A stretch of DNA of 46,644 nt from Prevotella sp. GTDB lineage: Bacteria; Bacteroidota; Bacteroidia; Bacteroidales; Bacteroidaceae. This document shows positions 1 to 46,644 of this stretch, piece by piece; position 1 is the first letter of the stretch, and each line of letters opens with the position of its first letter. Location of the stretch: assembly GCA_017627765.1 (NCBI GenBank), contig JAGAGD010000073.1, positions 1-46,644 of the forward strand. The letters run 5' to 3'. Under the pieces are notes generated by a model that made no database searches, was not told where the DNA came from, and worked only from the letters and a program-made list of their open reading frames with translations. Both the position numbers and the translations under genes were made by a program.

Positions 1-1
1 C

Positions 2-280
2 TGGATAGAAGGTATTGGCGGACAGTTCAATCTTGAGATACCTTTTCCGAATGTAGGCAACACCGTTACTTTTGTTTCTTGTGAGCAAGACGGAGAAATG
101 CTTATAACAGCAAGTGACTTCTACAAGCCTTCAATCGCAGGCATAGGCGAGGTTTCTTCATCATCAGCCATTGCATCTCCGAAGGTATATTCATCCGACG
201 GCAAGGAGCTTGACGGACTGACGAAAGGTCTGAACATAGTAAAGTCGGCTGACGGAAAGACGGTGAAGGTTATTAGATAA
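2..280 (+). CDS. Secreted protein, 3' end only (window cuts the 5' part)
   Basis: The reading frame is open from base 2 to the stop at 278-280, so this is the C-terminal part of a longer gene that begins outside the window. It carries a WIEGIG motif near its start, matching VEGIG in the two related genes at 474 and 2471. It ends in the same tail, with the motifs SSDGKELDGLTKGLNIV and KTVKVIR. Such tails resemble the end of type IX secretion (Por) sorting domains, so the mature protein is probably exported to the cell surface. The mature function is not recognisable. The last ~100 bases are almost identical to the 3' ends of the genes at 474 and 2471. Confidence 0.75.
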   Translation, partial: WIEGIGGQFNLEIPFPNVGNTVTFVSCEQDGEMLITASDFYKPSIAGIGEVSSSSAIASPKVYSSDGKELDGLTKGLNIVKSADGKTVKVIR

Positions 281-282
281 CA

Positions 283-341
283 TTAACGGGAACGATAACG
301 GGAACTTTAACTTTAACTTTAACGGGACCGTTAACTTTAAA
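283..341. repeat. Degenerate hexamer array 1 (NNAACG/NNAACT units)
   Basis: About ten consecutive 6-bp units such as TTAACG, GGAACG, ATAACG, GGAACT and TTAACT keep strict 6-bp phase. The array begins 2 bases after the stop codon of the preceding gene. The first ~25 bases are identical to the array after the gene ending at 3346, so gene tail and array were copied together. Confidence 0.85.
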
Positions 342-370
342 CTCAATATAATTATTAATTCTTTAAATAA

Positions 371-472
371 AACATTGTGGCTTCTGCAAAAGAAATAACA
401 TTAGATGCAGATTTTGAGGTCAAATTAGGAACGGAATTAAATATAATGCAAATAAATAAAGGAGTATATTAA
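371..472 (+). pseudogene. 3' remnant of a small secreted-protein gene
   Basis: These bases encode NIVASAKEITLDADFEVKLG and then diverge to a stop at 470-472, one base before the ATG at 474. The segment is clearly related to the 3' part of the broken gene at 2137-2474, which encodes NIVVSAKEITLDAGTNIELG. A TAA stop immediately precedes base 371 in this frame and no start or signal peptide exists, so only a fragment remains. The same gene order, small family member followed by a tail-bearing family member, recurs at 2137-3346, which suggests an ancestral two-gene cassette that was duplicated and partly deleted here. Confidence 0.6.
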
Positions 473-473
473 T

Positions 474-1217
474 ATGGAAAAGAATAAATATCATTTCTTT
501 TTGAAGGAAGTGTTGGGAACATTGTTTCTTTTTATGCTAAGCATCCCAATATATAGTCAAGAAAACATCATGGTTGTAGAAGGGCGGAAATGGGTAAGCT
601 GTGTTTTGACCATGAATGGCGACAATTCTTGGATTAATAGGGTTGAAGAGATAAGAGGTGATACTGTAATAAATGGCAAGGAATACAAAAAATTCTATGA
701 GGATGGCGTTTATAACCGGGCTTTGAGGGAAAATGACAGAAAAGTTTACGAAGTAATATCTGGCAGAGAAGAACAGATTATCTACGACTTCTCAGATAAT
801 TCTGATGTTGTGCCTCTATCTGTGCTTGGTGATGATCCGGTTCAAGTGTTAGAAATAGACACAATTAATGTTTTTGGAAGAGACTTTGCCAGGTATCGAT
901 TGCAGTTCTATGACAATATTTCCGATTACTTGGTTGAGGGCATAGGCTGCCAATACGGTCCATTCAATTTAGTTCAAAACATTGTAATATCATCTAACGT
1001 GCAATATGTGCGCGAATGCTATGACGGCGATGAGCTTATCTTCACCAACAAGGATTTTGGCAAGCCTTCAATCGCAGGCATAGATGAGGTTTCTTCATCA
1101 TCAGCCATTGCATCTCCGAAGGTATATTCATCCGACGGCAAGGAGCTTGACGGACTGACGAAAGGTCTGAACATAGTCAAGTCGGCTGACGGAAAGACGA
1201 TGAAGGTTATCAGATAA
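474..1217 (+). CDS. Secreted protein with T9SS-like C-terminal tail
   Basis: A 247-residue protein. Residues 1-29 form a signal peptide with a hydrophobic core ending IPIYSQ. The body has no recognisable enzyme motif; LVEGIG followed by C occurs around residue 158, as in the gene at 2471. The last ~40 residues (SSDGKELDGLTKGLNIV, then KTMKVIR) are nearly identical to the partial gene ending at 280. Such tails are typical of proteins exported through type IX secretion in Bacteroidota, so a cell-surface or secreted location is inferred. The start is supported by AAAGGAG (458-464) about 9 bases upstream, an uncommon Shine-Dalgarno for this phylum. The function of the mature domain is unknown. 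Confidence 0.8.
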   Translation: MEKNKYHFFLKEVLGTLFLFMLSIPIYSQENIMVVEGRKWVSCVLTMNGDNSWINRVEEIRGDTVINGKEYKKFYEDGVYNRALRENDRKVYEVISGREEQIIYDFSDNSDVVPLSVLGDDPVQVLEIDTINVFGRDFARYRLQFYDNISDYLVEGIGCQYGPFNLVQNIVISSNVQYVRECYDGDELIFTNKDFGKPSIAGIDEVSSSSAIASPKVYSSDGKELDGLTKGLNIVKSADGKTMKVIR

Positions 1218-1520
1218 CGGGAACGATTTATGAGTTATGAGTGTTGAGTTATAAGTTTTTGTTTACTCGACAACGTTCCTTAATCATTAATCTTTCATCC
1301 TTAATCCAGCATAGTGTATAGCTATGCTGGATTAAGGATATAAACAGAAATCTGTCTTTATGCAGAAATAATTATAGAAATAAAGTTTTTTTAAAAAAAG
1401 TAGGCAGAAGCGTGCAACACATTTATAGTCCATACGGTGTATATAATAGAAGATGATGTTACTTACAGATACATTTTCTTTCGCTTAATAAATAATTAAC
1501 AAACTATATTTTTTTGTATC
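1218..1520. other. Gene-free stretch: short repeats and a long hairpin
   Basis: This 303-base gap begins with GAGTTATGAG/GAGTTATAAG repeats (about 1229-1255). TTAATCATTAATC-type repeats (about 1279-1303) and an 18-bp-arm perfect inverted repeat (1297-1339) follow. The remainder is A+T-rich with no recognisable gene and no clear promoter. Confidence 0.6.
1297..1339. repeat. Perfect inverted repeat, 18-bp arms, 7-base loop
   Basis: The arm ATCCTTAATCCAGCATAG (1297-1314) is followed by a 7-base spacer and its exact reverse complement (1322-1339). No T-tract follows on either strand, so it is not a standard intrinsic terminator. The TTAATCC portion is shared with intergenic repeats near 12.2 kb and 24.7 kb. 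Confidence 0.8.
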
Positions 1521-2099
1521 ATGAAAATAAAAAAAATCATATTGTTGGCTTTAGCCTTTCTTTTAAATCTGTCCATTGGCGTTGGTAACGATACAGCTGG
1601 TGATTGGACTTTTACGCCAGACAGCATTGCTACCGTTAGCCACTGTAAGGCGGATGAAGTGCTACAAATATTTGATTCATTTAAAGGAAATAAAGTGATC
1701 TATTCGTTGAATAACAAATATTATTTTGTAGTAATATATGACAGAAAAAAGAACAAATACAATGAATTTGTTGCATCTGCTGATGCAAATGGCAAACTGA
1801 ATGGGGTAGATGAAATTACATGTATCGAAGGCAACAGAATAATTTATGGTGAACCACGGAATGCCAAGCACAGGAAGAAAGCATTAGACAGATTCTTTAG
1901 AGAGAAAAAATTCTCTTCAAATTATATAACTTGGGCTATGCTATCGGGGATATTTTTCTGTCAGACATCTTATCACTATTTATCCGTGATTGATAAAGAC
2001 AAGAATCGAATCCTTGAATATTGCGTTCCGACAAACTCTATTAGTGACGCTTATAAACAAATTAATCCTTTCTTGTTTCTTTCAGACTTGAAGAATTAA
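1521..2099 (+). CDS. Exported protein of unknown function
   Basis: A 192-residue protein. The N-terminus (MKIKKIILLALAFLLNLSIG) is a clear signal peptide, so the product is probably periplasmic or surface-located. No catalytic motif is recognised. The mature part has alternating hydrophobic and charged stretches (for example NKYYFVVIYDRKKNKYNEF) suggesting a beta-rich fold. Unlike its neighbours it lacks the shared KELDGLTKGLNIV tail. It lies between two members of the tail-bearing family and is followed after 37 bases by the broken gene at 2137. I do not recognise a family. Confidence 0.7.
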   Translation: MKIKKIILLALAFLLNLSIGVGNDTAGDWTFTPDSIATVSHCKADEVLQIFDSFKGNKVIYSLNNKYYFVVIYDRKKNKYNEFVASADANGKLNGVDEITCIEGNRIIYGEPRNAKHRKKALDRFFREKKFSSNYITWAMLSGIFFCQTSYHYLSVIDKDKNRILEYCVPTNSISDAYKQINPFLFLSDLKN

Positions 2100-2136
2100 A
2101 GCATTTCTATTCATTATAGTGTTAGATTAAGGAAAC

Positions 2137-2474
2137 ATGAAAAAACTAATCAGCTTAGCCATTATGGCAATGTTTGCGTCTGCCATTTCAGCGCAAGTAA
2201 AAGTAGTAGCAAACGGTAATGTGACAATGTCTAAGGACTTGATGGTTTCTGGTGTTACTAAAATAAAATTAGTAAACGAAAAAGATATGATGGCACGTCC
2301 ACTTTCAATGGTAGGCACTCCAAGTAACAAGTTACTTCAACAAAATCGTTTGGAGATGTGTATTTTGAAAAAGGAAACATTGTGGTTTCTGCAAAAGAAA
2401 TAACATTAGATGCAGGAACAAACATCGAATTAGGAACAGATGTTGAATTTAAAGCAACGGAGGAAAAATTATGA
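2137..2474 (+). pseudogene. Small secreted-protein gene broken by a frameshift
   Basis: Reading from the ATG at 2137 gives a good signal peptide (MKKLISLAIMAMFASAISAQ) and then VKVVANGNVTMSKDLMVSGV. This frame runs into poor sequence and stops at 2403. In another frame, from about base 2325, the DNA encodes GDVYFEKGNIVVSAKEITLD and on to a stop at 2472-2474, overlapping the next start (ATGA at 2471-2474). The natural C-terminus and the coupled overlap with the next gene both lie in the shifted frame, so one base has been lost or gained near 2320-2330. A related C-terminal fragment lies at 371-472. The repetitive V/T/D-rich C-terminus resembles short surface beta-repeat proteins. A sequencing error cannot be excluded. 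Confidence 0.7.
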
Positions 2475-3346
2475 GGAAAAGATTATCTTTCATTTTTGTT
2501 TTGCTGTTATTATTGTCTTCAAAAGTGTCAGCCCAGAGTGTCAATATGCTTGATAGTGATGCAGAATGGATATATCTTTCTGAGAAATCAAACGGGGATG
2601 GGCATAAAGAAAAAGTTTTATACCGATTCTTCACTAAAGAACTGACACGTCAAATTGACAATAGCGTAAAGGCAGATATATATATGTCAAAGCATGTCGT
2701 AGACGATGATTCCATGTTGGAGAATATCGAAGATATTGAATTTGACAATGACAATTCCAAATTTATGCTCAGCTTTTTGGAAATAACTAATACGGGCATG
2801 GTAACAGTCGATATCTCAGAGTACATCAACTATATCAATAGTTCGGCGTATGGCCCCTTTGAAGATATTGAAATAACTTCTCCATTTATTTATACATCAT
2901 TTACAGAACCTGGCTATGATATTAAGGATCTTTGTCTGTACGACTTTAATAACTATACTGTCGGAGAACCTGTTTGCAGTGGTTTGGGAGTGATTGATCC
3001 TAACGAAATACCATACATCACTGAGGTTTGTGATACTATAGTTAACAATGGCATTTCAAGAAAGATGTATATTCTGGATAATGGTATGAAGCTTGTTGAA
3101 GGCATAGGCTGTATTAACTCTCCAGGAATGTTGCTGTCTTGGCTGAATTTCAAAGTTGACGACAGCAATAACATTACCAATCTTCTGCTTTTTAGAAAGA
3201 AAGATACAACAAACATTAAGAATCTTCATTCAATTCAAGGAGAAGATAAAATCTTTGATATTCAAGGCAAGGAGCTTGACGGACTGACGAAAGGTCTGAA
3301 CATAGTCAAGTCGGCTGACGGAAAGACGGTGAAGGTTATCAGATAA
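2471..3346 (+). CDS. Secreted protein with T9SS-like C-terminal tail
   Basis: A 291-residue protein. Residues 1-21 form a signal peptide (MRKRLSFIFVLLLLLSSKVS, cleavage near AQS). The body has LVEGIG followed by CINSPG near residue 208, as in the gene at 474. The tail KELDGLTKGLNIV...KTVKVIR is identical to that of the partial gene ending at 280. Between signal and tail the paralogues are very different. The start overlaps the stop of the upstream broken gene (ATGA), indicating former translational coupling. Export through a type IX-like route is inferred from the tail; the function of the mature part is unknown. Confidence 0.8.
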   Translation: MRKRLSFIFVLLLLLSSKVSAQSVNMLDSDAEWIYLSEKSNGDGHKEKVLYRFFTKELTRQIDNSVKADIYMSKHVVDDDSMLENIEDIEFDNDNSKFMLSFLEITNTGMVTVDISEYINYINSSAYGPFEDIEITSPFIYTSFTEPGYDIKDLCLYDFNNYTVGEPVCSGLGVIDPNEIPYITEVCDTIVNNGISRKMYILDNGMKLVEGIGCINSPGMLLSWLNFKVDDSNNITNLLLFRKKDTTNIKNLHSIQGEDKIFDIQGKELDGLTKGLNIVKSADGKTVKVIR

Positions 3347-3348
3347 CA

Positions 3349-3422
3349 TTAACGGGAACGATAACGGGAACGTTAACTGTAACTTTAACCTTAACTTTAA
3401 CTTTAACGGGAACGGGAACTAA
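3349..3422. repeat. Degenerate hexamer array 2
   Basis: About twelve 6-bp units (TTAACG, GGAACG, ATAACG, TTAACT, GTAACT, TTAACC and others) in phase, starting 2 bases after the stop at 3346. The opening is identical to array 1. Confidence 0.85.
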
Positions 3423-3445
3423 CCAGCCTGCATGCTTATAGAACT

Positions 3446-3493
3446 AAAAAAAAGTGAGGACTCCAACAAGATGAAGAGTCTTCACTTTTTTTA
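3446..3493. terminator. Bidirectional intrinsic terminator between convergent genes
   Basis: The stem AAAGTGAGGACTC (3451-3463) pairs with GAGTCTTCACTTT (3476-3488), with one G-T wobble. An A-run precedes it and a T-run follows. It sits between the plus-strand gene ending at 3346 and the minus-strand gene ending at 3597, and can serve both. Confidence 0.85.
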
Positions 3494-3596
3494 TTTGAAA
3501 AGGTATTATGGTAGTCTTGCTATTAGGCTTTAAGGGAAGCAATGTAATGCAAAACCTATTCTACCTTATAGCCTAAAAGGCTCATAGACTTAAATA

Positions 3597-6119
3597 TTAT
3601 CTTACGATATACTTCTTGCCGTTAATCATGTAGATACCCTTAGGCAATCCCTCTACAGTTGTAGCATTCTTGCGGACAATCTTTCCGTCAATGCTGTAGA
3701 TGTCGGCAGGCTGACTATTGGCAAACACAACGGAATTGATAGCACTGACACCCGAAACGATAAGCGTTCCGTTCTCGCAGGTTATCTCATAGCAGTCGTC
3801 TGTGCCACAAGTGACGATTAACTCGTAGGTTCCTTCAGGACTGTCGGCAACAGCAGTGCTTGTCACCACAGGCTGAGAGTCGAGCGAAGAAGCATCGTCG
3901 CTGAGCAAGAATCCTTCGTACTCGAATGTAAACTCTGGGTCGTCATCATACTGGCTGCGAGTATATTCTGAAGGATTGAGACGTATGGTGAGAGGCGCTT
4001 TTCTTACAATCAGATAGCCGTCAATATAGTCTACCACCTCGTTTGTTATCGTGCCAGGCTTAGCAACGATAGGATAGCGGCCTGCGGGCGAAGAAGGAGT
4101 TGCCTCGCATATAAGTTCAGGAACACCGTCAACCATGTCGCCTTGAATCTGATATCCAAAGTCTGGGTTTTCTTCTCCATAGTAACGAATAGCGTTGCGC
4201 ACCTTGATGCTTGTGCCATACTCTATGATGTTTTCCTTGCGGAAGTCCTTCCACTGGGCTGCATGCTGATATTTTGTCTTTGAACCGCTTGGCACATAGA
4301 GCAAGCAAGATTCCTGACGGACTCCATCAAACACGCCTGCACCTGTGAGCTGAGGAACATCGCGCGAAGCAGTGCGCAGTTCTGACAAGCCGCTACATCC
4401 AGCAAAGCCACCGCGACCAATCTGCGTTACAGATGAAGGAAGCGACAACTTAGTGATGCGTGCGCATCCTGAGAAAGCATAGTCGTGAATAGTGCTAACG
4501 GTCTTGCCTATCTCTATCTCGCCGCTGTTCATAGGCCATGCTGCTATTATCTCTGTTCCGTCTTTCGACAAGATGAGATTGCCTTCAATCATAAAGTCCT
4601 GGCTGCTGCTGGCTGGAAGCTCAACATTGTCGAGACGACTGCATCCGCCAAATGCGCCATAGCCGTAGTGAGTAATGGAAGCAGGAAGTTTCACCTTGCG
4701 CAGATTAGTACACTGATAGAAGGCTTTGTCAGGCAACTGGTTGGCAGTTGTAGTCATGCTGGCACCATTTTCGACAAGGTAAGGCTGGCCGCCAGCAACA
4801 ATGTTAGCTTCAGACAGGTCGAGCTCTGTTAGTTTTCCTTCGGTCTTTTCACCTCTATCGTCGCGTCCTGCAAGCATGCGTAGGTATCTTATGTCAGACG
4901 AATTGATGTCGCCAGTAACCTTCAGAATGCCGAGTGTTCCTATTTTTTCTTCAGGTATCTGCGACGAAAGCATGCCAGCCTGCGTGAGATTAACCGTCAG
5001 TTCCTCATATACCTTAGGCTCACCGATTATTCCGAGAATCATGTCTTGATGACGGCTGAACTCATAACCAATAGGGTCGAGCAGCGAGATGTCGTACCAT
5101 CCGTCAGAGTCTCCCGACCATCCCCAGTTGACATACACCATTCCGTCTTCACGATAGCCATGAATAACAAAAGCATGTCCGCCAGGATTAAACCAACTGT
5201 TGTTGTCGCCTCCATAATAGAGCGGGCCTACTGTAGAGATTTCGTTGAACACCATGTCCATCCATTCGGCATCGCTGAAGTTGTCACGATGAACACAGCG
5301 GGCCTCAGAGAATCCGAAATACTGCCGCATACCTTCAGCAGCATCATCAGAATAGGCACCACTGCCTTCATTCGGTCCGCCATATTGCATTTTTGCAGCA
5401 ACTCCACAGTCAAGCATGAGAGTTGCAACAGCAAGTGCTTCTGCATCGGAATAGTTAGAGACATATTCATCAAGCATATTGTCCCAATCGTAGTAATGCT
5501 CCCCGAAGTTAGCTGTAACAGGTGTGCCATTAGGGTCTCCAAGAGGGTAATAAATAGTACGCGAGCCGTAGCCATGTTCAGGTGTCTTATGATAGTTGAG
5601 CACCTGCGCAAGAGCTGTAGCCACACAACCAGTAAGGCAGCGTGTGCTGCCGCTAACTATAGGGCAAAGATTGTTGTAAGGTTCTTCCTGGTCCCATTTT
5701 GTTGTCATCAAAGGTTCTACACGTGTAGGATATTTTTCTGGGTCGGGAGTTATCACCTTCAGTTTTGTTCCCGTCTTGGCAGCGTTGCTTACTACTTCAT
5801 CCATAGCATTGAGCCACCAACTCATGTTTGAGTTTGGCTTACCATTAAACACCGTAGTGGAAACACCAAGCACCTCTGGTGCCACATCGTCGGCAGAGAC
5901 AACAGCATAGCCGCCTTCACGATAGCCCATGATTGATACGCCATCGGCAGACCACAACTGTACGACTTCGCCTTTAGCCTCCACTTTAGCCTGTATGCCT
6001 TTGCCTCTAAGAGCACGCTTTGCAGCATCCTTCATCTGGCTTATAGTTCTCGGTGCTGCATCTGAAACAGCCGCGAAAGCCAAAAGCATCAAAAGCAATG
6101 ATAATATTCTTTTGTTCAT
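3597..6119 (-). CDS. C10 (streptopain-like) cysteine protease with BspA-type LRR and secretion tail
   Basis: An 840-residue exported protease. Residues 1-21 are a signal peptide. Residues ~24-110 resemble the SpI/C10 propeptide domain. The peptidase C10 domain follows, with the nucleophile in TGCVATALAQ (Cys165) and the catalytic His in GGHAFVIHGY (His315), then NWGWSG (331-336), the usual C10 arrangement. Residues ~395-605 are leucine-rich repeats of the BspA/LRR_5 type (AFSGCARITKLSLPSSV-like). Residues ~640-790 look like bacterial MBG-type Ig modules. The C-terminus (DIYSIDGKIVRKN...LPKGIYMINGKKYIVR) is a type IX secretion sorting tail. Relatives include streptopain and interpain, which degrade host proteins; the LRR module suggests surface binding. 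It is transcribed alone, with a terminator at 3446-3493. Confidence 0.92.
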   Translation of the reverse strand: MNKRILSLLLMLLAFAAVSDAAPRTISQMKDAAKRALRGKGIQAKVEAKGEVVQLWSADGVSIMGYREGGYAVVSADDVAPEVLGVSTTVFNGKPNSNMSWWLNAMDEVVSNAAKTGTKLKVITPDPEKYPTRVEPLMTTKWDQEEPYNNLCPIVSGSTRCLTGCVATALAQVLNYHKTPEHGYGSRTIYYPLGDPNGTPVTANFGEHYYDWDNMLDEYVSNYSDAEALAVATLMLDCGVAAKMQYGGPNEGSGAYSDDAAEGMRQYFGFSEARCVHRDNFSDAEWMDMVFNEISTVGPLYYGGDNNSWFNPGGHAFVIHGYREDGMVYVNWGWSGDSDGWYDISLLDPIGYEFSRHQDMILGIIGEPKVYEELTVNLTQAGMLSSQIPEEKIGTLGILKVTGDINSSDIRYLRMLAGRDDRGEKTEGKLTELDLSEANIVAGGQPYLVENGASMTTTANQLPDKAFYQCTNLRKVKLPASITHYGYGAFGGCSRLDNVELPASSSQDFMIEGNLILSKDGTEIIAAWPMNSGEIEIGKTVSTIHDYAFSGCARITKLSLPSSVTQIGRGGFAGCSGLSELRTASRDVPQLTGAGVFDGVRQESCLLYVPSGSKTKYQHAAQWKDFRKENIIEYGTSIKVRNAIRYYGEENPDFGYQIQGDMVDGVPELICEATPSSPAGRYPIVAKPGTITNEVVDYIDGYLIVRKAPLTIRLNPSEYTRSQYDDDPEFTFEYEGFLLSDDASSLDSQPVVTSTAVADSPEGTYELIVTCGTDDCYEITCENGTLIVSGVSAINSVVFANSQPADIYSIDGKIVRKNATTVEGLPKGIYMINGKKYIVR

Positions 6120-6180
6120 AATTATATATTTATATGATTTAGGTTTATATTAGATTATGAGGTTATAGTGTTGTTAGGTA

Positions 6181-6195
6181 TCGGTATTTTACCGA
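6181..6195. repeat. Short palindrome upstream of the C10 protease
   Basis: TCGGTA, spacer TTT, TACCGA: 6-bp arms lying 62 bases upstream of the protease start. It could be an operator or simply a chance palindrome. Confidence 0.35.
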
Positions 6196-6301
6196 CAAAA
6201 ACCTAAGACTGATTGTATCACACTTAATTCCAAATAACCTAAGAACAAATAGATAAGTTTTTCTGTAGTTCTCTAAATTAATATCAAGTTTTTAAAAAAG
6301 C

Positions 6302-6338
6302 GAGGCTGCACCCCCATAATGATGGAGAATGCAGCCTC
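6302..6338 (-). terminator. Intrinsic terminator of the large adhesin gene
   Basis: GAGGCTGCA (6302-6310) pairs with TGCAGCCTC (6330-6338). Read on the minus strand the stem is followed by GCTTTTTTAAAAAC, and it lies 18 bases past the stop of the gene at 6357. Confidence 0.8.
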
Positions 6339-6356
6339 TTTCATAGATGTTAGAAG

Positions 6357-9300
6357 TTATTTAACAAATACTTTCTTATCGCCTACGACGTAGATACCAG
6401 GTTTGATACCCTTAGTATCGGTTGCGTCTTTCTTGATAAGTACTCCGTCGAGAGTGTAGATGTCAACAGGCTTACCTTCGGCAAGGATTTCTTCTATTGC
6501 TGTAGCAGTTACGCTGATAGCCATAGACTCGCCTCCGTTATATACAGCCGATACGCTAAACAAGTGGGCTCCGTTAGAGAGAATGCCAGTTGTATAGTTG
6601 GTGTTGGCAGTATTGGTAACCTTTTCACGGTCAATGTAGACATTGTAGCCTGTAGGTGCATCAACCATACGCATACCGCTTGCAATCGTTGGGATGAATG
6701 TAAAGTCGTCGAGGAACAGTCCGAATACATCCACTGAGATATGGCGTATAGCGAAATATTTAGCACCCTCAGGAAGAGTTACAGAATATTCAAGCCAGTC
6801 TCCTACATTGCTTGCTGACACTTCGTCTAACTTGGTAAAACTTTGAGTATCAGTGTCTGTTGTTGAGTATAACACTTCAAACTTTTCATCTCCATATTGA
6901 GTAGTAATTATCTTATAGAAGAATGAAATGGTTTGTGTCATGCCTGGCATTTCTGGAGAAATAAGCCAATTGTCGGTAGGAACGACATTGTTTTCATCTG
7001 CAGAGCACATAGAGACAAGCATCCTGTCGCCAGAGCGTGGAGCAAGGTCGGGCGCATCAGCCTCACTAAATACATCGTAAGGCTTAAATACTTGATATGC
7101 CATGTATCCATAAGCATTAGGATATGTTACGTTATTCCAAGCGTATGTTGTATATCCGTCAGCATCGTAGAGAGTCCAATTGCCAAGTGTTCCATTGCGT
7201 GTTTCCTCGTCTATACCACCTACTGTGAAGTCTTCATACTTATCAGCATCGTCGAATCCTTCTGTTACAGCATCAGGTGTAGATGTGTCAGGTGCCATCC
7301 AGTTCATTGTTGCCACGTTCTCTTCGTTTACGCTTACTGTAAGGTCGCGTGGTGGACGATAAGATGGAGGAACAATTCTGGTTACCGCCTCGTTTGTATT
7401 GTCATCGAGGTCGAGGTCGAGATCGTAAATAACCTCTGCCTTCAATGTAATATCACCTGCTTCGTCGAAGATTGTCGGTGTGTACTGAGCATCAAGCACA
7501 AGTTTCTCCATTGAAGCGAGAGAAGCTACATCCTGAGAGAAAATCTCTTCGCCTGCGGCATAGAGTTTCACTGTGAAGTTCTGAGCAGTATTCTGTCCGA
7601 GATTCTGAACAGTGAGTTTAACGTCTGCTGTCGCACCCATGTTTACAGTATTTGAAACTTCAACATTGCTCATTACGAGGTTATAGTCAAGGAAGTCAAG
7701 TACATTGATGTCATCGAACCAGAAACTGCCTTCGCCTTCAAGGTCTGCATAGAATCTGAAGCGGATGTAACGCTCATTCTTGAACTGATTCAGATCTAAT
7801 TTAACCATAGTGTACTCACTCGCATTGTCGAGTTTCTTCAGCAATACTTCTTCTCCATTAGGCTTAATAACGTAGATTGAAGCGATAGCCTTGTCAGTCT
7901 TATAGCTGAAGTATATGACTGGGTTAGTAGTTCCTGCTAATGAAATCTTACCACAGTCGCTATATCCCCAAGCTTCGCCTTCTCCACCATTTTCAAGACG
8001 GAGTGAATAACCATTGCCATCAGCATCGTCTTCAGACCAGTTTAGAACAACACTAGCATAAGTGCCCATGTAGTACCACAGATAGTTGAGTGTTCTGTTA
8101 GCACCGTTTTCAATCATTGGAAGTGTGTATGGAGCACCTACATATATAGGAATACCAAGAGCAGGAGATCTACCAATTGAGTTCATTGCCGACATTGCGT
8201 AGGTCTTCAGTTCCTGTTCGCCTTCGTCAGTATTGAGATTCAACTCGTAAGTGTTACCCTTATCAGAATAAATTGTATCTGTTATGTAGTGTCCGTCGGT
8301 GTTCATAAGATTATAAATCACTTCGTCTGGGTCTACATATCCGCCATTCTGACCTACCTCACCTACCTTATCCCATTTGAAGAAGAGAGATGTCTGTCTG
8401 TCTTCAGTTGTAATGTTGGCTGGAGATGTTGGACTGTCTAAGCCGATGAATGCAGAAACCACATTAGACTTACCACCATTGCCGTCTGCATTGTGGCAAA
8501 CAACGTAGTAGCTATGAACTCCAGGATTCTCGATGTTGTCGTCAACTATTGTTGTCTCGGTGTTTACAGTGAGTCCGCTTGATACGGTCTTAACAAGTTG
8601 CTTGTCACGATAAACGTCAACCTTAGTGATTGATGTAAGGTTACCACCATTAACTGACTTACTTGGAGCTGTGAACTTCAGTTTCGCTTCCATAGCACCC
8701 TTTGTTCCAGGTGTTACTGTAAGGTCGGTTACGGCAGCAGGTGCTGTTGCAACAGGTCCGAATTCGATGCGGATATCGTCAACATAGAGATTGTACATAT
8801 CGGCAGCACTCATCTTATGTACTGCAAGATAGTAATTGCCATCTGCAGGAACTACAATGTTGTCGTTAGCAAACTCTGTCATTCCTGTAGTAATAACCGT
8901 TTCCCCTATTACAGATATAGTCATAGCCTCTGGCGAAGCGGCATTGCCAAGCAAGACTTCGAACTTCTCAGGATAACTTGATGCTGCTGCACCAATCATC
9001 ATGCTAATCTCGTAAGCTCTGCCTGCCTGCATCTTAACTGGAGGGCTAATGAGCCAGTCGTCGCAGTCTGGAGCATCTGCAGCTGCATAAGTTGCATACA
9101 TTCTGCCATTCTGCCACTGCCATGTTTTACCGTCACCGTCGTTGTCGATAACAGTAAACAGCGCACTTGACGCTTCATTTTCGAATCCTTCATAATAAGG
9201 AACTTCAAAAGCATCACCTACAGCGCCATAGTTAGATGTAGCCATCTGACTTTCCTGTGTACCATTTACAGCAACGATTCCATAAGACACGCTCATCATT

Positions 9301-10853
9301 GCGCCAGCCGTTGGCAATGTCTCAGAGAATGTTGTGCCATATTGTCCTGACGAAACAAGAATTGGTTCACCAGAGTTTTCAATGCGATAAACATTATAAG
9401 TGAGTGTACTGAGATAGCCACTATGCAGAGTTGCTGTTGGTGCAGTCCAAGAAACGTCTGCTTTTCCTGTTGCAGGATTGATTTCGAGTTTTATGTCAGT
9501 AGCAGGAGTTGGAACGTCGTAGCCTACCCATGTGCTAAACTTAGTGCGTGGAGATTCGCCTACGTTATTTGAAAGTGACACAGCAAATGTGCGCATTCCT
9601 TCTTCTGCACTGATGTCAACAGAAACGCTTGCGCCTGGAGTAGTATTGCCTGTAACTTCAGTTGTTCCACCAGTAATCTTATACTGTATAGAGCCTGTAA
9701 GCGGATTGCCGCTATAAGTCAATGTAGGAACTTTAAACTTTGCTGTTCCCAGAGTGCTTGCAGCTACAAATTTAACAGTAAAGTCAGTTGCTTTGGCTGG
9801 TGCTCCATCTTCTGCAAGTTTAGGAGCCATAGTCATAGCCACAATCTCATCGTTATCAGGGAAGTCCCCAATCTTTGTTGCTGCACCCGTAGAAAGGTCA
9901 ACAGTGTAAAGTGCAAAGTCGTCTGCTGACGGACTGACATAAGCCCAATAGAAAGTATTGTCGGATGGGTCAATCTCTCCACTCTGCTGATAAGCGCCAT
10001 CATTGCCAGCAACAGTTAAGCCAGTAGCACCTACAAGAGTCTCCTCTGCCGTTGCCTTGTCAATCTTGTAGAGATTGCCATCGCTTGCAACGCCATACAT
10101 CACTCCTTCAGAAGTAATACCAAGTGCAACATAGGTCTTGCTTATACTACCGATAGTTGTTCGGGTTCTTGCTTCATAGTCAACAATTCCAAGTTCTATA
10201 CCTCCTAAGTCAGAAGTATAGAACATGCCATAGATAGTTCCGTTTACATCTGTACATGTTTCTGTGGCAAGCAAAGAAGCATCATCTATATATTCATTCT
10301 TAACCTCGCCAGTTTCAATGTCAATGGCTGTGATATAAGGGAATACCATCCCCCAGAAAATAGAAGCTGTCATTCCATAGTAAATGCCATCTTGAATACC
10401 ACCACCATAAGCCATGTCAACATTGCTCTCTGTAGGGAATAGCAATGAAGAACCAGCAGGATTGCTGACAGGATATTCCCAGATACCCTTCTCCTGGAAG
10501 TTCTGCGACCAAGTGCTGCGGTAGATAGTGTTGCCCCAGAAAGTAGCATTGCCTGCTTTAAGAATAGTCTTTCCACCATTGCGATCCACCTGTACTTTGC
10601 TACGCACAGGACCAAATTTCTGCCTCATAGGAGCAGAGAACTCAGAAACCTTCATAGGCTTCAAACCGAAGAACAAAGGATAAGCATCCTTCATCATCTG
10701 CAATTTGCGCGTGTCTTGCTTGTTGCCCTTCATCGCCTTCATCTGCGACAAGTCGGACTTCTTTCCAATCTGTGCAGTTGAGCTCAGTGGAAATGCAAAC
10801 AAAATCATCAATGAGCAAAATGCAAAAAAGTAAAACTTCTTTCTCATAAACAA
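6357..10853 (-). CDS. Giant secreted adhesin-like protein (cleaved-adhesin and Fn3 modules, T9SS tail)
   Basis: A 1498-residue surface protein. Residues 1-28 form a signal peptide (ending LSSTAQ). Residues ~95-350 have repeated short strands that read like a beta-propeller (GIQDGIYYGMTASIFWG and similar). Fibronectin-type modules start near residues 447 and 706. Two cleaved-adhesin / choice-of-anchor-J type domains occur: YYEGFEN (~552) with DDWLISPP (~599), and a second with EGFDDADKYEDF (~1199) and DNWLISPE (~1294). Residues ~1061-1165 resemble a CARDB module. The C-terminus (DIYTLDGVLIKKD...IKPGIYVVGDKKVFVK) is a type IX sorting tail. These modules are typical of gingipain/hemagglutinin-like adhesins. 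No protease active site is seen. A second ATG two codons in is also possible as start. Confidence 0.85.
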   Translation of the reverse strand: MFMRKKFYFFAFCSLMILFAFPLSSTAQIGKKSDLSQMKAMKGNKQDTRKLQMMKDAYPLFFGLKPMKVSEFSAPMRQKFGPVRSKVQVDRNGGKTILKAGNATFWGNTIYRSTWSQNFQEKGIWEYPVSNPAGSSLLFPTESNVDMAYGGGIQDGIYYGMTASIFWGMVFPYITAIDIETGEVKNEYIDDASLLATETCTDVNGTIYGMFYTSDLGGIELGIVDYEARTRTTIGSISKTYVALGITSEGVMYGVASDGNLYKIDKATAEETLVGATGLTVAGNDGAYQQSGEIDPSDNTFYWAYVSPSADDFALYTVDLSTGAATKIGDFPDNDEIVAMTMAPKLAEDGAPAKATDFTVKFVAASTLGTAKFKVPTLTYSGNPLTGSIQYKITGGTTEVTGNTTPGASVSVDISAEEGMRTFAVSLSNNVGESPRTKFSTWVGYDVPTPATDIKLEINPATGKADVSWTAPTATLHSGYLSTLTYNVYRIENSGEPILVSSGQYGTTFSETLPTAGAMMSVSYGIVAVNGTQESQMATSNYGAVGDAFEVPYYEGFENEASSALFTVIDNDGDGKTWQWQNGRMYATYAAADAPDCDDWLISPPVKMQAGRAYEISMMIGAAASSYPEKFEVLLGNAASPEAMTISVIGETVITTGMTEFANDNIVVPADGNYYLAVHKMSAADMYNLYVDDIRIEFGPVATAPAAVTDLTVTPGTKGAMEAKLKFTAPSKSVNGGNLTSITKVDVYRDKQLVKTVSSGLTVNTETTIVDDNIENPGVHSYYVVCHNADGNGGKSNVVSAFIGLDSPTSPANITTEDRQTSLFFKWDKVGEVGQNGGYVDPDEVIYNLMNTDGHYITDTIYSDKGNTYELNLNTDEGEQELKTYAMSAMNSIGRSPALGIPIYVGAPYTLPMIENGANRTLNYLWYYMGTYASVVLNWSEDDADGNGYSLRLENGGEGEAWGYSDCGKISLAGTTNPVIYFSYKTDKAIASIYVIKPNGEEVLLKKLDNASEYTMVKLDLNQFKNERYIRFRFYADLEGEGSFWFDDINVLDFLDYNLVMSNVEVSNTVNMGATADVKLTVQNLGQNTAQNFTVKLYAAGEEIFSQDVASLASMEKLVLDAQYTPTIFDEAGDITLKAEVIYDLDLDLDDNTNEAVTRIVPPSYRPPRDLTVSVNEENVATMNWMAPDTSTPDAVTEGFDDADKYEDFTVGGIDEETRNGTLGNWTLYDADGYTTYAWNNVTYPNAYGYMAYQVFKPYDVFSEADAPDLAPRSGDRMLVSMCSADENNVVPTDNWLISPEMPGMTQTISFFYKIITTQYGDEKFEVLYSTTDTDTQSFTKLDEVSASNVGDWLEYSVTLPEGAKYFAIRHISVDVFGLFLDDFTFIPTIASGMRMVDAPTGYNVYIDREKVTNTANTNYTTGILSNGAHLFSVSAVYNGGESMAISVTATAIEEILAEGKPVDIYTLDGVLIKKDATDTKGIKPGIYVVGDKKVFVK

Positions 10854-10913
10854 TTTGTTTTTAATTAGGATTAATACAAAGGTTAATTAGTCAAACGTAT
10901 GTAGTTTGTTTCG

Positions 10914-10945
10914 CAAATATAAGTTTCTTTTTTCTAATTTTCAAA
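10914..10945 (-). promoter_or_regulatory. Bacteroidota-type promoter for the adhesin gene
   Basis: On the minus strand TTTG (10942-10945) is followed after 20 bases by TATATTTG (10914-10921), matching the phylum's -33/-7 pattern, about 60 bases upstream of the start at 10853. Confidence 0.6.
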
Positions 10946-11209
10946 TAAATTACTGATTTACAGGTCATTATTTCAGGAAGTTTAAGCCATGGAAAGGTTG
11001 AGAAACACAAAACCATGACTTTTGTCAAAAAAAACACGCTTAACAATACACGCCATCAGATTTTGACAAAAATCAAAAAAAAGACGAAAAGACTTTCTGA
11101 ATTATTTTAGATTAGAGCGTGGAAATATCTTTAAAGGAGAATTTGGTTCTTGTATAAGCAAGAGATTTTCTAACAAATGTATAAGCCATATAGACATATA
11201 GAAAAGAGA

Positions 11210-11239
11210 AATGCAGCCTTCTAAGACTGCATTTTTTGT
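11210..11239. terminator. Hairpin downstream of cdaA
   Basis: AATGCAG (11210-11216) pairs with CTGCATT (11227-11233), and CTT/AAG extends the stem. The T-run follows on the plus strand. On the minus strand the stem is followed by TCTCTTTTCT, so it may still terminate the folP-cdaA transcript. Confidence 0.5.
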
Positions 11240-11352
11240 TATTCGGGGGCAAACCCTAATATAATTGCCTTGATAATTATTTCAACTTAAAGGCACATGA
11301 AAACCACGCGTTATGCACCTTCAACTAATCTAACGCCATATACCTTATAATA

Positions 11353-12135
11353 TTACTCCATAGCCATCTCCTTAGTGATAATGCTTTCGAGTTCTTCGGC
11401 AGAGAGTCGGAGTTTAAACTCTCCGTTGATTGCAGCAGATATTCCTCCTGTTTCTTCTGATACAACAATGGCAAGCGCGTCGCTCTCTTGCGAGATGCCC
11501 AGTGCAGCACGATGGCGCAGTCCGAGAGCCTTTGGAATATCGGTGTCATGGGAAACGGGAAGGATACAGCCAGCGCTGACAATTCGTTTCTTCGAAATAA
11601 CCATAGCACCGTCGTGCAGTGGTGAGTTCTTGAAAAATATGTTTTCGATGAGCCGCTGGTTGATGGCAGCATCAATCTTTTCGCCGCTGTTGATAATGTC
11701 GTGGAGAGGAGAATAACGCTCCATGACGATAAGTGCGCCAACCTTTCCACGCGCCATATTCATGCACGCCATGACTATAGGCATGATGGCTTGCTTGTCT
11801 ACTTCTTTCTTCTGATGATTGCTTGTGAAGAAGCGCAGCAGTTTGTTGAATCGCTGATGTGCACCAAGATTGTTGAGAAACTTCCTTATTTCGTCTTGAA
11901 ACAAGATGATGAGGGCAATGACTCCATAGCTTACGAGTTTGTCGAGGATGGAGCCAAGAAGTTTCATTTCGAGCACCTGACTGACGAGCAGCCACAAGAT
12001 AATGAAGACAATGATGCCAGTAAAAACATTGATAGAACGCGACTCGCGCATGAGTCTGTAAACGTAGAACAACAGTGTTGCAACGAGGAAGATATCAATG
12101 AAATCTTTTATTCCGAAGTTAAGAAATGAAATCAT
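11353..12135 (-). CDS. cdaA: Diadenylate cyclase CdaA (c-di-AMP synthase)
   Basis: A 260-residue membrane enzyme that makes cyclic di-AMP from two ATP. Residues ~12-28, ~38-54 and ~66-82 are three hydrophobic helices, as in CdaA/DacA. The cytoplasmic DAC domain (~105-250) contains the two signature motifs, DGA (175-177, in NSPLHDGAMVI) and RHR (207-209, in LGLRHRAALGISQ). Length and layout match the family exactly. It lies 104 bases downstream of folP on the same strand, a neighbourhood I recall as common in Bacteroidota, so the two are probably co-transcribed from the folP promoter. c-di-AMP typically controls potassium/osmotic balance and cell-wall homeostasis; no c-di-AMP target is visible here. 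Confidence 0.95.
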   Translation of the reverse strand: MISFLNFGIKDFIDIFLVATLLFYVYRLMRESRSINVFTGIIVFIILWLLVSQVLEMKLLGSILDKLVSYGVIALIILFQDEIRKFLNNLGAHQRFNKLLRFFTSNHQKKEVDKQAIMPIVMACMNMARGKVGALIVMERYSPLHDIINSGEKIDAAINQRLIENIFFKNSPLHDGAMVISKKRIVSAGCILPVSHDTDIPKALGLRHRAALGISQESDALAIVVSEETGGISAAINGEFKLRLSAEELESIITKEMAME

Positions 12136-12239
12136 GCTTTTTTTGTGAGTTATAAGTGTTTAGTTATGAGCTCTATTCAACTCGTCTACATTAATCTTTA
12201 ATCCTTAATCTTTAATCCATAACAACTATGCACTATGAA
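12136..12239. repeat. Intergenic cluster of short repeats between folP and cdaA
   Basis: It contains GAGTTATAAG and AGTTATGAG words (12147-12171), TTAATCTTTAATCC units (12191-12221) and ACTATGCACTATGAACTATG units (12227-12256). The last run extends into the folP 3' end. Confidence 0.75.
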
Positions 12240-13079
12240 CTATGAACTATGAACAACTAAAGCCGTTGCCTCAACTGCCTCTCTGACATCGTGAACACGC
12301 AGGATAGATGCTCCACGCATAAGTGCAATAGTATTCAAAACGGTTGTTCCGTTGAGGGCATGCAATGTGTCAATGCCGAGCAGACGGGTAATCATCGACT
12401 TTCTTGACAATCCTATTAGCAAAGGCAGATCTAAGACTTGCAGTTTTTCGAGTTGGCTCATTATCTTATAGTTGTCGTCGAGTGTCTTTCCAAATCCAAA
12501 TCCTGGATCGAAGATGATATCCTTCACTCCAAGACTGCGGAGCATTAACACTTCTTCTGCCGCATTCTTCAGCATTGTCTGGATATTGCTCTGCACCGAC
12601 ATCAGTATATATGGCACATTAAGCCTTGCCACCATCTTGAAGATTTCTGGCACATCGCCCCGCACCTGCTGCAAAGCAACATTGGCAATTCCCGTTATTC
12701 CGCCTTCCGACACATCGTTGATAATGTCTGCACCATATTCTTCCACACACATCCTTGCAACATCTGGGCGAAATGTGTCTATGCTTACAACGGCCTTAGG
12801 CTGCTCATGCCTTACAACCTTCAGAGCCATGCGCAGCCTTTCCATCTCCTCCTTTTCGCTAACTTCTGCTGCACCTGGTCGTGTAGAGAACGCGCCAATG
12901 TCTATCATTGTGCCACCTTCTTCAATAATCTTGTTGGCTCTTTCTGCAATGTCATACTCAGTCTGCACTCTGCTACCCTCATAGAATGAGTCGGGAGTGG
13001 CATTGAGGATACCCATGACCTGCGGCTCACTTAGGTCTATGAGTTGCCCTCGCACATTGATTGTCTTGCTATTAGTCAT
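12240..13079 (-). CDS. folP: Dihydropteroate synthase (folate biosynthesis)
   Basis: A 279-residue cytosolic enzyme that condenses p-aminobenzoate with dihydropterin pyrophosphate to give dihydropteroate; it is the sulfonamide target. Family motifs in order: VMGILNATPDSFYEGSR (21-37), DIGAFSTRPGA (60-70), VSIDTF (98-103), NDVSEG (121-126), FDPGFGFGKT (190-199), GLSRKSMI (223-230) and RVHDV (261-265), giving a complete TIM-barrel set. The start is the ATG at 13077-13079; the promoter on the same strand lies at 13217-13247. The last codons and stop (VVHSS, then TAG) are formed by the ACTATGAAC-type repeat that continues into the intergenic region, so the repeat has invaded or defined the 3' end. 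Confidence 0.96.
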   Translation of the reverse strand: MTNSKTINVRGQLIDLSEPQVMGILNATPDSFYEGSRVQTEYDIAERANKIIEEGGTMIDIGAFSTRPGAAEVSEKEEMERLRMALKVVRHEQPKAVVSIDTFRPDVARMCVEEYGADIINDVSEGGITGIANVALQQVRGDVPEIFKMVARLNVPYILMSVQSNIQTMLKNAAEEVLMLRSLGVKDIIFDPGFGFGKTLDDNYKIMSQLEKLQVLDLPLLIGLSRKSMITRLLGIDTLHALNGTTVLNTIALMRGASILRVHDVREAVEATALVVHSS

Positions 13080-13097
13080 CTTTCTTTAATTTGGTAA

Positions 13098-13192
13098 TTA
13101 ACTTTAACGGGAACGGAAACCTTAACTTTAACTTTAACGTTAACTTTAACGGGTCAACTATGCATTATGAACTATGAACTATGCACTATTAC
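13098..13192. repeat. Hexamer array 3 followed by ACTATGAAC repeats
   Basis: Bases 13098-13153 are NNAACG/NNAACT units (TTAACT, TTAACG, GGAACG and others). Bases ~13158-13192 are three or four variants of CTATGCATTATGAACTATG. The two repeat families abut, as they also do at 18.28 kb and 31.4 kb. The array sits in the leader between folP and its promoter. Confidence 0.8.
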
Positions 13193-13216
13193 TGCTCGTC
13201 AACATTTTAAGTCTTG

Positions 13217-13247
13217 CAAAGATACATGAAGTTACGATATGTGCAAA
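13217..13247 (-). promoter_or_regulatory. Promoter of folP-cdaA
   Basis: On the minus strand TTTG (13244-13247), 19 bases, then TATCTTTG (13217-13224): a full match to the Bacteroidota -33/-7 consensus. It is divergent from the dut promoter 28 bases away. Confidence 0.8.
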
Positions 13248-13274
13248 ATAAATTCCAAAAAAATCCTTATTTAT

Positions 13275-13305
13275 TTTGCACTTCAAACAACTTAAAGTAA
13301 ATTTG
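13275..13305 (+). promoter_or_regulatory. Promoter of the dut operon
   Basis: TTTG (13275-13278), 19 bases, then TAAATTTG (13298-13305). Its position excludes the in-frame ATG at 13276 as the dut start and supports the ATG at 13333. Confidence 0.8.
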
Positions 13306-13332
13306 CAGCAAAATAAAACAACATTATCCAAC

Positions 13333-13770
13333 ATGACTGAAGTTAAAGTTGTAAACAAAGGTCACCAGCAACTGCCTGCTTATGCTACGGAACAAAGCGC
13401 AGGAATGGACCTCAGAGCCAATATAGACGAACCTATAACGCTTCATCCTATGGAGAGAAGGCTGATTCCTACAGGACTTCACATTGCACTGCCCAAAGGA
13501 ATGGAAGCACAGATAAGACCAAGAAGCGGACTTGCTCTGAAACATGGCATTACGGTTCTCAACTCACCAGGAACTATCGATGCCGACTATCGCGGCGAAG
13601 TGATGGTCTTGCTGATAAACTTTTCCGACAAAGACTTTGTCATTAATGACGGTGAGCGCATTGCCCAGATGGTCATAGCCCGCTATGAGCAGGTCGAGTT
13701 TAAGACTGTCGAAGAATTAGACGAGACTAAACGCGGCGAAGGTGGCTATGGTCACACTGGCGTGAAATAA
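13333..13770 (+). CDS. dut: dUTP diphosphatase (dUTPase)
   Basis: A 145-residue trimeric enzyme that hydrolyses dUTP to dUMP and pyrophosphate, keeping uracil out of DNA and feeding thymidylate synthesis. All five dUTPase motifs are present: AGMDLRA (23-29), PRSGLA (63-68), [10 protein letters not shown] (80-89, with the catalytic Asp), GERIAQ (107-112) and the C-terminal arm [10 protein letters not shown] (134-143). The frame is open from an ATG at 13276, but that lies inside the promoter, so the ATG at 13333 ([10 protein letters not shown]) is used. The next gene begins 7 bases after the stop, indicating an operon. Confidence 0.96.
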
Positions 13771-13777
13771 ATTTATA

Positions 13778-15586
13778 ATGAAAGTATCTAAACTACGTTG
13801 CCTTTTTTTTATTGTTGTCGTCGGACTGATGACATCCGTTTCTTCGTGCAATTCACTGAAAGGCATAAGGCAAGGTGTTGAAAACAAATTGCAGAGTAAC
13901 GGCAAACAGAAGAAGAAAATCCTTGCCGACCATCTTGCTCCCGATGCAAGAATGCGCTTCAGCATGGCTTATTTTGAAGCAATTAAGTGTCAGGAGAACG
14001 GCGACTATTCGTCAGCTTTCGACCTTTTCCGCTATTGTCTTTCGCTCGACTCCCTTTCATCAGCAGTCTATTATACACTCTCCTCTTACTATTATGAGCT
14101 CAAAGCAGACTCCATTGCAACAGAATATGTAAAGAAGGCTGTAGACATAAGTCCTGACAACGATACTTATCTGGAGCGATATGGCCGTTCACTCATAGGC
14201 CAGAAGAAATATAAAGAGGCATCAGAGGTATACGAGAAACTGGCAGACAATGCCCGCTCACGCACCGATGTGCTCGAAGTGCTGGTACAACTCTATGAAA
14301 TCAACCGCGACTACGACGGCATTTTGCGCACTCTGGACAGAATGGAGATGATTGACGGAAGCAGCGAAGACATTACGCTTGCTAAGATGCACGTTTATTC
14401 TCAGCAGGGAAAGAAAGAGAAAGAACTGGCAGAACTGCAATCGCTTGCCGACAAACATCCATACGACATGAACTACAGGGTGATGATGGGCAACTGGCTA
14501 TTGCAGAACAATCGCAAGCAGGAAGCCTACAACGAATATATGAACGTTCTGAAAAAAGAGCCTAACAACCTTGCAGCTCGCCTGTCACTGATAGACTATC
14601 ATCAAGCCAACGGACAGGATTCCATTGCAAACCAGATGTCGCGCGAGATTATTTCCGACCGCCATTGCGACATTGACACCCGCCGACAACTGCTTAGACA
14701 GATTATAACCTACAGCGAGCAGCAGCATCGCGACTCAACTGAGATTCTAAATTATCTTGACACTCTCATCAAGAACGAACCCAACATAAATGATTTTGCT
14801 ATTCTGAAGGCAGCATATATGACTCTGAAACAAATGCCTGCCGACAGCATCGATGCAGCCAACAGATACATACTCAGCATCTCACCCGATTACTCTCCTG
14901 CCCGCTTCAGGCTCGTTCAGTCGATGTGGGACAAAGGAAACTTCGATGAAGTGATAAACATAAGTCTTTCTGGCAACGACTATAATCCCGACGACATGAC
15001 ATTCTATTATTTTCTCGGAATGGCATATCTTCAGAAGGACGACATCGACCAATCGCTCGATGCCTTCAGACGAGGAGTTAGCCAGATAAACAGCGAGAGC
15101 AATGCCGACCTCGTTTCCGACTTCTATGCAGTGATGGGCGACTTGCTCCACACAAAGGGACTTGACAAGGAAGCTTTCGAGGCATACGACAGTTGTCTGC
15201 ACTGGAACCCAGAACACACAGCCTGTCTCAACAACTATGCCTACTATCTGTCTGTCAATGGAGAACAACTCGACAAGGCTGAGAAGATGAGTGAGCAGAC
15301 CATAAAGGCAGAACCCGACAATGCCACATACTTAGACACCTATGCCTGGGTGCTGTTCATGAGAGGAAAATATGAAGAGGCGAAGGAGTATATTGACCGT
15401 ATGCTTGCCACAGAAGAAGACCACAGCAACATTGTCATTGAACATGCGGGCGACATCTACGCTAAATGCGGACTTACCGACGAGGCTGTTGAATTCTGGA
15501 AAGAGGCTCTCAACGACAATCCCGACAATGCTCTGCTGCGCGAGAAGATAGAGAAACGCAAGTATATAAGTCATAGCAAGAAATAA
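13778..15586 (+). CDS. TPR-repeat outer-envelope lipoprotein
   Basis: A 602-residue protein. The signal peptide ends in a lipobox (VSSC, Cys24), so it is probably lipid-anchored. The rest is built of tetratricopeptide repeats, about a dozen helix pairs, such as SAFDLFRYCLSLDSLSSAVY, EASEVYEKLADNAR, EAYNEYMNVLKKEPNNLAAR and KAEKMSEQTIKAEPDNATYL. TPR solenoids mount protein-protein interactions. In Bacteroidota this gene type commonly sits between dut and a DUF4292 gene, as here, and it is thought to belong to envelope maintenance. The partner is not visible from sequence. Confidence 0.88.
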   Translation: MKVSKLRCLFFIVVVGLMTSVSSCNSLKGIRQGVENKLQSNGKQKKKILADHLAPDARMRFSMAYFEAIKCQENGDYSSAFDLFRYCLSLDSLSSAVYYTLSSYYYELKADSIATEYVKKAVDISPDNDTYLERYGRSLIGQKKYKEASEVYEKLADNARSRTDVLEVLVQLYEINRDYDGILRTLDRMEMIDGSSEDITLAKMHVYSQQGKKEKELAELQSLADKHPYDMNYRVMMGNWLLQNNRKQEAYNEYMNVLKKEPNNLAARLSLIDYHQANGQDSIANQMSREIISDRHCDIDTRRQLLRQIITYSEQQHRDSTEILNYLDTLIKNEPNINDFAILKAAYMTLKQMPADSIDAANRYILSISPDYSPARFRLVQSMWDKGNFDEVINISLSGNDYNPDDMTFYYFLGMAYLQKDDIDQSLDAFRRGVSQINSESNADLVSDFYAVMGDLLHTKGLDKEAFEAYDSCLHWNPEHTACLNNYAYYLSVNGEQLDKAEKMSEQTIKAEPDNATYLDTYAWVLFMRGKYEEAKEYIDRMLATEEDHSNIVIEHAGDIYAKCGLTDEAVEFWKEALNDNPDNALLREKIEKRKYISHSKK

Positions 15587-15622
15587 TAAAAACATAATAA
15601 CGACTATAAACACAACAAGACC

Positions 15623-16531
15623 ATGAAAAGAAACAAAATAAGAATCTTTGCATTATATAATATAATAGGTATATTTGCTGCACTGCTATTGCTTAGTTCT
15701 TGTGGAACTCAACGACAGGCAGTAGCCGTAAACACCAACAAGCAAGGTTCTGCGCAGATGGAGAGTGAACTACATCGCCACCAACTGGCTTTCGTTCAGA
15801 AGGTAAGCGACAACGCAGTGTATGCCAAGAACATTTCCTCAAAGATTTCGTTCACACTACGCAAAGGCGGCAAAGACCTAAGTGTTGACGGACAGTTGCA
15901 CATGCGCCGCAACGAAGTAATCAGAATCCAGCTTGCTCCATTAGGACTTGTAGAGGTGGGACGCATCGAGTTCACTCCGCAACAGGTTTTAATCTTAATT
16001 CGTCCTACAAAGGAGTATATTCAGGCATCATACGATGAAATTGACTTCCTGCACAAGAACGGACTTAATTTCTATTCGCTCCAGGCTTTGTTCTGGAACC
16101 AGCTCTTCTTGCCAGGACAAGACCGCGTTAGCGAGCAACTGCTTGATCGCTTTGTCGCTTCTATAGAAGGCAACTCTGCTTCAGTGCCTGTTTCGCTCAA
16201 CGACGGTCAGATGACTTACAAATGGACTGCCGACCGCCAGACAGGAAGAATCACACAGACCAATGCTGCCTACGACAGCAAGACCTACGGAACGTCTTCT
16301 CTAGTTTGGAAATATACCGACTTCCAGTCTATTGGCTCTAAGTCGTTCCCATGCAACCACAACTTCACGCTGACTACTCCAGCCGCAACGGGCAGCAACC
16401 AGTCGTTTGAAGTGACTCTGAAACTAAAGAAAATAGACACCGCAGGCTCTTTTGATGCAAAGACTACGGTATCGCCCAAATATAAGCAGATAACTGTTGA
16501 ACAGGCCATTCGCCGAATAATGAACTTATAA
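15623..16531 (+). CDS. DUF4292 family lipoprotein
   Basis: A 302-residue protein. The signal peptide ends in LLLLSSC (lipobox Cys27), then GTQRQ. The mature part (KISFTLRKGGKDLSVDGQLH, MRRNEVIRIQLAPLGLVEVG, RIEFTPQQVLILIRPTKEYI) reads like the DUF4292 family, with a LolA/LolB-like beta-sheet fold. I infer an envelope lipid or lipoprotein-handling role from that fold similarity only. It lies 36 bases after the TPR gene and 25 bases before the EnvC-like gene, all on one strand, so it is part of the dut operon. Confidence 0.85.
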   Translation: MKRNKIRIFALYNIIGIFAALLLLSSCGTQRQAVAVNTNKQGSAQMESELHRHQLAFVQKVSDNAVYAKNISSKISFTLRKGGKDLSVDGQLHMRRNEVIRIQLAPLGLVEVGRIEFTPQQVLILIRPTKEYIQASYDEIDFLHKNGLNFYSLQALFWNQLFLPGQDRVSEQLLDRFVASIEGNSASVPVSLNDGQMTYKWTADRQTGRITQTNAAYDSKTYGTSSLVWKYTDFQSIGSKSFPCNHNFTLTTPAATGSNQSFEVTLKLKKIDTAGSFDAKTTVSPKYKQITVEQAIRRIMNL

Positions 16532-16556
16532 AACTAAAGACTTTCGCCGACGAAAC

Positions 16557-18251
16557 ATGAAACACATCATAGCCATACTTCTCGCAACCTGCCTCGCATT
16601 GCCTGCCTTTGCGCAACAGAAAAAGACTACTCCTCAGAAGTCTACGCAGAAAAAAACTGTCACCACCAAGCAGACTACAACTGCAAAGAAGACTGCTGCA
16701 ACTCCACAAAAAAGCAAAACCACACAGCAGAAGGGTAAGACTACGACTCAGAAAGGAAAAAAGACCACAAAGCAAAAGGGCAAGACAAATCAGGCTAAAG
16801 GCAACAACGCTGCAAAATACCAGACAAAGGAGATAAAAGGTTTGCAGTCGCAGAAGTCGCAGGTGCAGAAGAACATTAAGGAGCAGCAACGCAAGTTGCA
16901 GTCTAACAAGGCTGATGTGGCACAACGCTTGAAAAACCTTCTCTCTATCAATGGCGAGATTGACGCAAACAAGAAGGCTATTGCCGACTATCAGGCTGAT
17001 GTTAACAGCATCAACAACAACATAAGCCTGTTGCAGGTTCAGTTGAAAAACCTCGAACAGCAGTTGCAAGAGCGCAAGCAACGCTATGTCAAGTCGGTGC
17101 GCTATGTGGCTAAGCACAGAAAACTGCAAGACCGCCTGATGTTCATATTCAGTGCTAAGAATCTTGCTCAGAGTTATCGCCGTATGCGCTTTGTCAGGGA
17201 ATATGCAGCCTACCAACGCGCACAAGGAGAGATAATCAAGGCAAAGCAAGCCGAGATTGACCAGAAACACGCTCAGTTGGCTGATGCACGCCGACAGAAG
17301 AACAATCTGATAGCCAAAGGGCAAAAGGCTCATGCCGATCTTGTAGTCAAGCAAAACGAGCAGCAAAGCATGGTGAAGTCGTTGCAGCAACAGCAAAAGA
17401 CTATTCAGCAGGTTATAGCAGACCAGCAGAAGAAGCAAGCAGAACTGAACGCACAAATTGACAGGCTTGTTGCTATAGAGGTGGAAAAGGCAAGAAAGCG
17501 TGCTGCAGAAGAAGCCCGCAAGAAGGCAGAAGCAGAAGCCGCAAAGAAGCGTGCTGCTGAGATTGCCCGCAAGAAGGCAGAAGCAGAGAAGGCAGCACGC
17601 GAGGCAGAGCGACGCATTGCAGAGGCTAAGGAGCGAGAGAATGCTGCAAAGAAGCGTGCAGCCGAAGCCGCCAAGCGCAAAGACGAGCAGGCTAAGGCTC
17701 GTGCTCAGCAGGAGGCTCGCGAGGCTGAGGCAGACCGACAGGCAGCAGAGCGCAAGGCTAAGGCTGACTCAGAGAGGCACAAGAAGGAAATGGCTGAGGC
17801 CAAGAAAGCCAACTCGTCGGTTGGAAAGGTTAGCTCTGCCGACCGCCAACTCAACGGAACATTTGAGCATAACAGGGGCAGGCTGCCTATGCCTATAACT
17901 GGTTCGTATAAGATTGTTACTCGCTTCGGACAGTATAACGTTGAAGGACTGAAAGGAGTGAAACTCGAAAACAGAGGAATCAACATTCAGGGAACAAGCG
18001 GATGTCAGGCTCGTGCCATCTTCGACGGTGAGGTTACTGGCGTGTTCAATGCTGCTGGTCAGTGGGGTGTACTTGTAAGACACGGCAGTTACCTGTCGGT
18101 TTATGTCAACCTCCGTTCTGTAAGCGTAAGCAAAGGTCAGAAGGTTTCTACTCGTCAGGTATTAGGCACAGTTGCAGCCGACAACATCCTGCAATTCCAA
18201 CTCCGACGCGAATCCACACTTCTTAATCCTGAAGCATGGCTTGCGAGATAA
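16557..18251 (+). CDS. EnvC-like murein hydrolase activator (degenerate M23/LytM)
   Basis: A 564-residue periplasmic protein. Residues 1-19 are a signal peptide. Residues ~20-90 are a low-complexity K/T/Q-rich linker, ~95-290 and ~300-420 are long coiled coils (many EAARKKAEAE-like heptads), and ~440-564 are an M23/LytM domain. In active M23 enzymes zinc is bound by an H...D pair near the domain start and an HxH near the end. Here the equivalents read NRGINI and LQFQLR, so the metal ligands appear lost. RHGSYLSVYVNL is retained. This matches EnvC/NlpD-type non-catalytic LytM proteins that switch on N-acetylmuramoyl amidases during division. It is the last gene of the dut operon. Confidence 0.87.
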   Translation: MKHIIAILLATCLALPAFAQQKKTTPQKSTQKKTVTTKQTTTAKKTAATPQKSKTTQQKGKTTTQKGKKTTKQKGKTNQAKGNNAAKYQTKEIKGLQSQKSQVQKNIKEQQRKLQSNKADVAQRLKNLLSINGEIDANKKAIADYQADVNSINNNISLLQVQLKNLEQQLQERKQRYVKSVRYVAKHRKLQDRLMFIFSAKNLAQSYRRMRFVREYAAYQRAQGEIIKAKQAEIDQKHAQLADARRQKNNLIAKGQKAHADLVVKQNEQQSMVKSLQQQQKTIQQVIADQQKKQAELNAQIDRLVAIEVEKARKRAAEEARKKAEAEAAKKRAAEIARKKAEAEKAAREAERRIAEAKERENAAKKRAAEAAKRKDEQAKARAQQEAREAEADRQAAERKAKADSERHKKEMAEAKKANSSVGKVSSADRQLNGTFEHNRGRLPMPITGSYKIVTRFGQYNVEGLKGVKLENRGINIQGTSGCQARAIFDGEVTGVFNAAGQWGVLVRHGSYLSVYVNLRSVSVSKGQKVSTRQVLGTVAADNILQFQLRRESTLLNPEAWLAR

Positions 18252-18275
18252 CGATTCGGTTCTTAGCTTTAGCAG

Positions 18276-18362
18276 TGCATAGTTAACGTTAAAGTTAAAG
18301 TTAAGGTTAAAGTTAAAGTTAAGGTTAAAGTTAAAGTTAAAGTTCCCGTTATCGTTAAAGTT
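18276..18362. repeat. Hexamer array 4 (reverse orientation) with GCATAGTT flank
   Basis: About thirteen 6-bp units GTTAAA/GTTAAG/GTTCCC/GTTATC/GTTAAC lie 25-110 bases after the stop at 18251. This is the complement of the units in arrays 1-3. A TGCATAGTT word typical of the second repeat family precedes it. Confidence 0.85.
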
Positions 18363-18391
18363 CTCACAACAACTAAACAACAAAAGTACAG

Positions 18392-19291
18392 ATGGATGGA
18401 AAAGAGAATAACATAATGGATTTAGCAAAGAACTCTCCTCACAGTGTTGACATAACAATAGACTATTGTGATGAGGATGTCTTGATGATTGACAGCGTTA
18501 AGATGCTGGCAGAGCCAACTCCTACGCGGTTGCAGATGAATATGGTTTCATTCTGCTACAAAGGCAAGGTGCAGTTTGAACTGAACGGCAAACCGCTTCT
18601 ATTTGGCGAGAATCAGATGCTGCTCTGTCCTTCTAACGTCTCGTTCTCCAATTTCATGATGAGTCCCGACTTTGAGTTTAAAGCCATTTTTGTAACCAAC
18701 CGCATCTTGCAGAGTTTTCTGAGGGAGAAAATGAACATCTGGACCGAACTGCTCTACATACACAAGATGCACGTCATTACTATCAACCCCGACGAAATAA
18801 GTTTCCTTGGCAGATTCTATGAACTGCTCGGCATGTGCATCTCCGACAACAAAGACAATATATACAAAGTGGAAATTGTGCAGTCGCTGTTACGAGCTGC
18901 TTTCTTAGGAATGTGCGGAATGCTGAAGTCGCTGCTGCCAGAGAAGCCTGCCGACAAGACGAATGCAAGACAAACCGAAAACCTTTTCAGACAGTTTCTC
19001 GAACTGCTGAATACCAGCCACGTCAAGCACCGACCCGTAGAATACTACGCAAGCGAACTATGCATCAGTCCGAAATACCTCTCCGTAATCTGCAAGAACA
19101 ATTCGGGAAAGACTGCCAACGAGTGGATTCGCGAACATGTGCTTGAGGACATACGCTACTATCTGCGCAACACCGACTACAGCATTAAGGAGATTTGCAA
19201 CCAACTCGGATTTCCTAATCCTTCCTTCTTCGGCAAATACGTGAAAGAACATTTCGGAGTGACTCCTGCTCAGTTCAGAAGAGGTGCCTGA
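18392..19291 (+). CDS. AraC-family transcriptional regulator
   Basis: A 299-residue DNA-binding regulator. The N-terminal ~170 residues resemble a cupin-like sensing domain (MNMVSFCYKGKVQFELNGKP, FGENQMLLCPSNVSF). The C-terminal ~100 residues contain the two helix-turn-helix units of AraC/XylS: ASELCISPKYLSVICKNNSG and IKEICNQLGFPNPSFFGKYV, followed by HFGVTPAQFRRG. An internal ATG at 18416 (MDLAKNSPHS) is an alternative start. It precedes a thioesterase and an MFS transporter on the same strand; control of one or both is plausible but unproven. Confidence 0.9.
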   Translation: MDGKENNIMDLAKNSPHSVDITIDYCDEDVLMIDSVKMLAEPTPTRLQMNMVSFCYKGKVQFELNGKPLLFGENQMLLCPSNVSFSNFMMSPDFEFKAIFVTNRILQSFLREKMNIWTELLYIHKMHVITINPDEISFLGRFYELLGMCISDNKDNIYKVEIVQSLLRAAFLGMCGMLKSLLPEKPADKTNARQTENLFRQFLELLNTSHVKHRPVEYYASELCISPKYLSVICKNNSGKTANEWIREHVLEDIRYYLRNTDYSIKEICNQLGFPNPSFFGKYVKEHFGVTPAQFRRGA

Positions 19292-19445
19292 AATGTGCCA
19301 AGTGCAATCTGAAATAAGCCTAAAAATCTTTTAAGTTTATTTCTGCCTACCATAAATAATTGATATTTTTTTGTACTTTTGCAACCGAAAAATAAGAAAA
19401 GCGGTCTTGTTTTTCTTCAAATAAGTACAGGTAATCCTAAAGAAT

Positions 19446-19817
19446 ATGATTGAGATAGGAATGAAACATACGAGCCGACTGACCGTAAGCGAGAGCGTTA
19501 CGGCTGTCAGGATTGGCTCTGGCGACATGGCTGTTCTTGCCACTCCTGCCATGCTTTCACTGATGGAAAATGCGGCGATGATGGCTGTCGGTGGCGAGCT
19601 GGAGGAAGGACAGACAACCGTAGGCGGACACATCTCGTCGTCTCACCTGAGACCTTCAAAGATTGGCGACACCGTTGAAGCCACTGCTGAGGTAACAGCC
19701 GTAGACGGAAAGAAGATTGAATTCAAGGTTTCTGCCTACTGCGGCGAAACTCTCTTGGGCGAAGGCACTCACCTGCGCTTCGTCGTCGACAGAGAGAAGT
19801 TTCTCAGCCGACTCTGA
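19446..19817 (+). CDS. Hot-dog fold thioesterase (FlK-like)
   Basis: A 123-residue protein, probably hydrolysing a small acyl-CoA. The sequence fits the FlK-like thioesterase family: MIEIGMKHTSRLTVSESVTA, the central helix AMLSLMENAAMM with its acidic residue, VGGHISSSHLRPSKIGDTVE, then a long sheet ending GEGTHLRFVVDREKF. In FlK the catalytic set is Thr, Glu and His; equivalent Glu (LMENA) and His (GGHISS) are present. A TACTTTTG -7-like box at 19374-19381 suggests its own promoter. The substrate is unknown. Confidence 0.85.
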   Translation: MIEIGMKHTSRLTVSESVTAVRIGSGDMAVLATPAMLSLMENAAMMAVGGELEEGQTTVGGHISSSHLRPSKIGDTVEATAEVTAVDGKKIEFKVSAYCGETLLGEGTHLRFVVDREKFLSRL

Positions 19818-20015
19818 TTCCGTCTGCCGCTCTCTGCTGAAAACCGCCTGTTCTCATTCGTGAAGAATAAGACAAAGACCGCCATACAAAAATACACACA
19901 AAGGACAACAACGCCATTATAACGAGTTTTGAGACTGAACGCCAGCCTCATGTAAGTCCAGTTATGAACAAAATGGCACTTTTTTCAATATCGTTCATAA
20001 CAAAAGTAATCTGAA

Positions 20016-21191
20016 ATGAAAACAGTTTCGCGCCGAGTGACATCGACTATACTCTCCATGTCGCTCCTTACGGTGATGGCAGGTGCAGCCATTGCGCCTG
20101 CTCTGGGTATCATCAGAGAGCATTTTGCCTCTTCTCCTCACTTGCTGGTACAACTCATAGTCAGCATTCCAGCATTGTTCATCATTCTCACCAACATCTT
20201 TTTCCTGCAAATAAGCCGCCGCTTGCGCACGCGCTCCATTGCTATCGTCGGGCTGCTGCTCTATGTTGTGAGCGGGGCGGGATGTTTCTTTGCCAGCAAC
20301 ATATATGCCATTCTTGCCCTCCGCGCCCTGCTCGGCATCAGCGTCGGACTGGTAATGCCTCTGTCTACAGGTCTGCTGGCTTACTATTTTCCTCCCGAAG
20401 AACAGGCAAGGCTGATGGGGCTCTCTGCGGCAATGAACCAGATGGGTGGTGTCATAGCCACGCTGCTGGCAGGACTGCTTGCCACGATAGAGTGGCGCTA
20501 TGCCTTTCTTGTCTATCTCTCAGGGCTGATAGCGTTGCTTATGGTTGTTGCATGGCTGCCCGACGAGCAACTGGGGTCGGAAAACAAACGGGGAAAAGCA
20601 TTCGAGCCGCGCCAGTTGCTCAAGTTCCATCCCTCGGTCTTGGGAATGTTTCTGCTAATGATGATATTCTTCATCTTCCCGACCAACTTTGCAATAGTGG
20701 CAGAGCAACAGGCTGGACTCGGCACAACCGCCATAACACTCGTCATGGTTGGGCTCGACGCTGTAGCCTTCTTCGTTGGTCTTGTGTTCGGCAACATGAT
20801 GCACCCCTTCCGCGTTCAGATGAAATATTTTGCTCCCCTGTTTTTCCTTGCGGGCTATCTCTGCTACACGTTTGCAAGCGGAGCTGTGCTGATAGTCTCA
20901 GGCTCAGCGTTCATAGGCATAGCCAATGGCGTGGGAGTGCCCTATTTCAACACCATAGCCTCGATAAAGGGAGGAAGAAACTCTGCCACCACCGTCATGC
21001 CGCTGCTTTCTGCCGCGCTCTATCTCGGACAGTTCCTGTCGCCTCTTGTCGTAATGCCAGCGTCGCGCTTGCTGTTTGGCGAGACCGACATAGTGGGTCC
21101 TTACAAGGTGGGCATAGTCATTTGCATCGTGTTCTTCTTTCAGGTCTGGTCTACTCGCCACTTCCAAAGCCTGCCCCCAGAGAAACAATAA
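20016..21191 (+). CDS. MFS transporter (multidrug-efflux type)
   Basis: A 391-residue inner-membrane protein with about 12 hydrophobic helices, the expected size of a major facilitator superfamily antiporter. The loop 2-3 region reads LQISRRLRTRSIAIVG, a variant of the MFS motif A (basic residues after helix 2). ALRALLGISVGLVMPLSTGL fits helix 4. It resembles the DHA1 drug:proton antiporters, but the substrate cannot be read from sequence. A strong terminator follows at 21279-21314. Confidence 0.88.
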   Translation: MKTVSRRVTSTILSMSLLTVMAGAAIAPALGIIREHFASSPHLLVQLIVSIPALFIILTNIFFLQISRRLRTRSIAIVGLLLYVVSGAGCFFASNIYAILALRALLGISVGLVMPLSTGLLAYYFPPEEQARLMGLSAAMNQMGGVIATLLAGLLATIEWRYAFLVYLSGLIALLMVVAWLPDEQLGSENKRGKAFEPRQLLKFHPSVLGMFLLMMIFFIFPTNFAIVAEQQAGLGTTAITLVMVGLDAVAFFVGLVFGNMMHPFRVQMKYFAPLFFLAGYLCYTFASGAVLIVSGSAFIGIANGVGVPYFNTIASIKGGRNSATTVMPLLSAALYLGQFLSPLVVMPASRLLFGETDIVGPYKVGIVICIVFFFQVWSTRHFQSLPPEKQ

Positions 21192-21278
21192 CTTATCGAA
21201 AGAAATAGAAATCACAGAACAGAGCGAGGCATAACGGCAATGCGCAAGCAACGCCTCCCCCGACTTCCGTTTTCATCA

Positions 21279-21314
21279 AAAACTGCTTTCAGTCTGAAAG
21301 CAGTTTTCTTTTTT
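21279..21314 (+). terminator. Intrinsic terminator of the MFS gene
   Basis: AAAACTGCTTTCAG (21279-21292) and its exact reverse complement (21294-21307), followed by CTTTTTT. In the second copy of the inverted element (near 32750) the equivalent stem is degenerate. Confidence 0.85.
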
Positions 21315-21813
21315 ATGCCTTTGATATGAGAAAAAACTGCAATATTCAGAGCCGAGTTGGGTAAAAAATTGATTAACTAACCACGCCCATAACTTAAAAA
21401 TTTTGGACTTAGAAAAACGAAGTTGCAAAATATGCGAGTATTTGGCGGTTTCTTGCTCTTTTTAGTAAATCACTTAATATCAAGACATTATACGTTTCGC
21501 CCCGTGATTCATAAGTGTTAAAAAAGTCAAAGGGCACCTTTCGCAGTGTGAAAGGGCACCTTTGGCACTGCAATATGCCACATATCGCAGTGCGATATGC
21601 CACGTTTCGCATCGCGAAAGGACACCTTTCACTTTTTCGTTCCGCACACTTGTTTACATAGTTTAAGCCTATTGATTAACTATTAAACGCTTTTTAGCAT
21701 TCAGCCTCGTGCCAAACGGAAAATCTTTCTCTAGAATTAAAATTCCGTTTGTCAAGATTTTTTACTTTTTTCGTCAAGAAATCGAACCGATTTTGGAAGT
21801 TACAGTTTGTAAG
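21281..21813. repeat. Long dispersed non-coding element, copy A
   Basis: About 533 bases with no gene are closely similar, in reverse complement, to 32238-32763. Blocks such as GGGTAAAAAATTGATTAACT, CACGCCCATAACTTAAAAAT and TAGAATTAAAATTCCGTTTG are identical in both. The centre (21528-21637) holds five tandem 22-bp units. No open reading frame of note lies on either strand. It lies between the MFS gene and the triplicated family. Confidence 0.9.
21528..21637. repeat. Five tandem 22-bp palindrome-bearing units (copy A)
   Basis: Units start at 21528, 21550, 21572, 21594 and 21616 with no gaps. Each begins with two 5-6-bp arms around a 3-base spacer (AAAGG-GCA-CCTTT, ATATG-CCA-CATAT, GAAAGG-ACA-CCTTTC), followed by a GCAGTGC-like tail. 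There are no unique spacers, so it is not a CRISPR array. Confidence 0.9.
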
Positions 21814-21897
21814 TTTGTAAGCAGACGAGCAACTTAAATAAAAAAATGTTGAGCCTATTTAACAGAAAAAACACACATACTTATGTAACAAAATATG

Positions 21898-21905
21898 TAT
21901 TTTTG
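21898..21905 (+). promoter_or_regulatory. Possible -7 box upstream of the triplicated family
   Basis: TATTTTTG matches TAnnTTTG about 80 bases before the start at 21985, but no clear TTTG lies at the expected -33 position. Confidence 0.35.
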
Positions 21906-21980
21906 CGTCATTGATAGTAAGTGAGGCTCAAAAGGGCTGAGCTGAAAGGGAAAATATAAACTAAAAACTTAAACAAAAAA

Positions 21981-22101
21981 GACGATGAGAAGACTGAAAA
22001 GCATCTTTATTGTGGCTGTCATGCTGATTGCGGCACAAAACATTATGGCACAAAAGGCTCTGAAAATGATGGAGAAAATTGCAAAAATGCCTAAAGTTGA
22101 A
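21981..22101 (+). repeat. First of three near-identical 5' blocks (also 22707-22827 and 23433-23553)
   Basis: A ~121-base block (GACGATGAGAAGACTGAAAA and onward) covers 4 bases of leader plus 39 codons. It is almost identical at three positions exactly 726 bases apart. The third gene diverges right after it. Confidence 0.9.
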
Positions 22102-22689
22102 TATGACAGCACGAACCTTGACAACAAAAACTTACAAAATGTCAGTATCGAAGACATACCACTCCGAAAAGGCATGAGCAAGCAGGAGTTTATTGACCTG
22201 CTCATAGAAAACAGTAACGAAATGTCGACGGATGATCCTGAATTTAACCAAGAAGAGTACGTAAGGGGTATTCAGGGGATGAGCGACGAGGACTTTCAGC
22301 AGACACTGGATTTCATGGTGGACGCTATAGAGCCTATTTTAGACATGCAAAAGGGGATAGAATACCAAATGCTGTTAGACCTTTCGGCTTGCAGCGAAAA
22401 GGACAGGGCTAAGATAAAAAAGAAGATAATGAGTCTAACGAAGAATGGGTTTAGTTCACTTGACAGCTATGCAAGCGACGAGGAAAAGATAACAGCTATA
22501 GGACGAGGCGAAGATAATGTCTTTGATGAAATTATTTTTCTAACAGAAGACAATGCCACTTCAAGCCTATATTATGCTTCTGGCAAAATAGACTTCACCA
22601 CCCTTACAGAGTACTTCATGAGTAAATCAAGATATGAAGATATCGAGATTGAAGATATCGAGGTAGGGGATAGTGAAGAGGAATACTAA
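21985..22689 (+). CDS. Exported DUF4252-like protein, tandem paralogue 1
   Basis: A 234-residue protein with a signal peptide (MRRLKSIFIVAVMLIAAQNI, cleavage near MAQ). The mature part (KALKMMEKIAKMPKVEYDST; LLDLSACSEKDRAKIKKKIM; NGFSSLDSYASDEEKITAIG; SSLYYASGKIDFTTLTEYF) has the length pattern and alternating strands of DUF4252-type proteins, but more divergent than those at 25713 and 26224, so the family call is tentative. It ends in acidic residues (DIEVGDSEEEY). Paralogue 2 starts 21 bases after the stop. Together with the following genes it probably forms an operon. Confidence 0.75.
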   Translation: MRRLKSIFIVAVMLIAAQNIMAQKALKMMEKIAKMPKVEYDSTNLDNKNLQNVSIEDIPLRKGMSKQEFIDLLIENSNEMSTDDPEFNQEEYVRGIQGMSDEDFQQTLDFMVDAIEPILDMQKGIEYQMLLDLSACSEKDRAKIKKKIMSLTKNGFSSLDSYASDEEKITAIGRGEDNVFDEIIFLTEDNATSSLYYASGKIDFTTLTEYFMSKSRYEDIEIEDIEVGDSEEEY

Positions 22690-22710
22690 AAATAAAAAAA
22701 AGAGAAGACG

Positions 22711-23415
22711 ATGAGAAGACTGAAAAGCATCTTTATTGTGGCTGCTATGCTGATTGCGGCACAAAACATTATGGCACAAAAGGCTCTGAAAATGATGGAG
22801 AAAATTGCAAAAATGCCTAAAGTTGAATATGCCAGCATGGACATTGACTATAGAAACAAACAAAATGTCAGTGCCGAAGACATTCCATATCGAAAGGATA
22901 TGACCAAGCAGGAGTTTATTGACGTATTCACAGAAAGCGGAGACAATATGTCGACGGTTATTCCTGGATTTAACCTAGAGGAGTTCGTAAGTAGTGTTCA
23001 GGAGATGAGCGATGAGGACTTTAGGGAGATGCTGGATTTCATGGTGGACGCTATAGAGCCTATTTTAGACATGCAAAAGGGGATAGAATACCAAATGCTG
23101 TTAGACCTTTCGGCTTGCAGCGAAAAGGACAGGACTAAGATAAAAAAGAAGATAATGAGTCTGACGAAGAATGGGTTTAGTTCACTTGACAGCTATGCAA
23201 GCGACGAGGAAAAGATAACAGCTATAGGACGAGGCGAAGATGACGTTTTTGATGAAATTATTTTTCTAACAGAAGACAATGCCACTTCAAGCCTATATTA
23301 TGCTTCTGGCAAAATAGATTTAAAAAGCCTTACAGAGTACTTCATGAGTAAATCAAGATATGAAGATATCGAGATTGAAGATATCGAGGTAGGGGATAGT
23401 GAAGAGGAATACTAA
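22711..23415 (+). CDS. Exported DUF4252-like protein, tandem paralogue 2
   Basis: A 234-residue protein whose N-terminal ~39 and C-terminal ~130 residues are nearly identical to those of paralogue 1. The stretch from about residue 40 to 105 differs (YASMDIDYRNKQNVSAEDI; VFTESGDNMSTVIPGFNLEE), and its substitutions change residues at many positions. This mosaic indicates recent duplication plus either diversifying selection or gene conversion at both ends. A signal peptide is present; function is unknown. Confidence 0.75.
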   Translation: MRRLKSIFIVAAMLIAAQNIMAQKALKMMEKIAKMPKVEYASMDIDYRNKQNVSAEDIPYRKDMTKQEFIDVFTESGDNMSTVIPGFNLEEFVSSVQEMSDEDFREMLDFMVDAIEPILDMQKGIEYQMLLDLSACSEKDRTKIKKKIMSLTKNGFSSLDSYASDEEKITAIGRGEDDVFDEIIFLTEDNATSSLYYASGKIDLKSLTEYFMSKSRYEDIEIEDIEVGDSEEEY

Positions 23416-23436
23416 AAATTAAAAAAAGAGAAGACG

Positions 23437-24159
23437 ATGAGAAGACTGAAAAGCATCTTTATTGTGGCTGCTATGCTGATTGCAGCACAAAACATTATGG
23501 CACAAAAGGCTCTGAAAATGATGGAGAAAATTGCAAAAATGCCTAAAGTTGAGCAAGGCTTCATAATTTTTAATGGCGCAAACGAGGAACAAGATTTCAA
23601 TGATAATCCTTTCAAAGCAGACATGAAAAGGGAGGAAGTTATCAGTGTCATGAATGATGCATTTGACAAAATATTGCCAGGCGACACTATTACGAAAAAA
23701 GAACTGGCAAATTTCATCAATAATGCTAGTAATGAGGAATTTGAAGAGGTTCAGGCATATATCGGTGGAATTGTAGCACCTATGTTCGACATATTCTGCA
23801 ACATTGACAAGATTCACATAATTGAACTTACGGGGTGTGATGACAAAATAAAGAATAAGGCAAAAAATATGTTCCACAAGCTTACATCAAAGGGCTATCA
23901 CTATGTTGAGAAGATAGAGGGAATTGAAGACCATGACATTATTGAAAGAACTGAAAAGCAAAAGATAAAAGAACTGGTGTTCTTGACTGACAGCGACAAC
24001 GAGATGAATATTATCTACGCGTCAGGCGATATGGACTTCGGCGATATGGAGCATTATATAAAAGAGGTATTGGATATGGCTGCGCAAACTGAAAAAGTTG
24101 ATTACCCTATAACGATTGACATGAGCGATGAAGATGATGAAGAATCACCAATATTATAA
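23437..24159 (+). CDS. Exported DUF4252-like protein, tandem paralogue 3
   Basis: A 240-residue protein. Residues 1-39 are identical in type to paralogues 1 and 2, including the signal peptide. The rest is only distantly related (VEQGFIIFNGANEEQDFND; IELTGCDDKIKNKAKNMFHK; ELVFLTDSDNEMNIIYASGD), while keeping the same spacing of motifs, such as YASGDMDF versus YASGKIDF. The abrupt switch suggests that only the 5' block was homogenised with its neighbours. It ends with an acidic tail (DMSDEDDEESPIL). Function is unknown. Confidence 0.72.
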   Translation: MRRLKSIFIVAAMLIAAQNIMAQKALKMMEKIAKMPKVEQGFIIFNGANEEQDFNDNPFKADMKREEVISVMNDAFDKILPGDTITKKELANFINNASNEEFEEVQAYIGGIVAPMFDIFCNIDKIHIIELTGCDDKIKNKAKNMFHKLTSKGYHYVEKIEGIEDHDIIERTEKQKIKELVFLTDSDNEMNIIYASGDMDFGDMEHYIKEVLDMAAQTEKVDYPITIDMSDEDDEESPIL

Positions 24160-24177
24160 CCAAAAATATAACAATAT

Positions 24178-24702
24178 ATGAAAAAGTTTCTACTAATAGC
24201 TGTAGCACTGATGGTTACTGTATGCGCGAATGCTCAAGTAAAGGGCGGCACGTACAAGAGCAAGCTGTATCTGGAAGGAGAGATAAGTACAGGCACACGC
24301 TATAAGGGTCTGCAACAGGCGGTGAATGGGGCTATAGACTTAGGACTGATGTCTAAGAAAATATATCCGTACATACGATACGAAAGCAGCCTGATGCTCT
24401 ATAAGCACGACGGGCAAAAGACCTACGGCAACACTTACAATCTGGGCGGAGGCTTTGGCATAGTTTTATCTGATGTAACATTCCCTGTTAATAATGCCCA
24501 AAGGAGGACTACAAGTGAATTTACGATGAACCTGACTTCGAGTATTGGCGGCCACGACTATAAGAACACTTCGCTGTATGCAGGATTTCGCATTCGTACT
24601 CAAGGCTGTTTCGTTGGCCTGGGCTATCGGCACATGCGCTCACGCCACACTCCTATACACGACTATCGTGGATTTATCGTAAACATAGGTCTGACTCTAT
24701 AG
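24178..24702 (+). CDS. Small outer-membrane beta-barrel-like protein
   Basis: A 174-residue protein with a signal peptide (MKKFLLIAVALMVTVCANAQ). The mature part is made of alternating polar and hydrophobic strands (KLYLEGEISTGTRYKG, YNLGGGFGIVLSD, SLYAGFRIRTQGCFVGLGYR) and ends GFIVNIGLTL, with a terminal hydrophobic pattern typical of barrel proteins. An 8-stranded outer-membrane barrel is inferred. It begins 18 bases after paralogue 3 and 41 bases before the ECF sigma gene. Confidence 0.65.
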   Translation: MKKFLLIAVALMVTVCANAQVKGGTYKSKLYLEGEISTGTRYKGLQQAVNGAIDLGLMSKKIYPYIRYESSLMLYKHDGQKTYGNTYNLGGGFGIVLSDVTFPVNNAQRRTTSEFTMNLTSSIGGHDYKNTSLYAGFRIRTQGCFVGLGYRHMRSRHTPIHDYRGFIVNIGLTL

Positions 24703-24712
24703 ACGAGGCTAA

Positions 24713-24741
24713 CTGGATTAAAGATTAAAGAATAAGGATTA
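24713..24741. repeat. TTAATCC-type short repeat before the sigma-factor gene
   Basis: GGATTAAAGATTAAAG and AATAAGGATTAAG are the complement of the TTAATCTTTAATCC units found near 1.28 and 12.2 kb. They lie directly upstream of the ATG at 24744. Confidence 0.6.
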
Positions 24742-24743
24742 AG

Positions 24744-25256
24744 ATGGATGCCCGACAGTTCAAGAGCCAGATGCTGCCACTAAGCCGCGAAATGTTTGCG
24801 ACTGCCGTCAGCCTCACTCATAACGTGAGGACTGCCGAAGACCTGGTGCAGGATGCTTATGAACGCTTGTGGATTCATCGCAACGAACTCGACCGAGTTG
24901 ACTCTTTAGGCAAATATGCCAATGCTACTGTAAGACATCTGTATATAGACAACAGGCGCAAGGGAAAGGGTCTGCACATAGACTTGCATCAAGAAATGCT
25001 GTTTGCCGACAGCAGTGCCGACACCGAGAGGCAGACAGAAGCAAGCGAAGACACACGGACTGTGTTCCGCCTGATAGAACTTCTGCCTCAACAGCAGCAA
25101 CGGATTATTACACTGCGCGACATAGAGGGAAGAGAATATGACGAGATAGAAAAACTCACTGGACTATCACAGATAGCCATAAGGGTGAATCTGAGCAGGG
25201 CTCGGAAAACTGTTAGACTACAATTCAAAGAATATTACAGAAATGAGCGAAAATAA
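24744..25256 (+). CDS. ECF-type RNA polymerase sigma factor
   Basis: A 170-residue sigma-70 family protein with only regions 2 and 4. Region 2 is at ~15-75 (LTHNVRTAEDLVQDAYERLW). Region 4 is at ~110-165 (LLPQQQQRIITLRDIEGREY, then LTGLSQIAIRVNLSRARKTV, the -35-reading helix-turn-helix). It overlaps the next gene by 14 bases, the usual sigma/anti-sigma coupling. It probably drives genes for the exported DUF4252 proteins around it, though no binding site is identified. Confidence 0.92.
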   Translation: MDARQFKSQMLPLSREMFATAVSLTHNVRTAEDLVQDAYERLWIHRNELDRVDSLGKYANATVRHLYIDNRRKGKGLHIDLHQEMLFADSSADTERQTEASEDTRTVFRLIELLPQQQQRIITLRDIEGREYDEIEKLTGLSQIAIRVNLSRARKTVRLQFKEYYRNERK

Positions 25257-25704
25257 AGACAAATTGAGCGTTCTGCTCTCGCGTTTCTACGAGGCTCAGA
25301 CTTCGGAGCAAGAGGAAGAGAGACTGAAGCAAATGATTGCTGACAGCAGTGCTTCAGACGAGGAACTGACTGCCGAAGAAAAGGAGTTCTTCAGCCAGAT
25401 GTTTCCCCCCGAAGGCTTTGAGCAGCGCATGGCAGAACACATTGACAGTCTGACTAAGGAGAGAAAGCGGAAGGCTCGCATCGTAGACATGAGACGGGGC
25501 AAATGGATTGCTGGCATTGCTGCCTCTGTAGCCATAGTGGTTTCAGTGGGACTATACCTTAACCGACAGGACAGCGAAAGCATCTATACCGACACTTACA
25601 ACTCGCCCGAAGAGGCTTATCAGGAAACTAAGTATGCTCTGAGCATGTTCTCGAACACTCTGAACAAAGGATATGCGAAACTGGAAGAAATAAATAGAGA
25701 ATAG
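25243..25704 (+). CDS. Anti-sigma-like single-pass membrane protein
   Basis: A 153-residue protein. The N-terminal ~85 residues are charged and presumably cytoplasmic (SVLLSRFYEAQTSEQEEERL). One transmembrane helix follows near residues 88-107 (WIAGIAASVAIVVSVGLYL), then a short outer part (YNSPEEAYQETKYALSMFS). Size, topology and the 14-base overlap with the sigma gene suggest that it sequesters the sigma factor at the membrane. The zinc-binding motif of ZAS anti-sigma factors is absent. Confidence 0.72.
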   Translation: MSENKDKLSVLLSRFYEAQTSEQEEERLKQMIADSSASDEELTAEEKEFFSQMFPPEGFEQRMAEHIDSLTKERKRKARIVDMRRGKWIAGIAASVAIVVSVGLYLNRQDSESIYTDTYNSPEEAYQETKYALSMFSNTLNKGYAKLEEINRE

Positions 25705-25712
25705 AAAACGAC

Positions 25713-26165
25713 ATGAAACACATTATCATCTTAATACTTATGGTTCTTGTCTCATCTGAAATCAGCGCACAAGAAGCCACATTCAAGAAATATTCAGGCA
25801 CAAAAGGCGTGTCTACAGTGTTCATATCTAAAGGCATGCTGAGCATGATTCCCATAGAAAAGGGCAAGCATGATGCTTACGCAAGAGTGGCAAGGAAACT
25901 TGACTACATAAGGATTCTGAACTGCGACAAGCCTGCACTGGCTGCACAGATAAAGCAGCACAGCCGCGAAAGCATAAAGAAGACAAGATATGAAGTGGTG
26001 ATGCAGATGAGCGAAGATGGCGAAAGCACCACTATCTACAGACAAAAAGTGAAGAACGGACGCTATGAATATATTCTCATAGAAGAAGAAAAGAACGAAA
26101 TAAACATAATCATGACAATGGGCAACGTGAGCATAGACGAACTGAAAAACCTCACGAAGAACTGA
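25713..26165 (+). CDS. DUF4252 exported protein
   Basis: A 150-residue protein with a signal peptide (MKHIIILILMVLVSSEISAQ). The mature part (FKKYSGTKGVSTVFISKGML; YIRILNCDKPALAAQIKQ; YEVVMQMSEDGESTTIYRQK; INIIMTMGNVSIDELKNLT) fits the DUF4252 family, small periplasmic or surface proteins of Bacteroidota often encoded next to ECF sigma/anti-sigma pairs, as here. It starts 8 bases after the anti-sigma-like gene. The biochemical role is unknown. Confidence 0.82.
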   Translation: MKHIIILILMVLVSSEISAQEATFKKYSGTKGVSTVFISKGMLSMIPIEKGKHDAYARVARKLDYIRILNCDKPALAAQIKQHSRESIKKTRYEVVMQMSEDGESTTIYRQKVKNGRYEYILIEEEKNEINIIMTMGNVSIDELKNLTKN

Positions 26166-26223
26166 CAGCATGACACATATTTACTATTAAACAAAAATAA
26201 TAACCAAACAAAAGAAACAAAAA

Positions 26224-26691
26224 ATGAAAAAGACAGTATTAACATTGGCACTCCTGCTTACATGCCTTGCAGGATTTGCACAGACAGCAAAAGACTTTGT
26301 AGAAAAGATGAAAGACATTAAAGGTGTCGAGGTGATGACTATTCCAAAGTCGATGATGAGCATGGCTATGTCGCAGGTTGATGATGAAAACGCAAAGAAA
26401 GTGTTGAAGAACATCGACGAAGTGACTATAATGCAACTTGACAAACCTTCTGCCGAGACATTAGAAACTTTCAGAAAAGGCATAAGCGAACTTACAGGCA
26501 ATGGCTACGAAGCAATGATGCAGGCAAATGAAGAAGACGAATCAGTTAACATCATCGCGAAGAAAAACGGCGACGAGTTGGTTGAAGTAGTTATATCTGT
26601 GGAAGAAAAAAAAGAAATTGCATTCATAATCATAAAAGGCAAATTCAAAGAGGAAGACTTGAAAGTGCTGCAAGATAACATGGTAGAGTAG
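26224..26691 (+). CDS. DUF4252 exported protein
   Basis: A 155-residue protein with a signal peptide (MKKTVLTLALLLTCLAGFAQ). The mature part (DFVEKMKDIKGVEVMTIPKS; NIDEVTIMQLDKPSAETLET; YEAMMQANEEDESVNIIAKK; IAFIIIKGKFKEEDLKVL) is again DUF4252-like and related to the preceding gene. It is the last gene of the sigma-factor cluster. Confidence 0.82.
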   Translation: MKKTVLTLALLLTCLAGFAQTAKDFVEKMKDIKGVEVMTIPKSMMSMAMSQVDDENAKKVLKNIDEVTIMQLDKPSAETLETFRKGISELTGNGYEAMMQANEEDESVNIIAKKNGDELVEVVISVEEKKEIAFIIIKGKFKEEDLKVLQDNMVE

Positions 26692-26841
26692 GCAACGAAA
26701 AGAGCCCAAGGGCAGCAAAACAGGCTGTAACACTTAGTGAGCAAGAAATGAATATTAGTTAAATATGTCATTCTATAGCAAGGAATTGATGAAAAATACT
26801 TATTTTTGCCATCAGAATATAAACTTTAAAAACAAATCGAT

Positions 26842-27390
26842 ATGAAAAAGTTTAATTTAAAAGTTGCAGCCATTCTGCTCTCAGGAACAATCCTGTTCAG
26901 TTCGTGTGTTGGTTCTTTCAGTCTGTTCAACACATACGCACGTTGGCAAACTCACATGACTGACAATAAGTATGTCAACGGAATTGTAGGTATCATCCTG
27001 TTGCCTATTGTCGGTTCTGTAACATTGCTCGCTGATGCTGTTGTACTAAACACAATAGAATTCTGGAGCGGAACGAATCCTCTACATGCTGGCACTAAAA
27101 CCATTAAGGGACAAGACGGACGTCTCTATGCTGTGAAGACAATGAAGAACGGATATGAGATTAAGTCGCCTGACGGAGAGATTTCTTATTTCATCCACGA
27201 CAAGAAGAACGACTCTTGGTCGCTGAAACAGAACGGAGAAGTAAGAGAGATATTCCGATTCAACGAAGACGGAACTATCAAGGCCCGACTGATGAGCGGT
27301 CAGACCATCGACGTTACTAACGACGAGGCTGGACTGAACCAGGTTCGCGAAGCTGCAATGGGCGACCAGCTCTACTATGCTTTCAACTAA
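26842..27390 (+). CDS. DUF3332 lipoprotein
   Basis: A 182-residue protein. The lipobox FSSC (Cys22) follows a short hydrophobic signal. The sequence SFSLFNTYARWQTHMTDNKY, then IVGIILLPIVGSVTLLADAV and LNTIEFWSGTNPL, is characteristic of DUF3332. A hydrophobic segment at ~50-72 may insert in a membrane. The second half (DGRLYAVKTMKNGYEIKSPD and on) is polar and beta-rich. Function is unknown. A strong terminator follows at 27412. Confidence 0.85.
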   Translation: MKKFNLKVAAILLSGTILFSSCVGSFSLFNTYARWQTHMTDNKYVNGIVGIILLPIVGSVTLLADAVVLNTIEFWSGTNPLHAGTKTIKGQDGRLYAVKTMKNGYEIKSPDGEISYFIHDKKNDSWSLKQNGEVREIFRFNEDGTIKARLMSGQTIDVTNDEAGLNQVREAAMGDQLYYAFN

Positions 27391-27411
27391 ACAGGAATTT
27401 GATTTATAAAC

Positions 27412-27453
27412 AATAAGGCAGCCAACTGAACTCTCTTAGTTGGCTGCCTTATT
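27412..27453 (+). terminator. Intrinsic terminator after the DUF3332 gene
   Basis: AATAAGGCAGCCAACT (27412-27427) pairs perfectly with AGTTGGCTGCCTTATT (27438-27453), 16 bp with a 10-base loop. It lies between convergent genes; the T-tract is modest. Confidence 0.85.
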
Positions 27454-27619
27454 GTTGTTATATTCACTGAAGTGTTGAAAACCATCAACTTCAGGCTTTC
27501 TGCGCTTTAAGGTTAATATACAATTATATTGCCTTATTTCATCTATTGGCATCATTCCAATAACCTTATTGTCTCTGAAGTACCGCACTTACAAGTGCCT
27601 GTATCAAATAAGATTCCTT

Positions 27620-28345
27620 CTACCAGTCTTCGTCTTCATTGCCCACAATGCCATTCTTCAAAGCCTCTTCCACCTTATCCATTATTGCATTAGAATAAGC
27701 GTGTGTCATAACAAGGGCTTTAGCACATGTGCGTTTCTGCGGATCTTTCTCAACAAAAGGATAGTGATGGGCTATTTCCCACTGCTCGTCGTAGAGATAG
27801 GCATTGGTCTTGTCATCCTTCTTGCGCTTTGAGTCGCCGTATATCCTTTCGTCATAGTCGCGAAATCCAATCCATCCAGCATTAGCATCAGTAAGAATGT
27901 CATAACTCTGCACAGTATAAGTAACTCTTACTCTACCATCCTTTATGTCAAGTCGGATAAGAGGAGTGATGCTGACTGAGTATTTGTTTATAGTTCCTGT
28001 ATGCTCTACTATCGCAGGAATTGTAGACGAAATGATGATGCATCCTGCTTCCTTGTCGTTCAGTGTGATGGCATGATTGTCTTTAAATGTCGCCGTTGCC
28101 CAATAGTTCAGTGCCAGATAGAGTTGTTCGCGGGTCTTACCTTCAACTTCAATAACCTGCTGATATGTCAGACTCTCATTCTTGTCGAGAACAAGTCCTT
28201 CTGAAAGATTCTTTGCAGCATCGAGCCATTTGTCGCCATAGCGTTCCTTAGCATATTTCTCCAAGTCGCTTGCCTTCATCACTTGTGCCTGAGCGCACAT
28301 TGCAGTCATCATGGCGACCGATAAAATCAATAATAGTTTCTTCAT
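27620..28345 (-). CDS. Exported DUF4468-like protein
   Basis: A 241-residue protein with a signal peptide (MKKLLLILSVAMMTAMCAQA). The segment EVEGKTREQLYLALNYWATA, KEAGCIIISSTIPAI, then VSITPLIRLDIKDGRVRVTY matches the way DUF4468 proteins read (a TBP-like fold domain in exported Bacteroidota proteins). The C-terminal ~90 residues are charged and not recognised. It stands alone on the minus strand. Function is unknown. Confidence 0.7.
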   Translation of the reverse strand: MKKLLLILSVAMMTAMCAQAQVMKASDLEKYAKERYGDKWLDAAKNLSEGLVLDKNESLTYQQVIEVEGKTREQLYLALNYWATATFKDNHAITLNDKEAGCIIISSTIPAIVEHTGTINKYSVSITPLIRLDIKDGRVRVTYTVQSYDILTDANAGWIGFRDYDERIYGDSKRKKDDKTNAYLYDEQWEIAHHYPFVEKDPQKRTCAKALVMTHAYSNAIMDKVEEALKNGIVGNEDEDW

Positions 28346-28426
28346 CGTTAGTTTATTTATTGTTTATCACTATGATGTCTTGTCAAGCTCAAAACTTTCA
28401 ACAATGTGTTTTAAGTCCACCTTTAA

Positions 28427-28852
28427 TTATTGGTACACCCCTTCACTCTTTATTCCACTTGTACGCTTGAATATGAATTTTCCTTTATCAGAAGTCAGAG
28501 TTAAGGTATTGCCAGCAAGCTTGAAGGCTATAGTATTTTTAGTCTTGTCGCTGAAAGTTATGGTGCCAGATGTTGCAGTCTCTGCCTCAATATTATATGT
28601 GCAGACCAAAGGATAGTCATACCATTTGCCGTCGTTGACCGACCTGCCGAGCAGATTGATAGTTGTTTCTTGTGGAATATCAATCAAAGCAGCATCAAAA
28701 TCATCACTAAGCAGTCCTTTGCCTTCATAAATCCACTGCCCTATTGGCATTTTAAACTCTTCAACTTCATCATCATCGCCACACGAAGTGAACAAAAAAG
28801 CACCGCATAATGTAATAATAGCGGTTAACATCAATAACTTAAATTGTTTCAT
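28427..28852 (-). CDS. Lipocalin-like lipoprotein
   Basis: A 141-residue lipoprotein if translated from the ATG at 28852 (MKQFKLLMLTAIITLCG), ending in lipobox FTSC followed by GDDDE, an acidic linker usual for surface lipoproteins in this phylum. The mature domain (GQWIYEGKGLLSDDF; SGTITFSDKTKNTIAFKL; NTLTLTSDKGKFIFKRT) looks like the small lipocalin-like beta-barrel domains of Bacteroidota. In-frame upstream ATGs at 28870 and 28906 would only lengthen the signal region. The ligand is unknown. Confidence 0.72.
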   Translation of the reverse strand: MKQFKLLMLTAIITLCGAFLFTSCGDDDEVEEFKMPIGQWIYEGKGLLSDDFDAALIDIPQETTINLLGRSVNDGKWYDYPLVCTYNIEAETATSGTITFSDKTKNTIAFKLAGNTLTLTSDKGKFIFKRTSGIKSEGVYQ

Positions 28853-29020
28853 TTTCTTATTTACTTTCATACCTATATACAAAGAAAAAACAACCCATTG
28901 CGTCAATGGATTGTTTCTTAAACGGTTAATATTCTTCTAAGCTGTGTTGAGGCGACCTTTGGCTCAGAGACATCCGTCACTAAATCAAACAAAAGCCACA
29001 CAAACTCAACTTAACATAAG

Positions 29021-29093
29021 TCGGGATGAGGCGATTCGAACGCCCGACCCCTACGTCCCGAACGTAGTGCGCTACCAACTGCGCTACATCCCG
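29021..29093 (-). tRNA. tRNA-Pro (anticodon CGG)
   Basis: On the minus strand the acceptor CGGGATG pairs with CATCCCG. The anticodon stem CTACG/CGTAG encloses TTCGGGA (anticodon CGG), and the T-loop is TTCGAAT. The C1-G72 pair is typical of bacterial tRNA-Pro. CCA is not encoded. Confidence 0.95.
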
Positions 29094-29145
29094 ATTACTC
29101 TTCTGTCGCCCTAAAACATCAATGAAATGGGCAAGAAAAGCGATG

Positions 29146-29177
29146 CAAAGGTAACCCATTTATCGCAGTTGAACAAA
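29146..29177 (-). promoter_or_regulatory. Promoter of tRNA-Pro
   Basis: On the minus strand TTTG (29174-29177), 20 bases, then TACCTTTG (29146-29153), about 53 bases before the tRNA. Confidence 0.7.
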
Positions 29178-29202
29178 TTTTTTTAAAATTTTCTTCATGG
29201 AA

Positions 29203-29235
29203 TTTGTTGTATTTAATAAAAAATTATTACCTTTG
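29203..29235 (+). promoter_or_regulatory. Promoter of tRNA-Phe
   Basis: TTTG (29203-29206), 21 bases, then TACCTTTG (29228-29235), 31 bases before the tRNA. It is divergent from the tRNA-Pro promoter, with the same -7 box. Confidence 0.65.
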
Positions 29236-29266
29236 CACCGCTTTTGAAGATTAAAGCAAAAATAAT

Positions 29267-29339
29267 GGTGCCTTAGCTCAGTTGGTAGAGCATCGGACTG
29301 AAAATCCGTGTGTCCCCGGTTCGATTCCTGGAGGTACCA
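29267..29339 (+). tRNA. tRNA-Phe (anticodon GAA)
   Basis: The acceptor GGTGCCT pairs with AGGTACC. The anticodon stem CGGA/TCCG encloses CTGAAAA, with anticodon GAA at 29300-29302. The T-loop is TTCGATT. CCA is not encoded. Confidence 0.95.
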
Positions 29340-29353
29340 CATAGACAACAAAG

Positions 29354-29393
29354 AAAGCCCTGCGATGGAAATCCATTGCAGGGCTTTTTCTTT
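29354..29393 (+). terminator. Terminator after tRNA-Phe
   Basis: AAAGCCCTGCGATGGA (29354-29369) pairs with TCCATTGCAGGGCTTT (29372-29387) with one wobble, followed by TTCTTTT. Confidence 0.88.
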
Positions 29394-29427
29394 TGTCTGC
29401 TTTTAGGTTGACTGCCGCATTAAGTTG

Positions 29428-30378
29428 CTAACGCTTTTTAGTCTGATTAAACAGCCAGTCGCGCACAGCTGCAAGTTTATAGGCATAGTCAAACGATGCC
29501 ATGTGCTCCATCCCGCGCCCCGATTCGGGCAGCACAGAACCAGTTTCCCACTTGATGAAATTGACATTGCCGCCTTTGTCTATGAGCTGTTCAGCCAAGC
29601 GTTCTTGTTCCTCCTTTGGCAGTTTTGCGCTCCATGAGGCAGAGTCAATCCTTGCTTTCTGCTGCTCAAGCACACTTGTCAGCGACTTCATTCCGCCATA
29701 GGCTTTCTGGTCGCCTCCTGCTACAATATAGAAGAAACGCTTATTGCCGAAATCATTCATCTTAGTGGTGTCCCACTGGCTGCTTACAAACAGCGATGCA
29801 GCAAAGAGGTCGGGATGGGTGATGTTGAAGTAGAACGACATCATGCCGCCCATTGACTGCCCTGTTGTGTAGAGTCTGTCGGTGTCGATGTTGTATTGCT
29901 CAATTACAGACTTTAGCAGGCGTATGGTCATCTCCACTTCGTCGCTCGTGCTCCAGTCGTCTTTCACAGCCCACGAGGTGTACTGCGGAACTAATATAAA
30001 ACAAGGGTGTTTGCTCTGGTCTCTGTCTGAAGCAAACTCAAGCGCACCATAACCCTGTGTCAGCGGAGCTGTAACTTCCTTGCCAACGGTGCTTGCATCT
30101 GCCATGAACAGCAACAACGGCATGCTTTTCTTTCCGTCGTAGCCTTCGGGAACAAGCAGGTTATACTCCATTGTCTTGCCAGTAACGTCGTCGTTGAAAG
30201 TCAACTGACTGAACTTCCCCAGCGTTTCTTTCTTCAATGCAACGAAAACGCTGTCAGATTCTTTACTAATGCCACTGCCTTGTCGTGGCGTTCTCTGGTT
30301 GCCCATCGGGCTTTGTGCACAGTTAGTAAGGCACATAGCCAATGCTGCCATCAGGAAAAACTTTCTTGTTGTTTTCAT
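29428..30378 (-). CDS. Lipoprotein alpha/beta-hydrolase (PHB depolymerase-like esterase)
   Basis: A 316-residue lipoprotein read from the ATG at 30378 (MKTTRKFFLM); an ATG three codons upstream is also possible. The lipobox is CLTNC. The hydrolase domain has the nucleophile motif GQSMGG (Ser at about residue 175), preceded by the beta-strand DRLYTTGQSM and by MPLLLFMADAS, as in esterase/PHB-depolymerase-like proteins. MEHMASFDYAYKLAAVRDWL near the end carries the probable catalytic His. It most likely cleaves an ester such as an acetyl or feruloyl group on plant or host glycans; the exact substrate is inferred, not seen. Confidence 0.85.
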   Translation of the reverse strand: MKTTRKFFLMAALAMCLTNCAQSPMGNQRTPRQGSGISKESDSVFVALKKETLGKFSQLTFNDDVTGKTMEYNLLVPEGYDGKKSMPLLLFMADASTVGKEVTAPLTQGYGALEFASDRDQSKHPCFILVPQYTSWAVKDDWSTSDEVEMTIRLLKSVIEQYNIDTDRLYTTGQSMGGMMSFYFNITHPDLFAASLFVSSQWDTTKMNDFGNKRFFYIVAGGDQKAYGGMKSLTSVLEQQKARIDSASWSAKLPKEEQERLAEQLIDKGGNVNFIKWETGSVLPESGRGMEHMASFDYAYKLAAVRDWLFNQTKKR

Positions 30379-30574
30379 AATCGTCATGGAGTTCTTTCTT
30401 GGAAAAGAAAGTCTTTTCCCGTAGGCTCTACCAAGCCTTTTTCTATTAAGCTTATCGCGGCATGAGGTTAAGCAAGGTTATAAGGTTTAAGGGTTTTATG
30501 ATTTTGGGATAATTAATTGTTTTTCGCCTAACCACATCAAGACCCTCATAGCCAAATAACCTCACATTCTCTGA

Positions 30575-31324
30575 TTACAGCTTCATTACTCGCTTCATCT
30601 CCAGATTCTCATAACCTTCTGGACAATGGGTTGAGAGATAGACGGTAGGATTGCTGGCTACAAACTCGCGCACACGGTCGAGGGTCTCGCGGGCTGCATC
30701 AATGTCTTCAAACACAATGCTCAGCTTGTTAGCCTTCAGGGCAGCATCACAATAGGTAACATCGCCGTGCATCATGTAGTAGAGTCCATCGGCTTCAGCA
30801 ATAACGATGCTGTTGCCCTTAGTATGTCCCTTTGCTTCAATAAGCCACACGCCATCGGCAATCTTCTCAGCCTTAGGGAAGTTGTGGTAAGCACCGTCTT
30901 TATAAGCAACACGAACAATGTTGTCGCCTGTAAGTTTCTGCGCGTCAGCATCCTCTGGCGAAACATAGACTTTAGCATTAGGGAAATACTCCAACGCTCC
31001 TGAGTGGTCGGGATGTTTGTGGGTGAGCAATATCTTTGTCACTTGTTCAGGACGATAGCCTAATGCTTCAAACGATGCCATATAGTCGGCTATCTTTTCT
31101 CCCATATAGAGCGGACCGCCCAGTTTCTTTGGAGGAACAGGCGCACCGTTCTTAAAACCTGTGTCTACCAGTATCACTTCATCGCCCATGTCGATGAGGA
31201 AGTTCTGCAAACTGCTGCGATAGATTATTTGCTCATCAAACTTTTCTTTGCCTTCTTCTCCTCCGAAGGCGAATGGCTGGTTCATGAAACCGCCATCAAA
31301 CATTCTTATTGCTTTTATCTCCAT
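30575..31324 (-). CDS. MBL-fold metallo-hydrolase (lactonase-like)
   Basis: A 249-residue cytosolic zinc hydrolase. The signature THKHPDH (101-107) gives H102, H104, D106 and H107. EAKGHTKGN supplies H167, HGDVTYCD supplies D188, and STHCPEGY near 236 supplies the last His. The overall layout (IDMGDEVILVDTGFKNG, then the motif at ~100) resembles N-acyl-homoserine lactonase-like members of the superfamily. The substrate cannot be fixed from sequence. It is transcribed in the same direction as the flavin reductase upstream, with a repeat-filled 149-base gap between. Confidence 0.88.
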   Translation of the reverse strand: MEIKAIRMFDGGFMNQPFAFGGEEGKEKFDEQIIYRSSLQNFLIDMGDEVILVDTGFKNGAPVPPKKLGGPLYMGEKIADYMASFEALGYRPEQVTKILLTHKHPDHSGALEYFPNAKVYVSPEDADAQKLTGDNIVRVAYKDGAYHNFPKAEKIADGVWLIEAKGHTKGNSIVIAEADGLYYMMHGDVTYCDAALKANKLSIVFEDIDAARETLDRVREFVASNPTVYLSTHCPEGYENLEMKRVMKL

Positions 31325-31370
31325 AATGTTGTTTGTATTTTTTGTTTAATTAGTAAACGAGCTTATTATA

Positions 31371-31478
31371 GTGCATAGTTATTCTTGATTAACGGGAACG
31401 GGAACGATAACGGGAAGTTTAACTTTAACGTTAACTTTAACTTTAACAGGAACCTTAACTTTTAAGCTATGCACTATT
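31371..31478. repeat. Hexamer array 5 flanked by CTATGCACTAT words
   Basis: Bases ~31389-31465 are NNAACG/NNAACT units (TTAACG, GGAACG, ATAACG, TTAACT and others). AGTGCATAGTT (31371-31381) precedes and GCTATGCACTATTC (31465-31478) follows, so the hexamers are bracketed by inverted copies of the second repeat. The right flank forms the stop codon of the flavin reductase. Confidence 0.85.
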
Positions 31479-31992
31479 CTATTATGTATGCATCCACAAT
31501 CTCGGCATAGTAGGCAATGTGGTCATCGGTCTCAACGGTATAGAAACGCTTTTTCAGCTCTTCGCTCAACTCGCCATCTTCTTGTTTCTGACGATAGAGC
31601 AAACGACACTCAAGGGTGAGCGGAAACTCTTTTATTCCTGGCACAGAAATCTTTTCAGGTTCAACAAGAGTAAGCCCAGCCGCCTCTATCTTGTCCATGT
31701 CTCTGCCGCTCTTTCCTCCGCAGATACCGAGTATCTTCTTGTTGAAATCGCCTACAGGCACGTTGATGGTGAACTCAGGATTCTCGTCGAGCATCTGACG
31801 CGTATATCGGCAGTTGCGCACGTATGCGACAAAGACTGGCTTCTCCCAGATGATGCCGAGTGTGCCCCATCCAATAACCATTGAGTTTACTTTCTCGCCT
31901 ACTTTCGTTGTAAGCAGAATACCAGGACGCATTGCCGAAATCACTTGTCCTGCATAGTCACGATAGTCTATTTTCTTCTTTTCCATATTCAT
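31474..31992 (-). CDS. Flavin reductase-like FMN-binding protein
   Basis: A 172-residue protein of the flavin reductase / split-barrel FMN-binding family: RPGILLTTKVGEKVNSMVIG, WGTLGIIWEKPVFVAYVRNC, RYTRQMLDENPEFTINVPVG, then a C-terminal LECRLLYRQKQ. It probably uses FMN to reduce a flavin or another substrate. The start at 31992 is chosen because AAAGGAGATAT lies directly before it; an upstream in-frame ATG at 32034 overlaps the promoter. The stop TAG is contributed by the CTATGCACTATT repeat. Confidence 0.85.
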   Translation of the reverse strand: MNMEKKKIDYRDYAGQVISAMRPGILLTTKVGEKVNSMVIGWGTLGIIWEKPVFVAYVRNCRYTRQMLDENPEFTINVPVGDFNKKILGICGGKSGRDMDKIEAAGLTLVEPEKISVPGIKEFPLTLECRLLYRQKQEDGELSEELKKRFYTVETDDHIAYYAEIVDAYIIE

Positions 31993-32012
31993 ATATCTCC
32001 TTTTTTCATTTA

Positions 32013-32042
32013 CAAAGGTAGTAAAAAATACCACATTACAAA
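32013..32042 (-). promoter_or_regulatory. Promoter of the flavin reductase gene
   Basis: On the minus strand TTTG (32039-32042), 18 bases, then TACCTTTG (32013-32020), about 21 bases before the start. Confidence 0.65.
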
Positions 32043-32078
32043 AATTGTGTTTGTGTATTTTTAGTTAATAATTTCAAC

Positions 32079-32237
32079 TATGCACTATTAACTATGAACT
32101 GTGCACTACTAAAGACTATGCACTATTTTCACACGCCACTGCTCTGAGACAATGCGCAGCCGCTCCAATCTCTTGTAGAGGAGGGGCTGGGGTGTAGTCA
32201 GTAACCAAAAGAATATGCACTATTTGTTGCTAGTCAA
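32079..32237. repeat. ACTATGAAC/ACTATGCAC repeat cluster
   Basis: Five or more copies of CTATGCACTATT and close variants (such as CTATGAACTGTGCACTACT) lie between 32079 and 32124, with another CTATTTG-ended copy near 32214. The rest (32130-32213) is G+C-richer and unrecognised. Confidence 0.65.
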
Positions 32238-32763
32238 CTTATAATCTGTAACTTTCAAAATCAGTCCGATTTTTTGACGAAAAAAGTAAAAAATCTTGAC
32301 AAACGGAATTTTAATTCTAGAGAAGGATTTTCCGATTGGCACGAGGCTGAATGCAAAAATGTGTTTAATTGTTAATCAATCGGCTTAAACTATGTAAACA
32401 AGTACAAGGAACGAAAAAGTGAAAGGTGTCCTTTCGCGATGCGAAACGTGGCATATCGCAGTGCAATATGTGGCATATTGCAGTGCCAAAGGTGCCCTTT
32501 CACACTGCGAAAGATGCCCTTTGACTTTTTTAACACTTGTGAGTTCTGAGGCGAGACGTATAATGCCTTGATATTGAATGATTTACTAAAAACGGCAAGA
32601 AACCGCCAAATACTCGCATATTTTGCAACTTCATTTTTCTCGGTCCAGAATTTTTAAGTTATGGGCGTGGTTAGTTAATCAATTTTTTACCCAACTCGCC
32701 TCTGAAAATTGCAGGTTTTTCGCTCGGCACGGCAAGAAACGGAAAACTGGTTTCAGATTGAAA
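32238..32763. repeat. Long dispersed non-coding element, copy B (inverted)
   Basis: The reverse complement of copy A at 21281-21813, about 526 bases. Similarity is highest in the 22-bp units and in the GGGTAAAAAATTGATTAACT side, and lower at the edges. No gene lies within. Confidence 0.9.
32414..32523. repeat. Five tandem 22-bp palindrome-bearing units (copy B)
   Basis: The exact counterpart of 21528-21637 on the opposite strand, again 110 bases with five units. In A orientation it differs at only about three positions; one change falls in a palindrome arm and two in the linking tail. Confidence 0.9.
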
Positions 32764-32804
32764 TAACTTTAACGGGAACGTTCCCGTTAACGTTAAAGTT
32801 AAAG
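32763..32804. repeat. Hexamer array 6, self-complementary
   Basis: Units AACTTT, AACGGG and AACGTT are followed by CCCGTTAACGTTAAAGTT, so the array folds back on itself. It abuts both element B and the stop codon of the YjbR gene, whose TGA is followed directly by the array. Confidence 0.8.
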
Positions 32805-33137
32805 TCACCCCATCCCTACAATAGCATAAGAATTGGCAATAAGCTCCTTCATCACAGCATCAGGACAGTCCTTAGCACGAATGCCAATCCAGTATTTCGG
32901 ACTCATATTAAACGGATCGCAGATATAATCACACGACTCTCGCAAATCCGCAATTCTTGCAGGCTGACACTTTACCGTCACCACATCAAACTTATCAAAG
33001 TCGAAATAGCAGAATATATGTCCGCCAACATAGAAAGCAAGCACACTCTCTGCTCCATGAAATTTCACAAACGGAGTCTTCTCTACAACATCCGTTCCCA
33101 CCGTCAGGCAATATTCCCTAATTTCCTCTACGTTCAT
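32805..33137 (-). CDS. MmcQ/YjbR family protein
   Basis: A 110-residue small protein of the MmcQ/YjbR family (CyaY-like fold): MNVEEIREYCLTVG, then VVEKTPFVKFHGAESVLAFY, FDKFDVVTVKC, and YWIGIRAKDCPDAVMKELIA. Some members are annotated as DNA-binding; the true role is uncertain. Monocistronic on the minus strand. Confidence 0.88.
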   Translation of the reverse strand: MNVEEIREYCLTVGTDVVEKTPFVKFHGAESVLAFYVGGHIFCYFDFDKFDVVTVKCQPARIADLRESCDYICDPFNMSPKYWIGIRAKDCPDAVMKELIANSYAIVGMG

Positions 33138-33270
33138 AAATTAAACCTTTAAACTATGCAAAGATAACGCTTTTCCACAAATCACACAACAAACTCCCAC
33201 ACTATCCACATCATAACAGCCTACATACTGATAAGTGACAACAGCAGAACAACTCCCCCCATCCTAATGT

Positions 33271-33301
33271 TTTGTCAGTTAATAATTTATTCCTAACTTT
33301 G
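33271..33301 (+). promoter_or_regulatory. Promoter of the gene at 33366
   Basis: TTTG (33271-33274), 19 bases, TAACTTTG (33294-33301): a full consensus match. Confidence 0.8.
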
Positions 33302-33365
33302 TACCGAGAGATTTATCCTCAAGAGGAACCTTTCAAACTAAGAAAATCAATCATCAGTAAAAGAA

Positions 33366-33737
33366 ATGAAGAAAGCATCATTTATAATCGTCATGCTTCT
33401 TTCTGCCATTTGTCTGAAAGCACAGAGCATAAGCCACATTGAGAAAACAAAGTCATGGTACTACATCTACGACCAAAACGGGAAAAAGATAAAGACTCTA
33501 AGCACCAGTCAAGGAGAGTTGAAGGGCTACAGTTCCACGTTCTACATAATCAAGCAAGGCTCAGGTTTCTATATCACATACGATGTAAGCGGAAAGAGGC
33601 TCCACACATTTAGCATCTCCACCGTAGGAGAGATAGTCAGCGTTGCAGGAGACACCTTCACCAGCCGCAAAGACGCATGGATATACACATGGACCAAAGC
33701 AGGTAAGAAAATAAAAACAAGATCAGCACATAAATGA
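33366..33737 (+). CDS. Small exported beta-repeat protein
   Basis: A 123-residue protein with a signal peptide (MKKASFIIVMLLSAICLKAQ). The mature part has three or four similar short units ending in a lysine-rich turn: YYIYDQNGKKIKTLSTSQGE, FYITYDVSGKRLHTFSISTV and WIYTWTKAGKKIKTRS. This resembles repeat units of small beta-propeller-like or WG-like proteins. Function is unknown. It has its own strong promoter. Confidence 0.75.
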   Translation: MKKASFIIVMLLSAICLKAQSISHIEKTKSWYYIYDQNGKKIKTLSTSQGELKGYSSTFYIIKQGSGFYITYDVSGKRLHTFSISTVGEIVSVAGDTFTSRKDAWIYTWTKAGKKIKTRSAHK

Positions 33738-33769
33738 AAAAGCAAGAACAAAATTCCACAAACTTATAT

Positions 33770-33800
33770 TTTGCTATTTAATTATTTATTCTTAACTTTG
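33770..33800 (+). promoter_or_regulatory. Promoter of dinD and possibly the whole island
   Basis: TTTG (33770-33773), 19 bases, TAACTTTG (33793-33800), 28 bases before the dinD start. No LexA-type operator is recognised. Confidence 0.8.
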
Positions 33801-33828
33801 CGGATTAAGTAAAGAGAATCCTCATCAA

Positions 33829-34659
33829 ATGAAGAAAGAAGAAATACTGGCTCTATTTAAGAGTTACGAAGATGCGGTTTGCATGATTGACGAAACCGAA
33901 TGCTGGAGTGCACGTGATTTGTGTACACTATTTGGCTATCAACAATGGCGTAATTTCTGTAATGTCATTGACAAAGCCAAAGAGGCATGTAGTAATGCAG
34001 GACAATCTGTTTCTGATCATTTTGCTGACGTCAGCAAAATGATAGACATTGCAAAAGGTGCTCAGCGTGAGGTGGATGACATTATGCTCACCCGCTATGC
34101 TTGCTATCTGGTTGCGCAGAATGGCGACCCAAGAAAGCCGCAGATTGCTTTTGCACAGACTTATTTTGCAGTTCAAACCCGTCGTGCAGAACTGATAGAG
34201 CAACGACTTTTGGAAGTTGAGCGAGTTAAAGCACGAGCCAAATTGCAGGAGACAGAACGAAAACTTTCAGGCATCTTGTATGAACGTGGAGTAAATGACC
34301 AGACTTTCGCTGTTATCCGTTCCAAAGGGGATCAGGCACTCTTCCGTTTGAGCACAAACATGATGAAACGTAAGTTGGGGATGCCACAAGGCCGTCCTCT
34401 TGCCGATTTCCTTCCTACTATAAGCATCAAGGCAAAAGACTTCGCTGCGGAAATGACAAGTGTCAATGTGCAAGCCAAAGACCTTCAAGGCGAAGCATCC
34501 ATTACACGGGAACATGTTGACAATAATGCCGCAGTACGCAAGATGCTCACAGAGCGAGGTATTATCCCAGAAAATCTTCCTCCTGCAGAGGATGTCAAAA
34601 AGGTAGAACGCCGTTTGGTAAGTGAGCAGAAGAAGATGCTGAAGAATAAGAAGAAATAA
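33829..34659 (+). CDS. dinD: DinD-like (BRO-N family) DNA-damage-inducible protein D
   Basis: A 276-residue protein. Residues ~10-110 resemble the BRO-N/DinD core ([53 protein letters not shown]). A helical region with [20 protein letters not shown] and [20 protein letters not shown] follows, as in DinD proteins. In E. coli DinD belongs to the SOS response and inhibits RecA filaments in vitro. Homologues are frequent next to type I restriction genes; the hsdM-like gene starts 30 bases downstream on the same strand, so they are probably co-transcribed. Confidence 0.9.
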
Positions 34660-34689
34660 TCTATCTTCTCATTAAGAAAAGAATAACTT

Positions 34690-36972
34690 ATGGATATTCA
34701 AAAAAGAAACAACGATAAAGAGATTTACGCTCCTCTAAAGTCTAAATGGCTTGTTATGAAGCCCGAAGAGGAAGTCCGACAAAAATATATTTGTCGCATG
34801 GTTGATAGCTATGGCTACTCTCTTGACCAGATGGATCAAGAGATACAAGTTTCTAATTCACAACGTGGGCAGGGTGCAGCACGAGCAGATATTGTTGTAT
34901 GGCGCAGCAAAGAGGATAAGGAATCCAAGAAATATCCTTTGATAGTTGTGGAGTGTAAGGCCGAATCTGTTACCATCCGTAAGGAAGACTATTACCAAGG
35001 AATGAATTATGCTTCATGGGCTCATGCAGACTTTTTCGTTACCACAAACTTAAAAGAAACTCGCATCTTTAGAATTGTCAAAGGCCAGATCCCAGACAAA
35101 CTCGATGAAATTGTGGATATCCCCAATGCTTCAAAAGCTAACAACCAAAAAGAAATTGACAAATTATTGAAGCAGACAAAGGCATTCACACGCGATGAGT
35201 TTTCAAAACTTCTGTTCAAATGTCACAATATCATTCGTAATAATGATAAATTATCTCCTGAAGCGGCTTTTGATGAAATAAGCAAGATCCTTTTCATTAA
35301 GATACGCTACGAACGAAGCAATTCCGATTCCCAAATATTCTCAGCTGATCGCTTTACAGCCTTAAAGAAGAGTCGCGAGGAATACAACAAGGAGATGAAT
35401 ATTAAAGACGAGAAACCTTTTTATCAACATCTCTTTGACCTAACAAAACAAGAGTTCGTTCATGACCATCTCTTTGATGATAATGCAAAAATAGAAATCC
35501 GTGAAAACAGTTTTGAGCAGATTGTGAAGGAGTTAGAGATTTATAACCTCTCTACGACTTCAGACGATGTGAAAGGTATCGCTTTTGAGAAATTCCTTGG
35601 TAAAACATTCAGGGGAGAACTGGGACAATTCTTTACGCCTCGTACCATTGTGGACTTCATGGTATCAGTACTAGACCCGCAAGAAGGAGAATTGGTATGT
35701 GACCCGTGTTGTGGTAGCGGTGGATTCTTGATAAAGGCTTTTGAATATGTTCGTGAAAAGATAGAAAAAGACATTGAGCAGCAGAAAGAGGATATCAAAG
35801 CGCAGTTCTATGGTGATGACTACGATAAGATGTCAGACAAACTGAAACAAGAGGTTGAAGCCGAAGTCGCCCAGACCTTCTCATATTTGAACGAGGAACT
35901 GAATATCAATAATGAAAAGGGACGATTACGTTCTCTTTCTTATGACTGCATATATGGCACAGATGCTAATCCGCGAATGGCACGTACAGCCAAGATGAAC
36001 ATGATTATGCACGGTGACGGTCATGGTGGTGTACATCATCATGATGGTTTGCTTAATGTAAATGGCATATTTGAGAACCGTTTTGATGTAATTCTAACTA
36101 ACCCTCCATTTGGCGCAAGGGTTGAAAAGGATTTGAAAATATCTGAGGCAGACAAATTTACAGATGAAGCCAAAATTAAAGAATATAAAGAGCGGTATGG
36201 CAAAGAGGAATACGGAAGAGCCTTAAGTCAGGTTAATGACAATGTCGGCAAATCGTTATTAAGTTTATATAAGATTGATAGCAGTTTGACGGAAGTCCTA
36301 TTTATTGAGCGCTGTCTAAATCTATTGAAGCCAGGCGGAAGAATGGGTATTGTACTACCTGAAGGCGTGTTGAATAACACAAATCTACAAAAGGCACGTG
36401 ATTTCGTGGAAGGAAAGGCCAAGATTCTCCTGATTGTGTCTATTCCTCAGGATGTTTTTATCGCATCTGGAGCAACTGTAAAGCCAAGTCTCCTTTTCTT
36501 TAAGAAGTTTACTGAAGAAGAGGCCTTTGAGTATTCACAAATTTTACATCAAGCCCAAATGAATGTTTCGTCTAAATACGAGGACGAGGTTAGTGAACTT
36601 GAAGAAAAAATAAAATTGAGAGGAAAAGATGCTCTGACAAAGGAAGAAAAAAAAGCTTGTAGGGCTAAATTGAAAGCCTTACAGGAAAGAATGGAGGCAG
36701 AAATCAAGTCAATAGTCAAAGAAAAATTTGATTATGAAATTCCAATTGCTGAAGTTCATAAGGCTGGAATTAGTTCTACTGGTGCTGAGATAGAAAATGA
36801 ACTTATACCATTAGCCAAAGAGTTTACTCCTTATCGTATTGGAAACAAATTATGGAGTGTGCCTATCAAATCTGTCAAATATGAAACAGATGAAACTGGG
36901 ACTGCCTTTCGTGTTAGAATAACGGACAACATTCTGTCAGAGCCAGAGGTGTTTTACGAACTTAAAAATTAA
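34690..36972 (+). CDS. hsdM: Type I restriction-modification methylase with N-terminal nuclease-like domain
   Basis: A 760-residue protein with two parts. Residues ~20-150 read as an HSDR_N_2-type PD-(D/E)xK domain: ADIVVW (Asp67), then IVVECKAE (Glu88, Lys90). Residues ~190-640 are an N6-adenine methylase of the HsdM type: GQFFTPRTIVDFM, the SAM-binding motif VCDPCCGSGGF (DPCCGSGG at 338-345) and the catalytic NPPF (471-474). The C-terminus (~600-760) is helical, then beta-rich. Typical HsdM proteins are ~500 residues, so the nuclease-like part is an addition. It could cut DNA or merely be structural. hsdS follows after 6 bases; no full-size hsdR lies next to it. Confidence 0.9.
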   Translation: MDIQKRNNDKEIYAPLKSKWLVMKPEEEVRQKYICRMVDSYGYSLDQMDQEIQVSNSQRGQGAARADIVVWRSKEDKESKKYPLIVVECKAESVTIRKEDYYQGMNYASWAHADFFVTTNLKETRIFRIVKGQIPDKLDEIVDIPNASKANNQKEIDKLLKQTKAFTRDEFSKLLFKCHNIIRNNDKLSPEAAFDEISKILFIKIRYERSNSDSQIFSADRFTALKKSREEYNKEMNIKDEKPFYQHLFDLTKQEFVHDHLFDDNAKIEIRENSFEQIVKELEIYNLSTTSDDVKGIAFEKFLGKTFRGELGQFFTPRTIVDFMVSVLDPQEGELVCDPCCGSGGFLIKAFEYVREKIEKDIEQQKEDIKAQFYGDDYDKMSDKLKQEVEAEVAQTFSYLNEELNINNEKGRLRSLSYDCIYGTDANPRMARTAKMNMIMHGDGHGGVHHHDGLLNVNGIFENRFDVILTNPPFGARVEKDLKISEADKFTDEAKIKEYKERYGKEEYGRALSQVNDNVGKSLLSLYKIDSSLTEVLFIERCLNLLKPGGRMGIVLPEGVLNNTNLQKARDFVEGKAKILLIVSIPQDVFIASGATVKPSLLFFKKFTEEEAFEYSQILHQAQMNVSSKYEDEVSELEEKIKLRGKDALTKEEKKACRAKLKALQERMEAEIKSIVKEKFDYEIPIAEVHKAGISSTGAEIENELIPLAKEFTPYRIGNKLWSVPIKSVKYETDETGTAFRVRITDNILSEPEVFYELKN

Positions 36973-36978
36973 TTCGTT

Positions 36979-38451
36979 ATGCCAGAAAACGTTTATACAT
37001 ATTTGAAGTTCGTAATCTACAGAGAGCTTGAGAATTGGAGCGTTCAATATTCAATCAATAGTAATTTGAATTTTGGAAGAAAATTTGAATTGAAGAAAAT
37101 TGGTTCTTTTCTTACACGTAATAAAACTGCTGTTACCGTGGAGGATTATGTTTCTTACAAACGGGTTACGATAAAAACTAATAATGGGGGATGTTGTCTT
37201 AGAGATGAACTTAGCGGGAAACTCATCGGAACAAAACAGCAATTTGTTATATCGCAAGGACAATTTATTCTCTCTAAAATCGACGCTCGCAACGGAGCTA
37301 TGGGGGTTGTTCCTTCCGAATGCGATAAAGCCATAATAACAGGAAATTTTTGGACTTTTGATGTCAACGAGAAATTGATTGATTCACATTATTTGTCTCT
37401 TGTAACAACAACAAAAGCCTTTGTGGATTTTGCTGAAAAAGCAAGCAATGGGACAACAAACAGACATTATCTTCAAGAGCCACTGTTCTTATCTCAAAAG
37501 ATTCCGTTGCCAACCATAGAAGAGCAGCGAACATTAGTGTCAGCTTTCAATGATAAAATTAGTCATTCGGAAGCACTTGAACTGCAAGCCGCACAAGTGG
37601 AACAAGATATAGAAGATTATTTATTGTCAGAGTTGGGCATTAAGCAAAAAGGTTACACGCAAGCGGAGCCAACTGCAACCGTAGCAAGCGAGCCGCAAAT
37701 GGAGTATGTTGTAAGCAATCGGCAATTGGAAGACAGTGCAGACACATACCATTGGAGAGATGAGATAAAAAAAGAATACAAGTATCTGAAGTTTGTGAGA
37801 TTCAAGGATGTGATAGAATGGGGGTATGATAGAATGGTTGGGGGAAATAATAAACTTCTACATTCTACTATTTACCCTAACTATAAATTAGGCCAATTGT
37901 TGGATATAAATCCAACGACATCATTCTCCAATCTTGATGGCAGTGATGAAATATCATTTATACCGATGGAGTGCATTTCGGACAAATATGGAGAATGGAA
38001 GGAAAAACGTATTTGTAAAGTGAGTTCATCAAAGGGCTATACCAAGTTTTCTGATGGTGACTTAATTTGGGCGAGAATAACACCGTGTATGCAAAATGGA
38101 AAATCTGCCATTGTTTATGGTTTGGAAAATGGGTATGGGTGTGGTTCAACAGAGTTCCACGTTATAAGAAATCATAATGAGGATTTGAATTTACGCTATA
38201 TACATTTGCTTTTAAGATTGCCCGAAGTGTTGAAAGATGCAATGAAATCCTTTACGGGTTCAGCAGGGCAACAACGTGTTCCCAAATCATATTTAGAGCA
38301 ATTGACGGTGCCTGTACCTTCATTAAACATTCAAAGCACAATCGTTGAGCATATCAACAAGCAAAAAGAGCAAATCAAACAATTAAGGCTACAAGCAGAG
38401 AACTTGAGAAAAGAAGCGTTGGTAGAATTTGAAAAAGAGATATTTGAATAA
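36979..38451 (+). CDS. hsdS: Type I specificity subunit HsdS
   Basis: A 490-residue DNA-recognition subunit with two target-recognition domains. TRD1 is at ~30-190 (LKKIGSFLTRNKTAV; FILSKIDARNGAMGVVP; ending LPTIEEQRTLVSAFNDK). TRD2 is at ~280-450 (YKLGQLLDINPTTSF; GDLIWARITPCMQNGKSAIV; LTVPVPSLNIQSTIVEHIN). Each is followed by a coiled coil (AAQVEQDIEDYLLSELGI; KEQIKQLRLQAENLRKEA). Together they define a bipartite target sequence that cannot be predicted here. No inverted partial copy of hsdS is seen nearby. Confidence 0.9.
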   Translation: MPENVYTYLKFVIYRELENWSVQYSINSNLNFGRKFELKKIGSFLTRNKTAVTVEDYVSYKRVTIKTNNGGCCLRDELSGKLIGTKQQFVISQGQFILSKIDARNGAMGVVPSECDKAIITGNFWTFDVNEKLIDSHYLSLVTTTKAFVDFAEKASNGTTNRHYLQEPLFLSQKIPLPTIEEQRTLVSAFNDKISHSEALELQAAQVEQDIEDYLLSELGIKQKGYTQAEPTATVASEPQMEYVVSNRQLEDSADTYHWRDEIKKEYKYLKFVRFKDVIEWGYDRMVGGNNKLLHSTIYPNYKLGQLLDINPTTSFSNLDGSDEISFIPMECISDKYGEWKEKRICKVSSSKGYTKFSDGDLIWARITPCMQNGKSAIVYGLENGYGCGSTEFHVIRNHNEDLNLRYIHLLLRLPEVLKDAMKSFTGSAGQQRVPKSYLEQLTVPVPSLNIQSTIVEHINKQKEQIKQLRLQAENLRKEALVEFEKEIFE

Positions 38452-38465
38452 ATTAATCATACAAT

Positions 38466-39725
38466 ATGGTACACAAAGCAAAATTTTCCTATAAATCTCT
38501 CATACAAAGAGACAAAGATGTCATCCATATCAATGGATTAAATAAAGCCAAAGCTGTCTCTCAATTTCTTAAAGCAATAAAATATGGAAAAAGAGAGGGA
38601 TATGATAATTTCTTAATTGATGCTTCGGATTTAGAAGAAGGTGTTTTCCCTAATTCTGTTGTTGCTATTTCGGCTTTAATTGATTTGTATTCAAGCGAAG
38701 GAATTAGTTTTGAATTTGGGAAAATACCATCAGCGTTATTAGCAACAAAGTTTTTGCATCCTCACCATTTTGATGGTAATTCAGATCATATTCTTAATCG
38801 TATTTGGAAGTTTTCTAGTTCAAAGGAAGTTTCTGATATTGTTGATGCTTTTAACATTGAACTCAGAAAAGAAGATAGATTTAGTGCAGGTACGATTTCT
38901 TCTTTGATGTGGTCCTTAAATGAAGTTATGGATAATGTTCTCATTCATTCAGGGGTGGAAACTGCTTATGTAATGGGGCAGATACATAAATCTACAAAAA
39001 ATATTGCCTTCTCTGTTTGTGACTATGGTATAGGTATATATAATTCATTACGTAAATCAAATTTACATAAACCACGAACTGCTATTGATGCTATTACATT
39101 AGCAATAAAAGAGGAAGTCACAAGAGACAGTTCTGTGGGGCAAGGGAATGGACTATTTGGACTACATTCTATTATAAGCCAAGGTAAAGGTACACTAGAA
39201 ATTACATCAAGTGGAGCATCATACAAGTTAAATGAAGGTAAAACCTTTTTAAATAGGAACTTACCAATACATTCATTTAATGAACCTGGAACTATTGTTG
39301 ATTTCCAACTTAACTATGGTAAAGACATCTCATTGGAAAACGCATTAAAATTCAGAGGAAAGGATTATAGTATAACAGACCTTTATATCGAAAGTTTTGA
39401 TGATGACCAAGGGCATAATTATTATTCGGTAAAAGATCATTCAAGTGGAACTGGTACACGTGGTTCAGCATTGAGAATCAAAAATGAGGTTATGAATATA
39501 ATAACTGAAACGAGAAAACCTGTGATAGTTGATTTCAAAGAGATAGCAGTCATATCATCTTCTTTTGCAGATGAATTAATTGCAAAATTATTATTGGAAC
39601 TTGGCCTTTTTCAGTTTAACAATTTAATCAAACTCCGTGGAATAAATTCTCAAGAACAAAATATTTTACAACGTTCTGTTATACAACGATTAGTAGATAC
39701 TCTTAATGAACCAACTATTTTATAA
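38466..39725 (+). CDS. STAS-like / GHKL ATPase / DUF4325 protein
   Basis: A 419-residue cytosolic protein. Residues ~15-90 look STAS-like (YDNFLIDASDLEEGVFPNSV). Residues ~140-260 contain a GHKL-type ATP-binding site: N-box LNEVMDNVLIH (151-161), G1 box CDYGIGI (185-191) and G2 box GQGNGLFGL (225-233). Residues ~320-405 resemble the STAS-like DUF4325 domain (KPVIVDFKEIAVISSSFADE). No histidine phosphoacceptor or membrane segment is visible, so it is not a classical sensor kinase. It lies 14 bases after hsdS and 26 bases before the GIY-YIG gene. Its role in the cluster is unknown; ATP-dependent sensing or remodelling is inferred. Confidence 0.8.
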   Translation: MVHKAKFSYKSLIQRDKDVIHINGLNKAKAVSQFLKAIKYGKREGYDNFLIDASDLEEGVFPNSVVAISALIDLYSSEGISFEFGKIPSALLATKFLHPHHFDGNSDHILNRIWKFSSSKEVSDIVDAFNIELRKEDRFSAGTISSLMWSLNEVMDNVLIHSGVETAYVMGQIHKSTKNIAFSVCDYGIGIYNSLRKSNLHKPRTAIDAITLAIKEEVTRDSSVGQGNGLFGLHSIISQGKGTLEITSSGASYKLNEGKTFLNRNLPIHSFNEPGTIVDFQLNYGKDISLENALKFRGKDYSITDLYIESFDDDQGHNYYSVKDHSSGTGTRGSALRIKNEVMNIITETRKPVIVDFKEIAVISSSFADELIAKLLLELGLFQFNNLIKLRGINSQEQNILQRSVIQRLVDTLNEPTIL

Positions 39726-39751
39726 CTGCTTTTGAAAATATACCTTTACAT

Positions 39752-40579
39752 ATGGGCAAAACAATAACTACATATCTGATAGACGGAGATCCCAAAGGAA
39801 CACAATATGTATTCATCAGCAATAAGATTTGCCAAATGTATGTAATTCCTCGTTCTAATCTTTCTATTCTGAATGAACGACAGGAGTTGCAGACACCTGC
39901 ATTCTATATCTTGTTGGGCGAAGATGAAGCAACTAAGCCAAAGGCTTACATTGGCGAGACGGAGAACTTTCGTGAACGGGTAAAAGACCACGATAGTAAA
40001 AAAGCGTTTTGGCAAAAGGCATTGCTGTTTATCTCTAAAGATGCAGCCATGACAAAGGCTGATGTGCAATACTTGGAGCATCGAGCCATCGCAGAGGCAA
40101 AGACTTCCAATACTTTTGTGCTGAATGAGAATAAGCAAACGCCAAAGGCACCTAATCTACCTGAGTACAGAAAGGATGATATGGAGAGGTTCTTTGAAGA
40201 CGTGAAGTTCCTCACATCCTTTATTGGCTGCAATATTTTTGATGTGGCTAAACCAAAGGAGAAGCATTTGTTCTATACAAAAGGACGTGGCTGCGATGCC
40301 AAAGGTTTCTATGATGCTAATGGTTTTACCGTATTGAAAGGTAGTATCATTGCAAATACTTCTGTTCCTTCACTTGTTTGGAAAGAGAAACGAGAAAAAC
40401 TTCTTAAAGATTATACTGTCAGCAATGGCGATAATCTGGAATTAGAATCCGACAAAACGTTTTCCAGTCCCAGCACAGCTGCCGATTTCTGTATTGGCAG
40501 TAGCAATAATGGCTGGCTCGTTTGGAAAGACAAAGATGGTCAGACATTGGATTCTGTGTATAGAAAGCAATTAGAATAA
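39752..40579 (+). CDS. GIY-YIG nuclease with C-terminal DUF4357
   Basis: A 275-residue protein. The GIY-YIG domain spans ~48-125: AFYILL (Tyr52), AYIGET (Tyr66-Ile-Gly68), NFRERVKDH (Arg74) and QYLEHRAI (Glu109), which cover the usual catalytic positions. Residues ~210-270 (FSSPSTAADFCIGSSNNGWL, then VWKDKDGQTLDS) match the DUF4357 domain typical of restriction-linked GIY-YIG proteins. It may act as the cleaving component of the system. It starts 26 bases after the GHKL gene and ends 23 bases before tcmP. Confidence 0.88.
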   Translation: MGKTITTYLIDGDPKGTQYVFISNKICQMYVIPRSNLSILNERQELQTPAFYILLGEDEATKPKAYIGETENFRERVKDHDSKKAFWQKALLFISKDAAMTKADVQYLEHRAIAEAKTSNTFVLNENKQTPKAPNLPEYRKDDMERFFEDVKFLTSFIGCNIFDVAKPKEKHLFYTKGRGCDAKGFYDANGFTVLKGSIIANTSVPSLVWKEKREKLLKDYTVSNGDNLELESDKTFSSPSTAADFCIGSSNNGWLVWKDKDGQTLDSVYRKQLE

Positions 40580-40602
40580 TTAGATTGAGTGGATTAGGCT
40601 AT

Positions 40603-41739
40603 ATGGCTAAAAAGGATATAAATAAAGATGTATTTACTGAAGAAACAATGCTGAGATTAGAAATATTTCGGCAATGTTTCCGTGAATGGTACCCTGTGTT
40701 TGTTCACAACAAATTCATCTCGCACATATTTGTATATGATATGTTTGCTGGAAGTGGTAAAGATATCGCCCAACACCCAGGATCTCCAATCATACTTTTC
40801 CAAGAAGCGCGAGGTGATAAACGGCAACATTGCAAATCATTGTTAAAGAGAGGAATCCCATTCATTACATTTGGTTATAATGAATTAGATGAAGTTAAGA
40901 GGACAGAACTGGAATCTAATGTGTCGGCAGAATTTACTCTATGCAAATCACAATGTATAGAAAAGGTATGTCCTTTTCAAAATGCATTCTTTTTTGAATC
41001 ACAAGATTTCTCCTCATTGATTAACAACAGAAGATTAAATCAGATATTGTCCAATGCAAAATATGCAAAATTTATTTTGCTTGATCAATATGGTTTTAAG
41101 CAAATTAATGATGATGTTTTTCTTAAATTGGTTAATTCACCGACAACAGACTTTATCTTCTTCATAGCATCTTCTTTTATTAAACGATTTAAGGATTTAC
41201 CTGCTGTTACAGCCTATTTCAAAAAAAATAAAATTTCATTTGATGAAACACAACCAAAGGAATGTCATAAGGTTATAACGGATTATTTTAGGAGTTTGAT
41301 TCCTGCAGATAAAAAGTATTATCTACATTCTTTTACAATTCAAAAAGGAAGCAATTACTATGGGCTAATCTTTGGTTCTGCTCATTCGCTAGGAATGGAA
41401 AAGTTTGTCAAGGTTTGTTGGAAGGAAGATAGACAAGCAGGAGAGTCAAATTGTAATCTTTATAATGATTTTGAACCTGGTACACTGTTTTACGACCCAC
41501 AATATACAAATAAGAAGACACGTATAATTAAGGAAATCAAAGAAAAAATACTTAATTCTACCATCAAAGACAATATTACAGGATTGGATTATGCCTTAGA
41601 ATGCGGCTGTGAGCCCAAATTGTTTGTTGAAGTAATGGATTCTATGATAAAAGAGAATAGAGTTAAGATTTTGGGCACTTACAACAAACAGGCAACAAAT
41701 ATTCATAAGGCAAATATATATAAAATAGAACTGAAATGA
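40603..41739 (+). CDS. tcmP: Three-Cys-motif partner protein TcmP
   Basis: A 378-residue protein from the ATG at 40603; an in-frame TTG at 40585 is an unlikely start. The N-terminal part contains HIFVYDMFAGSGKDIAQHPG, then SPIILFQEA, the hallmark of TcmP proteins, which read like a divergent Rossmann or methyltransferase-like fold (FAGSG as the loop). FILLDQYGFKQI lies near the middle. TcmP is named for its constant association with a three-Cys protein, and that partner follows directly: the TGA of tcmP overlaps its ATG (ATGA at 41736-41739). The biochemical activity is not established. Confidence 0.88.
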   Translation: MAKKDINKDVFTEETMLRLEIFRQCFREWYPVFVHNKFISHIFVYDMFAGSGKDIAQHPGSPIILFQEARGDKRQHCKSLLKRGIPFITFGYNELDEVKRTELESNVSAEFTLCKSQCIEKVCPFQNAFFFESQDFSSLINNRRLNQILSNAKYAKFILLDQYGFKQINDDVFLKLVNSPTTDFIFFIASSFIKRFKDLPAVTAYFKKNKISFDETQPKECHKVITDYFRSLIPADKKYYLHSFTIQKGSNYYGLIFGSAHSLGMEKFVKVCWKEDRQAGESNCNLYNDFEPGTLFYDPQYTNKKTRIIKEIKEKILNSTIKDNITGLDYALECGCEPKLFVEVMDSMIKENRVKILGTYNKQATNIHKANIYKIELK

Positions 41740-42467
41740 GAACAACCAAAATAGAATGGACAGAACGAACCTGGAATCCAGTCACAGGGTGTAATAAGAT
41801 TTCTGAAGGATGTCGTCATTGTTATGCAGAGATGATGACAAGGCGTTTGTTTGCTATGGGTAATCCAAAGTATGCGAACAACTTCATACCCACAGAACAT
41901 CCGGAAGATTTGTTGGAACCATACAACTGGAGAAAGCAATCAACTGTTTTTGTCTGCTCTATGAGCGATTTGTTCAATGAGAAAATTTCTTTTAATTTCA
42001 TTGACAAGGTGTTTAACGTTATTAAAGATACTCCTCAACATACATATCAAATACTAACGAAAAGAGCGAAGCGGATGGCGGAGTATTTTGAAAGCAGAGT
42101 TATTCCACCTAACGCATGGATCGGTGTTACTGTAGAAAATAGGAATGCTATTGAACGGATTGATTCAATTAGACACCTTGATGCGAAAGTGAAATTTTTA
42201 TCATGTGAGCCCCTTCTGGAAGATTTAGGGGAATTGGAACTAGATGGAATAAATTGGATTATTGTTGGTGGTGAAAGTGGTGTTTCTGCTAGGCCCATGA
42301 ATGAAAAATGGGTCGTAAACATAATGAACCAAGCTCATCAACTAAACATACCATTCTTTTTTAAACAATGGGGAACATGGGGATGTGATGGAATTAAACG
42401 TAATAAAAGAAAAAATGGCAAACTTATAAATGGGGAAATAGTTCAAGAATTCCCAATAGTTTATTAA
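41736..42467 (+). CDS. Three-Cys-motif protein, phage Gp37/Gp68 (DUF5131) family
   Basis: A 243-residue protein. Near the N-terminus VTGCNKISEGCRHCYAE places Cys19, Cys26 and Cys29 as a C-x6-C-x2-C cluster, followed by VFVCSMSDLF, YQILTKRAKRM, WIGVTVEN, KFLSCEPLLED, IVGGESG and FFFKQWG, all conserved DUF5131 motifs. The Cys cluster and TIM-barrel-like pattern suggest a radical-SAM-like iron-sulphur enzyme, a family-level inference. Start and stop overlap tcmP (ATGA) and the next gene (TAATG), indicating translational coupling on both sides. Confidence 0.88.
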   Translation: MRTTKIEWTERTWNPVTGCNKISEGCRHCYAEMMTRRLFAMGNPKYANNFIPTEHPEDLLEPYNWRKQSTVFVCSMSDLFNEKISFNFIDKVFNVIKDTPQHTYQILTKRAKRMAEYFESRVIPPNAWIGVTVENRNAIERIDSIRHLDAKVKFLSCEPLLEDLGELELDGINWIIVGGESGVSARPMNEKWVVNIMNQAHQLNIPFFFKQWGTWGCDGIKRNKRKNGKLINGEIVQEFPIVY

Positions 42468-44049
42468 TGCTTATGATGACCATACAAGAAATAACAACCC
42501 GTAAAGAAGACCAAACGTTTGACTGCAAGGGTATTCAAATAGAGCCGAAGGCATTGGCTGTGCCTATCGTGGCGTTTGCCAATGCAGATGGTGGCGTAAT
42601 AGCCATTGGAGTATCGGATAAGACTCGGAAGATTGAAGGGATTAATCAGCATACAGATAAGTTGAACGAACTGCTACGTGTGCCGTTTGATTTCTGCAAT
42701 CCATCGGTTCCAGTGACATGCTCATACCTTCCTTGCACAGATAAGGATGGGAACGAGAACCGGATCTTGCTCATGGAGATTCCTGCCAGTTCGAGCCTTC
42801 ATACTAATCAAGCAGATGAAGCCTTTATGCGTGTTGGCGATAAGAGCCGGAAACTGTCCTTTGACGAGCGTGTGCAACTGATGTACGACAAAGGGGAACG
42901 CTACTACGAAGTACAGCAGTGTATGGCGCAACCATCGATGACATCGACATGGATGCTGTTGCCGACTATGCCAAATTGGTCGGCTATGGGAAAAGTCCCT
43001 TGCAATACTTGCGCGAGAACAATGGTTTTGTGAGGACCAACAAGAAGGCTGCGATTAAGCGAGAGCAGAGCGATGCTCGCATCAGCTCTGCCGAGCGTGA
43101 GCAGGCTCGACCGGAGGTCAATGGTGAAGAGGATGTGAGCACGGCATGTATTCTTCTCTTTGGCAAGTATCCCCAGAAGTTTTTCCCTCGTGCCCGTACT
43201 CGCTTCATCAGATATGAAGGTGTTGACGAGAAGGTAGGTGCTGAAATGAACGTCATCAAGGATGTTACCTTTGAGGGAACCATCTTGAACCAGATCAAGA
43301 AAACGATTGAGTTTATCGAGACTCAGGTTCGAGAGCATACGTTCCTGGGGCAACATACTCAGTTCGTAACGAAACGCGACTACCCTAAATTCGTCATTCA
43401 AGAGATGACGGTCAACGCTTGCTGCCATCGGGCCTACAACATCAAGGGTACAGAGATACAGATCAAGATGTTTGACGACCGGTTGGTATTTGAGTCTCCG
43501 GGCAAACTCCCTGGACAGGTGAAGCCAAACAATATCCGGCACACCCACTTCTCTCGTAATCCCAAGATAGCAGCCTTCCTCAAAGCATATCACTTTGTGA
43601 AGGAGTTCGGTGAGGGCTTTGATCGTATCTGCCGTGAACAAGAGGCTAATGGTGCCAATGTCCCATCCTTCAGGACTGACGAGTTCATCCTAAAGATTAC
43701 AGTGCCAAAGGTAGCAGAAAACGTACAGAAGCAAACTGGAAACGTAACAGAAAACGATTGGAAGGTAGCAGAAAACCATAATAAGGTAGCAGATAAGGTA
43801 GCAGAAAATCATGGCAAAGTCATAGAAAAGTTGAGAGAAAAAGCTGCTAAATTAGGAGAGACATTAACAGCCAATAGAATCAAGATACTTGAACTGATGA
43901 TTGAAGATCCGTATATATCGAGAGCTGATTTGGCAAATAATGTCGAAATTAGTGAAACTTCGATTTACCGCAATATTGAAGCTATGCGCGGAAAGTATCT
44001 CCGCCGTGTAGGTCCCGATAAAGGCGGTTTCTGGGAGGTAATAGTTTAA
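42467..44049 (+). pseudogene. AlbA_2 / HATPase_c_4 / winged-helix gene, interrupted by a frameshift
   Basis: The first frame (42467 to a premature stop at 43033) encodes an AlbA_2 (Schlafen-like) domain: TRKEDQTFDCKGIQIEPKAL, VAFANADGGVIAIGVSD, DEAFMRVGDKSRKLSFDE. The natural continuation is in another frame from about 42912-42920 (VYGATIDDIDMDAVADYA onward). It encodes an HATPase_c_4 region (VIQEMTVNACCHRAYNIKG; RLVFESPGKLPGQV), a repetitive linker of KVAEN units (about 43700-43830), and a C-terminal winged helix (NRIKILELMIEDPYISRADL). Such proteins are usually ~480-540 residues; the joined frames give about 526. So one gene has lost its frame, either by a real mutation or a base-call error. 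It overlaps the DUF5131 stop. Confidence 0.85.
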
Positions 44050-44108
44050 GTTTTGATGTGCAAGCATATATTTTGGAAAGTAAGCCAAAAAGAGCCCTCA
44101 AAAGTGTG

Positions 44109-44205
44109 GAGGCGGCTGTAATGTTACACCAGTAAATAAAAATAGGCTGAAAATCAAGCGATTAACAGCCTATTTTTGTACCCAGAGCCGGAACATAACC
44201 GCCTC
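44109..44205. repeat. Nested imperfect palindrome between the AlbA_2 gene and the integrase
   Basis: The outer arms GAGGCGG (44109-44115) and CCGCCTC (44199-44205) are extended by ATGTT (44121-44125) and AACAT (44192-44196). They enclose the terminator hairpin at 44138-44177. It could be an extended terminator or a recombinase site next to the integrase gene. Confidence 0.5.
44138..44177 (+). terminator. Intrinsic terminator closing the defence-like block
   Basis: AAAAATAGGCTG (44138-44149) pairs with CAGCCTATTTTT (44166-44177) around a 16-base loop, 89 bases after the AlbA_2 gene stop. Confidence 0.8.
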
Positions 44206-44355
44206 AAACAAAGGAAAGAAAAAGCAACAAAGTAATTGATATACAACGATTTGCAATGTTTATCAATTTTTCTGATTTTTGACAAAATACCCCATTTTTG
44301 CCCTTGTTTTGTTAGAATTAACACCTTTTTAACACCCCGGAATTAAAACTTTTTG

Positions 44356-44363
44356 TACCTTTG
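44356..44363 (+). promoter_or_regulatory. -7 box of the integrase promoter
   Basis: TACCTTTG matches TAnnTTTG, 35 bases before the start at 44399. A TTTG at the expected -33 distance is not evident. Confidence 0.5.
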
Positions 44364-44398
44364 CAGACGAAAAGAAAACATCAGCAAATAAACGAGTT

Positions 44399-45577
44399 AT
44401 GGCAGAATTAAGAGGCAAGAATAAGAACCTCGTGGAAGCAGGAAATCCGCGATTATTGAAGAAATTGGTGAAGAATGACACCGAATATAGCCTATATTTG
44501 GAGTATCAGATGGGGTATAATCGGGACAACGGCACATCCATTCGCAAGAAGGAAAGTCTGTCGCTGTATCTTTTGGCTTCACCTCGAACACCCATTCAAC
44601 GACAGCAAAACAAGGAGACGTTGGAATTGGCCAAGAAGATTCGTTTCGAGCGTGAGCAAGAGTTCCTGGACAACCGCGAGGGCTATCGACTGAAGAAAGA
44701 GAAAGGCATCAACTTCCTCGACTACTACCAGTCGTACATCAGCAGCTATACCAAGAAAGACATCCGCATGATTCAGATTGCCCTCAATCGTTTCCATGAC
44801 TTTCTTGCGGAGTATCATCCGCTGTTGAAAGACTTCATCCGGCCCGATGCCATTACTCATGAAATGATGGTAAAGTTTGCCGAATACCTTCAGACTCGTA
44901 GTGTGGGCGAAGGGGCAAAAAGCATCTTGCAGCGATTCAAGAAAGTGGTGCGTTCTGCCGTTGACCAGGGCATCATGGCGAAAGATCCATGCAAGGGAGT
45001 TGTTTGCGTCGTTGATGACCAGGTGCTGAAGAAGGATGTGCTCTCACAAGAGGAGATCCAGAAACTCATGGATACCCATTATCAGTTCGAGAAAGAGAAC
45101 GTCCGCAATGCCTTCATCTTCTGCCTTTATACAGGCATGCGATTCTGCGATGTCAAAGACCTGCGCTACTCGAACATTGACTATGCCAACAAACTCCTGC
45201 GCTTCGAACAGGACAAGACTAAAGGACATTCTGCCCGCAGTTGGGTCACCATTCCCCTCAATGATGGACTCATCCATCTGGTTGGCATGCCAAAAGAAGG
45301 AGAGACAAAGGAATCGCTCGTTTTCAACCTCCCATCATACGAAAGCTGCTGTAAGTCCGTCAAGCGATGGGTGAAACGTGCCGGCATTGACAAGCACATC
45401 AGCTGGCATTGTGCTCGCCACTCCTTCGCCGTGAACATCCTCAACAACGGAGCCAATATCAAGACCGTTGCCAGCCTTCTTGGCCATAGCGGTTTGAAGC
45501 ACACCGAGAAATACACCCGTGCCGTTGATAAGTTGAAAGAGGATGCCATCAACAGCCTGCCAGCACTCAACCTATAA
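44399..45577 (+). CDS. Tyrosine site-specific recombinase (integrase)
   Basis: A 392-residue recombinase. Residues ~25-100 form an arm-type DNA-binding region, ~105-200 the SAM-like core-binding domain (FLDYYQSYISSYTKKDIRMI), and ~215-380 the catalytic domain. The active-site set is visible: Arg248 (LYTGMRFCDVKDL), His337 and Arg340 (SWHCARHSF), His363 (LLGHSGL) and Tyr372 (TEKYTRAVD). It belongs to the integrase group common on Bacteroidota mobile elements and in type I restriction loci, where some members invert hsdS segments. No att site could be defined. It separates the hsdM/S block from hsdR. Confidence 0.93.
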   Translation: MAELRGKNKNLVEAGNPRLLKKLVKNDTEYSLYLEYQMGYNRDNGTSIRKKESLSLYLLASPRTPIQRQQNKETLELAKKIRFEREQEFLDNREGYRLKKEKGINFLDYYQSYISSYTKKDIRMIQIALNRFHDFLAEYHPLLKDFIRPDAITHEMMVKFAEYLQTRSVGEGAKSILQRFKKVVRSAVDQGIMAKDPCKGVVCVVDDQVLKKDVLSQEEIQKLMDTHYQFEKENVRNAFIFCLYTGMRFCDVKDLRYSNIDYANKLLRFEQDKTKGHSARSWVTIPLNDGLIHLVGMPKEGETKESLVFNLPSYESCCKSVKRWVKRAGIDKHISWHCARHSFAVNILNNGANIKTVASLLGHSGLKHTEKYTRAVDKLKEDAINSLPALNL

Positions 45578-45591
45578 CATTGATTTATTTA

Positions 45592-45650
45592 CTGGCGAAA
45601 AGAGAAGTTATTTTTCCTTTCGCCAGCAAACATCATTGTTCTGGCGAAAG
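45592..45650. repeat. CTGGCGAAA triple repeat after the integrase
   Basis: CTGGCGAAA (45592-45600) and its inverse TTTCGCCAG (45618-45626) form a 9-bp-stem hairpin. A third copy, CTGGCGAAAG (45641-45650), lies in direct orientation with the first. The hairpin may be the integrase terminator; the third copy makes a recombination-site role possible. Confidence 0.55.
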
Positions 45651-45775
45651 AAGAATAAGTTTAGTCCACATTGCGCATATATAGCAAAGAGACAAACCGA
45701 CCCTGATTTTATAAATGACAATGTGAATAATGCTTGTTTTTAGGCCGTCAATGCAATTTTTCGACTAAAAATTAG

Positions 45776-45823
45776 TATCTTTGTGCCGCAAATTGATTAT
45801 ATTAGAGATATTATATCTCTAAT
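45776..45823 (+). promoter_or_regulatory. Promoter -7 box and palindromic candidate operator of hsdR
   Basis: TATCTTTG (45776-45783) fits the -7 consensus. Just downstream ATTAGAGATA (45801-45810), a 3-base spacer TTA, and TATCTCTAAT (45814-45823) form a perfect 10-bp inverted repeat between the predicted transcription start and the ATG at 45850, a good position for a repressor site or a 5' hairpin. Confidence 0.55.
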
Positions 45824-45849
45824 GTTGTTCAAAATGATTTGATTCGAAT

Positions 45850-46644
45850 ATGACGCAGAGCGAAGAGATACTGGAGCAAGGACTAATAAAAACCCTGACG
45901 GAAATGAACTACGAGTACGTTTCTATCAAGGAGGAAGAGAACTTGCTCGCTAATTTCAAAGTGCAGTTGGAAAAGCACAACCAGAAGGAACTGGCTGCGC
46001 ATGGTCGTGAACACTTTACCGATAAGGAGTTTGACAAAATACTGCTCTATCTGGAGGGCGGCACCCGCTTTGAAAAAGCCAAGAAACTGCGCGACCTGAA
46101 GAACTTCCAACTGGAAAACGGCGAACGTGTGTGGATTGAGTTCATCAACAAGCAACACTGGTGCCAGAACGAGTTTCAAGTCAGCAATCAGATAACGGTT
46201 GAAGGACGAAAGAAGTGCCGCTACGACGTGACTATACTCATCAATGGTCTGCCACTGGTACAGATAGAACTGAAGAAACGTGGCGTGGAACTGAAACAGG
46301 CGTACAACCAGATTCAACGATACCACAAGACTTCGTTTCACGGGCTCTTCGACTACATACAACTCTTCGTTATCAGCAACGGTGTGAATACCCGTTATTT
46401 TGCCAACAACCCTAACAGCGGCTATAAGTTCACGTTCAACTGGACGGATGCAGAGAACGTGCCGTTCAATGACCTTAGTAAGTTTGCCTACTTCTTCTTT
46501 GACAAGTGCAATCTTGGCAAGATGATAAGCAAGTACATTGTACTGCATGAGGGCGATAAGTGTTTGATGGTGTTGCGTCCCTATCAGTTCTACGCTGTAG
46601 AGCAGATTCTCGACCGAGTACAGAACACCAACAAGAATGGCTAC
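45850..46644 (+). CDS. hsdR: Type I restriction enzyme HsdR, 5' part (runs off the window)
   Basis: The frame from the ATG at 45850 (MTQSEEILEQGLIKTLTEMN) stays open for 265 codons to the window end. It matches the N-terminal nuclease region of HsdR: residues ~115-150 contain RYDVTILINGLPLVQIELKK, placing a PD-(D/E)xK site at Asp126, Glu140 and Lys142, followed by AYNQIQRYH and LFDYIQLFVISNGVNTRYFA. LRPYQFYAVEQI near the end is the sequence that normally precedes the Walker A helicase motif, which must lie beyond 46644. This is a second, full-type R subunit, separated from the hsdM/S block by the recombinase; its own M and S genes may lie downstream. Confidence 0.92.
   Translation, partial: MTQSEEILEQGLIKTLTEMNYEYVSIKEEENLLANFKVQLEKHNQKELAAHGREHFTDKEFDKILLYLEGGTRFEKAKKLRDLKNFQLENGERVWIEFINKQHWCQNEFQVSNQITVEGRKKCRYDVTILINGLPLVQIELKKRGVELKQAYNQIQRYHKTSFHGLFDYIQLFVISNGVNTRYFANNPNSGYKFTFNWTDAENVPFNDLSKFAYFFFDKCNLGKMISKYIVLHEGDKCLMVLRPYQFYAVEQILDRVQNTNKNGY

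Follow-up and report, generated by a model that had tools for sequence, protein, structure and literature searches.

A probable HsdR-less HsdM-HsdS core is followed by what looks like a modular stack of defence genes in a Prevotella contig

The window analysed here is a stretch of 46,644 nucleotides that makes up an entire contig of a 2.48 Mb Prevotella sp. assembly (88% complete). Toward its right end, scans with PADLOC candidate-system models and with NCBIfam and Pfam profiles delimited a block of genes from dinD to AlbA_2, an integrase gene that we take as a separate unit and an hsdR gene that is cut by the contig end:

33770..33800, + strand: predicted promoter, TTTG-N19-TAnnTTTG (Bacteroidales type); pattern match ending 28 bases 5' of dinD
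33829..34659, + strand: dinD (PDC-S13), an optional member; NF008573 353.7 bits (cut-off 242), PDC-S13 E 8e-117
34690..36972, + strand: HsdM, N-terminal PD-(D/E)xK (HSDR_N_2) plus N6 adenine methyltransferase domain; profile matches
36979..38451, + strand: HsdS, two target-recognition stretches; PF01420, 2 stretches
38466..39725, + strand: GHKL ATPase with DUF4325 (STAS-like); PF14213 E 4e-9, PF02518 E 7e-4
39752..40579, + strand: GIY-YIG nuclease, DUF4357/RAMA-like C-terminus (PDC-S14); PF14267 E 8e-20, PDC-S14 E 9e-85
40603..41739, + strand: TcmP, predicted class I SAM-methyltransferase fold, PDC-M30 first half; PDC-M30 model E 3e-107
41736..42467, + strand: DUF5131, predicted radical-SAM-like barrel, PDC-M30 second half; PDC-M30 model E 5e-111
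42467..44049, + strand: AlbA_2 / HATPase_c_4 / HTH gene, split; frames 42467-43033 (AlbA_2) and 42919-44049 (HATPase_c_4 + HTH)
44136..44179, + strand: terminator-like hairpin and T run; -20.1 kcal/mol, z -8.28, 0/200 shuffles
44399..45577, + strand: tyrosine integrase; PF00589 E 8e-24
45850..46644, + strand: hsdR N-terminus, truncated where the contig stops; HSDR_N E 1.3e-40

The genes from dinD to DUF5131, their order and their location on a single strand had been proposed in an initial annotation and were confirmed by gene coordinates and domain searches; the gaps of 30, 6, 14, 26 and 23 bases and the two start/stop overlaps that it described also agree with these coordinates, the tcmP and DUF5131 genes overlapping by four bases. 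AlbA_2, listed there as an eighth gene, has the expected domain, but is made of two overlapping frames rather than one gene, so that, judging from these frames, it is broken or mis-assembled here. A phase-variable tract was discarded as an explanation for this break, since no homopolymer or short repeat was seen by eye at 42900-42940. The related locus L048 has an unbroken AlbA_2 protein of 511 aa that is 24-29% identical to the pieces of the window. G+C content varies by gene from 0.32 to 0.46, and four of the eight genes of the block are already PADLOC candidates: dinD (PDC-S13), GIY-YIG (PDC-S14), TcmP and DUF5131 (PDC-M30A/B).

Scans for sigma-70-type promoters (27 sites versus 33.8 in shuffles) and for short-loop terminators (9 sites versus 9.5) gave no excess in the window, and we therefore turned to a long-loop hairpin and to TTTG-N19-TAnnTTTG, the Bacteroidales promoter consensus. 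This pattern occurs 14 times in the window when 2.27 are expected, a count that was reached in 0/100 shuffles. Since it is rare inside the block (one match on the + strand, within the GHKL gene, and two on the - strand), the block reads as one transcript, and it is most likely a single predicted transcription unit that runs from the dinD promoter to the hairpin after AlbA_2. Taken by itself, the -7 box barely exceeds chance (54 in the window versus 42.7), so that the boxes found 5' of the integrase and hsdR genes carry little weight. Neither the tRNA region (29000-29420) nor the left flank (33100-33830) was found to share an exact direct or inverted repeat of at least 12 bases with the right side.

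That HsdM carries its own nuclease-like domain was borne out by the HSDR_N_2 profile, which was found at residues 25-145. The protein displays the motifs D67...E88-x-K90, DPCCGSGG and NPPF, and in an alignment of 14 sequences the D is kept in 14/14 and the E-x-K in 13/14. HsdS follows HsdM in 11/13 relatives, as the immediately next gene in 10, and does not adjoin it in L047 and L064, the most distant of the 13 loci. HsdM and HsdS are therefore found together, as in type I systems, and the comparative evidence revealed no HsdR translocase belonging to this pair; instead, nuclease and methyltransferase (HSDR_N_2 and N6_Mtase) share one chain and specificity (Methylase_S) resides in a second, as in type IIB enzymes. 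No HsdR was found beside any of the 13 HsdM relatives. Across 12 genomes that encode this HsdM, the nearest additional HSDR_N (PF04313) domain sharing its contig is at a distance of 18.9 kb, and 12 HsdM relatives have none on their contig closer than 15 kb; three of these relatives sit on contigs so short (L045, 8.3 kb; L060, 12.7 kb; L047, 13.7 kb) that a more distant HsdR would escape detection; this search is also blind to R subunits with other N-terminal domains. Judging from these comparisons, the core is most likely an HsdM-HsdS pair whose restriction, of a BcgI/BsaXI-like kind, would need no HsdR.

The initial annotation viewed the block as one composite system and asked for a genome search for the ordered set HsdM-HsdS-GHKL-GIY-TcmP-DUF5131, which turned out to be complete in 0/13 other HsdM loci (12 of them able to show it, as L045 ends behind HsdS; L049 and L058 are one contig and were counted once). 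Partial orders were seen in two loci: HsdM-YhcG-HsdS-GHKL-GIY-AlbA_2 in L048 and HsdM-HsdS-194 aa-GHKL-Fic in L058. Over the 13 relatives, the next gene varies: an AAA ATPase in 6, a GHKL ATPase in 2, others or none in the remainder, so that this ATPase "slot" is occupied in 8/13 only. The six AAA ATPases (AAA_15/AAA_21, OLD-like; L043, L044, L046, L062, L063 and L064) are mutually homologous, and an annotated "ATP-binding protein" fills the same place on a Flammeovirga (Cytophagia) plasmid. The neighbour profiles derive from proteins initially retrieved with queries taken from the window, and the names given to neighbours rest on those matches. When the window was aligned with L048, an 80% alignment over 37800-40580 was obtained that ends a single base after the stop codon of the GIY-YIG gene, with none beyond.

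A dinD profile match lies upstream of hsdM in only one of the 13 relatives (L062). Searching the genome contigs for the GHKL gene gave 3 loci, and L048 and L058 likewise carry it after HsdM-HsdS; among four relatives that share 37-41% identity with GHKL, three (L035, L037, L038) have no hsd gene nearby, and GHKL thus need not serve the core. For the GIY-YIG protein, the RAMA (E 2e-6) and GIY-YIG (E 4e-4) matches are both below the Pfam cut-off. An hsdM or hsdR gene lies near it in 5/8 loci at 66% identity or more and in 1/1 at 42%, compared with 0/11 at 40% or less (counts that leave out G058 and G092); the three close loci without a visible hsd gene are L139, L141 and L142, of which L141 and L142 lie on short contigs. 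Decayed relatives were also seen: L058 retains two decayed 5' ends of GIY-YIG genes, the relative in G060 has internal stops, and those in G259 and G105 are in two pieces.

TcmP and DUF5131 form a two-gene unit. They are neighbours here, as in PDC-M30, DUF5131 follows TcmP in 15/15 genomes of the order that have TcmP, and the two are adjacent in 11/12 inspected of 399 plasmid records with DUF5131 (the 12 were taken from the upper ranking, at 34% identity or more; some lower rows are annotated "radical SAM mobile pair protein A"). The pair touches type I, IIG or III restriction genes in 5/15 loci, a raw count, and no adjoining restriction-modification (RM) gene was recognised in the other 10/15, the upstream gene having been scanned in all of these except L159, L164, L165, L168 and L169. 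Its immediate neighbours include type I, type IIG (MmeI-like, Eco57I-like), type III and type ISP enzymes. At the level of structure, modelling predicts a class I methyltransferase fold for TcmP and a radical-SAM barrel for DUF5131, other folds being possible. The canonical radical SAM cluster motif is CxxxCxxC; it is absent from DUF5131, whose cysteines C19-x6-C26-x2-C29 are invariant, with this C-x6-C-x2-C spacing, in 17/17 sequences. No solved chain was matched by sequence at E 0.01 by TcmP, DUF5131, GHKL or GIY-YIG. Among 50,697 phage records, DUF5131 has 159 matches and TcmP none, which is weak evidence because TcmP is divergent. A literature search of limited depth met no described mechanism for the pair.

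Altogether, the gene content supports the proposal of a modification core accompanied by several possible effectors, and the proposal of a single composite system with kept order was not supported, as the order is complete in none of the 13 other HsdM loci and TcmP-DUF5131 and GIY-YIG have their own hosts and distributions. The block looks like a modular stack and not like one fixed new immune system, and the reading that we favour, with a probability of roughly two in three, is that of one transcription unit joining an HsdR-less BcgI/BsaXI-like core to independent guest defences. From the gene content, motifs and linkage patterns observed, we infer the following activities. HsdS would read a two-part site, the HsdM methyltransferase would mark the host and the PD-(D/E)xK domain of HsdM would cut unmarked DNA as in BcgI/BsaXI-type enzymes. 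Guest modules behind this core would be swapped piecemeal among relatives: a GHKL ATPase where 6/13 relatives have the OLD-like one, then a GIY-YIG/DUF4357 nuclease, best read as a putative cutter of modified phage DNA, and then TcmP-DUF5131, which may act as a unit and serve restriction systems of different kinds as a second line.

A classical type I RM locus, made of HsdM, HsdS and the edge hsdR and carrying inserted genes, would be another account, and the hsdR N-terminus at 45850-46644, overlooked when the block was described as being without an adjacent HsdR, starts only 1.8 kb downstream on the same strand; guests within hsd loci are indeed known, RloF (PMC4619093) and tgvAB (PMC11411939) being examples. 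Yet a strong terminator-like hairpin and the integrase intervene, and in the family of this hsdR, 10/14 enlarged loci (of 16 other places, leaving out G471 and the second of G321) have an hsdM gene of ~518 aa behind hsdR. Moreover, among 251 family genomes, this HsdM occurs in 8 and the edge hsdR family in 16, both together only in the genome of the window (G000), and in the 12 genomes with this HsdM any further HSDR_N domain on its contig is at least 18.9 kb off. We consequently rejected this locus type as very improbable and take the edge hsdR as the probable start of a separate type I locus, so that what stands of the earlier statement is that no HsdR shows signs of belonging to the core.

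A single anti-phage pathway, in which HsdM and HsdS mark self and all downstream proteins act together in a MADS- or DISARM-like manner, would fit the short gaps, the two overlaps, the one promoter pattern and the one hairpin, and tight gaps could equally mean a joint function of all block genes; GHKL-GIY-AlbA_2 after HsdS in L048 and the resemblances to MAD2, MAD5 and DrmA detailed below point the same way. We nevertheless consider it unlikely, since the full order is missing from all 13 other HsdM loci, TcmP-DUF5131 and GIY-YIG elsewhere accompany other RM types or stand without any RM gene, and the MAD scores are far under their cut-offs. Marginally less credible still is a decaying island of genes amassed by mobile elements, several of them non-working and without any operon-level meaning: the split AlbA_2, the GIY-YIG remnants and broken relatives and the adjoining integrase are as it would have them, whereas 7/8 genes are open frames and few promoter patterns interrupt what reads as one transcript.

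Besides the preferred stack of independent guests, we tentatively entertain, as a possibility with low odds, that HsdM(nuclease)-HsdS is a docking platform on which a downstream ATPase (AAA/OLD-like in 6/13; GHKL here and in two others) replaces HsdR, and that TcmP-DUF5131 is a general restriction partner whose radical-SAM enzyme and methyltransferase jointly make or remove a nucleic-acid or nucleotide modification, the same chemistry backing different restriction types. The stack shows defence genes travelling as exchangeable cassettes behind a restriction core, with one boundary falling at a stop codon, and it stands out by the changing ATPase gene next to an HsdR-less core and by a strict pair of predicted radical-SAM and methyltransferase folds. 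If TcmP-DUF5131 were a common restriction back-up, chemistry akin to that of viperin or photoproduct lyase would join RM biology.

Among known systems, BcgI and BsaXI (type IIB), which cut DNA on either side of their site, combine a nuclease and an N6 methyltransferase in one chain with a separate HsdS-like specificity subunit and no HsdR. HsdM-HsdS fits the same chain layout, and one of the 14 solved chains related to HsdM by sequence is that of the BsaXI RM protein (8w0p); the best match stretch covers HsdM 418-618 only, within the methyltransferase region, 8w0p is outscored by three type I M subunits and, unlike in BcgI/BsaXI, guest genes follow the core. Membership in MADS was rejected: HsdM resembles MAD2 over two stretches (the better at residues 9-371; 304 bits versus an NCBI cut-off of 720), HsdS weakly matches MAD5 (31.6 bits versus 400), and no other MAD model was found in NCBIfam matches of the ten sequences from dinD to the integrase at E 0.01. 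DISARM combines a helicase, DrmA, with DrmB and DrmC; GHKL residues 133-409 match the PADLOC DrmA model (102 bits, E 2.8e-30) over only 130-393 of its 1750 positions, and neither DrmB nor DrmC is among the PADLOC matches listed (best 25 for HsdM and HsdS). PDC-M30 is a library entry without description, to which the folds predicted here would add the identities of its proteins, a methyltransferase of class I and a radical-SAM enzyme. CMoRE (PD-T4-3), which is marked by a GIYxY-YIG motif and 5hmC-dependent cutting, and PDC-S14 share an N-terminal GIY-YIG nuclease and a C-terminal domain with a possible role in sensing modified DNA; unlike that of CMoRE, which is reported to have no homologues (PMC12923530), the C-terminus here is DUF4357/RAMA-like. 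PrrC in EcoprrI is a defence gene inside a type I hsd locus (PMC12707154) and RloF (PMC4619093) and TgvAB (PMC11411939) are guests within such loci; compared with these, the host core here lacks HsdR and several guests are stacked. The block is thus most likely a variation on the known embedded-in-RM arrangement, with an HsdR-less core.

The eight genes at 33829-44049 on the + strand are best read as a stack of modules behind a restriction core that apparently lacks HsdR: dinD comes before the HsdM-HsdS pair that we call the core, and the modules behind it, called guests here, are a GHKL/DUF4325 gene, a GIY-YIG/DUF4357 gene and a TcmP-DUF5131 pair, with AlbA_2 at the end. These genes and their gaps, as given in the initial annotation, were borne out by gene coordinates and domain matches, except that AlbA_2, which is indeed present, is split over two frames overlapping at 42919-43033. 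Candidate defence models of PADLOC were matched by dinD (PDC-S13), the GIY-YIG gene (PDC-S14) and TcmP/DUF5131 (PDC-M30A/B); a term search of the PADLOC server paper (PMC9252829) found no mention of PDC.

A Bacteroidales-type promoter pattern stops 28 bases upstream of dinD, and a hairpin with 14 outer pairs and a T run marks the end of the block. Inside the block this promoter pattern has one match on the + strand (within the GHKL gene) and two on the - strand. Single -7 boxes stand upstream of the integrase (44356-44363) and hsdR (45776-45783) that follow, with 54 such boxes in the window versus 42.7 by chance. Compared with 0.43 upstream, G+C is 0.445 in dinD, 0.385 in hsdM, 0.371 in hsdS, 0.317 in GHKL, 0.402 in GIY-YIG, 0.319 in tcmP, 0.367 in DUF5131 and 0.462 in AlbA_2. 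Elsewhere in the window, 21985-24156 holds three similarly sized ORFs in tandem (234, 234 and 240 residues), the second and third of which match DUF4252, and 3597-6119 encodes a C10 peptidase with a Spi inhibitor domain, BspA-type leucine-rich repeats and an MBG domain.

Features 3' of the block
44399-45577, integrase, 3' of the block
45850-46644, hsdR start, 3' of the integrase, cut by the contig end

The earlier claim that no HsdR is adjacent misses this hsdR start. The core itself seemingly lacks an HsdR of its own. HsdM has 760 residues, with HSDR_N_2 at 25-145 followed by an N6 methyltransferase; D67 is invariant across 14 aligned sequences, and 13 of them retain E88-x-K90, the exception being relative locus L064, with A and R. 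We collected 13 distinct HsdM relatives: five from 294 other genomes of the order (E 1e-100), seven from 250 others of the family (E 1e-120), and L048 (L049 shares a contig with L058 and was counted once). HsdS follows HsdM in 11 of the 13, with a YhcG nuclease gene intervening in L048, and is missing behind the two most distant, L047 and L064. In 12 genomes, a search of the same contig out to 15 kb found no HSDR_N domain besides HsdM's own; the nearest lies 18.9 kb off, in genome G206. This search recovered HsdM's own domain in 10 of the 12 (missing it in G128 and G469), and its reach was limited by contigs of 8.3 kb (L045), 12.7 kb (L060) and 13.7 kb (L047). L048, outside this search, has no hsdR profile match in its 21 kb.

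The edge hsdR, cut short by the end of the contig that the window fills completely, looks like part of another locus rather than of the block's core. Under the search thresholds applied, 16 of 251 family genomes have a member of this hsdR's family and eight have the block's HsdM; the two occur together only in the window's own genome. We enlarged 14 hsdR loci out of 16 other places: an hsdM of 516-527 residues lies 3' of hsdR on the same strand in 10, sometimes with genes intervening; of the remaining four, L083 and L095 end at hsdR, L094 has a short hsdR ORF, and no hsdM was found in L093. Likeness of L083 to the window DNA begins at the hsdR start codon (96% over 796 bases), with the integrase outside it. 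The edge hsdR N-terminus also matches (identity 100% in protein, 96% in DNA) that of G309, a genome from another genus of the same family, which suggests recent transfer.

The gene behind HsdS varies among relatives. An AAA_15/AAA_21 ATPase ("OLD-like" is our own label) directly follows HsdS in L043, L044, L046 (200-base gap), L062 and L063, a homologue comes straight after HsdM in L064, and all six are mutually linked by BLASTP. The GHKL/DUF4325 gene takes this place in L048 and L058 (where a 194-residue ORF intervenes) and DUF2971 in L059; L060 and L061 continue with a gene on the opposite strand, L045 ends there, and L047 has a distant ORF. L043 carries GmrSD farther downstream. A Flammeovirga (Cytophagia) plasmid has HTH-HsdM-HsdS-"ATP-binding protein", in which gaps of 2 and -1 separate the final three genes and none of the genes in the stretch is annotated as HsdR; an Acidithiobacillus plasmid relative has no annotated ATP-binding partner. 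A companion of about 130 residues lies 3' of the ATPase in L043 (10831-11223) and L062 (10413-10802); the two copies share 86% identity, and the companion is also similar to the C-terminus of the L061 T5orf172 protein (E 3e-5).

Among eight distinct GHKL relatives (E 1e-40 or better; within the family, one of 250 other genomes), hsd genes lie 5' in three (L036, L048, L058), and the other five have no hsd profile match nearby. The GIY-YIG gene has matches in 21 other genomes, and 20 loci from 19 of these were enlarged: hsdM/hsdR profile matches were found near 5/8 loci of at least 66% identity and the single one at 42%, and at none of the 11 loci of at most 40%, that is 6/9 close versus 0/11 distant loci (hypergeometric, 0.002), some contigs being short (L141, L142, L156 and L157, below 8 kb). 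Two close plasmid GIY-YIG relatives (79-82%) adjoin annotated type I genes.

Exchange seems to have taken place at gene boundaries. L048, from a goat rumen MAG, matches the window at 75% identity along most of hsdM (34690-36522). A second stretch, at 80%, starts at 37800, late in hsdS, and stops at 40580, a single base past the GIY-YIG stop codon; beyond this L048 has a 511-residue AlbA_2 protein just 24-29% identical to the window's pieces. L058 shares hsdM (86%) and GHKL (82%) with the window DNA and does not share hsdS at this level; two decayed GIY-YIG 5' ends flank its GHKL gene (9249-9331 and about 10660-10746), probably left behind by two rounds of gain and loss.

DUF5131 immediately follows TcmP in 15/15 other genomes of the order (E 1e-10), and the pair adjoins a restriction-modification gene in five of these loci.

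Restriction-modification genes beside TcmP-DUF5131
L158, type III, gap 15
L160, MmeI-like IIG, gap 9
L162, type I hsdS, gap 6, hsdR on the far side
L172, Eco57I-like IIG, gap 21
L170, type I hsdS, immediately downstream

On plasmids, TcmP is annotated next to DUF5131 in 11 of 12 stretches inspected (out of 399 records with DUF5131) and DUF5131 next to TcmP in both inspected (out of three TcmP records); across these 14, the two genes occur in each of the four possible arrangements, and four stretches have an adjoining restriction-modification-type gene: type ISP (H1, H112), "restriction endonuclease" (H114) and McrC (H109). Unlike the window, L141 (453-5554) has the order tcmP-DUF5131-GIY, preceded by an NA37 nucleoid-protein gene and an unassigned 506-residue ORF. 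Among 50,697 phage records, 159 contain DUF5131, of which 98 are Gordonia or Mycobacterium phages by name, and the block's TcmP has no match.

RloF and GmrSD (PMC4619093), TgvAB (PMC11411939) and PrrC (PMC12707154) are established guests of hsd loci, and embedded genes are the subject of a study by Payne and colleagues cited in PMC11411939. CMoRE is a single-gene GIY-YIG that cuts hmC-DNA (PMC12923530), and TcmP is listed beside Hna in expression data (PMC12445080). What is new in the stack is the combination of modules together with the variable ATPase neighbour; the kind of arrangement is ordinary.
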